64,000 bases of DNA from Thraustochytrium sp. TN22 (Eukaryota > Sar > Bigyra > Thraustochytrida > Thraustochytriidae): positions 8,896-72,895 of the forward strand of contig JABLUY010000003.1 in assembly GCA_013306675.1 (NCBI GenBank), written 5' to 3'. Shown here in pieces: positions 1-64,000 of this stretch. Both the position numbers and the translations under genes were made by a program. The notes beneath the pieces were generated by a model, which searched no databases, had not been told where the DNA came from, and saw nothing but the letters and a program-made list of their open reading frames with translations. Position 1 is the first letter of the stretch. Each line of letters opens with the position of its first letter.

Positions 1-2
1 CC

Positions 3-188
3 TTGAAGCTCGCGTTCGAGGTCTTCACGCATGTCCACGCAACGGATGCAACAACCGCGAGCACGGAGAGCATGTTTTCTAGAGCCGGACTCGTCGAGAC
101 TAGCTTGCGCAAGGGTCGGCTACATCCCACTTATCTCGCTCGCCTCACATACATCATGACCAACCAGAAAGAGCTTCAGCCCTACTAG
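3..188 (+). pseudogene. hAT-family transposase, C-terminal dimerisation fragment
   Basis: The open frame enters from the left edge and ends at a TAG at 186-188. The 61 visible residues contain A-T-T-A-S-T-E-S-M-F-S-R-A-G followed by R-L-H-P-T-Y-L-A-R-L. This is the pattern of the hAT C-terminal dimerisation region (usual form: A-S-S-x-x-S-E-R-x-F-S-x-A-G, then R-L-x-P-x-x-L). In hAT transposases this segment holds the transposase dimer together. Only the extreme C-terminus is in the window, so whether the catalytic part is intact cannot be judged. No terminal inverted repeat or 8-bp target duplication is visible just downstream. Host genes derived from hAT elements also keep this domain, so domestication cannot be excluded. 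Confidence 0.7.
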
Positions 189-912
189 CCTAGGTGGGGC
201 GACCCCTGCCGTGAGTGCCCACCCGTGGCACCCGTCAGCAGGGCAGGCTCTGACCAGTCATTGGTGGCGGCAATGCAGCATCTCGAAGACAGAAGAAGCC
301 AAGCGCAACATGAGGGCGGCACCCCGACGACGGTGCCGCGCCTTGTCGCGGCGTTGAGGCTCCCAGCGCGCGCGCGCATGAGCGCGCCCAGGGCCTAAGA
401 CGGCACCGGGTCCGCCCCGTCGCGCGCGCGCGCGGGCACGCCCGGCGCCGCCGCAGGTCTTCATGGATACGGCGCGGCGGCGACGCCATCCGCCAAGACC
501 TCCGCGGCGCCACGGGCGCGCGCCAAGAGGGCTGCACCGGGGCGCTGCCGGCGCGTGGACGGGGCGGGCCACCAGCGCCGCCGTCACGCGCCCGCCCGCG
601 CAACAGCGCACGGCGGGCGCAGTCGGCGGCGCAAAAGGGCGGCAAGGCGGTCGCCCTCTGCCCCTGTGCAACGGCCCAAAGCAGCGCTCCGCGGCCCTCG
701 ACGACTACGAGCTCGGCAGGGAGGACGGGAAGGTGCACGGCACCGCCCCGCAATCCCTGGCGGGCGCACAGCACCCGCACGGGCCTGGGCTCCCCGGGTA
801 CGAGTAGGAGAGGGCCGCGGAGCACGGCCAGGGCAGCCGTTACACAGGGGGCTCGCCTAAGGCGGGGCTCGGGAGGGGGGAGACGGGGGATCGGCGGCGA
901 TCGACAAGTAGT
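189..912. other. GC-rich stretch without a supported gene
   Basis: About 720 bases of very GC-rich sequence with short CG/GC runs near 365-375 and 421-432. Reading frames on both strands are short, arginine/alanine/proline-rich and match no family I recognise. It probably belongs to the decayed mobile-element region. Confidence 0.4.
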
Positions 913-1130
913 ATGACGGCACGAGTAGCGACGAGGAGGGAGACGGCGACGGCGACGGGAGGGACTCGGAATGAGTCGGTCTCGACGGACCCGACGGCCA
1001 CGAACGGGCTCGTGACCGACCAGGACGACGACGAGAGCGCCAGCAGCAGCGGCAGGAGCAGCAGGAACAGCGACAGCCGCAGCGGCAACAGCAGCGACGG
1101 CAACAGCAGCAGCAGCAGCAACAACAACAA

Positions 1131-1162
<32 letters not shown>

Positions 1163-1764
1163 GTAGCAGCCCGCTGCTGCGACAGCAGCGACGGCGAGAC
1201 CTCCGCGAGCACGCGGATCAGCGCGAGGAGGAGGAGGCTGAACAAGGCGAGGCAGGGCAAGAGGCCGCGGCAGAGCAGGCAGAGAGCACAACGCAGGCGG
1301 GGCGGCGCACAGAGGGCGACTTCCGTGCCCTGTTGGCGGCCCAAGTGGAGATTAGCAGGAGACGGCGTGCGGAGAGAACGGCGGCGGCAGCAACGAGCGC
1401 GGCGGGCAGCACCGTGGAGGAGGGCATTGGCGCGGGCACGGCCGCGGGCAGGGCGCCGCGCGAGGATACCATGGCGGCGCAGGAGCGAGAGGAGGACGAC
1501 CTCCTCGCAGCAGAGCAGCTGGAGGAGCGAGAGGAGGACGACCTCCACGCAGCAGAGCAGCTGGAGGAGCGAGCGCATCAAGACGCCGGGCAGATGCCGG
1601 TACGGGCGGAGACTTGGGGAGAGAGGCACGGGACCGACAGCGCGAGATCGCCGAGGCTGTGCGCAAGACGGACGCTGAGGCGGACGCAGCGTAGCATCGA
1701 GCGATGGCGGCGCTCTGAATCAACGTGGACACGAGCGTCAGGCGGCACGAACCGGGCACGCTGA
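913..1764 (+). CDS. low-complexity ORF of unknown function, possibly part of a LINE ORF1 relic
   Basis: A 283-codon ATG-to-TGA frame. Residues about 35-85 are Ser/Asn/Asp-rich, produced by a CAG/CAA-type repeat read in the AGC/AAC frame. Residues about 95-220 are Glu/Ala/Arg-rich and likely helical, with a 14-residue unit repeated at 1483-1566. No catalytic or binding motif is visible. Downstream, protein-like segments continue in other frames, which suggests that this is the decayed 5' part of the element whose reverse-transcriptase segment lies at 2877-3338. An accidental GC-rich frame is the alternative. Confidence 0.25.
1083..1170 (+). repeat. CAG/CAA-type trinucleotide tract
   Basis: A run of CAGCAG with CAA interruptions. 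In the 913-1764 frame it reads as Ser/Asn. On the opposite strand it makes long meaningless Leu or Cys frames. Confidence 0.8.
1483..1566 (+). repeat. two copies of a 42-bp (14-codon) tandem repeat
   Basis: Two adjacent copies encode E-R-E-E-D-D-L-(L/H)-A-A-E-Q-L-E. They differ at very few bases and a third partial unit follows. The acidic, leucine-spaced unit would form an amphipathic helix. Confidence 0.8.
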
Positions 1765-3440
1765 GCGCGGCGGTGCCGCAACCCAGACCACGGCGCATGT
1801 AGCGGCACTGACGAGCGGCAACGGGACGGACGCCGACGCGGCGAGGCGGCTGGTGGACAACGGGCGACTACGGACCAAGGCAGGAGACGACCTGGCAGCG
1901 GTGGACAAAGGAGGTGGCGAGCTTCGCGGTCGAGTTGCGGTACGTGCACAGTTTGGAGCTGGCTGAGCAAAAGGTCAAGCAGGCCCTGGGAGATGGAGCG
2001 CTGGCGAGGCTGACGAGGTGCTGGAGGAGGCGGACTGGATGGTCCAGATCTTCGAGTGGTGGCAGCGCCCGGAGGCGGCGCAGAGCGGTGTGCAGCGAGC
2101 GCGACTGAGAGCGCTGGATGAGGAGGAAATGCGCCGCGTGGCGGGCTTCCACGAGGCAGCCGAGATGCAGCAAAAGGAAGGTAAGCAGGCGACGCGGGAC
2201 GAGGTGCTCGAGAAGCTCGCGGAGGTCATGGCGAAGGGCGGATATGGTTGGCGAGATGGTGGACGGCGTGGTGGCGAAGGACGACGGCGAGGTGCGCATC
2301 CGGGTCGCCATGGGCTGGAGCGCGGGACTACTTGCGGTGCTGGACAGCAAGGCCCTCGGCGAGCTGGAGGCGGCGCCAGCGGTGTACAGCGCGGGCACAG
2401 CCTTCCAGACGCGCGGAGCCGGGGGCAGGTTGCCAGCACCGCTCCTCAAGTACAGCGCGGCGTGAGGAGGGTCTGCGTCTGGGGCGAGGAGAACCGGAAC
2501 TTGGACTTTGTCTGGAGGCGAATGGGACTGACAATGAGCAGAGGCGCAGTGGACGCGAGGGTGCTTAAGGTGGAGCGGGTACTGCAACAAGGTGGGCTGC
2601 GCTACAACGTGTACTGCAAGGCCGGCGCGCACATGGCGGAGCGCATCGCACGACAGCTGCGGGAACGCGGGCGGGCGTGGCGGTGGTACGCTAGGCGGCA
2701 CCGGCCCTGCCAAGCACGTCAGGCGGGCCATCGATGCGCGGCGCGCAGCGGCGCTGCGAGCAGGCATAGCGCAGGCGGCAGAAGAGGCGGCCGCGAGGTG
2801 GGCAGAGCACCAGGTCAGACGGCGGGAGGCGACCAAGGCCAAGAAACAGCACGAGCGCAACGCGTGAGAGAACAAGATGGCCGAGCTGGGCGCTGACGCG
2901 CGCACGGACCCCCAGGGAGCTATGGGGCTGGATCGCGACGCAGGCGGGCCTCAAGACGAGGGCGAAGACGAGCGGCGCCCAACCGGTAAGACGGTCGAGC
3001 TCCTGCACAACGGCGACGAGATTGCAGGCGCGTGGGCCCGGCACTACGGGCGGCTAGCAGAGGAGGGTACGACAGGGCATGGGCAAGACGCGGCGCACTG
3101 GAAGGGGCTCTGTGACGACGACGACATAGGGTGGAACGAGCTGCGGAAGCTGGACAAGGACATCAGCGCGGAGGAGATGCTGGAGGCGCTGCGAAAGACC
3201 AAGACCAACAAGCCACCTGGCCCGGACGGCGTCCCGACTGAGTTTCTGAAGGTGATCGAGGCGAAGGGCCTTGGGCAGGACGAGGGCAACGAGGCACGGC
3301 GAGCGCTGCTCACCATCCTGCAGACCCTTGTGGCATGACTCGCCGTATCATTGAGGATGGGGAGGACATCGCGTGGGACGGCCCGCCGGTCCAGCAAGAA
3401 GCCTCTGACCGCCGCGCCAGGTACCGCAACATCCTGATCT
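1590..3440 (+). mobile_element. decayed LINE-type (non-LTR) retrotransposon fragment
   Basis: Protein-like stretches run through this interval in changing frames: around 1630-1700, 1890-1990, 2018-2240, 2245-2465, 2460-2690 and 2690-3338. They are charged and helical, as in the region ahead of a LINE reverse transcriptase, and they lead into a recognisable start of the reverse transcriptase at 2877-3338. An in-frame stop lies at 2865-2867, and the frame shifts again near 3335, after which R-Y-R-N-I-L-I-S-S resembles the next reverse-transcriptase block. The palm with the catalytic aspartates is absent, so the copy is truncated at its 3' side. I did not recognise an endonuclease domain. The left boundary is uncertain. 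Confidence 0.55.
2877..3338 (+). pseudogene. LINE reverse transcriptase, N-terminal fragment
   Basis: A 153-codon frame. Residues about 95-125 read E-E-M-L-E-A-L-R-K-T-K-T-N-K-P-P-G-P-D-G followed by V-P-T-E-F-L-K. This is the hallmark block at the start of non-LTR reverse transcriptases (usual form: K-x-x-K-A-P-G-P-D-G-I-x-x-E). The preceding segment has A-x-x-W-A-R-H-Y, matching the helical stretch that usually precedes it. The frame stops well before the YADD catalytic motif, so the fragment cannot be an active polymerase. Confidence 0.7.
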
Positions 3441-4081
3441 CATCTCGTCTGATCTTGTCGTGCGTGTCGTCATCGCCACGCCGCCGCCGGCAATGCGCAG
3501 CAGCCGCAGGAACTACTTAGCGAGCAGCAGTTAAATTTAGACGCATTTTGAGAGAGCGAGCGAACCGAGAGCGCTCGCATGGCAACCGAGAGCGCTCGCA
3601 TGGCAACCGAGAGCGCTCGCTTGGCAACCGAGAGCTCTCGCATGGCAACCGAGAGCGCTCGCATGGCATCCGCGTTTCCTCCGTCTCGCGCGACGAATCC
3701 TCGCCCCCCCCCCCGGCCACCTTGCCGACGTAGCCTCGGTCACACGCCGACAGCACCGCGGTCTGCCCCGAGCTTAGCTCGGCCCCGCCCGACCCGCCCT
3801 CGGCCGCCACCGACGCATCCTCGCAGCTCGCCGACGGATCCTCGGCGCCCCGCCGAGGTTTCTCGCCTGGCCACCGAGCCTTCTCGCCTGGCCACCGGCC
3901 TCGGCTCCGACTTACCGTCACTTGCCAACCGAGGTTTCTCGGTTTTTTCACCAATTTTTCCTCGGCTGTGACCGAGGTCTCTCGGATGCCGGAATAGGGT
4001 AGACGTCGTTCGTTCATTCATGTGGAGCTTTTGACTAAGTTAGGATTCAAGTAGTGGTCACTTTGGAGGACTTCCTCAAGT
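3441..4081. other. repeat-bearing intergenic stretch with degenerate CCGAG motifs
   Basis: After the LINE fragment there is a 21-bp tandem array (3562-3669), then about 320 bases in which CCGAG/CTCGG and TCTCGCCTGGCCACCGAG-like words recur imperfectly. A 130-codon frame (3579-3971, +) spans the array but matches no family. The last 100 bases are more AT-rich and are probably the 3' flank of the minus-strand gene ending at 4082. Confidence 0.5.
3562..3669 (+). repeat. 21-bp tandem repeat, about five units
   Basis: The unit ATGGCAACCGAGAGCGCTCGC is repeated about five times with a few substitutions (one TTGGCAACC, one GAGCTCTCG). In one frame it encodes M-A-T-E-S-A-R heptads. Each unit contains the palindromic core GAGCGCTC. 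Confidence 0.9.
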
Positions 4082-7000
4082 TCATTTGGGCCGCGCGGCG
4101 GCGCTGGGTACGTAGCGGAGGACGACGAGCTGGCCGTCGTGCAGGCTGACGAAGACAAAGGCGGCAGAGGGAATGCGATGGGTGGCGAGGGCGCAGATGG
4201 AGTGGTCGAAAACGTAATGGTCGAGCACGTGACCCTTGGAGCCCCAGATGCGCACGGTGTGATCGCTGCTGGCGGTGACGACGTTGTGGTGGTTGGTGGT
4301 CGGGTTGGCGAGCGAGGTGACGAAGAGCACCTTGGCGTCGGCGGTGCCGGGCGCGCGAAGGAGGCGCTCGCCGCCGTCGAGAGTGATGACGCGCGTGACG
4401 GGGTTGCGATTGACGGCAAGGATGGAGGGTTGGCCGCTGGGCGCGTCCGTGAAAGCGGCGAGCGCCGAGATGCGGGCGTCGTTGGCGATGACCTGGCCCT
4501 GCATGCGCTTGCGGCGCGGCAGCGGGAGGCCGGCGGCCTTGCGCACCTTTTCAAAGTCCCAGACGAGGACGGTGCCGTCTAGGTCGCAGGAGAGCAGCTT
4601 GATGGCACGCCCCTCGGCGAAGGCGCTGAGAAAGGGCACGGCCGCGTCATGCGCGCGCCAGTGGAAGAGCGGCGCGCCCGTGATGAGGTTGTGCACGGCG
4701 ATAGCGCCGTCCTCGCCGGCGCTGGCGAAGGCGGTGTCGTCGCTGGATCGTGGGTCGAAGACGCAGACGGCCAGGCAGCGGCCGCGGTGCGCACGGACGA
4801 CGATGGGCTGGTCGGAGCCGGAGTTGATGTGCACGATGGAGCAGATGCCGGTCTCATGGCCCACGACGAAGCGCGCGATGCGCGAGCGCGGGACGTCCTC
4901 GACGGCCAAGCATGTAACGCGGTCTGCGGTCTCCCAGCGCGCGTGAATGGCCGAGGACTCCGGATCCATCGCCACCACCTGCGATCCGTGCACGGAGAGC
5001 ACCTTCCAGCTCCCCTTGTTGCCATCGGTGAAAGAGCCCATGGCGGTAGCGGGCCCGAGGTCGTCCACCGTGAGGCTGGACACGGTGGTGGCGACGTTGC
5101 CCGAGTCCGGAAAGGCGCTCGAAAGACAGACGCGACCATCGGCGGCGGCCGACCCAATCCACACCTCCTTGTCCTCGTCTACGAAGGAAGTGACGTCCAG
5201 CACTGGGCCGTCGTGGATGGCGGCCGAGTGCAGCAGGCGGCAGCTGACGAGGTCCCAGATGCGCACGCCGCCGTCGGCGTCGCCCGTGACGCACCGCAGG
5301 CTGTCACTCGCCACGTCCGAGTACACGTCGACGGACGTGATGGCTGACAGGCCGTGCTCGACGTCCTCCAGCACCTGGCGCGTGACGCCCTCCTGCACGT
5401 CCCAGACGCGCAGAGCGCCGCTATCCTCGGCGATGGAGACCGCAAAGAGCGTGTCGTCATGGACGTAGGTGACGGCCGAGAGGAAGGCCTCGCCGGGAAC
5501 GCTCATGCGCACATCTGGGTGGTCGTCGCTCTGCAGCGAGTAGATGCGCATTTCGTGTGCATGCACAGCGAGAGCCTGCCAGGCGCCGCTCGCGGCGTCG
5601 ACGAACGTGTCGAGCTCCACGATCGGGCCGGCGTCGCACTCGATGAGCTTACGGCGCGTTCCAGTGAGCCCGCGCCAGACCTGGATGGTGGCATCCTCGC
5701 TGCCCGTCACGAAGTCGATCTCGTCATTCGATCCGTACATGAGCCCGAGCGAGGTAATGGCGCCGGCGTGCGCGTCGCGCACTGTGCGCAGCACCTCGCC
5801 GGATGGCATCACATACAGCACGAGGCTGTTGCCAAAGGCGACGAGGACGCGGCCGCCGCCGCCGGGCTCAACGTAGGACGCAGCAACGTAGGGGGCGCCC
5901 TCCAAAGGCGCATCCTCGGGCGCCAGCGCCTTGACCAGCTCCTTGGCCTCAGCGTTCCACACGCGAATGCCGTCCTCCGAGACCGAGACCAGGTGCACCT
6001 CGTGCGTGACCGGGTCGTCGTAGAGCGACAGCGAGTTGACCGCGCCGCGGTGGCCGTGCAGCGTGGTGAGGGCTCCGGGTGCAAAGTCGCTGGGGTCCGG
6101 CCCGAGCGTCTCGCCGGCGTCCGAGGCGCCCTCGAGCTGTACGTCGTCGACAGAGCGCCCGCCCGCGGCTAGCAGCGCGCCCAACACGGAGCGCGAGCCG
6201 CTGCGCGGACGCAAAAGACCGGCCGCCACACCGGAGATGCGGCGCGCTGCGCGTGAGCCCGCCCGCGAGGCTGCACGGGAGCCGGCCCGGGAGGCCGCAC
6301 GAGAGCCCGCCCGCGAGCGATTGGCCAGCGCACCCATGCTGCTGGAGGCGTCTTCCGTCTTGCGGCGCGCCCCTTGCAGGTGGCGCAGCGGCGCGAGCGC
6401 GTGCAGTCCAGGGGTCTGCATGCGCGCTCGATGCAGGTCGTCCAGGAGCGGGTCGCCTGGCTCGAGGCGCATGGCGAGTCGCAGCCAGAGGATCTCTTCG
6501 AGGTGGTCGGGGGAGCTTATGTAGGCCACCAGGCTCTGCGAGAGCGCCTGCGCAATGCGCGAGCATCGGTACGACTCGGGCCGCTGCACCCAGGAGATGG
6601 TCTCCGAGGGCGAGACCTCGAAGCCGGCCCGAATAAAGTTCAGGTTCGTCACAAGCGCTTCGAGCGCCTCGATGTCGCCCACGTTGAGCAGCGCCGCCGG
6701 CAGCTCATGCAGCTTGCGCTGGTTCACGGCGCCGGTCTCAAAGTGAAACGGGTGCTGCTGTGGGAAGCGGTTCTGGGCCAGCAGCCAGGCCTCGCCGTTC
6801 ACCTCGACCTTGTGAACGGGCCGCTCCAGCGCGCTGGCGCGCTCCGCGCCAAAGTAATCCGCCAGGAGGCGGTATGCCGGCAGCATGCGGCCGTCGTAGC
6901 GCGCGAGCGCCACGCGCCGCAGCTCGCGGTGCGCCCAGTTGCCGCGCCACAGAAAGGGACGCAGATCGTTGTGCAGCTTGAAGAGCTTACGCTGCGGGAA

Positions 7001-9271
7001 GCGCGCCAGCGGCGGGACGAAGTCGGTGTATGCCTCTGCGAGCAGGTCGTCGCGCAGCGAGAGCAAGTCATTCAGCTCCGCGTCGCTGAGGCCGGCGGCC
7101 GAGGCGGTGATGAACGCCAGCGCGCTTTGCACAAAATTTGGCCCGTGCTCCGCCTCAAGGCGCGCGAAGAAGTGCTCCAAAAGGTCGTCGATCTCCTTGG
7201 CGCCGGCGTACCGTTCCAGCGGCGGGGCCTCGGACGTGAGGTGGCGCGCCTCCTCGAAGAGCACGCGCAGCGCGAGCGGTGACGGGTCGCGCAGACCCGC
7301 CACGGCGCTCAGCACTGAGGCGCGCTGCCGCGGCTGCAGAGCGCGGCTCTCCGCGTCCAGCCAGGCATCGAGGAAGCTGGCCGCCTCGGCCTCCGCAAAG
7401 GCCGGCATGCGCACGAGGGCGGCGTCGCCGGCGTCGCCAGCACGCTGGAAGGCGCGCGCCGGCTTGGACCCTGCGCGCGCTGACACGATGAGGCGCACGT
7501 GCGGCGGCAGGCGGCTAGCCGCGAGCGGGACCCAGGAGTCATCGCCATCGATGAGCTGGTCGATGCCGTCCAGGACGAGGATGAGCGGCGAGTCCTCGGT
7601 GGCGAGCGACAGAAAGTCCAAAAAGGCGCGCCGCACGTCGCGAGGCCGCGCCGGAATCTCCGGCAGCACGGCTGTGCTGCCGCTGCTGTAGGCCTCGCGG
7701 AGCTGCTCGTAGACGGTGCGCAGCAGGTTGGCGCTTGTGTGCGAGCTGTGGGTGGCGCCCACGACACGAGCCACCAGCACGTTGCTCGAACCGCGGTGCG
7801 CGATCTCCTGCGCGACTCCCTCGCACACCTTGCTCAGCGCGTGCGTCTTGCCGGAGCCGGCGCTGCCCGTGACAAAGATCAACCGCGTTCGACTGCGGCG
7901 TATCGCCTTGAGGAGGTCCTCGCGGCCCACAAAGGTGGCCGCGCACTGCGCGATGCGGGCGGCGTGCGCGCGCGCATTCTCAAATGGGCGGTCGTGCCGA
8001 AAGACGCCATTCACCAGCGTGCGCTTGATGCTTCCAATCATCTTCTCCTCGAGCGCCGACAGCATCTCGTTCAGGTACTCGCGGTGCGCTGGCACGTTGA
8101 TGGGGTCCAGGCCGCCCTCGTACGGCACGTCATAGCAGCGGAGGTGGTTTTCGTGCAGAACATCCATGCAGCGCGCCTTGAGCGCCTCCAGGCTCGCCTG
8201 CCCGTGCTCGTCCGGGTCTTCGTCCGCTACGTCAAAAAAATGCGTGTCCTGCTCGAGACCGTCCCCGTGGAGGTCGCGGATCACGAGGCAGCCCTCGTGC
8301 TTGTCGTTGGCATGGAGCAGGCCGAGCTCTAACTCCTCCTCCACAACGCTTTGCTCGAATTGGCGAACCTCGCCCTCAGAGATCGCCCCTTCAATCTCCA
8401 GCCGCCGCGCCGCATCGCGCAGAATCTTTTGGAGCGCGCGGAAGATGGCCCACCATTCCGCGTTGACGCCATTCATGCGCCGCCGGCTGCCGCCTAGCAC
8501 GCTCTCCACACTACGCAACGTGTACACCGGCGGCACGCAGTTCTCGTCCAGCAGAAACCAGGTGGTCAGCAGGTCCCGGTCGCTCGCCTCGTCGAGCAGC
8601 TTCTCGAAGAGGTCCGCCGCAATGCGCGCCGGAAATGGGCAGAACCCGTAGCGATTCCCGAGCAGCCCCAAGAAGTTGAAGGCGAACGACCGCGACTTGC
8701 AGCGCTGCAGCTCCTGCAGCGACAGCTCGCGCGAGTCCTGCGACGTGTCGCTGATGGCCCAGCGCATGTCCTGGCACGCCAACGACAGTCCGTGAATGCG
8801 GCAGTACTTGTCAATGCGCGGTAGGAGCAGGCCCACGATGCAGTCGCGCTCGAACCGCATGTCCCGGAACGTGCTGCTGATGAAGACGCGCACCACGCGC
8901 GACTCCAGCGCCAGGTCGTCCGGACGCGCGATGCTCTCCATGCGCAGCATGCGTGCGCGCAGCGCCGGATCACGGCCCTTGTACTTGATGAGATGCACGT
9001 CGCTCGCCAGTGGCTTCGGGTAGTACCGCACGGCGTCCTGCACCGCACGCAGCTCCTCAAACTGGTCCCGCGGCGGGCTGCTCTCCGAGGCGGCAGCGGC
9101 GGCCGCCGCCGCCGACCTCGCCTCCTTGGCCACGCGTTTCTTCGTCATGAACGTCTTCGAGAACGCGCGCATCGACAGCCTCCTCAGCGCAGCCGCCTCT
9201 CCGCCCTTTTCGCTGCCGCCGCCGCCGCCGCCGCCGCCGCCAAGGCCCCCGTCCGAGTGCCGCCTCGCCAT
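4082..9271 (-). CDS. NACHT and WD40-repeat protein with N-terminal DUF4062 domain (NWD1/TEP1-like)
   Basis: A 1,729-residue STAND-type NTPase, probably a cytosolic signalling or assembly scaffold. Residues about 127-230 form a DUF4062 domain (R-V-F-I-S-S-T-F-R-D-M, then D-M-R-W, then L-L-G-N-R-Y-G-F), as at the N-termini of NWD1 and TEP1. The NTPase core has a P-loop G-S-A-G-S-G-K-T near residue 468 and a Walker B L-I-L-V-L-D-G-I-D near 562-570. Residues about 985-1010 are an Arg/Ser/Ala tandem repeat. From about 1070 to the end, roughly 13 WD-like units (several ending V-R-I-W or L-R-V-W) would make two beta-propellers. The start is the first ATG, ahead of a Gly-rich leader. In this architecture the propellers are thought to sense a ligand and the NACHT domain to oligomerise; the ligand here is unknown. 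It is divergently arranged with the GT90 gene. Confidence 0.85.
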   Translation of the reverse strand: MARRHSDGGLGGGGGGGGGSEKGGEAAALRRLSMRAFSKTFMTKKRVAKEARSAAAAAAAASESSPPRDQFEELRAVQDAVRYYPKPLASDVHLIKYKGRDPALRARMLRMESIARPDDLALESRVVRVFISSTFRDMRFERDCIVGLLLPRIDKYCRIHGLSLACQDMRWAISDTSQDSRELSLQELQRCKSRSFAFNFLGLLGNRYGFCPFPARIAADLFEKLLDEASDRDLLTTWFLLDENCVPPVYTLRSVESVLGGSRRRMNGVNAEWWAIFRALQKILRDAARRLEIEGAISEGEVRQFEQSVVEEELELGLLHANDKHEGCLVIRDLHGDGLEQDTHFFDVADEDPDEHGQASLEALKARCMDVLHENHLRCYDVPYEGGLDPINVPAHREYLNEMLSALEEKMIGSIKRTLVNGVFRHDRPFENARAHAARIAQCAATFVGREDLLKAIRRSRTRLIFVTGSAGSGKTHALSKVCEGVAQEIAHRGSSNVLVARVVGATHSSHTSANLLRTVYEQLREAYSSGSTAVLPEIPARPRDVRRAFLDFLSLATEDSPLILVLDGIDQLIDGDDSWVPLAASRLPPHVRLIVSARAGSKPARAFQRAGDAGDAALVRMPAFAEAEAASFLDAWLDAESRALQPRQRASVLSAVAGLRDPSPLALRVLFEEARHLTSEAPPLERYAGAKEIDDLLEHFFARLEAEHGPNFVQSALAFITASAAGLSDAELNDLLSLRDDLLAEAYTDFVPPLARFPQRKLFKLHNDLRPFLWRGNWAHRELRRVALARYDGRMLPAYRLLADYFGAERASALERPVHKVEVNGEAWLLAQNRFPQQHPFHFETGAVNQRKLHELPAALLNVGDIEALEALVTNLNFIRAGFEVSPSETISWVQRPESYRCSRIAQALSQSLVAYISSPDHLEEILWLRLAMRLEPGDPLLDDLHRARMQTPGLHALAPLRHLQGARRKTEDASSSMGALANRSRAGSRAASRAGSRAASRAGSRAARRISGVAAGLLRPRSGSRSVLGALLAAGGRSVDDVQLEGASDAGETLGPDPSDFAPGALTTLHGHRGAVNSLSLYDDPVTHEVHLVSVSEDGIRVWNAEAKELVKALAPEDAPLEGAPYVAASYVEPGGGGRVLVAFGNSLVLYVMPSGEVLRTVRDAHAGAITSLGLMYGSNDEIDFVTGSEDATIQVWRGLTGTRRKLIECDAGPIVELDTFVDAASGAWQALAVHAHEMRIYSLQSDDHPDVRMSVPGEAFLSAVTYVHDDTLFAVSIAEDSGALRVWDVQEGVTRQVLEDVEHGLSAITSVDVYSDVASDSLRCVTGDADGGVRIWDLVSCRLLHSAAIHDGPVLDVTSFVDEDKEVWIGSAAADGRVCLSSAFPDSGNVATTVSSLTVDDLGPATAMGSFTDGNKGSWKVLSVHGSQVVAMDPESSAIHARWETADRVTCLAVEDVPRSRIARFVVGHETGICSIVHINSGSDQPIVVRAHRGRCLAVCVFDPRSSDDTAFASAGEDGAIAVHNLITGAPLFHWRAHDAAVPFLSAFAEGRAIKLLSCDLDGTVLVWDFEKVRKAAGLPLPRRKRMQGQVIANDARISALAAFTDAPSGQPSILAVNRNPVTRVITLDGGERLLRAPGTADAKVLFVTSLANPTTNHHNVVTASSDHTVRIWGSKGHVLDHYVFDHSICALATHRIPSAAFVFVSLHDGQLVVLRYVPSAAARPK

Positions 9272-10598
9272 GCTGCTCCGCTGCTCCGCTGCGCGCCGGG
9301 ACCCTCAGTCCTCGTCCTCGCACGCGAGCGCTCGCTCGCGCGCCACCGCGCCTTCGCGCGCCGCCGCCGCCGCCGCGCCGCGCCGCGCCGCCAGCGCGGT
9401 CGGCGCCCTGCCCGCCCGCCCGCCCGCCCGCCCGCCCTCGCGCTCGCCGCCGCCGCCGCTCGCGAAAGGGCTCTGCACCGCCGGCGGCCGGAGGCGCGGC
9501 GGGCCGCGGGCACTTTTTCAGGTTTGGTGCAGCTGATGAGATGTCCATCGACGCGCGCTGCACGCGCCGTCACCGCAGCCGCCGTTGCCCCGCGGCGCGC
9601 TGGCCATGCCATGGACGGCGCGCGCGCGCCGCGGCCAGCGGCTCCGGCTCGGGCAGCCCGGCCGTGGCGCGGCGCGGTTCCCCGCGGCGCTTCCTCCTGA
9701 CTGTCGGTCTGTCAGAGAGGCCACGGCCGGCGGCGGTGCAGTGGCGGCGAGGCGGCGCGTGTGGTGAGAGGACTCGGAGGAGAGACAAGGACCAGTGGAC
9801 CACTGCACTGCACTGCACACGACAGAGAGGGGTCGCGTGCGCGCGCGCAGCGTATGCTTCTTCCCAGACTGCGATCGAAGGGTTCCGCACGAACCGGCGC
9901 GGCGGCACTGCAGCCTGCTGGCAGTTGCTGGGCAGCTGGGAGCAAGAGCTGAGGCTGGCGAGCCGGGTTGACGACGGGACGGGCGGGAGATGGCAGTGGG
10001 CCGTGCGATGTACGGATGTACTTCTTCACCGTGACGTCAATCACGCCCACGGTGGGGAACCACTGCCGGAACGGCCGCCCGCACTGGCGGAACGGCCGAT
10101 GGAGCGGGACCGCGAAGAAGAAGAGCGGCGGCGGCGGAGCCCGCGGAGCCTCACTTGAATGAGGTGCCGCCAGCCTGCCAGGTTAGGGCTGATACGGGCT
10201 CCACGGAGCCACGCCCGGCTTTTGGCCCACCGGGCCACCACCGTGGGTCCGTGACGACGCGGCAGGCGCGGCAGCCAAGCTGGCGCGTTCTCCCACCCGC
10301 CTCGGAGAAGCGTAGCTCAGGCCGAGCCGGCTCAGCCGGGCCGTGGATGGCGTGGAGGCGCGTTTTTGCCAAGGCGGGAAGCCGCGGGCAGCCCGAGCCC
10401 TTCCATGAGTACTATTTCTCGCGCGACGAAAGCCTTTGCCTTTTGAGCGCGGCCAGCCAGGCCGAGACGGGCGCGCCCACGCCCACCGTGACGGAAAAGT
10501 CGAGCGTCACCGTATCATTCATACCAGCACACAAGATGTGAGCTGGATAGAATGAGCCGGGCTCTTCATGCTCGTCGCCGCCGCCGCCGTCGTCGTCG

Positions 10599-10629
<31 letters not shown>

Positions 10630-10691
10630 TGTCGTCGTCGCCACCGTCGTCTTCCTTAGGCTCGCCAAAGCGGTTGGCGACGCCGCGGAGG
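9272..10691. promoter_or_regulatory. divergent intergenic region between the NACHT-WD40 and GT90 genes
   Basis: About 1.4 kb separates two start codons that face away from each other, so it should hold both promoters. It is GC-rich, with CCGCCG and GCCCGCCC runs near 9210-9440, a short (GCACT)n run at 9804-9818 and a GTC/GCC trinucleotide array just before the GT90 start. Frames of up to about 200 codons exist but look like GC-rich noise. No TATA-like box stands out and no RNA gene was found. Confidence 0.5.
10572..10652 (+). repeat. GTC/GCC trinucleotide array upstream of the GT90 start
   Basis: A tract of GTCGTC, GCCGCC and GTTGTC units ends about 40 bases before the first ATG of the GT90 gene. 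Read in frame it would add a Ser-rich leader, but only from a TTG, so it is more likely 5' untranslated sequence. Confidence 0.8.
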
Positions 10692-12299
10692 ATGCAGCGG
10701 CGGCGACGCGAGCAGCCCGGCGCGTGGGCGGCGCGCTCGGACGGGCGCCGCGCGCCGCGCGCCCTGCGCGCCCTGGGCGCGCTGCTGAGGCGGCGGCGGT
10801 GGGCCCTGCTCGTGGGCGCCGCGGTGGCCGCGCTCGTGCTGCTCGCGGCGGCGCAGCGCGCCTTGCTGGGCGGGAGGGAGCTCGCGGCGGGCGGGAGCGC
10901 GCTGCGACACCCGCCGCGGCCCCGGCCCGAGGCAGCGCCCGCCGGGCCGGGCGAGCTCGGCGCAGGCGCGGCCGCGCCGCCCGGGAGCCCGCCGAGGTCG
11001 AGCGCGAGCGTGCGCATCAACGAGATCCTGGGCAGCTGCGCGTCGAACTCGGCGTCGAGCCTCGAGGCCGTCTTGAAGAAGCATGTCGAGCAGGCCCGTT
11101 GCAAAGCGCCACTCCCGTTTCGGGACCTCATGTGCGCGCTGAGCTGCGACGCGGAGGAGCCCGAGCTGGAGAGGTCCTTTCGCGCCATGGGGATGAGCAG
11201 CTACACTGTGAAATACCTGGCGAGTCTGTGCCGACGTGACGTGGTGCCGGCGCTGATTTGGATCTACAACGGCGTGCCGCACGTGTACACGTGCGGCAAG
11301 CGCGACCACGTGCCAGCCCGCCTCGCCTTCGAGTCGGTACGTATCACGCTCTCTGCCATCACCTGCTTGAGCGACGTGACGGACGTCATTTTTGGCTTCG
11401 ACCCGCGCGACTGGGCGACGCCCAGCACGTCGCCCAACGTCCCTGGCTGGCTGCAGCCGCTGCCGGGTGTGGCGCGCTTCTCCGGGGCCAGCTCGCATCC
11501 GACCGTGCTCTTCCCAACGGACGCTTACCTGCTGGCGACGACACACTGCAACCTGGACGACCACGAGCCTATGCGCGCGCTCGACGTCTGCCGCAAAATC
11601 GACCGCACGCCCGAGGCCAGAGACCGCGCGTGGGAGGAGCGCCAGGACGTGGTCTTTTGGCGCGGGTCCGCAACGGGCGTGCCGCTCGAACCGGTCATGA
11701 TTGAATACCTGCCGCGCGTCGCGCTCATGCGCGCCTTCTTTGACGAGCCGGGCTTCGATATCGGCTACGTCGGCGGCACCCCTCCCGCGCAGGACCCCAC
11801 CTTCTCCGCCTTCTTCAAAAAGCATACGCGCGACGCCATCCGAAGCGCCGAGTACACGCGCTTCAAGTATGTCCTGCACTGCGACGGCCACACCGCGAGC
11901 TGGGGCTTTGCGCAGAAGCTCACCACACGCTCTGCCATGCTCTGGATCACTTCCGCCTTTGGCTACCGCGAGTTCTACTACACGCTCCTGAACCCGTGGA
12001 AGCATTACGTGCCCATTGACATGGACTTTAGCAATCTACGCGCCATGCGCGACTGGCTGTTCACTCCGGATGGCTCCCAGGCCGCGCGTCTCATTGGCGA
12101 GAACGCGCATCAGCTCTTCCAAACACGCCTGCGCCCGGAGGCGACCTACTGCTACTTAGCACGCCTCCTGGCATCCATGGCGCACGCGCAGCGGGAGAAT
12201 CCGACACCGGCGGCGCTCGAGGCCGCCGGCCTCTCCACGCGCGACTTCGTTCCCATCACCCAGTTCTTGCATCACCGAGGCGACAACTTGAAGTCATGA
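10692..12299 (+). CDS. GT90-family (CAP10/POGLUT-like) glycosyltransferase, type II membrane protein
   Basis: 535 residues from the first in-frame ATG; an apparent 30-codon upstream extension begins at TTG inside a trinucleotide repeat and was not used. A basic N-terminus is followed by one membrane segment (about residues 37-55, W-A-L-L-V-G-A-A-V-A-A-L-V-L-L), giving the type II topology of Golgi glycosyltransferases. The lumenal domain has V-V-F-W-R-G-S-A-T-G (about 318-327), K-Y-V-L-H-C-D-G-H-T-A-S-W (about 392-404) and Y-R-E-F-Y-Y-T-L-L-N-P-W-K-H-Y-V-P (about 425-440). These are the three conserved GT90 blocks of fungal CAP10 xylosyltransferase and animal Rumi/POGLUT. The family transfers xylose or glucose to glycans or protein serines; the substrate here cannot be told. 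Its 3' end converges with the HECT gene. Confidence 0.85.
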   Translation: MQRRRREQPGAWAARSDGRRAPRALRALGALLRRRRWALLVGAAVAALVLLAAAQRALLGGRELAAGGSALRHPPRPRPEAAPAGPGELGAGAAAPPGSPPRSSASVRINEILGSCASNSASSLEAVLKKHVEQARCKAPLPFRDLMCALSCDAEEPELERSFRAMGMSSYTVKYLASLCRRDVVPALIWIYNGVPHVYTCGKRDHVPARLAFESVRITLSAITCLSDVTDVIFGFDPRDWATPSTSPNVPGWLQPLPGVARFSGASSHPTVLFPTDAYLLATTHCNLDDHEPMRALDVCRKIDRTPEARDRAWEERQDVVFWRGSATGVPLEPVMIEYLPRVALMRAFFDEPGFDIGYVGGTPPAQDPTFSAFFKKHTRDAIRSAEYTRFKYVLHCDGHTASWGFAQKLTTRSAMLWITSAFGYREFYYTLLNPWKHYVPIDMDFSNLRAMRDWLFTPDGSQAARLIGENAHQLFQTRLRPEATYCYLARLLASMAHAQRENPTPAALEAAGLSTRDFVPITQFLHHRGDNLKS

Positions 12300-12490
12300 C
12301 AACCTGGCTGATTGGCGATCCTGTTTCAATTCCTTTACAAAATGTGCTTGTCATCATCGCCTTGCTACTACACTCCCTCCTGTTTGTCTTCTTGTGCTTG
12401 TGTGCTTGCATGCTTGCATGCTTGCGTGTTTGCGTGCTTGTGTGCGTGTGAAAACGCAAGCCAGCCCTGCCGACCAGTCAAGCACAAATA
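12300..12490. other. short convergent 3' intergenic region
   Basis: 191 bases between the stop codons of the GT90 and HECT genes must hold both 3' ends. There is no AATAAA. The sequence is less GC-rich than its surroundings and contains a GCTTGC repeat at 12392-12452. Confidence 0.6.
12392..12452 (+). repeat. degenerate GCTTGYRT tandem repeat
   Basis: About seven imperfect copies of an 8-bp word (GCTTGTGT, GCTTGCAT, GCTTGCGT) in the shared 3' region. The reverse complement, GCAAGC, recurs in the other convergent 3' region at 52662-52698. Confidence 0.75.
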
Positions 12491-15400
12491 TCAGCGCTGG
12501 CCATCACGGTCCACGCGCTGAATGTCGCCGTCGTCGTCAATGTACTCCCCGAAGGGATCCTCGTCCACACTCGACACGCCTGACACGAGCTGCGTGAGCG
12601 AGAACGGCCGTGCGGGCTGCTGCGCGGAGGCACGCGAAAGACTGGGCCGCGCCCGCCGCGTTGCCGCCGCGTCGCCGTCGCCGTCGCCGCCGCCCCCACC
12701 GCCCGGGTCGCCGCCGACACCCGCATCATCGCCGTCCTCGTTGTCCGAGGAATCGTAGAGCACCGACGCCCTCGAGAGCGCGCGCCGCTGCAGGGCCGCA
12801 AACGAGTTGCGGTAGCTGCCGCCGGCGCCGCCTGAGAGGTTCTCGGCGATTGTGTCGAGCGGCAGCGGCCGAAAGTGGTGGCCCGCACCTTGATCCACCG
12901 CGTCGAGCCGCGGCCGCCCGTGCAGCTCCGTCGCCGCACCCGCAAGGAGCTGGGCCGGCGGCGGCGGCGGCGGCGGCGGCGGAGGAGGAGGTGGTGGTGG
13001 CGGCGATTGCGGCAGGGGGCTATCGCTCGATGGAGTGGCTGCCGCTGGGCCAGGGCTTGTAGCGCCCATCGAAGACAGCGGCGGCCCTGCACCTGCTGGT
13101 GCTGCTGCCGTTGCCAGAGGCGCGGCGGCATCGTCGACGTCGTCGTAAACATCGTGGCCAAAGCCGTCGTCGGCCGCGTCGTCGTCGTCATCGTCGTCGA
13201 TCTCGAAGCCCAGGCGCAGGCTCATGCGACCCGTCGTGGTCTGATCGCCGTCGATCTCCGTGCACTGCACGGCGTAGAGCAGCTTGCGGCGCATCACCTC
13301 CTTGCTCGTGTAAGCCGGCAGATCGATGCTAAAGTAGCAGGTGTGCGCGTACGGGAGCATGTCGTCCGCGCGCATCTCCGGGCGGCCGTAGGCGGAGCGC
13401 GGAGGGTGGAAGGCCGAGATCTTGTGCGGCTGGTCCCACGACTCGCGGTCCAGCGGCAGGCGCGCACGACCCCAAACGAACTTGAGATAGTCCGACCGCT
13501 GCTCGTCCGAAAACTCCTGCAACACCTGCCAAAAGTACTGGATGTGCGGGTCCGCCTCGGAGCAGTCTGAGTAGACAGTCATGCGGCGCAGCACATCCAA
13601 ATCGATCTTGGGCCGGCCGCACACCATGAGCTCGAGCTCCTCCCATCGAAAGAGCATCAACAGGCGCTGCGGCACGATGGTGGCCAGGCCACGGCGGATC
13701 GCCTCCACCTGCACGTCAAACTCATGCACCTTGTAGTCCAGCACGCGGTGCGCCCAATCCGCGTAGTTCTCTGGCGTTACCTGCAAGAACCGCCCGTTCG
13801 GCACGAGCTCCACCTCGCGGCCGTCCAGCGTCACCACTGTATAGAACATGGGCTGCTGCGCCAGCAGCGCCGCCGGGTCCGGGCAGTACGGGTCCGTGTT
13901 GGTCACCGTCAGCACGTCCACCGCGCGCAGGTCCTCGATCGTGGGCAGTTGATTGACCAGTGGCTTCCACACAAGGCTCGGCAGCCGCAGGTCGAGCAGC
14001 TCCCGGTTGCGGATTGCAATGCCCATGAGCTTGCCGAGGAACTCAAACATGGAGATCTGCACAGGCGACAGGGCCGCCGGGTTCGGAAGCCATCGGTCGC
14101 GGTTGATGCGAATCTCGTTCGCGCGGTTCGAGCACGGCAGCAGCAGCCCGACGCCCGGTAACGTCTGCAGCTCCTTGCAGTACTCGGAGAAGCTCTGCCG
14201 GTACGGCCCGCCGTCGTCGTGGCTCGCCATGCCGCGCATCACGCACTTGTACAGCTTCCCATGCGCGCGAAGCGTCTTGGCCGGCATCGGGTGCATGGCG
14301 CGAAACGCCTGCGCGAACACCGTGTGCCGTCCGTGCACGTCGGCCAGATGCCGCTTTGACATGGCCTTGCCAAAGTCCAACACGACGTCGAACTTGTGGA
14401 TGTCCTCCGCCTTGGTGGACGAGATCGCGTCCAGCCACAGCGGCATCTTAAAGATGTCGAAGAGGAGCCCGCAGCACACCGACAGGTGCGCCGCCGTGCT
14501 GGAGGCGTCCCGCCATGCGCTCAGGTCCAGCAGGCCCAGCGCCTCGTGCACCGCCTTATTCAGCGAACGAATCAGGTCAAACCGCTGCGCAATGTCCAGC
14601 AGCGCGGCGCGCAGCAAGGCGCGGTCCAAGTGCACGCCCTCGCCCAGGCTCACACGGGCGCGGCCTGACCCGGGGCCCTCCTCATGATCGTCGTCCACGT
14701 CCTCCGCCTCGCCGGCAGCTCCGTTGGTGCGCAAATCACGCAAGGCCGCCAAGGTTGACGCGCGCTCGCGCACGAGGCCCAGCAGCTCCGAAGACATGGC
14801 CTTGCGCCGACTCGTCCTTGCATCCGTCCCCTTGCCGGCCCTACGGCTGCCGCTGGCGTCCGTAGTTGGCACCGCCGCAGGCATCGCCGGCGCCACCACG
14901 TCCATGAGCGAGGCGCGCGCATTGCGCCGGACCAGGGCCGGCGGCTGCAGCGACTGCTGCGCCAGGGGCGGCGCAAGCACGGAATCAGCCCCGAGAACGT
15001 CGTCCGCCTCGGCCGGGCCGGCCATGACCAGGCTCTCGGTCTCCGCGACCGACGACACAGCGGCCACCTCAGACAGGCCCGATGCGTCCTGCAGCTGCTG
15101 TTGTGCCTCGTCTTCGATCTCGCGCACATCGAGAGGGGCGATCGCGTACAGCTCGTCCCAGGAGATCTTGAGCAGCTGGGACAGGTCCACGTTGGAGTCC
15201 GCCACGGTGGCGTTCACAAACGAGACCAGCGTCTCGTCCTGCCGACGAGTCCACTTGCTCTGCCGCAGCGTGTAGCTGCGGTACTGCTCATTCATCGTGT
15301 CCAGCTCCCCAGCGCCATCCACCGAGGCGCCCGCGGAAAAAGAGGCAACGCCAGCGTTCGTCGACAACGCGCTCGGGTCGAAGACGGGCTTGGCCGTGAG

Positions 15401-18400
15401 CTGGAATCCCCAGCTCTCCATAGGCCCAAGCCGCACGCGCTCGCCCACCTCGACACGCTGGATCGAGACACGCTGCAAGCTTGAGTTGAGCGAGACGGCC
15501 GGAACGACATGCGACGGGATCCCGCAGATGGAGTCCATCACCTCGTCGTTCCGCCAAAAGGTAACCATGCGGTTTGCTACGTCCACGTTCACCAGGAGCA
15601 GGTCGCCCTCGCGCAGCGCGTGACCTGGCGTCTTTCCGCGCACGCGGGACCCGTTCGCATACAGTTGCCCGTCGCACCGCAATGCCCAGGCACCGGGCTC
15701 CGTCATCGGCGTGGAGCCCTCCATCTCGTTGTGGCGCCCGCCAAAGCCCGCGCTGGCGATCACACCGAACATGAGCTTGCTCCCGTGCACCTCGTCCACG
15801 CGGTAGTACACGTTCATGCAGCCCATCGCCGTGCCCACCTCGCAGCTAAGCCGCTGCGTGCCCCACAGACGGCCGCCCGGGGTGCGCAACGTCAGTGCGC
15901 GATTGTTGTTGAAGACCTCCATCAGGGAGATGTCCGACGGGACGGCAAAGCCGATACTCGTCTCGTCCGGAGGCGCCCCCGAGCGGCGCGACCGCCCCTT
16001 GGGCCCGGACGCGCCGAGACCCGCGCTCGGTCCACCGCTCCTCCGCGTCCAGCCGCTCGCGCTCGCGCCTGCGCCCGCGCCGTCGCGCCCACCCGTCCCG
16101 CTGCCGGACGCCGCCGTCCGCCGCGGCGGCGGCGGCGTCAGGTTCAGGCTGAGGCTGTCCCACGGCAGCCAGTACTGCGTGCCAAGGTTCTCCCACATGA
16201 CCTGGCACGGCAGCTCGTCGCCGTCGTCGATGCGGATGACCTCCCCAATATCGCCCTCCACCACCGACTCGTACCGGCGCGAGCATCGCACCTTGTCGTG
16301 CACCATGCAGTTGCGCACCATGTAGCGCGCGTACTCGTTCGAAGAAACGAAGTCGCTCGCCTCCAAGAAGCGCGGCTCGTGCGGGCGGCCCAGACCACCT
16401 GTACCGCGCACCTCGTCGTCATCGCCGCTGCCTGCGCCGGCGCCCAGGCCGCCCTCGTCGTCATCATCATCGTCGTAGACGCCCCCGCTCAACATGTCCT
16501 CCTCGTCGTCGTCCTCGCCTTCAACGAACTTGCGCATGAGCTCCTCCAGCGCCCGGTCCACGCCGTCCGGACTCTCGGTCGTCCGCACAAACCGAAGCAA
16601 AGAGCTCATGAGGTTCTCCGAGCGGGATTGCGGTTGCTGCTGCTGTTGCTGCAAGGATGCAGAGGCCGGCAGCCGGCCGCGCGCCTGCAGCTCGCGAATG
16701 CTCTTGAGACTGCCTAGCTTGCGGTAGTCCTTGCCGCCCATCTCCTCGACCGTAACGAGGTCCAGGTCACGCAGGAGCACCTCCACGTTCTGCCGGTACG
16801 CCTGCGAGCGGCTCAGCACCGTCACCACGCAGCGGCCCGACATGCGAATCGTCTGCACCTCCACTAGCGTACCAACGTGCACCCCGAGAGGCAGCGTGTC
16901 GCGTTCCGCCGAGGCGGAGATGCGCATCGGCATACCCGGCACCACAACGCCGTTCAGGTAGTGCACGTAGTCCGTGCGCGACTCGAAGCTGGCGCGTGGG
17001 ATGTACGGAATGTGCGTCAGCCGGCGCGTGACCGTGGCCACCGCCAGGAAGCGCCGGCAGTCCCGACAAGGTACGGGCGGCTTTACGCAGCGGTTGCAGT
17101 ACAGAATATCGCGCAGCCGCGCGCGCGTGCCGCCGCCAGCCTCGCGCATGGACCCAGGAAACATCTGTATGCCGACCATGTTGCGCGGGGAGAACGCCGC
17201 GCAGTCCGGGCACTGGCTACCGCCGTCCGGCCCGCACATGCCGTGCGCCGAGGTCCAGCCGACGATTTCAGTCCACGGCCGACCGCAGTAGAACTTGGCG
17301 CGATACTGCGAGCTCGCGCCCATGAACACGTAGGCGCCCGCACGGTTGCGAGGACCAGCCACTGCGACACCCTTGATCGCCTGCGGCATCAGCGCAGGCG
17401 CGGGCGCGTCCGCGGACACAGACGCTCCGCCGGGAGACCTCGGCACCGACCCGCTCGAGTCCGCCTCCACCACGACGGACAAGCTCGAGCCGGTTACCAC
17501 CGAAAGATTTGGCGGCAGGCCATACATGCCGCGAAACTCGCGGTCCTCCACGCGCACCACGATGCTCGCGGTGCTCTCGCCGAAGCGTAGGCACGACCGT
17601 GCGTCCCACGTGAGCATCAGCGCCGAGGCACCCGGGATGGTCAAACGTGACGATGGCGAGAGCGCGGCCCCGCCGCTCCCGCTCCCGCTGCCGCTCCCGC
17701 TGCCACCACCGCCGCCGCCGCGACCAATGTTACCACCGCTTGGGCCGCCCGCGATCCTGGGCGCCAAGCCCGCGTCCAACCCGACGTCCGCCAAGCGGTC
17801 CATGGCCGCAAGGTCCGTTCGGCTCCCAGCCATGGACGAGGAATCGTCCTCGCTCAGGCGTGAGTGCGTGCGCTGGCGTGCCAGACGCCTGCTGCTGGCG
17901 CCGCTGCGAGACGAAAGCTCGGCGCGGCTGCCGATGCGCGTCATCAGCCCGCTTGGCGTCTTGAAGTACGAGGCTGCATCCTCAAAGGCCGGGTGCACGC
18001 TCTCCAGCGTCCCACCCTTGACGTGCTGGCACCAGTGAATGAACTGGTCCTTGAGGAAGCGCTCCGGAGGTAGCGACTGGCACGCGAAGGCCTTGAGCAG
18101 CTCCGTCGCAGTCACCAAGGAGTCGAGCCACTCCGCGTTGTCGAGCGAAGCGCCCTGACGCGAGGAGTCCATGAGGAGGCCCTCGATGCCTTCCAGGCTC
18201 TCGCGCACGCCATTGTACGAGATGCCCTTGCCGAGCTGCTGCGTCTGGCTCACCGTCAGCTGGCCGCGGCGCCGCCGGAAGGTCACCAACACCTTGTCAC
18301 GCGCAAGGAGCTCCTCCGCAAGGCTGGCGGCGCGGCCAGAGGCCGCCGCCGGCCCTCGGTCGGAGGTCCGGCCTCGCGAGCCAGCAGTGCCACCGCTGCT

Positions 18401-21400
18401 GCTGCCGCCAACGTCAATCTGTACCTCGAGCGCCGGGAACCGGACGCCAGCGTACTCGTACGGCTTCGCGAAGAAGCTGCGGACAGGCGACTCAACCGTC
18501 GCAGCTCCGGCGCGTCCCGCGTCATCCTGGCGAATCTGCTGCGCACCCGCTGCCGTCCGCCGCGGGCCAGCCATGCCGACAGCCGTGAGCTCAGCGCGCA
18601 TTCCGGTGTCCAGCGACTCCAGGAACTGGCCCTCCACGGCGATGAGCTCATCGCCCACGGCAAGCTCCGCGCCGAGCTGCTGCAGATTGGCCTTTTCACC
18701 CTCATCTGTCGGGTCAATCGCCTCCTCTCGGATGCCACTCACGCAGAGACGGCCGTTGAAGTGCTCGAACTGGATCACTGAGGGCACCTCAAGGCCTTGC
18801 GCGAGAAGGTGCACGTGAATGTCGTCCCAGGACGCGTCCTCCTTGAGTGCACGCCGCGGAGAATCCACCAGCAGAAGCTCGCCATCGAGGCCATCCTTGC
18901 GCGTAAGGTCGTCCACCGAGACGAGGCACTTGAGCAGGCGCTGGAAACGAATGCCCGCAACCGTGCCCTTCTCGTCTGTCTCGAGACGAAGCAGGCCCTC
19001 CGCAACGCGGTTCGCGCGGCCGCCATCCTTGTTGGCGCTTCCTCCTGCGCTGCCGATGTTGGCGGCACCTGAAGCGTTGTTGGGCGCGTCTGGCGGGGGC
19101 GCTGGGTCTGCGCTCGCGCCCAGGACCTCCTCTTCCCCGGCGAAGCTCACGCCCTCGCCCAGGCGCGAACGCATCGCGGCCGTGCCGCGCACGTGCGCGC
19201 TCGAGACGTACTGGCCCCCCAGGTTAGAGGTGCGCGTAAGCGTTGGCGTCCTCGCAACGCCGCCGCTGCCACTGCCGCTATAGGCGTTCATATAGCGCCG
19301 AGGGCGGTCGCGGCGTACGGCCGACCCGGGGTAATCCAGGCCCTGACCGCCTTCATGGTGAGCGGACTCTGCGTGCGAGCCCGACGGCGTCACGGACATG
19401 GCCTCGGCGTTGTCACGACTCGCCGCGGCCGCCGCGAAGTAGGCGTTCGCTGCGGCGGCAACAGCAGCAGGCCCGCTGGAAGAGGCAGCGCTTGCCGGCA
19501 GCGGCGCGCTCGAGGCCGCAGACGCACTGGCGTCGGCCGCGTTGGAGGATGTGAGCAGCGCCTTCGCCTTGACAAGGTCGCGCAGACGCCGCTGGCGCTG
19601 CTCGTTCATCTCGTTGACCTGCGCCTCCAAAATGGCTTGGAGGAGGACGAGCGCCTGCGCTTCCGGGCGCGGCAGGGGCTGGCCCGTGAAGCCAGAGCCT
19701 AGCGGGCTGGTCGCCGCCGAGCAGATCAAAGAGATCATGTCGATCAGCGGCAGCCACGCCCCGAAGAGCGGCGAAGATACGTCCTCGATGCGGCCCGAGT
19801 CCCCGTCGATGCCAAAAATGCCGTAGTCGCAGACGCGGCGCAGCGCGTGCAGGAGCGACTCGCGCCGCAAGATCTGCATCGCAGGCACGAGATTTTCGCG
19901 CACCAGCACGGTCAGCAGCCAGCACGCCTGACGCACGCTCTCGCTGACCAGCAGGCCGGACTCGGTGCGCATCGCGAAAACATCCTCGGCACTCTGCCGC
20001 AGGTAGCGCGACTTGCCCTCATGCGTCGGTGCGTTTGCGATCTGCATGGTCGCGCACCACCCGGCGCGGCCGTGCCAGAGCCGAGTGCGGTGCGGCCCGC
20101 CCTCGAAGGGGTCCGGCACGCTCTTGGGCATGAGGTAGAAGACCTCCACCGGCTTGAGCGCCCAGCTCTCCTCGATCTTCTTCTTGCCCGGCGTATATGC
20201 CACGTTGAGCCGGCCGCGGCGATTGATCACGCCCAGGTACTGGCCCTGTGAGATGAACACCGTGCCATCCACCGCAACCGTCTGGATGTCGGTGGAGTGC
20301 GGGTCGAAGTGGATGGCGCCGCATGTCGGCTGTGTGGGCGTGCCGGCCACGACGAAGAAGGTGCTGGTGTCGCCGGCGCGCTCAAAGACCAAAACTTCCC
20401 AGAGACCCTCCCCCCCTGCAGGCGGTTCTGCGAGCCGCAGCTTGATGGTGCGAATGTAGCCGTCCGCGGTTGCCGGACTGTTGATGATGCTGACCTGGGC
20501 CGAGTCAGGCTTTCCGCTCGGCGGGATGTCGCCACGGTACCGGTCGGCGATGAGAATGTAGCTGCCCGGGTTTTCGTCGAGACTGGCGTCGGCGGCCGGC
20601 GCGGCGTCCGTTGTGTCCGCCGCGCGATCGGCACGATCCACGAGGTGTGGGTCGACAACGTTTGGCTCTGCAACCGGCGGCAACGGCACCTCGACGGGCT
20701 CCACGAGCCGAATATCGGCCTCGATGAGCCGACGATCGAAGTCGCCATCGTCGTACGCCACGTCGTAGTGGCCCGTGTCATAGACGCGGACAATGCGACC
20801 CGCGTACCACTTGACGCCCCGCCGGAAGCGGGCCTCGACGCGGTCACCCAGCGCGAGCATCCCTTGAAAGGCCGTCGTCGTCGTCGTCGTCGCTGGGCGC
20901 GGCTGCACGAGTTGCGGCAGCACGTGCGACTCCTTATCGCCGTCGTCGTAGTGGATACTAAAGGTCCCGTCGCTGTGCAGCTTGGAAATGATGCCTGGAT
21001 ACCAGGTGGGCCCGCCCATGAAGCGGGCCTGGACCATAGAGCCGACTTGAAGCGCTGGCACAGCCAGCGGCGGCGGCGGGGCGCCCGGGGGCACAGGGCG
21101 TGCAGCTGGACCGACCCCGCGGCCATTCGAGCCGGAGGAAGCCACGCTCCCGCGGCGACCCGATGCGGCGGCCCGAGAGAGCGCAGACTGCGCTGTCGAG
21201 TTTGCGCCGCGACGAGCTTCCCGTACCTGAGCTAGCGCCGTGGCGGCGTCGCGCTTCTCGGCGTCGTGTTGCGCCTCTTCGAGTTTGGTCCGCTCTCGGT
21301 GCTCACGCACGCCAATAGAGAGGCGATGACCAACCGCGGCGAACACGTTGGTGCACGCGTCTAGGAGGGACGTCTTGACGCGAGCCTCGTCGGAGCCGGC

Positions 21401-24400
21401 CGACCAGGCGGTGATGGCGTCGACTGCACGCGCCTCGTCGGACTCGGACGTGGCGCTGCGGAAGACCAGGTTGATCGTGCGCTGCAGCGAGGGGCCCTGC
21501 AGAAGGTAGTCAGGCGGCGGCCTGTTGGTGCACAGCGTCCAGTCCACCACGAGCTTCTCGAGAGCTCGCTCGCAGAAGCGATCGTACAGCGTCTCCAACA
21601 CGTCACGGGCGACCGTCGAGAGCCACGAGGAGCGCGTGAGGAAGCGCGGGTCCGACAAAATGGCCATGGCGAGCACCTGCACGTCCGAGTCGCGCCGCGC
21701 CGAGTCCTGCGAGACCGCCGAGGGCTGCGAGAGATCCTCCTCGGCGGATGAGTCCGCCACCTCGTACAACACGTTGATCTTCTGGATCATCTGCTGGCTG
21801 GCGCTCAGACCCGATGCCGGCACTCCGGCCGACGCCTGCAGCGCCTCCCGCGCAGAGGACGCTCGAAGACGCCGTGCCGACGACCCTTCGCCTGGCTTGG
21901 AGTCGGGCGCATCTTCGTCAGGACCGTCGTCGGGGTGCTCTGCGGCGTCTTCCATGTCCTCGTAGTCGCTCGAGTCGTCGGTCTGGAAGCTGCTAATGTT
22001 GAGGATATTTGCGGCACCCGCCACGTCCTCGTTGTCGGCGACCGAGGCGGGCTCGCCGCGGTCATCATCACCAGTCGGGTCGCCGGCCCCTGACTCTGCC
22101 TCTGCCTCTAGCTCCTCCGCCTCTGGCCCCGTGGGCGCCGCAGGGGGCACACCCTCGAAGAAGAGCTCCGAGATGCGCGCCGCGCGCTGCTCAAGGTGTG
22201 CATCCGTCCCGTGCAGGAGGATGTGGCGCTGTGGCACATTGGCCTTGGCCGCTTGGCCGCCGCGCGCGTGGGCGGCGTCCGTGGAGCGAAAGTTGGCAAG
22301 CTCTATCTTGACGTCCTCGCGATTGCCGTAAGCGGCCACGCACGGGTAGACGCCCCAGGTTGCGTGCTTGTTGATGCCGTAGAAGATGCGCGACATGGGT
22401 CTGTCGTTGACCGCGACGCTGAGCGTGCCGAGGTCCATGTCGAGCAAAAAGTGGACCACGTCGCCGGGATGCACACGCAGGTCCTGCGCACCGTCCCACT
22501 GCGGCGAGAGACCCTCATGTAGCCGGTGGCCGTTGTACGCTTGAAGGAGCCAAAAGTCCGCGGATGGTTTGAGCAGGTTTTCCACGGACGAGCCTGCGTC
22601 CCGGTGGCCAAAGTCGGACCCCAGGTGCGCGAGCGTTGTGATGCCGAGCATGGCCGTCTCATCGTCCTTGACATCCTCTAGCAAACGCACCTCCCAAGCG
22701 TGGCGACCCGAGACCAGCGGGCTCGTGTCCAGGGCGACGGCCCGGTGTTTCTTGCCCGCAGCGGCAAAGACGATGCTGGAGGTGCCTGACTGATCGCCCT
22801 CCACGAAGAGGCGCGAGCGCTGCGCGACCATCTCGCTGAGCGCCCAGCGAACCGGGACCGCTGAAAAGGTCGGCACGCGTGTGCGTGCATTGGTCTCCTG
22901 CAGAAACTGTGGGAGCAGCGCCTCGCCGAGCTCCTCGACCAGCGCCTGGCCCTCCAGGAGGGTCAGCACGGCCTTGGCCGCGCGGGCACGTACGTCGGCG
23001 TGAACAAGGGTGGCCGGCGCACGACGCAGGAGCCGCTGCAGACCATCCACGAGGTCGCCGCGGAAGGCGCTCAGAAGCGTGTCTGGCGGGCGGAGCGGGA
23101 TGGGCTCAAGCCGCGCGGCCGTCTCCGTATACACGGACGCTGAGGCGTCACCCTCGCCGTCGCCGTCGCGCTTCTCGCGCCCCGCCGCAGGCGCGTCGCC
23201 GTCGCGCTCGGCCGCTGCGGCGTCCTCGGGAGCGTCCGTGGTACCATCGCTACCGTACACGGGACGCACGTGGAAGCGCTGGTCGAGGGCGTCGAGGCTG
23301 ACGGTGTCGTCGTCAACGGCGCGCCGCGCCAACACGCGCATCTGTTGGATGCGCGAGTCGCAGCCGCCGGCATGGTTGGACGTAATCTCGAGCCGGAAGA
23401 CTCGGTCCGACTTCCGCACGTCCGACTCCTGGACGAGGTCGACCCAGCGCGTTGCAAGCTGGAGCTTGACGATGCGCACGGTGCGCAGGCTCTCCGGCGT
23501 CGGCCCGAGTCGAATCTCGACCTTCTCCGGGGAGTAGTTCGCCAGATTCTCGTTGGAGAAGATGCTGATGGTGTTGAGCAGGAACCCGCTCGGACACACC
23601 AGCTGCACCCAGTGTGGCGTGTACCCGTTGCTCTCCCAATAGCCGCTGGAAGCATCCAACAGACTCTGCGCGTTGCCTGGAGACCCGGCCGGGTGGCCTG
23701 AGGACACCTGCACCTTCATGCGCGAGGTAATGTCGAGCGGTCGCCGCAGCTGCTGTTGCGACGCGCGCAGCTTGCGGGACGCGAGCGAGGTGACCTCCGC
23801 GGCAAGCGGTGCGGCCTTGCCGAGCACCACCACCTCGTTCCTGGACAAGAGCCGGCCGGTCGACGCCGCGATCGCTCGGCCTCCCGTGCGCGGGCTCTCG
23901 AAGACGCCACCCAGGACCACCAGAGCGCCCATGACCTCGACCAGGGTCTCGCTGTGCTCCGTGGCCGGTTGGTCCGCGTAGCGATTGAGCGCCTCGGTGA
24001 CCCAGCCCGCCACGGTTTGCGCCCACGCCTCCGTACTGCACAGGGCGTGAAGCACCTCAACCAGCTGCATGGCCATGACTCGTGCCTCGTAGCCAGTGCG
24101 CTTCACGCCAGTGCGCCCGTCGCCGACGTGCAGGGCTCCACCGATGCTCCGCATCAGCAGCGCAACTAGGAGGTTTGATTCGGGCGCCTCGCGGTCCTCT
24201 CCTCCTTCTCCTTCTCCATCATCTTCTTGATCTTCCTCCACCTCGTCCTCCTTGTCCAGCTCTCCGCTCCCGACGCGACTACGCTTGGCTATCGTCTTCT
24301 CTGCAGCGGCCATCATTCCGAGCTCGCGCGCCAGCGGCGCGGCGTATTTACTTGCCGCTGTGGGCGGAACCTCGACGAGCAGCGCCGACAGGACACGCGC

Positions 24401-27400
24401 CGCTGCGATGCGCAGGCAGAGCGTCGTGCCATCCGAGAGGCACGTGCGCAAAAGCAGCGCAAGGGCATACGGCGCTGTGAGGCGCGCGCGCCCCACGGGC
24501 GAGGCGCACGCAGCGTAGGCGAGCGAGAGAACCTCCAGTGCGCGTACCGTCACCTGCTCGTTGATGTTCACGTCCCGAAGGTCGCCCTCGTCACCGCCCG
24601 TCACGAACTGGAGTGCCGACACCAACTCGTCAAAGCTCAGGCCGCAGCCCGCATTCGTGTCCTCGCGCAGGCCCCCGGTCGGGCCGGAGGCGGCTGCGTC
24701 CAGGTCAGCCTCGGCGTCGGCCGCCGCGGCGTCCTCATCGTCCCAGCCCTCCAAAAGCCCAAACGGGAAGACAAACGCCATGCCTCCTTCGCTGTCCGAA
24801 GGCATCGGGGCGCCGCCCGCATCAAACTGCACGGTAGAAGTTGCCGCAAGACCCTCCGCGCCGGCTGGCATCTTCGCATGGCTCGCATCGAACGCGAGAC
24901 CGTCCAAGATCACGCCACGGGCCGGCCGTCTCGCCGGGCCCGTGCCCCATGCCGGGCACTCTCCGATGTAGATCGGCGCGTCCAGAGCGATGGCCTTGGG
25001 CCGCCGAGCCGAGGGCATCTCGCCGCGACTGGCCGGGCCGCGACTTGCGAGAAGGCGCAGGCCATGGCGCAGATCGTCTTCATCCAGCCCCAGGTCCGCG
25101 AGGATCCGGGACGCTAGCTTGACCTCGGCCTCCATCGCCTCTGGCGAGGGCGCACCGGTGATGGCCGCGCCCGAGGTCATCGAGGAGGATGTGGAAGAGG
25201 ACAGAAGCGTGTCGTTACTGTCCGTCGCGATCATCGAGGCGCCAGCACCGCTGGCCGTAACGCCAGCGACCGCCGCGTCGGCGTATGCGTCCCGCAGCCC
25301 GGCGCCCGCAGCAAAGTCGGCCATTGCGATCGCCCCGGCGTCCTGGCGCGTGGCCATGACCGCCTCCAGGGCGCTGGACGTAATCCCGCGGTGCAAGCTG
25401 CGCGCCTGGAAGGCAGCGGGCAGCAGCGAGGCAACCGGGACGGCCATCGGGTGCTGGACCGCGATGCCGCCAGCAATTGCCTCGGACGCCGGGTGCAGCC
25501 GGGCGAAGTCAACGCAGACGCAAGCCATCTGGTGCTTGACGCCCAGCACGTAGCCCGTGTAGCCGGCAAAGGGCCCACGCAGCACGCGCACAAAGGTGCC
25601 TGGAGGCAGGTCCTCGAGTGTCGAGACGTTGTCCTGCTGGCGCGCGTCGACCGGGAGCACGCCAACCTCTGTGAGAACGTCCGTGAAGACCTCTGTCGTA
25701 TACACCTTGGGCTCGGAATCGCCCCGCGAGCTGACGAGGTGCAACTCGAGCGAGTTGCTCGAGCGGATGACGATGCTTGCCTCGCACTTGGTCGCCTCTG
25801 GGAGCGCGAATTCAGACACGAGGATGGCCGCGATGCCGACGTGATCCGCAACCGTGATGACCGGGCGGCGATGCTCGTCGATGCCAACCTCGAGCGACGC
25901 AAAGCGGGGCTCCAATGGCCCAGGCTCGGGCGGGCCCGCAATGTACTGCGACGAGGAGATCCCGATCGCATCGACCTGGACCTGCGGGTTTCCAATCGAG
26001 AAGAGGCGGCCGGCGGCGAAGGATGTCCCGATGGTCGGCGGAAGCTCCAGGCAGAAGCGGATCGAGCTGGAAGCGCTCTGGAGCCGCACTCCCGGCATGG
26101 ACAGGCTAAAAGACTCCACGCCAAATACATAGGTCCCAGGCGCGGGCCGAGCATCCTGCTCGCTTGCCGGCGCCGACGCGACAAGCGCGATGGCTGCTCC
26201 ACTGTCGCTCCGTCGGTCCGCAAAAGCGCACGAGGTGCGCGTGAGCGCCCCCTCGAGGAGCGCCACCAGGACGTCAAGTAGCGCCTGCTGTAGGCTGTTG
26301 CCGGACGTGAAGCGAAGCGCGCCCTCGGTCTCCTGGCCGGTCTCGCACACACACCGGCGCAGCAAAAGCTCGAAGCTCTTGCCTGTGATGGAGCGCACGA
26401 GCTCCGTGTCGTAGGCGCTCTTGAAGTCGTGGAAGAGAACGGACCGCAGGCTGCCGACGATATCGCTCTCCGCGAGGAGGTCGAAGTCGCCCTCCACATA
26501 GTCCAGCGATACCACGTAGATGTACTGCTGGATCTGACTCATGATCTGTGTGAGCAGGATCTGGAGGTTGCGCTGATGCGAGCGCGTCAGCTCGCGGTCG
26601 TCCTCCACCTTGCGTTCGCCGCACAGCGCCCGCGCCACCGACGCCTGTTGGCGCAGGCTCCGTTGCAGCAAGACGCTGATAGAGCGAAGAAACGCAAGGA
26701 AGCTGCGCGCCACCCCTTCGCGCAAGCTCAGGCTGCACCCGGGCAGGTCCGTCATGAAATGCGCCTCGCCGGGCCCGCTCGGCACGAGCCCGAGTTCGCC
26801 TGCCTCGCCTGTCTGGAGCAAAGTCTCCTCCGCAGGAAGGGAAGTCGTCGCCGTGGCGGTCTCGTCGACCAGGTCAATCTCACCTCGTCCGGCGTCAGAG
26901 AGAAGTGGTGCCGCCTCTGCAGCAAGGGCCGCCTCGGCAGCCTCTCCCGAGGAGGCCAGCGCGCTCAGGATGCGGCGGCCGCTCTCTGCATCCAGGCGGT
27001 GCGCGTTGTTCGCGCCGCGCAGTGCTCGCGCCGTGGTGAGCAGGACCGTGTCAAAGAGCCGGCGGCCCTCGCGGTGGCGCATTTCGGTGCGCGCCAGCGC
27101 GGTGAGCCGGTTGATGAAATCGAAACCGGCCATGCGCATGAGCGCGCGCTCGTTGCGGCTCGCCATGACGCGCCGCAGGGTCTCGGCGTCCACCGGAACA
27201 GCCGCCTGCAGAAACATGTGTACAGACTCAGAGAGCGATTGGTCGTGCTCCTGCACAAGCATGTCCACATCACCGTCCGCTTCGATCAGCGAGCCGCGGC
27301 GCAGGCCGCCGCTCAGGCGCTCACGGCGACGCAGCGAAATGTTGTGGAAGTTGAAGTGCGACGACTTGGCCGAGGTGGCGGAGCTCGCGCTCGACGAGGA

Positions 27401-29376
27401 CCGCGCGCTCAGCAGGTGCGGCGGCGTATGCATTGGACTATCCATGGCGAACGGGTGCTGCGAGGACGGCGTTCGGCTCAGGCGCAGGTGCGGCGGGAGC
27501 GGCCCGCGGCCGGCGCTGGCACCCATGCCCATGGGCGTAGGCGGTTCGTCCGGCGCGCCGGGATCCTGCATATCGCGGCTGAGCGAGCGGTCGCGGCTCA
27601 TGGCGCGATCGCGGCTGTTCGTGCGGTCGCGGCTGAGCGAGAGATTCAGGTCCGAGTCCTGCGACGCGGGCCGTGTCAGCGTAGAGCTGCGCGACCGCGA
27701 GAGCGGGATGGCCATCTTGGCGGCCGCGGACCGGTGCCGGTCCACCATGGAGCGCAGCGAGGAGAGTGCGCGCAGGCCGCCCAGCAACACGTCCCAGCGC
27801 TTCTTGTCCTGCAGCATCTTCTGCGTCTTGGGGCAAAAGTGCCTGCGCAGCCGATGCCAGCGGGCACGCGCCGCATCGCGCCGCGCCGATCGCAGGGAGA
27901 ACACGCGCGAGGTGGGCGGTGCGATATCGAGGATGAGGAATCGCGCGCGCTCCGCAACGATCTCGCCCAGCGCCTCGTACAGCGGTTCCTCCGCGTCCTC
28001 GTACTCGTGGGCGCGGCCCACCTTGTCCAGGAGCGTGGCACGCAGTGGCGAGCCTGCCGGGAGGCTCGCCTCCACGTGGTGCTGCACCTGGCCGTTCACC
28101 ACGAGCTGATCGGCCCATGGGCGGATATACTGCGCGGCGCTCCAAACCTTCAAAAGGCGCGCCGAGGGCACCTCGCCGCTTGGGGCCCCGCCCAGCGCGG
28201 CCTTGGCCAGGCGCAGTGCCTCGCGCTCGAGCCCGTTGACGCGAATGAGCGCCGCGCCGAGCGCCGCGGCGGCGCGGTGCGTGAAGAAGCCCTGATCCAG
28301 CGGCACGCGCTGGTTGCGAAGGCACTTAAACAGGGCGCCGCCGAGCTCCGGGGGCGGGAACTCCGGCGCGATCATCTCCAGCAGCATGGTCGTGGCCCGC
28401 GCGCGCTCGTCCTCGCTCATCGAGTAGAGCCGCAGGCGCGAGTTAGACTGCGTGCGGCCGCGGCGCTGTAAGAGTTTGCTCGGGCCAGCGGCACGGCGCT
28501 TACGCTCGACGGACTCGGTGGCCTGCTTCGACTCGACCTGCTTGGGCCACCCCGTGCCAAGGTCCGCGCCGCCCTCCGGGGCGGCGTCCATCTTGCGCGG
28601 CGCCATGGGCGGCAGATTACCGCCCGCCTTGCGCGGTGGGGCCGACCCGGGCTGCGCCTGCGACTGGGCCTGGGGCTGCGGCGACTGCTGTTGCAGGAGG
28701 GCCGCCGGGTCTGCGAGCCCGCCGCTGAGGATCGGGTTCTGGATCCAGCGCAAGTTCTTGGTTTCGTCTTCGCTGAGGGTCTCGCTGCTGCCGACCATGG
28801 CGCTGATGACGGCCGCGACTAGGTCCTGTGCCATGCCTGCCAGGTGGTCGAGCCAAGGGCGCGACACGATGCGGTGGACCTCGGTCACCTCTGCGGTGAC
28901 AGTGAAACGATAGCCCCAGTCCACGTCGGTGCTGTCTGAAAAAAACGTGGCGACGCAGCGGCCGTCCGGAATGACGAGCGGCGGTTGGCCGCCGACGCCC
29001 GGCCAATCGTGCGTCCCGCTGTAGCGCTCTGCGCCATGGCGCATGGCCGGCGGGCAAAGATCCATCGCCGTGCCCTTGAAGGCTTCGTCCGGGGTACCGT
29101 CATGTGGGATCTTGAGGAAACGCAAAAAGTCACGGTTCTCCTCCGTCGCCGAGCGAGGGTCGAAGCTGATGGACAGGGACGTAGCGCCCGGCACGTCGAT
29201 CACCCATCGCTCCGCCATGTCGTTCTCGTACTCGTGGGCCGACTCGAAGACCAGCTCGACGCGGCTCGTGCAGGACCACGCATAGGTCCAAGGGCGGTTC
29301 GTTGCCGCAGAAGACGCCTGCTGCGCTGCAATGGCGGCCGCCGTAACAATCGTGCTGCTTCGCCGTCGCGCCTCGA

Positions 29377-29407
<31 letters not shown>

Positions 29408-32400
29408 TGGCGGCGGCGGCTGCACCCTGTGCTTGCCACGGGCCGCGCTTCCAGAAGCCAACGTCGAGGTAAACTGCACGACGAGGCCAACGAAGATGGT
29501 CAGCGTCCCAAGTATGGGCTCCCCGCTCAGAAACGTCGAGGCCGCCGAACCCTTGGTGGCATCCGTGCGGAAAAGGAATTCGAGCCACGCGCACACAACG
29601 GGAAAGACGCGGCCCACGAGACTATGCTGCACGAGATATGCGAGCGTCTCAAATGCAGCGGCGCGCGCCTCCTCGTCCAGGGCCTCGTCCTTGTGCAAGG
29701 CCGCTGCCACATCACAGACGCTACTCAAAAACGCGGAGGACTTCTCCAGAACCGCGGACAAGAGGTCTGCGATGTGCGCAAGGCCTGCTGGCCTGGCCTG
29801 CGAGGAAGAAGCCTCACACAGACCCGTGGTCAGAACGGCAATGAGCAGGCCGTGGCCAGCGTCGCACAAAAAGCGGCTCGGGTGCTCCAGGTCCAGCGCG
29901 CCTGGCACAGCGCCATCGCGGTCCGTGAGCGCCCCCAGATACTGGAAGGCGAGCTTCTCTGAAACCTGGAGGACCTTTGGCAGCGCGCCGGTGAGGACAC
30001 CGAGCTGGCTTTCGAAAGGGAGCACGAGCAGCTCAGCCGTGAGCGCCTGCAACACAACGCAGAGCAGGCGTGGCAGGGCAGGGGAGGTGCGCATCGTGTC
30101 CAAGGACCCCGTCGCGCTGAGCTCCTGCTGCAGAAAATCTGCCTTGCTCTGCAGAGACGGCAGCAATTTGTCCAGCATATGGGCCACCAGGTCCACCGCA
30201 GTCGCCTGCACGGGCGCGAGATTGGCGTTTTCGTGCACCTTGACGAGCGCCACGAGGATGCGAAGGAGCTCTTGAGCCGCGCCCTCTCCGAGCGAAGCTG
30301 AGGTCCGGTTGGCGTTGAGGATGCGAAGACAGGCATGCAGGCCGGCTCGGCTCGCGGTCGCCTCGGTCTCCGCCCGCGGTGCCTGCACGATCACCTCCTC
30401 AAAGAAGGCTTTGAGGAGCGTCAGGAGGCCCGACACGCTCGTCGCATCTTCCGCCAAAAAGGCGGCGCCGTCCTGCTCGGGCGAGCGAGGCTCGGGCGCA
30501 GATTCACTCCGAAGAAGGTTTTCGAGCGCGGCCTGCAATATGCCGGCCCGCAGCGGTTGGGCAGCGAATGGAGCTCCGAGGCGCGCCACCGCCGTAAGCA
30601 TCTGCACGCCGAGCTGTTTGCGCGAGCTGCGGTCGGTCACCTCAAACGTCCGCCAGGTACGGCGGTCAAAGGACACGTAGCCATTCACGTCCGCTCCACA
30701 GCAGACGTTGTGCGTGGCGTCCCATGACCAGACCAGCCCATGCGCGCGGGAGAAGACCGAGGCGTCCTGGAAGGTCTCCCACGACCGTTGCGCAGCAAGG
30801 GCGCGGGGTACAGCTTGTGTGGTCTGACCTGAGCGCGTCGGTCGATGCCAGGCATGCTTGGAGGACGCACCCTCGTCCAGCAGGGCGAGCGGCACAATGC
30901 CGGCGCGCTGCACCCAAGCCCTACAATGACTGCCGCCGGGGTGCTCCGGGATCCCAGACTCGACCTTGTCCCCGTGCTCTGCCTCGAAGGCATCGAGTAG
31001 GACGAGGTCGTCGCCGTTCGTGAACGCGCTCCACGTCATCAAGCGATCCAGCGAGGGGAACTCGGCACTCGCGGCATGCAGCGCACTCTCCGGAATGCGC
31101 CACGTGTTGACCGTGGCAAACGCGCGCACAGGGTCGATCGCACGCACGAGGATGGCATCCGCGCCGCGCCTGCCGGGGAGCAAGGCGGCAGAACGCTCCA
31201 CGCAATAGATGAGGTCTCCATCGCTTGCGAGCGGCGGGAGCCCGCCGGTCTGCTCGGGCCATAAGACGTCGGAGCCGGCGCCGAGCGCCTCGTGTCCCGG
31301 TGGCTCGTCGCCGCCAAGCGAACCCAAGGGTGAGCCGACGTCAGAGTTCTGGCGTCGCCGTCCGGAGTGCGCCCGGTCGCGCCGGCGCCCTGGGCTCGAC
31401 GCGGCGGAGAAGGAGTCGTCATTGGCGTCGTCATTGGCGTCAAGGAGGTCGTCGTCGTCGTCCGCGTCCCCCGCGGCGTCAACGAAGAGGCTGCTCCCGG
31501 CGCTCCAGGCAACGGGCCGCCACACCTCGACGGAGGGGCGATGGCGAAAGCGAGCCCGGCCCAGTGGCGTCTCCGTTTCAGACTCCTTGAGCGTGCCAAC
31601 GCAGACACTCACGCACGGCGCCGCCGTGGCCGCCAGCGCAGCGACAGGAGAAGCCGTAGCCGCCGTCGCTGTTGCTCTCGCTGTGGCGGCGGCAGTGGTG
31701 GTGGCGCTCGCCTCAGACGCTGCCAGCTCGCGCCAGGCGTCCATGGTGTCCTGCATGACCACGACGGGCCGCGCGTAAAGGACCGGTCCGTCCACGACAA
31801 AGGCGGTGCCCATGGGCGCGACCCACGAGCCGTTTTTGGAGAACATGATTTGCACCTTGCCGTCGGGGGCGCCCGTGGTGTCCATGGCACACCCGAGCAC
31901 GTCGCCCTCCTTGAAAACTTGTCCCCATGAACGCGTGGCGCCATGCTCGTCCGTGACGGTGCCATGGCCAACCTGCATGGTCCAGGCGGCGCACAGACTG
32001 CTTGTCTCGGCGGCCTCGTTGAAGAAGGCCGGCGTGGCCCAGCCCACGGAGATGGAGCCGGCGCGCTGTACAGTGACCTCAAAATACCAGCAGCCAGGCC
32101 CGTGAACCCACGAGGCGCCAGCGGCACCGACCCAGGCAGCGGCCATCGTTCGTGCGACGCCGGACTCACTGCTGGGCGCCGTGAAACCGATGTTGACAAC
32201 GTCGGAGCCATCCGACGTTGTGTGTGGACGGCACACGAGGGCCGAAGCGCCCCGCACGCCGCTAAACTGTTCGCAGAGGGTCTCGCGCACGTCCATGAGC
32301 CGGAACCGGTGCCGGGCCGTGGCGGGTTGGCTCTCGAGCGGCTCGAGCGTCGAGGCACGCAGGTGCACGGCCTCGACCCAGGCACTGCCGCGGCGCCGCA

Positions 32401-34537
32401 CAAGCACGGCCAGGCGGTCCTGAGGGAGCTCCATGACCCAGCTCATGTGCAAGTCGCTGCGGGCCGCGTCAGCGGACATCTGCCGCCAGCCCACGGAACA
32501 GTGTGCGTACGTACGACCAGCAACAGTGGTTGTGGCGCCGATGCCGGCGCACCCCGTGCCGACGCGGGCGATGCCGCCCACGGACTCGCCGCACACATAG
32601 ACGAAGCGCCCGTCGCGTGCAACGCCAATGCTGTCGCGCTGCTTACGCGGCCCGCCGATACCCCGGTGATTTGCCCGGTCTCCTGACGATTGCGGCGCGG
32701 CGGCGTCGCCCTCAGCGCGCGCGCTTCCTTGCAGGACCGCTGCGGCTGGGAGAGGGACGCGAGGCTGCGGCGCGCATCTGCCATCCGCCACGCGTACGAG
32801 CGCATCTTCTGAGAACCAAAGCTCGGCATCGCCGCGCGGTCCGCACACGCGGAAGGGGGTCTCCGAACCGTCATCAAAGCTGATGCGGCCCACCTCACCG
32901 CGGCGGAGCGAGGCGTTGGGCAGCGCGTGTGCTGCCAGGCGCACCAGGTCGCCCACGCGCAGGACGCTACCGCGTGGACTGCCGAGGCCAGCAGCGCCGC
33001 CGCCGATGTCGCTCCCAGCCTTCGTCTCGCGCTCGTCGTCCTCGTCGAGATCCTCGTCCAGGTCGCCCAAGCTGGCGGCGTCATTCTCCATCCCGGCGCT
33101 CCCCGTGAGACCGCTCTCTGGCTCGTCCGCACCAAAGGACGACCAGCGCACGTGCAGCGTGTGGCGCGCAGATTTAGGCTCGCACTGGAGCCAAAGAGGC
33201 GCACCGCCGTCCGAAACGATGTCCAGGGGGCAATACAGGCGCGCAGAGGCCAGACGCTGAAGCAGGTCGTTGAGCGCCTCGCCCATGCCCTCCGGCAGTG
33301 GGCCCTGGCGGTCCATAACGCGGCGCAGCGAGGCAACCAGGCCGTCGAGCGAGCCGCGCTGTACGGCGAGCCCGAGCAGGAAGAGATCCACAGTGTCTGA
33401 AAGCTGCGATCGCGACGCGTCGCCAGCGCTCGCGCCGTCGGCCTGCTCGCCGAGCCGAAGCAGATCGTCGCCAAGCCGGGAGAAGACCTGGTGCTCCCAG
33501 CTAGCCATCTCGCAGAGTACGCCAAGTGGCATCGATGAGAAGAGGCCCATGAGGCGAGCGCACGTTGTCTCCAGGAGCTGTTTGCCGGCTGCCGGCCCAG
33601 CAGCTGCAAAGTTGAACTCCAGCGTGCTGAGCTGCATCTCCATCATGGCCATGTACGAGAAGGCCTTGGATGGTTCGAGGGAAGCCGAGGCGGTGGCCGC
33701 TGCCGAGGTTGATGCCGAGGAGGACGACGAGGGGCAGGCGGTGGTGCTCATCTGGGCCGGGACCCGAGCGACGCGCGTCGATGCCTCCGCCTCGAGTTCA
33801 TGCAGGAGCTCATGCAGACGATTCTCGTTCTCCGCCTGCGTGACCATCATCTCAGCAAAGCCGGGGTCTTGGGCACACTCCCGCGGAAAAATGACGCGGA
33901 CGAGACCGGCCGCCCGCATGGGCAGGCCGGCATCGGGGCTGCTGGAGGCCGTCGTTTGGCTGCTCCCGTCTGAGGCGGCAGTCGGCGCGTGCAAGCTCCG
34001 CACGAGCCTGGCGGCGCCACGCGAGGCCTGCAGCTCCGCGATGGACGCCTGGAGCGCGTTGGTGAGGAGGAGGCGAGCCACGTTGCCGGGGCTGGGCCGT
34101 GCACGCTTCGAAAGTCGCAGCTCGTCGATCTCGTTCACAATGGTGTTGCTGGCGCCGGCGTTCATCTCTTCAGCAAGAAGAATATCCGAGAGCGCGGCCT
34201 TGCGCGCATGGTCCGCGAAGACCTCCCCCGATGGGGACACTGCGCTCCTGGGCCCTTCGACAGCGGCAGCAGCGGCGGCGACGGCCGCCGCGCGCGCAGA
34301 GGTCTGCTTCCCGGCGCCGCCTAGCGCCTGACCCGGGACATTCTCCTTGCCGGAAGCCGGCTGGGCCGTCTTGACCCGCACCTTGGAAGCGTCGTCGCTG
34401 GCGTCGAGAGGCTCCACACGGCCCAGGAGCGCGTCGTCGAGAAAGGGCGGCAGCGAGCATTCCACGAGGGCGCGGATGAGCGACGTGTTGGGTCCAGGCG
34501 CTTCCATGCGCTCCGGCGCGTGGACGGGGTCGCTCAT
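12491..34537 (-). CDS. giant HECT-type E3 ubiquitin ligase (HERC/HECTD4-like architecture)
   Basis: About 7,348 residues in one exon from the first ATG; three further upstream codons would need GTG. Domains by approximate residue: SH3/MIB-HERC2-like segment 526-580; SPRY 781-933; poly-Gln 1709-1720; CUB-like domain with D-W-G-Y-R-F near 1880; Ser-Arg-Asp repeats near 2300; APC10/DOC domain 3601-3738 (Y-W-E-S-N-G, P-H-W-V-Q-L); SPRY 3891-4080; two Tudor-like domains 4496-4613 (W-Y-P-G-I-I and W-Y-A-G-R-I, each with Y-D-D-G-D); Cys/His cluster 5750-5831; MIB/HERC2-like 6078-6130; SPRY 6212-6366; HECT about 6715-7100. The catalytic cysteine is C7067 in Y-A-H-T-C-Y-F-S-I-D-L-P. HECT ligases accept ubiquitin on this cysteine before passing it to substrate. 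No RCC1 propeller was seen. Oddly, some 250 acidic and Pro-rich residues follow the HECT domain. Confidence 0.9.
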
Positions 34538-34572
34538 GGCGCGCACGCGCGCGCACGCGCGCGTGCGCGCTA
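34538..34572. repeat. alternating GCGCAC/GCGCGC tract at the HECT gene start
   Basis: About 30 bases of almost strictly alternating purine and pyrimidine (GCGCACGCGCGCGCACGCGC and on) lie immediately upstream of the HECT start codon. Such tracts can adopt Z-DNA and often mark promoters. Confidence 0.7.
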
Positions 34573-34595
34573 CGGTTTTGCGCTCTCGCGGTCTT

Positions 34596-34633
34596 GAGCT
34601 AGCTCGAGCGAGCTAGCTAGCTAGCTAGCTAGC
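34596..34633. repeat. CTAG tandem array (left copy)
   Basis: GAGCTAGCTCGAGCGAGC is followed by five GCTA units. The stretch is self-complementary. A 17-base word, GCGAGCTAGCTAGCTAG, recurs inverted at 35414-35440. Confidence 0.8.
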
Positions 34634-34773
34634 CGCTCCAGGCGGCCGCCGCCTCAGGCTGGCCGTCGCTACCGCGCGAGCCGCGGGCGGCGGGCGCCGC
34701 ACCGCGAGCGGTGGGCGCGGCTCGCGCTGCCGCGCACGCGCCGGGCGGAGCCGAGCTGGAGCCTGCGGCCGAA

Positions 34774-34797
34774 ATGGATGGATGGATGGATGAATGT
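34774..34797 (+). repeat. GGAT microsatellite
   Basis: Five to six ATGG/GGAT units, ending in a diverged GAATG. Confidence 0.85.
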
Positions 34798-35413
34798 GCA
34801 CAACGCCTGCCGCGCCCGACGCGGGCGAGCGGGCTCGGGCGCCTGCGGGCGCCGACAGGCGGTCGCGGCCCCGCCGCGCTCGCGCCGGCCGCCGCGCCGC
34901 CTCGCGCTCCTTGCACGGAGAGGCTCCGCTTCTGCCGTGAGGCAGGCGCCACCGTGACCGGGACGGGCGGGATCATCGAGCTTAGAATGGGTCTAACGCC
35001 CCTCGGATAGACCGCGACACGCGCCGCCGAGGCTGCGAGGACATCGCCGAGGCTGCGAGCAAAGCCTCGGAGTTCGGGCAGCAATGATTTCACAGCAGCC
35101 TGCCTGAGCAGGTCAACGGCAGAGACAGAATGCGAGTGTTCGTTGTTTCCAAAACGATGGTGCAGATGAGGGGTGTCACGAGCAGCACAGAGAGGAGAAG
35201 AAGAAGAAGCAGCTTGCCGGACAAACAAGAAGGCAAGCCAGGGTCGCCAAAGCGTCAAATCGCACGCACGGTCGCAGCAGCCAGTAGGTTCATGGTAGAG
35301 CGAGACCTCCGCAAAGATGCAAGTTTTAGAGGGAAACCGTCAGGATGGGACGCAGCCTGCGGTGAGAGCACACGGCGGCTGGTCGTAGCTGACAACATAA
35401 ACTTCGGTGGGCC

Positions 35414-35440
35414 TCTAGCTAGCTAGCTCGCTAGCTACTA
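35414..35440. repeat. CTAG tandem array (right copy)
   Basis: CTAGCTAGCTAGCTCGCTAGC lies about 100 bases from the stop of the channel gene and is an inverted partner of the array at 34596-34633. Confidence 0.8.
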
Positions 35441-35511
35441 GAGTAGCTCGGCAGGCCCCTGGCCACGCCACTCACGCTTCGTCGAATGGGTGGCCCAGAC
35501 GTTGACTCTCA

Positions 35512-38500
35512 TCACGCAGCCTTGTCGGCGGGCTTTGGGTCGCCGCGCAAGTCCTCGACCATGGCAGTGAGGAGGCGGATCTGCTCCGCGAGGTCGACGA
35601 GCTTGGCGGAGACGACCTCCTGGTCCTGGCGCGCGGGCTTGAGTTCCTCTGTCTCCGAGGCCGGACTCCAGTGCTTGCGGCCGTCGCAGCCCTTGAGCAG
35701 GAGTGCGTCGCTCCAGACATCGATGCGAAGGTCACTGCGTGTAATGTTGCGCGCATGCAGGAGGTCGCGGAGGCTATCTTCGATACCGCTGGTGATGATT
35801 TCCTCCCACTCGCGGTCCGAGGCGGCGCGCGCGTTCGGGTAGACATCTGTCACGATGGCAATGAGCAGATTGAGCGAAATGGTGGCGAAGAGGATGTAGA
35901 GCAACGAGAGAATGGCGCCCAGTACGGAGCTGTGCGCGCTGTCGATGACGCCACTCCAGGTCTCGACAAAGGGCGTCAGGAAGAGACTCTCAAAGGTGGA
36001 CAGCATGGTGGCGAACTCCGGCGTGGAGACACCAAAGCCCACGTGAAAGGTGAGCGTGAGCAAAAAGCACGCGGTCCAGAAGACGAGCAGATAAATGAGC
36101 ACCGCCGTGTTGGTGATGGTGCTGAGGAGCGCCACAACGACCGGGCCGATCGACGGAATAGTCTGCGTGGCCTTGAGCAACGGCAGGACGCTTAGCAAAA
36201 AGTACACAGCGAAGATGCGGCGCTCCACCTCCAGAAGGCGGTGCACCTCGCTGAGATCGCGGTAGGCGGACGGGTCGAGTTCCGGGCTCACGTCGCGCGT
36301 CGTTTGATGCACGTAAAAGTCAAAGACCAGAATGCACACGAGGAGGATTTCGATGACCCATTCCTCGGTGCGGCGGCGGCGAGAGCGATGCCGGGAGAGA
36401 AACCAGCTGCGCAACTTGGTGAAGGTGAAAAAGACAACCATGACGAGGACCGCGAGCTGGAAGGTGCGCGAAGGAGGAAAGCGGCCGTAGTTGAGGCGGA
36501 ACGGCAGCACCTCCGCACTCAGCGTCGTCAGGCCAACAAAGGTGGAAGTGTGCCGGATGCTGACCAGGCCGTACACCTCAAAGAACGGGTTGTAGATGTT
36601 GAAGTCCAACTCCAGGACGTGAATGCCCGTGTCGGCCCAGGCGGCCGTTTTGCTCAGCAAATCCGCCTGCATGGCGGCCGGCTCCGCCTGGGCCAGCAGG
36701 ACCTCCTCGTACGCGTCGCTTTTGCTTGTGTCCTGGCCGGTCAGGTCCAAGATGCTCTGCGTGAGGTTCTCCAGGCCCCGGTGCCGGTGCATGCGGACTG
36801 CGACGGCGCCCACGAGCAGGTTTGACCTGCGCACTGTCATGGATGTGTGGTTGGTCTCCCTTTGCAGATCATTGGCAAGGAAGTCGTCCGCGATCCAGTC
36901 CAGAAACGCGGTCTGCCCCTGCACAGCGGCGGTGCGTTCCTCGAAGTGATTTTGGAGCAGCGAAGCCCAGGCCGCCTCCTCGGCGATGTTATAGTCCGGG
37001 GAGAGCTGCACGAGGCAGCCAAAGGTGAAAATGAGAATGAGGAGGACGCTGGTCTCCTTGAAGCACATGAGGATGGCCCGCCTGCGCCGCCAGGCACTCA
37101 CCTTGGAAGACTTGTTCATGACCTCGACCATGCGCGCCGCCGCGGCGCGCTCGGCCTGGGCCTTTTCCAGAAGGCGATCTAGCTCGCGCGTGGAGCTCAC
37201 GTAGACCTGCGACGAGTTTGCACGTTGTGCCGGACCTTCTGTGCCCGCCGCATCCTCGGCTCCCGCGCCGCCGGCACCGCCGAATGGGGGCCTGTCGGTC
37301 CCGTTCCCGGCGCCGAGGCCGGTGGCATCCATTGCGCTGTCGCGCGAGCCCTCGGGCCCGAAGCCGAAGAGGTTGCCGAGACGCGAGTCAAAGCGTTTGG
37401 CGAGCGCGAAGCGCTTGCGCAGCTCGAATGGTTTCGTCACGAGCGCCTTGGGGGTCATGGGCAGCACTCTGGCCGGCTCCGGCTCGCGACGGCGCTGTTG
37501 CGCCGCCGACACCGCCTCATCGAAGGTGCGGATTGTCTCGTCGCGGGCGCGGTCGCGGTCGCGCCGGGGCCGGAGCAGACCGCCACCGCCGTCGGCGTCC
37601 GTCATCATGGAGTTCTCGTCGCCGGCACGGAAGCTCTCTCCCTGCAGAATGCTGCTCGCGGACAGCCTGAGCGTGCCGAGGCGGGCGCGGCTGGCCTCGC
37701 GGTCGCGCCGAGACTGGCGGCCTTGGTCCGCGCGAAAGGTTCGCGCTTTATTCAGGTCATCCTCGACCCGCTTCGAAATGCGATCCTGCAGGTACTCGAC
37801 CTTGGCGGTGGTCTCGATGTGGCGCAGGAGAGCGCGAATATACGGGCTAAAGAACGAGCCGTGGTCGTACGCACCGTCCGAGAGCATGGGGTTGGCCCCG
37901 TGCTTGATGAGAAGCTCCACGATTTCAATGTTGCTGGCTTGAACCGCGAGGGAGAGCGGCGGGAAGGCGCAGAGCGTCAGTTGCGATCCATTTCCCCCAG
38001 AGCTGTCGTCGTTGCCGCCGCCGCCGCCGCCGCCGCCTCTTCTGCTGCTGCCGCCCATGCCGTTGCCCACGTCCGCCTCGTCCAGGTCATTCAAGTAGGA
38101 CCTGGCGTGACCGGTCTGGCCGAGCGCACCGCGCTGCGCGGCGCTGCGCGGCGTCGTCGCCTCGGTGCGGTAAGACCTCGCAGCGTGCGCCAAGCGCTGC
38201 GAGATGGGCCGCTCCGAGTCCATGAGCTGCGAGCTCTGGCGCTCCGGGAGGCGCCGGAGCGTCGTCATGCGATCGAGCTGCTGCTCGCCGGACCAGCGGC
38301 GGCGCTCCGAGGAGTCGCTCAAGCCCTGCGCTGGGATGATGCGCGCAGCGCGGCTCCGCTCCGACGGCGCCCCACGCGCCCGAAACATGATGCGGAAGAG
38401 CCGCCAGCGCGCCTGGGCGCCGGCAGGATTGGAAGACCTGCGCTTCTGCCGCGCGCGGTATCCGTCGCCGCCATCGTCCGAGTACAAATCGTCCTCCATG

Positions 38501-41500
38501 GTGAGCTCCTCGATGATGCCGCCGATCTTGGCGTAGTCTACCATGTCGGCGTTCAGGTCGACGATCTCGTTGGTCTGGTGCTCCTGTTGCAAGCGCTCGG
38601 TGAGGTAGCGGCAGACCGCCACGTGGCCCTGGTGGGCCGCGTGGTGCAGCGGCGTAAAGCCCATGGCATCGCAGACCAGGATGCGCGCCTGGTGTTGCAC
38701 GAGGACTTGGCACAGCTGCAGGTTGCCCAGGTACGCGCAGAGCGCAAGGGGCGTGAGCCCGTTCACGTCGCGCAGCTCTAGGTTGGCGCCTAACGCCAAC
38801 AGCCTCTTGGCCATGACGAGATGGCCGCGCTTGATGGCGATGTACAGTGGCGTGTGGCCGTACTCGTCAATTGCGTTGAGGCTTGCACCCACGTGCATGC
38901 TGGACCGCTTTGACAGCAGGATGTTGACCGAGTCGATGTGGCCGCGCCGCGCGGCCGCAAACAGGTACTGATTGAAGAGCTTGCGTCGGACCTGCTTGAG
39001 CTGCCGGTAGGCAAGGGTATTGCCCGCGGGCTGCATTGTGTCGCGCCGCCGCACCATGGTCCGCACAGCGCGCTGCGCGCCGCGCAGACCGGCGCTCAAG
39101 GCTGTCGCATGGACCGACCCGGAACTGACTGTGTCGGCGCTCGCCGCTGCCCCGTCCTCACTCTTGTCCTTGCCCTTCTCTTGCTCCTCGCCGTCCTCGC
39201 CGCTCTCGTCGGATCCCTCTTCGCCGTCGTCTTCCTCGTCCGCGGCGCGCACCAGCCAGCCGGACATGATGACGACTTTGAGCGTCTCGCGCGCGCCCTG
39301 CAGCAGCTGTGCCTTCTCGTCGTCGCTGAGGACATTATACGGCACAAGGCTCGAGTTGAGCTTGAGGTCTTTGCGGATGTTGCGGTTTGGCGCGTAACGC
39401 CAGCCCTGCCTGAACTTCTCGCTCGCCCAGACCTCGTGAGAGTTGTTCGCCAGACGGTGAACCACTTTGATCATGGCAGCCGGAATCTCGACGCCAGTGG
39501 TGTCGAGCGGCACACAGTCGGGCCGCGCGATGTCCCAGGCGAGCTCCGCAAACTTCGCCGCTGTTCCGTGCAAGTCAGACATTGTCGTGCCCAGACTGAG
39601 CTGCGTCGGCGGCCTGCGGCCGAGCGTGCTGCTGCTCGTGCTGCCTGCCGGTGGTGACCCCGGTGGCCGACCAGCTGCTGGTGGCGACCCTAGTGGCCGG
39701 CCCACCGGGGCGGGACCGACGGTGAGCGCCTTGGTGAGCCCAGCCTGCGCAATGCTGCTGTTCGCGGCGGCGGCGGCGGGGCCGCCTCCACCCCGCGCCG
39801 TGGCGGCGCTGCGGTCAACCCAGGTTGTTCGCTCAAAAGCGGGTGGGGAGATGTTGCGCACGAACTCGTAGCCGAGCGAGATGATCACCTTGAGCGTCTC
39901 CACGGCCATGTCCATATTGTACTTGGCCGCCTCGATGGTGAGTGAGTCAAAGGGCAGCAGGTGAGGGTGCAGCTTCTCCACCGGGTCTTTGTCGCGACCG
40001 TACTGCCAGCCCTGCTCGCTCAGGTTGAGCGCCCAGACGTTGTGCATGTTGCGCGCGACAATATGCGAGAGGCGCAGGAGCTCCGGGGTCAAGAGCACGT
40101 TGCCCGTGCGAATAGGTCTCGGCACGAAGCGGTAGCCTTCGAATTCGCGCACGTCCGTGGCTGCCGTGGCGCAGCAGCGGTCACGGTCACAGTCGCATTG
40201 CGAGACAACGACGCCCAGGGACTCCCAGCCCTTGTCCGGAAAGTGCTCGAAGTCAAGCTTTGAGTACGCGGACCGGCACATGCCAGGCCCATGGCAGCGG
40301 TCCTTGCAGACTAGGCAGACCGCCACGCCACACTCGCCACAGCGGTACAGGTACTGCCCCACCGGGTCGGTGCGGTTCGCGAAGGACACTGTGCATGTCT
40401 CCGGGTGCTCGATGCGCTGCGTTGTCTCCACGAGCGCCTCGTCGATGGTGATGCAGTTTTCATCCGCAAAGTTCAAAATGCTCTCGCATGCTTCGACGTC
40501 GCCCATGAGCACGAGGCGGTAGAGCAGTTCTTGCATCTGCGCCTGCGTCGACACGCTCGCATGGCAACCCAGACGCAATAGTAGGCGCGAGCACTCGAGG
40601 TGGCGCCGCTGGATGGCGAGGTCAAGCTCCACATGGCCCGTGCCCTTAATGGGCACGTTCACGCGCACGCGGTGGCGCAGGCCCTTCTTGAGCTTGGCGT
40701 CCAACGCCTTGCGCTTGCGGTTGGGCGTGGGCGCGTCGAGGAGCGCGCGAAGCACCTCGGACCGCCCGTTAAAGGCGGCGAGGTGCAAGAAGGTGATGCC
40801 CGCGTGCGTCTTCTCGTTGATGGGCAGACGCGAGGCGTTCTCGTAGCCACCCAGCGCGCGGCTCCAGTCGACGCGGGCGAAACAGCCCGACTTGGCGCTA
40901 AAGTGCAGCGGCGTCCAGCGCTCCTTGTCGGTCTCACACAGCAACGCGAAGCGGTCCTCGACGCGCGTCTGCGCGCGCAAAATAAGCTCCACTGTCGAAG
41001 CGTGCTCGCGCGTATTGGCCATGCACGCGTACATGAGCGCGGTGGTGCCAAAGGCCGCCTTGAGCTGCATCAGACTCATGCTGCTGCCGAAACTCAGCAT
41101 AATTTCAACGAGGTCCGCAAGGCCGTCGCGGCAGGCGAACATGAGCGCCGACATGAGGAACTGCAGATTCTGCCCGAAGAGGAGCTCCCGCAGCTGCTGG
41201 TCGTCCGCACGCTGCAGCAGCAAGCGCACGATTTCCGTGCGATCCGTGGCCCGCTTGCTCAGCACGGCAAGCATGAGCGCGTTCTCCTCCTTGCGAGTGC
41301 GCACGGTCAGGTTGAGGCTCTCGCCAGCCTCATCGAGGAGGAACTTGAGCGTCTGCAGGTCGCCCATCTCGCAGCACGCGTGCAGCACATTCCTGCCGCT
41401 CCACGAACAGAGCTGATTCACGACGGACATGCGCACCAGTTGCTCGATATCGGACTCGTACGTGGCGCCTTTCGAGCGACCTTCTCGAAAGACGAGGGAC

Positions 41501-42246
41501 TCGTACACACGATCCACCTCAGCGAACATCGCAACGCGGTCATAGCGTCGCGTCAGCTCCAGGCTGCCATCCAGACGAATCTTGCGGTCCTTAAGTTTAG
41601 CGATCTGGGGCCCGTCCGACTGCACAATGTGCACCTTCTCGCTGGTGAAGGCGTCCACGGCGTCCTTGACGCCCTGCTCGTTAATACCTCGGCAGCCATC
41701 CTCCACGTAGAACACCTCCACGCCCTGTAGCAGCGATTTGGCGTCCAGCACCGTGTATTGCACGCAAAAGTCCGTGGCGAGACCGACCGCGTAGATCTCC
41801 GTGACGCCGCTCTCTTCGAGAAGGTCGCGCATCTCGGTCAGCACACTGGACCCATTATCTTTGAAGACCGAATAGCTGTCGCGCTGCGGGTTGCACCCAG
41901 CGTAGGTGTAAATATCTGAGGCCTCCACCTTGAGGTCCTTGTGGAGCTCCGCACCATGTGTGCCTTGCACACAGTGGTCCGGCCACATGACCTGCGCGTT
42001 GCCCGTGGTTGGTAGGTGCACGACTTCGAAGCAGCTCGAGCCTGGGTTGTTCGTTCGAAAGGAGCAGTGGTTGTATGGGTGCCAGTCCAGGCACAGGTAC
42101 ACGAAGTCAAACTCCTTGCTGCGCAGCTTGTTGATGACAGGCAGCACGGACGCGCCATCCGGCACGGCTAGCGAGCCGTGTTCTGTGAGGATGAAATCAT
42201 TCTGGCAGTCGATCACCAGGAGCGCACGCACGGCTTTCTCGCCCAT
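35512..42246 (-). CDS. nicotinamidase-homology / ankyrin / UBR-like zinc finger / RyR-repeat / polycystin-type channel fusion
   Basis: 2,244 residues, one exon, ATG start. Residues 1-210 are a nicotinamidase-family (cysteine hydrolase) domain: D13 in I-D-C-Q-N-D-F, presumed metal ligands D54, H56 and H91, and nucleophile C161 in G-L-A-T-D-F-C-V. The lysine that completes the triad is alanine (A116, in Y-A-G-C-N-P). Then: ankyrin repeats about 276-563; a Cys/His segment 618-693 like a UBR box (C-G-E-C, C-L-V-C, C-D-C-D); two RyR repeats 718-798 (G-W-Q-Y-G) and 920-1000 (G-W-R-Y-A); ankyrin repeats about 1091-1216 and 1421-1483; and a channel from about 1723. S1 (about 1723-1748) is followed by a loop of some 180 residues as in polycystins, then S2-S5, a pore segment near 2083-2103 and S6 about 2105-2130 (L-N-L-L-I-A-I-V-T-D). 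It is probably a cation channel gated by a cytosolic ligand; nicotinamide is a natural candidate, by inference only. The plan recalls TRPM2, where a degenerate NUDT9 hydrolase senses ADP-ribose. Confidence 0.85.
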   Translation of the reverse strand: MGEKAVRALLVIDCQNDFILTEHGSLAVPDGASVLPVINKLRSKEFDFVYLCLDWHPYNHCSFRTNNPGSSCFEVVHLPTTGNAQVMWPDHCVQGTHGAELHKDLKVEASDIYTYAGCNPQRDSYSVFKDNGSSVLTEMRDLLEESGVTEIYAVGLATDFCVQYTVLDAKSLLQGVEVFYVEDGCRGINEQGVKDAVDAFTSEKVHIVQSDGPQIAKLKDRKIRLDGSLELTRRYDRVAMFAEVDRVYESLVFREGRSKGATYESDIEQLVRMSVVNQLCSWSGRNVLHACCEMGDLQTLKFLLDEAGESLNLTVRTRKEENALMLAVLSKRATDRTEIVRLLLQRADDQQLRELLFGQNLQFLMSALMFACRDGLADLVEIMLSFGSSMSLMQLKAAFGTTALMYACMANTREHASTVELILRAQTRVEDRFALLCETDKERWTPLHFSAKSGCFARVDWSRALGGYENASRLPINEKTHAGITFLHLAAFNGRSEVLRALLDAPTPNRKRKALDAKLKKGLRHRVRVNVPIKGTGHVELDLAIQRRHLECSRLLLRLGCHASVSTQAQMQELLYRLVLMGDVEACESILNFADENCITIDEALVETTQRIEHPETCTVSFANRTDPVGQYLYRCGECGVAVCLVCKDRCHGPGMCRSAYSKLDFEHFPDKGWESLGVVVSQCDCDRDRCCATAATDVREFEGYRFVPRPIRTGNVLLTPELLRLSHIVARNMHNVWALNLSEQGWQYGRDKDPVEKLHPHLLPFDSLTIEAAKYNMDMAVETLKVIISLGYEFVRNISPPAFERTTWVDRSAATARGGGGPAAAAANSSIAQAGLTKALTVGPAPVGRPLGSPPAAGRPPGSPPAGSTSSSTLGRRPPTQLSLGTTMSDLHGTAAKFAELAWDIARPDCVPLDTTGVEIPAAMIKVVHRLANNSHEVWASEKFRQGWRYAPNRNIRKDLKLNSSLVPYNVLSDDEKAQLLQGARETLKVVIMSGWLVRAADEEDDGEEGSDESGEDGEEQEKGKDKSEDGAAASADTVSSGSVHATALSAGLRGAQRAVRTMVRRRDTMQPAGNTLAYRQLKQVRRKLFNQYLFAAARRGHIDSVNILLSKRSSMHVGASLNAIDEYGHTPLYIAIKRGHLVMAKRLLALGANLELRDVNGLTPLALCAYLGNLQLCQVLVQHQARILVCDAMGFTPLHHAAHQGHVAVCRYLTERLQQEHQTNEIVDLNADMVDYAKIGGIIEELTMEDDLYSDDGGDGYRARQKRRSSNPAGAQARWRLFRIMFRARGAPSERSRAARIIPAQGLSDSSERRRWSGEQQLDRMTTLRRLPERQSSQLMDSERPISQRLAHAARSYRTEATTPRSAAQRGALGQTGHARSYLNDLDEADVGNGMGGSSRRGGGGGGGGNDDSSGGNGSQLTLCAFPPLSLAVQASNIEIVELLIKHGANPMLSDGAYDHGSFFSPYIRALLRHIETTAKVEYLQDRISKRVEDDLNKARTFRADQGRQSRRDREASRARLGTLRLSASSILQGESFRAGDENSMMTDADGGGGLLRPRRDRDRARDETIRTFDEAVSAAQQRRREPEPARVLPMTPKALVTKPFELRKRFALAKRFDSRLGNLFGFGPEGSRDSAMDATGLGAGNGTDRPPFGGAGGAGAEDAAGTEGPAQRANSSQVYVSSTRELDRLLEKAQAERAAAARMVEVMNKSSKVSAWRRRRAILMCFKETSVLLILIFTFGCLVQLSPDYNIAEEAAWASLLQNHFEERTAAVQGQTAFLDWIADDFLANDLQRETNHTSMTVRRSNLLVGAVAVRMHRHRGLENLTQSILDLTGQDTSKSDAYEEVLLAQAEPAAMQADLLSKTAAWADTGIHVLELDFNIYNPFFEVYGLVSIRHTSTFVGLTTLSAEVLPFRLNYGRFPPSRTFQLAVLVMVVFFTFTKLRSWFLSRHRSRRRRTEEWVIEILLVCILVFDFYVHQTTRDVSPELDPSAYRDLSEVHRLLEVERRIFAVYFLLSVLPLLKATQTIPSIGPVVVALLSTITNTAVLIYLLVFWTACFLLTLTFHVGFGVSTPEFATMLSTFESLFLTPFVETWSGVIDSAHSSVLGAILSLLYILFATISLNLLIAIVTDVYPNARAASDREWEEIITSGIEDSLRDLLHARNITRSDLRIDVWSDALLLKGCDGRKHWSPASETEELKPARQDQEVVSAKLVDLAEQIRLLTAMVEDLRGDPKPADKAA

Positions 42247-42526
42247 GCTCCAAGGCAGCCCTGCCCTTGCTCCTAGCCCCGCTCTTCCTCACCGGCCTCC
42301 TCTGCACATGCGTGGTGCCGAGCGGTAAAGCGCAGTGCGCAAAGCGCTGTGCGCTTTGCGAGCGAGCTCTGCGCCGCCGCCACCGCCGCCGCCTCGACGC
42401 TGCGCGACGCAAGGCGACGCCGGCCGAGACGGGCTCTGGCGACGCCAGCCCCAGCGGCGGCGGGACCGAGGCGGGCCGCGCGTTGAGAAACAGTAAGGCT
42501 ACGCTGGATTGCACTGCATTCACTGT

Positions 42527-42588
42527 AACGCAACGCAACGCAACGCAACGCAACGCAACGCAACGCAACGCAATGCAACGCAACGCAG
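42527..42588 (+). repeat. CAACG pentanucleotide array
   Basis: About 12 nearly perfect CAACG units with one CAATG variant. As pentamers they would shift frame, which suits a non-coding role. Confidence 0.9.
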
Positions 42589-42659
42589 GGCAGCGATGCA
42601 AAGTGAGCCTAAGGCAATGACCACCGTCCGAGTCGCGCCACCTCCGAGTCTGCCCAGTG

Positions 42660-42719
42660 CAGAGCACTGCACTGCACTGCGGCATTGCACTGCACTGGCG
42701 GCACTGCACTGCACTGCAG
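42660..42719 (+). repeat. GCACT pentanucleotide clusters
   Basis: Several blocks of GCACTGCACTGCACTGC separated by GGCATT or GGCG. The same word forms a shorter run in the divergent promoter at 9804-9818 and appears near 56985-57005. Confidence 0.85.
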
Positions 42720-43187
42720 CGAGCTCGCGAGGAGGCCGTTACGATTGGAGAACGCGTTCCTCGAACAGCGCGTCAGGCTTCAAGTTGAAGTTGAAGTTCA
42801 AGTTGAGTCAACCTGGACGAGGCTTGCTAGCTCTAGCTCTACTAGCCCCGCCGATCATCGCGCCGCGAGCAAACCCACGGATCAAGCGCGGCGGCGGCGG
42901 GGCGCGTGCGGCGCGGCGGCGGGCGGGGCGGCGCGCACGGCGCCAGCCGCGCCGGCCCGGGCAGGCGGGCGGGCGGGGGAGCGAGCGGCGGGCGGGCGGG
43001 CCGACGGCGTGCGCGCGTCGTGACTGGGGTTGGTTGTTTCATTCAAACCCGCACCGCGTTGACGGCGCTCCAAGTTGGGAGCCCACCCACCCACGGCCGC
43101 CAGGCAGCCCGGGCGCGCGCGCCTGGGCGGCGGCGAGAGCGCGCGCGGCGTGCGCGAGGCTAGGTCGCCCGCGCGCGGCGCGCGTAC

Positions 43188-45031
43188 ATGTCGCGGCGCC
43201 ACGAGAAGCTGCCGCTGAGCGTGGGCGGCGCCCAGATTGCACCGCGGCCCGACGAGCACGGCGGCGTGAGCGCAGCTGCGGCCGCCGCCACGGCGACGAC
43301 TGCGGCGGCGACGGCCGTGGCGGGCGAGGCCGGCTCGCGCAAGGAGAATCGACGTCGCGCGAGCAACAGGGACAGCTTCTTCCGCCGGTCCAGCACCTCG
43401 AGGACTTCGAGCGTCATGGCTAGCCATGGCAGGAAGGCGCTCGCCATCATGGTGGACGCTGCGTGCGCCGATGGCACCACCGGGGGCAGCCACGACACGG
43501 GCGCCGCCGGTGGCGGGGGCCTCAGTGACGCTGGTGGCGTGCCCCGTGCGGACGGTTGGTTCTTTTTGCAAGACGTACTGACCAAGGTCGCCACGGAGAT
43601 CGGGCCCAAGCTCGCGCAGTTGGACTGCGGCGATGGTGGTTCCGGCATCGGCCCGGCGGGCGGCGCCAGCGTTGGCAGCGGTCTGGCCTCTATGGGAAGC
43701 AGCAATAGCAGCAACAACAGCAATAGCAGCCACATCAGCAACAGCAACGGCAACAGCGGGGGCGCCGGTGGCGTCGGCTTCGGCACGAGCGGCTCAGGCC
43801 TCGCCTCGGGCGGCGGGGACGGCGCCGCACACGGCGTTCTAGACCCCTTCATGCTGCAGACGCTCTGGGAGGACTACCCTCGCCGGTGTGCATTCTTTGT
43901 CGCAGGCCTGCGCTCCTGGCTCGCACTTCCGCCACCCCTCTTTGATCAGGTCTTCGACGCTGTGATGGAGTGGGCGGAGCCGCCTTTTGCCGTGGATCGC
44001 AAGTTCCCTCGGGCGGATGGCGTTTTTCACAGCCGATTGATCGAAGTCCTCTGGTCGCGGTGCGCGGCTGACCTGCTCAGCCACCTGCTCAGGTACGACG
44101 CGGCGCGCACGTCTGAACGCGCCTGGCAGCGGCTCTTGGAGCTCGCCATCATTCACATGACACTCAAACCCGTCGTGACGGCAGGCGCCGCGAGAGAAGC
44201 CGCGCCGCAGGACATCATCAGCAGAATGGTAGCCCAGGCGCAGCTTAGCTGGGCCGCGGTACTCGGGCTAGCCGTGCGTGCAAAGCCGAGCCTGCTCCCG
44301 CGCACCTTCGGGCTCGGCCCGCCCTTTCACGCGTGGCTCTTCGTGGACCTGACGCTCGGCACCGTGGAGGTCGCGCGTGAGGTGCTCGCCATGCTCACCG
44401 ACCAACTCTCGCAGCCCAAGCTGGACAAGGCGACGCGCCTCATCATGCTGCTGGCTTTGGAACCCATCGTGGAGCGCATAAACTTTCAGCGCCTTGATGC
44501 GGGGTGGACTGCGCTGTTTGACGAGATCGTCGCTGGTCGCTTGTTTAAATCCGCCGAGCAGCTTGCCAAGACCGAGGAGCTCAAGGCCGCGGCGCTCAGC
44601 CTCATGCTCACCATCCTCACACGAGCGCCGCGCGCTTTTTACGAGGCCAACTTTCAGTCCTTCTTTTCCAAGCGCGTCATGCGCCATTTATCGGAGCCGC
44701 GCAAGGTGACACACTCGCTTGAGATCGTCCTCCGCTCGCTGCGGAGCCCGAGCTACGCGCGACCCGCGGTGGCCTGGGACGCCTTCGAGACATACGTGCC
44801 TCTGGAGACCCGCTTCAAGGAAGCGCCGTGCGCGCTGGCGCACGCCTCAGCTATCGATTACCGCACGGCAGAGACCATCTTCGCTGAGGTCTTCGAGCGG
44901 GCCCGCTCCAAGGCGCTCGCTTCGCTGGGCGGCTCCTCGTCCGCCTTTAGCCTTGCGTCCATGGGATCGCAAAGCGACCTGCTGGCCGCTGCCTCCCCGC
45001 CGCAGCAGGCGCAGCATCAAGCGCCGCCACC

Positions 45032-45069
<38 letters not shown>

Positions 45070-45076
45070 TGCCTCT

Positions 45077-45121
<45 letters not shown>

Positions 45122-48100
45122 ACTGCTGCATCACAACCCACCGTACCAAGCCCAGCTCGAGTTAGACGGGCTCGCCAACGCAAGCTCGCCCCTCGCGATG
45201 TCGCCGTCCGCACTGCACGGACCCGCGCTCACGGACTCGATCTCGTCAGTTGCCTCGCACGGATCGACCTCGTCCATGAACACAGCCCCGACGCTGGCGG
45301 GCGCGCAACAGTTCGGCCTGCCGACGCTGCCCAAGAACATTGCGGTATCCAAGCACATCGTCCTGCAGCTTGCGGCGCACGATCTCATGCTGTTCCGTGA
45401 CAGGGCCCTCCCGTTCCTGATGCAGATTCCGGACGACCTGAATCGGTGCAGCCAGACGGTGGCGAACCGCATCTTGGTCGGCATCCGGTGCCTGTGGGAC
45501 ATATTGAGTCCCGGCGCGAACGTCTTCCGCGCCACAGCCCAGTGTCTGCATGGGCCCAAAGCCGAGGCGCAGCACGCCGCGCTGCGAGATATCTTTGCGC
45601 TCGCCATGCGCAAGATGGCCGCAATGGCCAAGGCGCTGCAGGCCGTCTTCGGACTCGATGCCATGGGCCGGGCGGATACGGCGCTCGTACCGACGATTCT
45701 GTGGGACAGCACCTTTGCTGCAAACAACGCGGCGCAGGCCGACGGGGCCGCATCCCGCGGCTTCCGCGACCCCATTGGCGATGCGCGAGGCTACCCCTTT
45801 GCCTGGGCGGACCCAACACGGGGGAGCGCGCTGGATGCCAACGCGTACCTTGGCAATGGACTGGTTCTCGAGCTGCAGACGCTGGCAGCCCACAACGATC
45901 TCTTCGAGGGTGGCGCGGAGGTTGCCTTCCGCGCGCGCAATCTGACTGACAAGCTTGGCGCTGAAGCGCAGGTCGCGCAGACGCTGCGCGCGCGGGCCGG
46001 TCTCTTCAAGAAGCGTGTCAACCCGGCGCTCGAGGTCTTCCGTGAGCTTGTCTACGCGCTACCGGCGCTCTCCTGCTCGCCGGTGCCCGGGCGCACGTCC
46101 GCGGCCGCTGACGTTCCTCTGCCGGACATCTCGCTCCTCCTCCACGCCGACTGGTTCATCGCCACGGCGCTCTCGCATGCGCTGCAGCGCATCATGGGTT
46201 CCGCGCAGCACGACGACCTTCGCGTGCGGCTGCTCGACCTGCTCGCCCGCGAGACGACAAGGTCAGTGCATCGCAGCGGCAAGTGCACGTGCGCCGTCCT
46301 CACGTACGTGCGTCAGATCGTGCTGCTCCTACGCATGTGGGCGCACCAACGTGCCACAGCTGCCCGCCTGCGCGGCCAAAGCGACCCCGAGGCCTCGACG
46401 CTGCACCACGACGAGGACGTGAACGAGGACGACGAGGACGACGAGGACGGCCTGGACTGCGGCTCGCACAGCGCGCAGCCGCTCTTGGCGCTCGCCCTTT
46501 CGTTGCTCAGTTTTCCGTGCACCACGGTACGCCTGCACGCGCACGAGATCGTCGAGGTGCTCAAGAGAATTTGGCCCTCGCTCACGCGCATCTGCGATGC
46601 CGTGGCCGCCGTCCTGGCCAAGCACGCCTCGTTCTCGTACCAGTGCGCTCTCAAGGCGGCCTGCCTCTGCGCCGCTGCGCCGCCTCTACCCGGGGAGATG
46701 TCCCGTCGCAAAACTGCGGACGAGGCTTACGTCTCGTCGCCGCGATCGCCGCTTTTCGGGCCCGGGTCGCCTCGCGCCGGATCTCCCGGCCGCGCGTCCT
46801 CGCCCACGCCCACCGCCGCGGCAATTCCGCCACTCCCGCCGCTCCCGCCCCTGCCCGGGACGCCAGGCGCGCCCACGTCGTCCGGAACGGCCGCCGCCGT
46901 GGCCGCCGTCGCGGCGAATGGGCCCGGCGGCGGAGGGCCGCCCCGGCCCTACTACCACGCGCGGAGCGCGACGGCAGACGGAAGCCCTCTCTCGCGCGAT
47001 AGGCTTCGACGCGCGCCGTCCTCGTCGGAGGCGCGGGCCGTCGGCGGCACCAGCGCGGCCCTCTCTTTCCCCGTTGGCAGCTCCAGCGGCTTCGAGACGC
47101 CGCCACGCCGCCGCCGACAGAGCTTGGTTTCCGGGGATATCCTGGTCAAGGGCAGCACCGCCTCCTTCGAGAGCGCCTTCGAGTACGTGCGCGTGAACGA
47201 GACGCCCGTGGTGAGCCGCGACGAGCTCTTCTTATGGTATCGCGCGGCGGGCGTTGCGGTGGACGGCCTGGATCCGCGGTCCGGCTTGAACCGGTCGGAA
47301 CACTGGGCGGACGAGCTCATCAAGGTCGCGCGCGACCTGGTTGCCATCCCAGAGCTGCGCGCCTGCCTGCATACGGTTTCTCAGACACAGCTGCAATGGC
47401 TCGGCCAGGTGTCAGCCTTTCACATTGACGCGGACAATGTCCTCTTCTTCGAGGCGGCCCTGCGCAAGTCAGCCGTGACGCTTGTCCTCGGCCTCGCCGG
47501 GACGGACCCGAGCCTGGCGCCGCGGTCTGCGCTGCTCGTGGAGCCCGGTACAAGCGCCTGGCCCGGCGAGCTCGAGGCGGACGTGGAGACCCTCCTGTAC
47601 GACATGTGGGACGCGGCCGCGCGCATTCGAACGCACACGCCTGAGTTGACCGTGCTGCGGCGCATCGTGCTGGACCTTGCCGGAAAGAGCGTGCACCCAC
47701 ACTGCTTGGCGCGCGCCATCCAGCTCTGCCTTTCGTGGCGCGAAACGCGCCGCACTACGATGGCCTCGCCATCGCGCAACCATGTGGCCGACGATCGGCC
47801 CAAGTTCGGCAAGTTTGGCCGCAAGCGCATCGCGGAGGCCGCCGCGCAGGCCGCTGCCTTTGCAGAGGCGGACGCCGCGTCCGTGGACCAGATCTGCTGC
47901 ACGGTGCTGCGCCAGCTGCTGTCCAGCGTCGACCAAGGCTCGCTTCCCGGCTGGGAGCCAGCCCTGCGCATGGTCTTTGGCTACATGTCGACCGTGGCAC
48001 AGTCGGAGCGTCTGCGTAATGCGGACTGGACGCTGGCGCTTGAGCTCTCGCGCCTCTGCCTGCAGGCCGCGCTCGTGCTGCGCAGGAGCCTGTCGAGTAG

Positions 48101-51100
48101 CCTGGAGATGGGCCAGCTCGTGCATCGGGCCGACCAGGTCTGGCTGCGCGCGGAGCGCCGCCGCATCTGGACGCTCATGCAGACCATCGCCGGCTATGAC
48201 GACGTGCGGCTTTTCTCGGTGCGCACAACGGGCACGACCGCGGCGACCGCGTCGCCGTCCATCGCTTCGCCGCGCGTGCCCGGCACGCCTGAAGTCTCTG
48301 GGTCCGCCGGCGTGGGCCTGGGCGCGAGCCCGGGCCTCATGCAGTCGGACCGCGGCATCGTGTCGGAAAGCAAGTTCAAGATGCTGCGCGAGTTGGCCAC
48401 CAGCGTCGGCACCGAGATGCTGCGGCTCGGCCCTACTTCGCTCGGCACGGTAGCACCGCGGCCGGACGAGATGCTATGGGCTTGGTTCTACTTTGACGAG
48501 GACCGCGAAAAGGTGCCAGGCCACACTGGCTCGCTGCTGCGCCACTATCTGGTGGCACACTGGCACGTGGGCGACGTGGAAGCCGCCGGGGGCGGCACCT
48601 TTGGTCCCTTCGTCGAGCGTTGGTTTGAGGAGATGCAGGGCCGGCCTGGCACGCAGCGGCGCGCCGACGCCATCTTTGCGGCGCTCGTGGAGGCTGTGGC
48701 CGTCTGGCTCTTCCATGGGCCAGAACGCACAATGGCGCGTCCGCTCGAGCCGAGCGCGTTGGCACTCCTGGCGCTCCTAGCGCTTGTGCAGGCCGCCAGC
48801 CACCCATCGGCAGACTTCCGCGCCAAGGCCTTCGTCCTACTGGATGTGGTGGAGCGCTCCGACTCGTGGGCCAATTTGACCGGCAACACGCGCGGCGGAG
48901 GCTCGCCGTACGAGTTGCACGTGGCGAGCACGCTAGGATTGCGGACGCGGGCCGCGGACGCGCGCACGATCGAGCACACGGCATCGCAGGCCTCCTTCGT
49001 CCTCGCGGACCGCTGCCCGGGGCTCGGCCCGACCATCCTGAGCCACCTGTGCCGCCGCCTGCCGGCCTTTCACAAGGCTGGCCTTGGAGCGCAGGCGGTC
49101 CAGGTATGCGCGGCCTTCGCCCAGAGCCCGGCGACCCGCGTGCTGGCTTCCGCTGTCGCGGCCTTGCAGCAGGGCGAGCCGCCGGACCTGGCCGGCCCAG
49201 CCGGCTTCAAGCGCAGGTCGCGGAGCAATAGCACGCGTGCGCGGCGTGGCACGGACCAGGACGCCGCCGAGGACAGCGCTGGGATGGCGGGCGTCGGCAG
49301 CTCCGGAGGTGCTGCTGCGGGTGCTGCGGGTGCTGCTGGCGGCGCGCCTCGCAAGTTCTCGCACGGGACAATGGAGCTGGAGTTGCGCCAAAGCGTGCAG
49401 GAGGACATCCGCCGCGCACAAAAGCCCCACATCAGCCTCGAGGAAGTGTGGACCTGCGTCGCGACGCTAGCCAAGGACGGCACGCAGGCTACGCTGGACC
49501 TGGCGATGCCGCTCTGGCGCGCCTTTTGCACGCACAACGCCACCACGGTGGTGGACTTCTTCCTCTCGCATATCGTCTATAGCTGCCTCCCTGGCGGCAG
49601 CACGCGCGAACGCGAGATTGCGACTTTCTACCTGACGGCCATCGCGCCGGAGGTCTTCGCGGCGTCCCCCAACATTGTGCTCAACAACTTGGTGCTGGGC
49701 GTGCTTTACCGCGTCAAGTTCGAGTCGGTCACGCAAGGGCTTTTCGCAAGCGCAGTCCTCTCACCGACCTCGCGGCGGCCGCATCTCCTGCAGGAGTGGA
49801 TCCAGCTGGCGCTTTCCGTAGAGGCGGACATGGACGGCTACCTGGGCCGGCGCGAGCGCCTCGAGCAGGACCTTGATTCGCTTCTACGTAGCCAAAGTAG
49901 CGTCCTGCAGGCGCTCACCCTGTGCGCGGCCGGTGCCCGCGCGCTCTGCGCCATGGCCTTCCCGCAGATGATCACCTTCAGCCTGTGCTCGGTGATGGGC
50001 CTGCCAGTCGCAGCCCGTGGCACTGGCGGCGCGGCGGTCGCCGCCTCGTTCGAGGCGCGCGCGCCAGCGCGCGAGTGCATGGCCATGCTCTTGCGCTCGC
50101 TCATGCACGAGCGCCTCGCGCGCCGCAGCGCAGCCGTGGACCCAGCGCTGGCCGCCACGACGGCCGTGCCGGCGCATCTTCGCGGGCCGGCCACCGACGC
50201 GGCGCTCTCGCTTGCCGAGGTCAACCCGGCCGCTTACGGCAGACGCCAGCTACAGGTTGCAGTCGGTGCCATGGTGGAGTTCCTCGTGCTGTGCAGCCCG
50301 GAGGGCGATTTGCTCCATCTGTGGTGCCAATGCCTGCTGCTCAACGCGCTCGGGCTGTACCTGCAGCACATGTTCTGGAGGCCGGCGCTCATGGAGCGCT
50401 GCCTGACCGTGTATGCCGCACTGCGCAGCCGCATCAAGGGCCCGCTTTTCCTCGTGGCAGGCTTCGCCGAGGTGGACGAGAGTGTAGCGTGGCGCATCGA
50501 AGTCCTGGCGCTGCTGCGCATCGGCCATCAGGCCGTCCTCAACGACCAGTCGGCGCTGCTCAACAAGGTACTTGCATGCCTCGCGCTCCTGGACTTGCGG
50601 CCGGCCTCAGCCCCGGTGAGCAAATTCCTCCTCAATGTCTACGCCGCGGTCGCGCAGCCCGGCGCCACGGAGACGGCCTGCATGGAGCTTCTGCTCGCCG
50701 CCCTTCCGGACACGCTCTCGCAGGTGGACATTTGCGTGCACACGCTGGACCTCAAGCTGCAGGACCGCATCACGGAGGTCCTTTTGGCGTGCGACGCCCG
50801 CTGCCGTGATGCGGAGAGCGAGGACGAAGACCGTGACCCGACCATGCCCTTGACGCTGGGCGTGCGCGTCTACCGCTGCGGCCTGCTCCGCTTGGAGCTG
50901 CTGTGCACGCTTCTGCCCATTCTTACCATGGGCGGCCTGGTATCGGGTGCTTCCATCTCGGAGGCCGTGGACAGCCTGGCGCTCCCGGGCGCCGTCCGCG
51001 AGCCTCTGCACGCCTTTATCATGCGGCCCGCCGATGACGAGATGGCTCAGGCTGCCTGCGTGGCGATGATGGAACACTATGGCACCGTCACCTTTGCGAC

Positions 51101-51956
51101 GGCGCTGGTTCGCTCGAGCCTGCAGCAGATGGCCGAGCTCGCCTACAGCCCGCGACACGACGCCTACTCGTCCGCCGTCTTCCGTCTGGCCACCTGTATC
51201 CTGAACGGGTCACCAGTCTGCTTGCGGCCGCTGCTCCCGATTATGCGGGTGGCTGCCTCCGTGGAGCTCGGGCCCAAGCCGCTCGCTCTGGTGGAGTCCG
51301 TGGAGGACCTGCTGCAGGCGGCGCACGCCGCCTCGAGTGCGCTCGCCTCGCTCGACTCCGAGGCGGCAGCCCCTGATTCGGGTGGGGGGGCGGACCTGAC
51401 CACCGCCGCCGCCGCGGCAAGCCAGGAGGAGGACAGCTTTGCGAATCTTGCGAACCTGGTGGACGCTGATGCCGAGGAGCTGGAGGGGGCGCTCGCACAC
51501 TTCATGATGAAGCCCGGGTCGCCTGTGGCCTCGCCCCGCTGGCGCCAGCAGCTGCGGCGCGTCTCCAGCCACTCCTCACGCAAGAGCATGGTGGGCGCCT
51601 CAACGGACGCGGCGGACTCGACCGTCGGCTCCACCGCTGCCGCCATCCCGCCGTCCGTCTCCGTGAACCGTCCCAAGAGCCCTCTGGCGTCTGCACGCCT
51701 CGACGTGAACAGTTTAAGCCGTGGCGTGGACCTTCTTCAGGCGGAAGTGGTCGCAGATGCCGGCGCCGAGGACGACGACGGTGACGGTAGCGAGTTGGAC
51801 AACGCGGAGCTTCAGCAGCAGATGGATGAGTTCATGGTTGGCGGCGTGGCGTCGTTTGACCGATCCAAGCAGATTCATGGGCCGAGCCTGGGCGAGGAGG
51901 CGGACGAGGAGGCAGACGATGTCGAGGAGGAAGGCAGAGGAGAGAGTGGTGGTGGT

Positions 51957-51988
<32 letters not shown>

Positions 51989-52571
51989 TGGCCTGCGGCA
52001 CAGTAGTCGTGGCGCGAGCTCTGGCCGGCATTTCGATGACACCGGCGAAGCGGACCAGAGCGAGTCTGAGGAGGAGGAAGTCCATGGACATACGTGGGCC
52101 GGGTCTTCATCTTCGTTGCGCGGCGGTCGCGCGCCGGGCACGATCCGTCTTCAGCGGTACCGGTCCATGGAGCGTAGTGGCCCTTCCGAGCAGCAGTCGG
52201 CCGTGATGCGCAGGAGCTTTTTGGAAGAGCTCCTGGGCGACCCGGCCAATCACAAGCAGATCGAGACCTTCATTGTGCAGCAGCCCTCCATTGACACCTC
52301 GTGGCTCGAGTTTGCCTTGTCCATTATCGAGTACAAGCGCGAGCCCAGCCGTGACGCCGCCGATGCCCTGTACAACCAGTTCCTCGTGCTGGACGCGCTG
52401 GATACCGTGGATGTGCCGGACAGCTTTCGCGAGTCTGTGGCGGCTTCGCTGGAGCGGGCCGAGGAGGCCACAGCAGACCTCTTCGAGCTGGGATTCAAGC
52501 TCGCGCTTGATTACCTCGACAAGAACTTTCTTGGGCGTTACCTGCGCTCCGTGCAGTATTGCGAAGCTTGA
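43188..52571 (+). CDS. large Furry-like (cell-morphogenesis) scaffold with C-terminal RGS domain
   Basis: 3,127 residues, one exon, ATG start. Most of the chain is helical, leucine- and alanine-rich, of the HEAT-like kind, with family-like segments such as L-A-L-L-A-L-V-Q-A-A-S-H-P-S-A-D-F-R (about residue 1870) and L-W-R-A-F-C-T-H-N-A-T-T-V-V-D-F-F (about 2110). I assign it tentatively to Furry/Tao3/MOR2, scaffolds that work with NDR kinases in polarised growth; the match is by general pattern. Low-complexity insertions include a Pro then Gln tract (about 611-646) and an acidic and Gly-rich tract (about 2900-2935). Residues about 3005-3127 are a clear RGS domain: F-L-E-E-L-L at its start, S-I-I-E-Y-K, A-L-Y-N-Q-F, V-D-V-P-D-S-F-R-E-S-V and F-L-G-R-Y-L-R-S at its end. 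RGS domains speed GTP hydrolysis by G-alpha proteins, so it may link heterotrimeric G-protein signals to cell shape. Confidence 0.7.
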
Positions 52572-52786
52572 AGCATTTATGATTCTTCTGTGTCGAGCTG
52601 TGTTGTGTGGTGGTTGTGGTTGACTTGTTTTACTGCTCTCCTTTTGCTTGGAAACTCAGAACGAGCGCAAGCAACCGCAAGCGCCCGCAAGCACGGAGAG
52701 TGCCCTCGAGAAGAAGCTTTTAAAAAATTACTTCATGATGCAGGGTTAGCATGGGTCAGGTCAGTGGTGCGCTGGCTTGCCTTGCC
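52572..52786. other. short convergent 3' intergenic region with GCAAGC words
   Basis: 215 bases between the stop codons of the Furry-RGS and CAF-1 genes. It is AT-richer than the genes (TTTTAAAAAATTAC near 52719-52732) and has four CGCAAGC or similar words at 52662-52698. There is no AATAAA. Confidence 0.6.
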
Positions 52787-55700
52787 TCACTGGCCTGCGA
52801 CAGCGGAGGACTGAGGCGGGTATCGTGAGAGGACGGAAGGCAGCACACACCACTTGGAGCCGGACCTCTTCTCTCGTGTGGCGACCTCGCTGATCTTGGC
52901 ACGAATGGCCTTCTTGGTTGGAGTCCGTACCGGAGTGGCCGTATTCTCCGATGCACTTGCGCAGATCACCGCGAGCGAGCTGTACACATCCTCCACAAGC
53001 TTGGGCAGGATGTCGGTCTTCTCATGCACCAGGGCGACAAGGTCCGACATGCGCTCCTCCGGGAAGAGTCGGGCTGGCCTGGATGCAGGAGACCGGCCCG
53101 CGGCGCCGGGCGAAGCAGTAACCTTTTCCGTGGCGTCAGTTCGTGCAGGGGTGGAGGGACTCTTGAGGAAGCCGACAATGGTACCGGCCTTGCTGTTGTT
53201 AGCTGGGATCGCAGGCTTTTGGGCCGCCGCGGGGCCTGCTACAGGCGTGGGCTGCAGTCGTCTCTTCTTCTTCTTCTGCTGTTGCTGCTGTTGATGTTTG
53301 TCCTGGAGCGCAGCTTCCCTCTCCTTGCGCTTGCGCTCCAAGCGCTCCTCCTTCTCCTTGCGCTTGCGCTCCTCCTTCTCTTCCTTCTCCTTCTCGCGCT
53401 TCTCGTCGCGCAGGCGCTTGGCCTCCTCGCGAAGCTTGCGCTTCTCCTCTTTCTCCTTCTCCTTCTCGAGGCGGCGCACGTCGCTCTTGGAGAGGATCTC
53501 CATGGCGAGCTCGTCCGCCGTGGGCGGCTCCAGCGAGATGGGCCCCGCTAGGTACGCGCGCGCCTCGTCGTGCGTGGTGTGGGTCTCCAGCGCGAGCGCC
53601 TCAACCGGATACGCGAGCAGGTTGGTTGCAAGGCTGGCGGCGTCCTGCGCGGCGGCCGCCTCCGGATCGTACACGACGCCGACTGCGTAGCGAACGTTGC
53701 CAGCCTTACGGCGCGCCGGGGCGCGCGCGCTGGCGAGCAAGTCGTCCTCGTCGTCCTCGCCCTCCTCTTCCTCGGCCATCTCCTTGCCGGCGTACTCGAC
53801 GTCCTCATCGCGCATGAGCCAGCCGTCCTGGTAGTCGAGCTCCTTGTCATCCTCAGAGGCCGCGTCGCTGTTGCCGACGCTTTCCGCGTCCTCTGGGTCC
53901 TCCTGCCACTCTTCGTCGCTGTCCGCCTCGTAGTCCAGCGAGGAATCGCGCGCGAACGGCTGGCGCCCGCACACCGTGGCGCTCCGCTTGCGAAAGGTGC
54001 CAAAGTAAGGCGGCCGCCGGTTCTCGCCGAAATGGAAGAGCTTCTTGCGCTGCGCATTCGCGACAACGGCCGGGTCGTCTACGAGCTGCACCGAGGCCTC
54101 CTGCGGGTCCAGAGCGGAGACGTCACGCGTTGCTGCACTCGAGACCGCGCCCGCGGCCACTGGCCGCCGAAACACGGCGACAGGCCGCTTGCGCGCCAGC
54201 CGCTTAACCCATTCGCCCAGGACTAGCGCTTCACCATGCTGCAGGCCCTCGTCCACGCGCCGCGAGGCCGCTTCGAGGTCTGCCTCCGAGGATGGCGCGG
54301 CCAGACCGGGCGCGGACGTCGAGGCACCCGTCGCAGAGGTGGCGGCCGCGATCGGCGTGGACGGCGCCTTCTTGAAGAAGTTCGTCAGCGGTACGCCCTT
54401 CTTGCGCTGCTCACGGGCCTTCTCCTGCGCCTTGGCCGCCTCTCGCGCAAGCCGCTGCTCCTCCTTGGCCTGCTCGCGGCGCTCGCGGTCCTTCTGCTTC
54501 GCCGCCGCCTTCTCCAGTCGCTCGCGCTCGCGCTGGCGAGCAACTTCGTCCTCGCGCAACAGACGCTCCACGGTCTCCAGCTCACGCGCCACGCGCGTCG
54601 CCAGCTTGTCCTCGTGGTTACGCCGCAGGCTGCGCAGGACCCGCGATGTAGCCGTGATGCGCTTCGAGACCGCCGCCATGCGCCGCCGGTTTTCTTGGAC
54701 CGCCTTGGCGCCCGCCTCGGGGAGCAGCGAAAGATTCACCACCTCCCACCGCCACAGCGCGTCCTCCTCGGTGTCCTCCTTGGCGATGGCGGCCTTGCGC
54801 TTGATGCCATGTGCCTTGCGCTCCGCAAGGAGAAGGATGCGCTCGTGCAGAGCCGCGGCTTCGCCCTCCGTGCCTGCCTCATCCGCGATGCTCGCCGCCA
54901 GCGCGTCCAGGGTCTCCGTGCGCCCCTGCACGCGGCACGCGAGGCGACGCTGTGCCTCAGCCTCGTCCAGGTCGGCGGTGAGAGGCCCGGCCTCCGCAGC
55001 TGCGTTCGGGATCTGCGCATCCTCCAGCAGGGCGCGCCCATCTTCGAGGAAGCGAGCCAGGTGCTCCGCCTGTGTGCCGATGCGCGGGTCGTCCTGCTCG
55101 GTCAGGTCGCTGGGCGGGGCCGGCTTGGCCTTCTTGCCGGGCGATGCGGCCGAGGCCTCTTTGTCGCCAACCGACGCCCTGGGCGATGCGGCGGCCTTGG
55201 GCGAAGCTGTGGTCGATTCGGCGGCCTTGGCCTTGGCCTTGGTCTTGACCTCGGTCGCGACCTCGTTCTTGGTTTTGGTCTTGTCCTCGTCCGTGGCCTT
55301 GGCCTTGGTCGCACGTTGCCGCCGCGGCTTCTTTTGCTTGGTCTCGGGGGCCGTCTCGACAGCCGTCGGAGCATCCGCCTCCACCTCCATAACATCGTCA
55401 CTCTTGGCCTCCTTGGCATCGTCGTCCTGCGCGACGGGCTTGCTCGCGGTCTCCACGACCTCAATCTCGTCGTCATCGTCGTCATCGTCGTCGTCGTCGT
55501 CGTCGTTGTCATCGTCGTTGTCGTCCTTCTCCCCCTCCTTCTCCTCGTCGTCATCGTCCTCAACGACAAGGATTTGGTTTTTGGCAAGGTTTGAGTTGAG
55601 CTCCGCGGGCTCGCAAGGGGCTGCGTCGCTAGCAGCACCTTCGTCATTGCCTGAAGAGGACCGAGTGCGGCGCTTCGTCACGCGTGTCGAGGCGCTCTCG

Positions 55701-56146
55701 CGGGGCGTGGAGCGCCCGCGCTTAGCGGGCGAGGAAGCCTTGGCGGACGCAGTCGTCAACGACGCCGTGGGCTCATCTACAGAGCCCTTTGTCGTAGCAT
55801 CGCTCTTTGTCGTGGCGTCGCTCTTTGTCGTAGCATCGCTCTTTGTCGCAGCGTCGCTCTTGGTCGTAGCGTCACTCGTGACGATCTTCTTGCTTGTCTT
55901 TGGCGCCGGCTTGTCGCCGCCGTTGTTGTTGACCACCCTGAAGAACCGCGTGATGTTCGGCTGCGCCTTCTTGCGCTTGCTGGCGTCCTGCTCAGCGTCG
56001 GGGTCCGCCGGGGCAGCCTCGGGCGAGCTCTGGGCGACTTCCTTGCGCGCAGCGGCCTCCTCGGCCTCGGACTTGGCCACTGCCGGCAGCTCGCGGGGCG
56101 GCTCCGCCGCTGCGGCCGCCTTGACGGAGCGCGGCAACCTCGGCAT
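52787..56146 (-). CDS. chromatin assembly factor 1, large subunit (p150/CHAF1A-like)
   Basis: 1,119 residues from the first ATG; a further 60 upstream codons are open but would need GTG. CAF-1 deposits H3-H4 on newly replicated DNA and is recruited by PCNA. A PIP box Q-P-N-I-T-R-F-F is at residues 62-69, and V-P-L-T-N-F-F near 588 could be a second, degenerate one. Residues about 89-116 are a D-A-T-T-K-S repeat and 196-231 are strongly acidic. A charged E/R/K helix (about 528-593, KER type) comes before the CAF1A signature at 699-803 (H-F-G-E-N-R-R-P-P-Y-F-G-T-F, then D-S-S-L-D-Y-E-A-D-S-D-E-E-W) and its acidic tail. A second, more lysine-rich charged helix (886-963) follows. Residues about 1029-1103 resemble the C-terminal winged-helix region (K-K-A-I-R-A-K-I-S-E-V-A-T-R). 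The divergent neighbour is the MT-A70 gene. Confidence 0.88.
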   Translation of the reverse strand: MPRLPRSVKAAAAAEPPRELPAVAKSEAEEAAARKEVAQSSPEAAPADPDAEQDASKRKKAQPNITRFFRVVNNNGGDKPAPKTSKKIVTSDATTKSDAATKSDATTKSDATTKSDATTKGSVDEPTASLTTASAKASSPAKRGRSTPRESASTRVTKRRTRSSSGNDEGAASDAAPCEPAELNSNLAKNQILVVEDDDDEEKEGEKDDNDDDNDDDDDDDDDDDDEIEVVETASKPVAQDDDAKEAKSDDVMEVEADAPTAVETAPETKQKKPRRQRATKAKATDEDKTKTKNEVATEVKTKAKAKAAESTTASPKAAASPRASVGDKEASAASPGKKAKPAPPSDLTEQDDPRIGTQAEHLARFLEDGRALLEDAQIPNAAAEAGPLTADLDEAEAQRRLACRVQGRTETLDALAASIADEAGTEGEAAALHERILLLAERKAHGIKRKAAIAKEDTEEDALWRWEVVNLSLLPEAGAKAVQENRRRMAAVSKRITATSRVLRSLRRNHEDKLATRVARELETVERLLREDEVARQRERERLEKAAAKQKDRERREQAKEEQRLAREAAKAQEKAREQRKKGVPLTNFFKKAPSTPIAAATSATGASTSAPGLAAPSSEADLEAASRRVDEGLQHGEALVLGEWVKRLARKRPVAVFRRPVAAGAVSSAATRDVSALDPQEASVQLVDDPAVVANAQRKKLFHFGENRRPPYFGTFRKRSATVCGRQPFARDSSLDYEADSDEEWQEDPEDAESVGNSDAASEDDKELDYQDGWLMRDEDVEYAGKEMAEEEEGEDDEDDLLASARAPARRKAGNVRYAVGVVYDPEAAAAQDAASLATNLLAYPVEALALETHTTHDEARAYLAGPISLEPPTADELAMEILSKSDVRRLEKEKEKEEKRKLREEAKRLRDEKREKEKEEKEERKRKEKEERLERKRKEREAALQDKHQQQQQQKKKKRRLQPTPVAGPAAAQKPAIPANNSKAGTIVGFLKSPSTPARTDATEKVTASPGAAGRSPASRPARLFPEERMSDLVALVHEKTDILPKLVEDVYSSLAVICASASENTATPVRTPTKKAIRAKISEVATREKRSGSKWCVLPSVLSRYPPQSSAVAGQ

Positions 56147-56337
56147 CGTTAACCCGCCGGCCTCGCGCCGAGTGTCGCCCGCCTCCTCGCTCGCGCCGCA
56201 CAGCCCGGGCGGTGAGCGGGAGGGCCTCGCGCCGCGCGGCCCGCCTCGCGCCGTGCTGCTCGCGCGCCGCTCGCGCAGTCGTTGGCCGCGCCGCGGGAGC
56301 TTGATCGGCGATCGTGGTTTGAGCACGAGCGCGCCGC

Positions 56338-56355
56338 GAACCTAACCACCGCGCC
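56338..56355 (+). promoter_or_regulatory. shared AACCTAAC element, copy 1
   Basis: GAACCTAACCACCGCGCC, about 190 bases upstream of the CAF-1 start. On the coding strand of that gene it reads GGTTAGGTT. It matches the copy at 59665-59682 at 16 of 18 positions. Confidence 0.45.
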
Positions 56356-57040
56356 GGCGGCGTCCAGATCTCCTTTTTGGACAGACACGACCCGGAGTCT
56401 GTTTCATCTGTCAGCGATGGTGAGTCCAGTGCCCAGGGCACGATGGGAGGTTGGCGTGCGTTGGCATCGTCGTTGGCACGGCCGCACGGACAAGGAAGGC
56501 TGCGCGCATCATCACTCTGCGAAAGCTGCGTGCCTTGTAGCTCTGCGAAAGCTGCGCACGCACACGATCTTGCGGACAAGGCTCGTGAAGCTCGGCAACT
56601 GGCACGATGCGTGGAGAGAGCTCAGGCTGAGGCGCCAAGAAACTGAAAGAGAACCCTCTCAGGCTGGCAGAAGGACGATGCCGCTCGAGCGACCCGGAAG
56701 CAGCCAAGCTCGCCGACGCGTCGGGGCAAGGACGCTCGTCGCTCGCGGCCGCTTTAGTTTCAGGGGCTTCAGATGCTGTCCACCTCACCTCAGGCTCGAG
56801 GCGAGCCTGAGGCGGGCGAGTCGGATCTGGCAGCGTGGGTCGGGTCGTTCGTTGCGGGCAGTTGCGACTGCGCTCAAGTCCAACAACAGCCCGAGGCATC
56901 CACGATCATAACTTGAAGCAGGCGACTCCGTGGCTCGCAGTGAGAGATGAGTTTGCAGCGATTCTCGTCTCTCCGCCTCCGCACTGCACAGCGCTTGCAC
57001 TGCAGTGAAGATGACGATGCCATGGAATCGAACCAACCGC

Positions 57041-57057
57041 GACGGTTAGGTTGCGCG
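57041..57057 (-). promoter_or_regulatory. shared AACCTAAC element, copy 2 (inverted)
   Basis: GACGGTTAGGTTGCGCG, about 110 bases upstream of the MT-A70 start. Its reverse complement, CGCGCAACCTAACCGTC, shares the AACCTAACC core and continues into CGCG like the other copies. Confidence 0.4.
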
Positions 57058-57167
57058 CGGAGGCCAGGCTCGCGGCCGCAATCAAAGCCCGCGCGCGGCG
57101 GCGGCAGGGCCCCTTGCACGCGGCGGAGAGAGGCGCTCGCGCGGCTGGGGCGCGGCGGCGGCGGGCG

Positions 57168-59372
57168 ATGAGCGGGCTCAAGCGCGTGGACGCGCCGCGG
57201 TCGACCGCGGTGGGCGAGCTTATGACGCAGGATCCGGCGCGCGAGGACGAGGCGGCCGTCATGGACGCCGTGCCGATCAAGGAGAAGGCGGAGGCGACGC
57301 AGGCGGAGCAGCAGCAGGCGCAGGCGCAGGCTCAGGCTCAGGCGGCCGAGGCCGCAGAGGCTGCAGCCGCGGCAGCCAAGGTAGCGGCGGCGAAGCGCAA
57401 GAAGAAAGGCAGCGGCGGGGGCGGCAACCGCAAGAAGAAGAGCACCAAGAGCAGCAGCTCGTCCGTGTACCGGGCGACCGCGACGACGACGAGCTCAGGG
57501 CGGCGGTCACGGCCTCCCAAGAGGCGACGCAAGCAGTCGGAGCAGATCCTGGACCCGACGCTCTTCGTCGGGTACGTGGAGGAGTACGAAACACCGGAGA
57601 TGATCGAAGCCAAGTTCAAGAAGCTGGAGGAGATCGAGCAGCGACTGAAACGCGAGCAGGAGGCCGCCGCGGCGGCGACCGCGGCTTCTGCCGCCACCGC
57701 GACGACCGCGGCCAGCTCGGACGGCAGCGCGTCCGATGCCGGCCAGCCCAGCGTGCCGGGCGCGGAGGCGACCAAGAGCGAAGCCGGCGCCGAGGCCGGC
57801 GCTGGCGGTGCCGCGGGCGACAGTGAGGACGGCAAGCAAGGCCTGGATCGCGCGGCACTCCTCGAGGTCTTCAAGCAGACGTCGAATTTCACTGTGGAGA
57901 CCGCCACGCGGCAGCACGAGATGGACGACGAATACTACTACGACGACGGGTGGGACATGGGCGGCGTGACGACGCACGAGAACGAGGCCGGCGAGCTCGT
58001 ATTTTTGTTCGGTGACGGCACGGATGATGACATGTGGGAGGAGCTCTTCGGCGGCAACAGCGGCGGCAAGAAGAAGCGCGTACGCGCACCGCGCGCCGCC
58101 ATCGGGCCTTCGAACCGTGCGACGTCGGTGTCCAAGATCGTGGCGACCAACGGCGTGATGCAGATCGCGCTGGTCTCGGACACGCAGGGCCGCTTCGTAA
58201 CCGGGCTCAAGAAGATCCGCATGTTTGACCCCAATGCCATCACGTACACGCGCATTCCGAAAGACATTCCGGCGTCCTGGGCCAAGCGCGTGGAGCCGTA
58301 CCGGCCCAAGGGCGCCGTGCAGCGCCACACGGCCTGGCGTCCCGACGCCGTCTGCCTGGACGAGGACACCTTCACGAGCCGGGCAGACGCCCCGCCCTGT
58401 GCACGGCACGTCGAGGTTGCCAGCGTCCCGGAAACGGACCTGCTCGCGCTGGCGGGCGAGCGCGCCCCGCTAGAGGGAATCGTGCTGAGTCCGCCCTGGA
58501 AGGACGCACGCAGGCTGACGAGCCCGGACGCGCCGCCCAACCCAAACAACCTCGCGCACGGCATCGAGCCAGAGGACCTCCTCAAGCTGCGCCTTCATCG
58601 CAAGGGCCTGCTGGACGCTGGCTTCGTCTACATTTGGACGCCCAAGCACCTCATCCTGCGCGTACTCCGTGCGCTGGAGCAAATGGACTTTCACTACGTG
58701 GAGAACGCGGTCTGGATCAAGCAGCACGTGCACAACGACTTTGTGTGCGAGGACAGCCCCTACTTTCGCCAGTCCAAGGAGACGCTCCTCATTTGCCGCA
58801 AGGGCGCCAAGAACAAAAAGTCCGGCAAGATCACCTGGGCGCGCGTTGAGATTCGCCATCAGCGCACCTCTGACGTGCACTTTGACTTTTTGCGCTTTCA
58901 GGACGCCGCGGGCGGCCCACACCAATACGCGCACAGCTACGTGCACAATATGGCGGAGACCATGCTGCCGCACGCACGCTTCAACCCGCTGCCTCCCGAG
59001 GACCAGCCTCCGCCCCAACCCCAGCCCCAGCCCAAGTCGAAGGCAGGAGACACGAAGACTGCTGCCGAGGAGGCGAATGCGGCCAAGACAGGGAACGAGA
59101 GCGAGGCTGGAAATGAGAGTGAGGCTAGGGAGGCGTCCGACGCCAAGTCCGAAGTCAAAGCGACCAGCAACGCCAGCAACGTGGAGATCGAGGTCGGGCC
59201 CGAAGCAGAGACCGAGAGCAAGGCCGGGATCGAGGTCGAGGCCAACGTCCCGGAATCCAGGCCCTTTCATGGCGTCGGCCCGGGGAAGCTTCTCCATCTT
59301 TGGGCCCCGTCTGGCCAGCAGCGTACAGGCTGGATTACCGTGTCGGAGCGGCAGCGCCCGCTCGCGAGCTAG
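57168..59372 (+). CDS. MT-A70 family RNA adenosine methyltransferase-like protein (METTL14-like, SPPW motif)
   Basis: 734 residues from the first ATG; 39 upstream codons are open only from TTG. The N-terminal third is low complexity (Gln/Ala, Lys/Ser). Residues about 253-290 are acidic and Tyr-rich (D-D-E-Y-Y-Y-D-D-G-W). The MT-A70 core, about 320-605, has I-V-L-S-P-P-W-K-D near 438-446, G-F-V-Y-I-W, V-E-N-A-V-W-I-K and F-R-Q-S-K-E-T-L-L-I-C-R-K-G. After a Glu/Ala/Lys-rich insertion (about 625-695) the chain returns to L-L-H-L-W-A-P-S-G and G-W-I-T-V, like the METTL14 segment L-H-L-F-G-R ... G-W-L-T-V. Active family members have DPPW, whose Asp takes part in catalysis at the target adenosine; METTL14, the non-catalytic partner, has EPPL. 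SPPW here suggests a structural or RNA-binding partner of a separate METTL3-type enzyme, a role I infer. Confidence 0.8.
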   Translation: MSGLKRVDAPRSTAVGELMTQDPAREDEAAVMDAVPIKEKAEATQAEQQQAQAQAQAQAAEAAEAAAAAAKVAAAKRKKKGSGGGGNRKKKSTKSSSSSVYRATATTTSSGRRSRPPKRRRKQSEQILDPTLFVGYVEEYETPEMIEAKFKKLEEIEQRLKREQEAAAAATAASAATATTAASSDGSASDAGQPSVPGAEATKSEAGAEAGAGGAAGDSEDGKQGLDRAALLEVFKQTSNFTVETATRQHEMDDEYYYDDGWDMGGVTTHENEAGELVFLFGDGTDDDMWEELFGGNSGGKKKRVRAPRAAIGPSNRATSVSKIVATNGVMQIALVSDTQGRFVTGLKKIRMFDPNAITYTRIPKDIPASWAKRVEPYRPKGAVQRHTAWRPDAVCLDEDTFTSRADAPPCARHVEVASVPETDLLALAGERAPLEGIVLSPPWKDARRLTSPDAPPNPNNLAHGIEPEDLLKLRLHRKGLLDAGFVYIWTPKHLILRVLRALEQMDFHYVENAVWIKQHVHNDFVCEDSPYFRQSKETLLICRKGAKNKKSGKITWARVEIRHQRTSDVHFDFLRFQDAAGGPHQYAHSYVHNMAETMLPHARFNPLPPEDQPPPQPQPQPKSKAGDTKTAAEEANAAKTGNESEAGNESEAREASDAKSEVKATSNASNVEIEVGPEAETESKAGIEVEANVPESRPFHGVGPGKLLHLWAPSGQQRTGWITVSERQRPLAS

Positions 59373-59821
59373 TATCAAGAAGACTGAGGAGGATGAAGCG
59401 GAGGACATGAGCGAGAAGAGAAACGTAAGCAAAAGGAGAAAACTTAGATAGCAAGAGCGTTCCGGGGCAGATTCGCACCGGTTGCAGCACTTTGTAGAGT
59501 CGAGTGGAGGGGGGTGGGGGGTAGGATTCGTGTCATGAATACACCGAAAATCAGGCGTACCTTGGAAGCTACTAACAATGTGGTTTTCCCGAGGCCTCGG
59601 CGAGTGAGACGGGTATGGTCTGCCCCTACAAAGGCGGTATGCCAGCAGCAGCAGGCAGCTAGCTCAACCTAACGACCGCGCCTCGCACGTCGCAACACTC
59701 GTGCAGAGCGACATTGTCGAGCCGCAGCACTCCGGACAGGCCCGCACGAGGCGCGCGGCTGCTGCCGCGTCAACGCGCTTGCCCTGCGCGCGCGGTCCTG
59801 TGCGAGGGCGACGCGGGCGCC
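59373..59821. promoter_or_regulatory. intergenic region upstream of the piggyBac-like gene
   Basis: About 450 bases after the MT-A70 stop. It contains two adjacent G6 runs near 59503-59520 (possible quadruplex), a CAG run, a CTAG word and a copy of the AACCTAAC element at 59665-59682. There is no TTAA, so no piggyBac-type insertion boundary lies here. Confidence 0.5.
59665..59682 (+). promoter_or_regulatory. shared AACCTAAC element, copy 3
   Basis: CAACCTAACGACCGCGCC, about 140 bases upstream of the piggyBac-like start. It differs from the 56338 copy at two of 18 positions, in a region otherwise unrelated to it. Confidence 0.45.
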
Positions 59822-63874
<4,053 letters not shown>

Positions 63875-64000
63875 CTGTCAGAGCCGCCAGACGACAACAC
63901 TATCATTCGCTGCCTTGTATGCTTCTGCGCTTTACTTTCTTTCTAGAGTCACTTGGAGTACAACTCAATGTGAGGGATGTCGCGAAGCTTCTGCCACTCA
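63875..64000. other. 3' flank of the piggyBac-like gene
   Basis: 126 bases to the window edge without a gene, a TTAA or an inverted-repeat end that I can see. It is AT-richer than the coding region. Confidence 0.5.

Follow-up and report, generated by a model that had tools for sequence, protein, structure and literature searches.

Enzyme folds of NAD metabolism are found on channels of the TRP superfamily in TRPM2 and the TRPM2 chanzyme (PMC11479946, PMC6461439, PMC5671594), and in human TRPM2 the NUDT9-H domain is catalytically inactive (PMC11479946, PMC5671594). Nicotinamide is an agonist of the worm and fly TRPV channels OSM-9/OCR-4 and Nan-Iav, which belong to the same superfamily (PMC5064019). 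Among the stramenopiles, the oomycete PKDRR proteins carry a pair of RyR domains on a polycystin-type channel; two paralogues are present in most of the surveyed oomycete genomes, one protein was reported at the cell surface, and the combination of RyR and polycystin was described as restricted to oomycetes (Zheng et al. 2020, PMC7399828).

The gene described here lies in a window of 64,000 nucleotides (the whole stretch of DNA analysed) from Thraustochytrium sp. TN22, and several patterns emerge from comparing its product with these systems. As in TRPM2, an NAD-metabolism enzyme fold is carried on a TRP-superfamily channel, a parallel that the sequence-only reading had drawn and that we uphold, and as in the human NUDT9-H domain catalysis appears to have been lost; the enzyme family is a different one, however, it occupies the opposite end of the protein, and the channel is of the polycystin rather than the TRPM class. 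OSM-9/OCR-4 and Nan-Iav are TRPV-type, unlike the window protein, and to our knowledge have no nicotinamidase-like domain. The six-helix channel and large S1-S2 domain are shared with polycystin-2 (PKD2, TRPP2), to which the window protein adds a long N-terminus of ankyrin, RyR and pseudo-enzyme parts; its presumed pore motif, PFVETW at residues 2092-2097 by our own assignment, contrasts with LGD in mammalian PKD2-like channels (PMC7399828). From the nicotinamidases and pyrazinamidases themselves (PncA, Pnc1; PDB 2wt9, 9u8m) the N-terminal domain differs in having Ala in place of the catalytic Lys and in being fused to a channel.

The RyR domains of PKDRR are placed by their distance to the C-terminus, fewer than 10 residues in subfamily B and more in subfamily A, which we read as a position C-terminal of the channel (PMC7399828), whereas those of the window protein (707-795 and about 913-999) are N-terminal of the channel (1723-2137) and between two ankyrin blocks. 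The main text on PKDRR mentions neither isochorismatase nor 'nicotinamid', and ankyrin once, for ITPR homologues (PMC7399828); PKDRR is set apart here by this description, and its sequences may hold a hidden pseudo-nicotinamidase. The window gene and a protein of the thraustochytrid Hondaea fermentalgiana (P0130, with two RyR domains and Ion_trans in Pfam) now show RyR and polycystin together beyond the oomycetes, contrary to the published restriction (PMC7399828). A description of a nicotinamidase-channel fusion was not found in the open-access literature, among the matches listed, from which PKDRR emerged and no further lead, and the main text of PMC12221091 mentions none of ion channel, polycystin, ankyrin, 'nicotinamid' or calcium. 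To that extent the earlier statement that no protein with this domain order has been described holds; it needs qualifying in that databases contain entries for such proteins under different names, as for Hondaea with 'Ankyrin repeat domain-containing protein 1', and in that the RyR and polycystin part was already published as PKDRR (PMC7399828). The best reading by analogy is a channel of the TRP superfamily whose putative sensor descends from an NAD-metabolism enzyme, analogous to NUDT9-H of TRPM2 and independent of it.

Reading frame, domain order and channel

The features of the gene are collected in Table 1. The frame begins with an ATG at the 42246 end, 14 codons from the upstream in-frame stop, and continues for 2244 codons with zero internal stops, bearing out the proposed fusion in one uninterrupted frame; the GC content at third positions is 0.73-0.93 over its whole length, including the junction. 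An antisense frame within the gene is open for 532 codons and high GC favors long chance frames, and we therefore rest the reality of the gene on its relatives and not on the openness of the frame. About a dozen near-identical five-base repeats are located upstream of the gene (about 42525-42590), where a plus-strand frame reads ATQRN repeats.

Table 1. Coordinates of the channel gene and its parts within the window
Feature	Position	Strand	Basis
Complete ORF, 2244 aa: pseudo-nicotinamidase/ankyrin/Cys-rich/RyR-RyR/ankyrin/polycystin-type channel	35512..42246	-	Frame and relatives
Nicotinamidase-fold domain without catalytic Lys, residues about 6-211	41614..42231	-	
Codon 116, GCT (Ala), catalytic-lysine position	41899..41901	-	Alignment with relatives and free enzymes
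Codon 161, Cys kept at nucleophile position	41764..41766	-	Alignment with relatives and free enzymes
First ankyrin block, residues about 284-590	40477..41397	-	Pfam and model match
Cys-rich, zinc-finger-like module, residues about 612-695	40162..40413	-	Alignment of members
RyR domain 1, residues 707-795	39862..40128	-	Pfam
RyR domain 2, residues about 913-999	39250..39510	-	Profile match at C332:48145-48405
Second ankyrin block, residues about 1088-1218	38593..38985	-	Pfam
Transmembrane helix S1, residues about 1723-1752	36991..37080	-	Hydropathy and model
Extracytosolic polycystin domain between S1 and S2, residues about 1753-1925	36472..36990	-	Model strands, polycystin fold match
S2-S6 channel with pore, residues about 1927-2137	35836..36468	-	Pfam, model, fold match, hydropathy

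Pfam matches in the window protein include Isochorismatase at residues 8-201 (E 5.6e-19), many ankyrin repeats, and two RyR domains (E 3.1e-45), and an ankyrin-type chain (6mol_A) aligns over residues 242-605 of the model. The Cys-rich module has no match in the Pfam scan, and four of its cysteines (C618, C636, C644 and C647) are unchanged in all 14 aligned members. MIR, RIH and ITPR, the domains of RyR/IP3R release channels, are absent among the 11 Pfam families matched at E<=1, and no Nudix domain is matched in the Pfam scan, so that the protein is not a chanzyme of the TRPM2 type (NUDT9-H plus TRPM channel).

At the C-terminal side, Ion_trans is matched at E 3.4e-6 (26.9 bits, cut-off 25) and PKD_channel narrowly at E 4e-5 (23.6 bits, cut-off 22.4), and Polycystin_dom has no match in the window protein. 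Hydropathy and the structural model (pLDDT 67, pTM 0.55) give six transmembrane helices, a polycystin fold and an S1-S2 domain, which we take to be TOP-like, and polycystin-2 is the structural match of the channel (Foldseek E down to 1.3e-12, about 15% identity). By its predicted fold the window protein is a polycystin-family (TRPP-type) channel, and the six-helix polycystin-type channel of the sequence-only reading is recovered by hydropathy, model, Foldseek and Pfam alike.

Loss of the catalytic lysine from an otherwise conserved pocket

Nicotinamidase chemistry depends on an Asp-Lys-Cys triad, with the ligand held by a metal site. Nicotinamidases are the top Foldseek and VIA matches to the fold of the N-terminal domain, in which the triad is incomplete: D13 and C161 are kept and A116 replaces the Lys, at the same distance from the downstream DSYS motif as in nicotinamidases. 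Because the change from Lys to Ala (codon GCT) takes at least two base changes, a single sequencing error is ruled out. The Asp-His-His metal ligands are present as D54, H56 and H91; together with A157 and C161 these match Asp54, His56, His89, Ala155 and Cys159 of the Acinetobacter nicotinamidase, in which the first three bind the metal, nicotinic acid is tethered to that metal, and the Ala155/Cys159 oxyanion hole takes the carboxylate (PMC3025910). F18 and W88 are also kept and correspond by position, in an equivalence that is our own, to the substrate-binding Phe13 and Trp68 (PMC3025910).

Position 116 is Ala in the window protein and P0001-P0009, the ten sequences whose pocket resembles that of a nicotinamidase, and Lys in all 119 free nicotinamidases compared (the best 120 of 6039, minus P0009). 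A further group, whose pocket has been scrapped, has Ser (P0129 and the own-genome paralogue C435), Thr (P0130) or Arg (P0157, alignment unsure), such that Lys occurs in none of the 14 channel-family sequences. P0008, which has the second half of the domain only, is counted for residue 116 and left out of the pocket score and the tree below; the domain of P0157 is our own assignment in the absence of a Pfam match, and is not in the tree; and P0140, in which no nicotinamidase domain was seen, is left out of all residue counts. Seventeen loci on viral contigs match the query in its nicotinamidase part only, with Lys in 11 of the 11 where the motif was found and the other 6 left unscored.

The extent to which the remainder of the pocket is retained was scored from the 47 columns conserved at 95% or more in the 119 free enzymes, 11 of which, excluding the Lys, were assigned to the pocket from residue lists in PMC4331714 and PMC3025910, with H60 and F63 as our additions. 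All 11 are kept in seven of the nine scored members (the window protein, P0001-P0004, P0006 and P0009), 10 in P0007 (Asp to Cys) and 9 in P0005 (Cys to Thr, one Leu to Ile), as against 4 in P0129, 3 in P0130, 3 in C435 and 4 in P0157. H60 and F63 are kept in every scored sequence of both groups, and without them the seven have 9 of 9, P0007 8, P0005 7, and the scrapped group 1-2. The invariant columns outside the pocket are kept at 28-32 of 35 in the pocket-bearing set and at 13-26 of 35 in the other. These counts indicate that one set has lost essentially one pocket residue, and the scrapped set has lost the pocket. On the nicotinamidase model NF008623 (NCBIfam, equivalog cut-off 174) all ten free enzymes tested pass with 180-274 bits, whereas the window domain is below the cut-off at 164; P0009 scores 162, P0129 91, P0130 47.5 and C435 21.9.

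A Lys at residue 129 was considered as a stand-in for the missing one. It is present in the window protein and P0001-P0005, but Asn, Met and Arg take its place in P0006, P0007 and P0009, and it is rejected as a general answer; P0129 and P0130, whose pocket is lost, have a Lys there as well, and 65 of the 119 free enzymes have Arg there in addition to the catalytic Lys.

Relatives, a paralogue and a NUDT9-like segment

With residues 1-300 as the query, a search of long proteins recovered eight relatives, including P0002 (from Hondaea, Labyrinthulomycetes), P0004 (named as an MMETSP transcript) and P0007 (by name a transcriptome ORF, typed as 'complete'), with full-length identities to the window protein from 66% (P0002) down to 27% (P0007). 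A query with residues 560-2200 added P0129, P0130 (a second Hondaea protein), P0140 and P0157; this search scored the 8000 candidates with the most words in common, among which ankyrin proteins dominate, and the family surely has more members than these. Six more long proteins (P0001-P0005 and P0129) share the order of nicotinamidase fold, ankyrin, RyR and channel, in agreement with the order first proposed and with Pfam, and identity over the junction is 78%. P0009 is 245 residues long, 64% identical to the window protein and encoded on a contig of 1818 bases with no channel in view, and probably represents a fragment of a gene of this type.

Across 14 members, Pfam at E<=0.01 matches ankyrin in all 14, RyR in 12, Isochorismatase and Ion_trans in 10 each, PKD_channel in 5 and Polycystin_dom in 3. 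P0007 has clear channel matches (Polycystin_dom 5e-20, PKD_channel 9.7e-14), and neither it nor P0006 has a RyR match in the Pfam scans. These two suggest a core of nicotinamidase-like domain, ankyrin and polycystin, with RyR either added to it or lost in P0006 and P0007.

The genome of TN22 encodes a second channel of the same architecture, C435 (L005:1032-7679, minus strand), for which Pfam reports two RyR domains, ankyrins and Ion_trans, and Isochorismatase is not matched; its N-terminal domain is assigned from a PncA-query match (E 4.7e-9) and its NF008623 score. Its Hondaea equivalent is P0130. In a tree of 12 channel-borne domains (P0008 and P0157 omitted) and 26 of the 119 free domains, the channel-borne domains fall on one side of a branch with support of 79/86 and 78% of bootstraps; C435, P0007 and P0130 have long branches, and P0007 adjoins the free enzymes. 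With this moderate support a single origin of the channel-borne domains is favored, not proven. A RyR domain also occurs in a separate frame of 227 codons elsewhere in the genome (G000 C420:335955-336224, L006; E 5.9e-33), and outscores every RyR domain of the two channels.

P0006 departs from its relatives. This single environmental ORF of 3051 residues, from a metagenomic contig of 9737 bases, has its pseudo-nicotinamidase at 1050-1244 and a weak channel match (PKD_channel E 0.0052, below cut-off). Ahead of the pseudo-nicotinamidase there is a weak Sa_NUDIX match (190-397, 5.9e-6) and a segment at about 641-993 whose PDB matches include NUDT9 (1q33, E 2.4e-16) and, at 4.6e-14, channels of the TRPM2 type (6co7); the PDB search was run on P0006, and the remaining members were scanned with Pfam. 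The presumed Nudix box, ERLMND, does not show REXXEE, which we take as the Nudix-box pattern, and pairs weakly, at 1.8 bits over this part, with KRILRQ in a TRPM2 chain. P0006 would combine both kinds of domain, NUDT9-like and pseudo-nicotinamidase, and is a lead from one environmental ORF.

NAD metabolism and the role of the domain

The genome was searched in six frames, ignoring introns, in an assembly that may be incomplete, and absence from these searches is not proof. PF00857 has two matches, the window gene and C321:68300-68701, and the latter is rejected as a nicotinamidase, with YcaC its best match, although far short of the cut-off of that model (31.5 vs 310 bits), and 18.8 on the nicotinamidase model; a bacterial PncA query finds the window gene and C435 only. 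Beside the window gene, C435 and this YcaC-like protein the six-frame profile and PncA searches show no other candidate for a nicotinamidase, and NAMPT_N has no six-frame match. PF04095 matches one place (L011), which is NAPRT (TIGR01513, 507 bits), and a quinolinate phosphoribosyltransferase is present. Either nicotinamide is unrecycled, or a nicotinamidase has been missed, or, as we think very unlikely, the channel domain is the enzyme.

The explanation that we prefer, and to which we give an even chance, is that the gene encodes a polycystin-family (TRPP-type) cation channel whose N-terminal pseudo-nicotinamidase is probably a sensor of nicotinamide or nicotinate. An ancestral nicotinamidase would have been joined to an ankyrin/polycystin channel, and hydrolysis lost by replacement of the catalytic Lys, with the Cys, the ligands of the metal, the aromatic residues of the substrate cavity and the oxyanion-hole residue all retained. 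The cytosolic pseudo-enzyme would then bind nicotinamide (or nicotinate) at the metal site with no turnover, and its occupancy could be relayed via the ankyrin/Cys-rich/RyR arm, shifting the opening of the polycystin-type cation pore; the channel would thereby translate nicotinamide in the cytosol, as a measure of NAD+ consumption, into a cation signal, probably of Ca2+. Sequence and model establish the fusion, its conservation, the loss of the Lys and the fold of the channel, while we infer the ligand, which way it acts, the membrane location and the ion selectivity. Lacking the pocket, the paralogue C435 (2215 aa) would either be a partner blind to the ligand or form a channel with gating of its own. 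The TRPV agonism of nicotinamide and the inactive human NUDT9-H domain, both noted above, are precedents. Against a dead-enzyme sensor, P0005 lacks the Cys and P0007 the Asp, and the persistence of paralogues without a pocket means that the domain can serve without a ligand. If correct, the TRPM2 principle, an NAD-metabolism enzyme as the sensory head of a TRP-superfamily channel, would have arisen a second time and independently, with another enzyme at the other end of another channel class; the disarming of one residue in a preserved pocket makes a sharp prediction, binding without turnover.

The sequence-only reading had proposed a working chanzyme, in which nicotinamide is converted to nicotinate and turnover shapes channel activity; with the catalytic Lys missing it is rejected as the likeliest reading, and we consider it very unlikely. 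The nicotinamide-gated channel that it offered as the alternative agrees with the putative sensor that we prefer. Some other residue would have to replace the Lys in all ten pocket-bearing sequences, and Lys129 serves poorly for the reasons given; in addition the pyrazinamidase mutant Lys96Gln is nearly inactive (PMC3025910), the nucleophile is missing in P0005, the nicotinamidase cut-off is not reached, and pocket-less paralogues exist. What speaks for turnover is the intact remainder of the pocket in seven of nine members and the content of the genome, since with NAPRT present and neither another nicotinamidase nor NAMPT found it can be argued that the domain must be a working nicotinamidase. 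A rather unlikely alternative is that the dead enzyme is a purely structural module for assembly or protein docking, binding no small molecule. Such a module would account for the persistence, in TN22 as in Hondaea (P0130), of paralogues that keep the architecture with a scrapped pocket, but docking gives no evident reason for keeping the metal ligands and oxyanion-hole residues, nor for the difference between 11 of 11 pocket columns in most members and the 3-4 of the paralogues.

The pocket could also sense something else, e.g. Fe2+ or Zn2+ at the Asp-His-His site, thiol oxidation at Cys161, or another carboxamide. Most of the pocket-bearing subfamily retains the metal site and the Cys, and Fe, Zn or Mn occupies this site in characterized enzymes (PMC3025910); however, the retention of F18 and W88 as well, and the absence of the Cys from P0005, make this distinctly unlikely. 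That the fusion is an artefact of misassembly, or two genes read as one, has a negligible chance in our judgement in spite of the frequent long chance frames at high GC. An assembly join near 41.5 kb is countered by a junction conserved across species, a separate nicotinamidase mRNA by P0004, which bears the name of an MMETSP transcript and spans both parts, and the supposition that the parts are always separate genes by the relatives with both in one protein; P0007 has the same order without RyR in a 'complete' transcriptome ORF, and the paralogue C435 repeats the order within the same genome. Misassembly and a split gene are rejected on these grounds.

Starting from the preferred reading of a pseudo-nicotinamidase sensor, a broader view is possible but tentative, in which thraustochytrids host a family of NAD-catabolite-gated polycystin channels. 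The loss of one catalytic residue would have turned an enzyme into a receptor, and the family would have diverged into type A subunits, which bind the ligand, and type B subunits, which are blind to it; the two may co-assemble. In the lineage of P0006 a degenerate ADP-ribose domain of the NUDT9 type would have been added to the same polypeptide, making it an NAD sensor with two inputs, and, neither NAMPT nor a free nicotinamidase having been found, nicotinamide could serve as an unrecycled read-out of NAD+ consumption.

Several other large ORFs are present in the window. Beside the channel gene, a giant ORF of 7351 residues (12491-34546, minus strand) encodes a HECT ligase with Cul7, SPRY and Tudor matches, presumably HERC2-like. 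A divergent ORF of 3127 residues (43188-52571, plus strand) shares its 5′ intergenic region with the channel gene, and its sole match is a sub-threshold RGS close to the C-terminus. Further away are a 1729-residue ORF (4082-9271, minus strand) with DUF4062, NACHT/AAA and WD40-type matches in an NLR-like layout, and a homologue of the chromatin assembly factor 1 large subunit (52787-56326, minus strand; CAF1A_dimeriz 2.1e-20).
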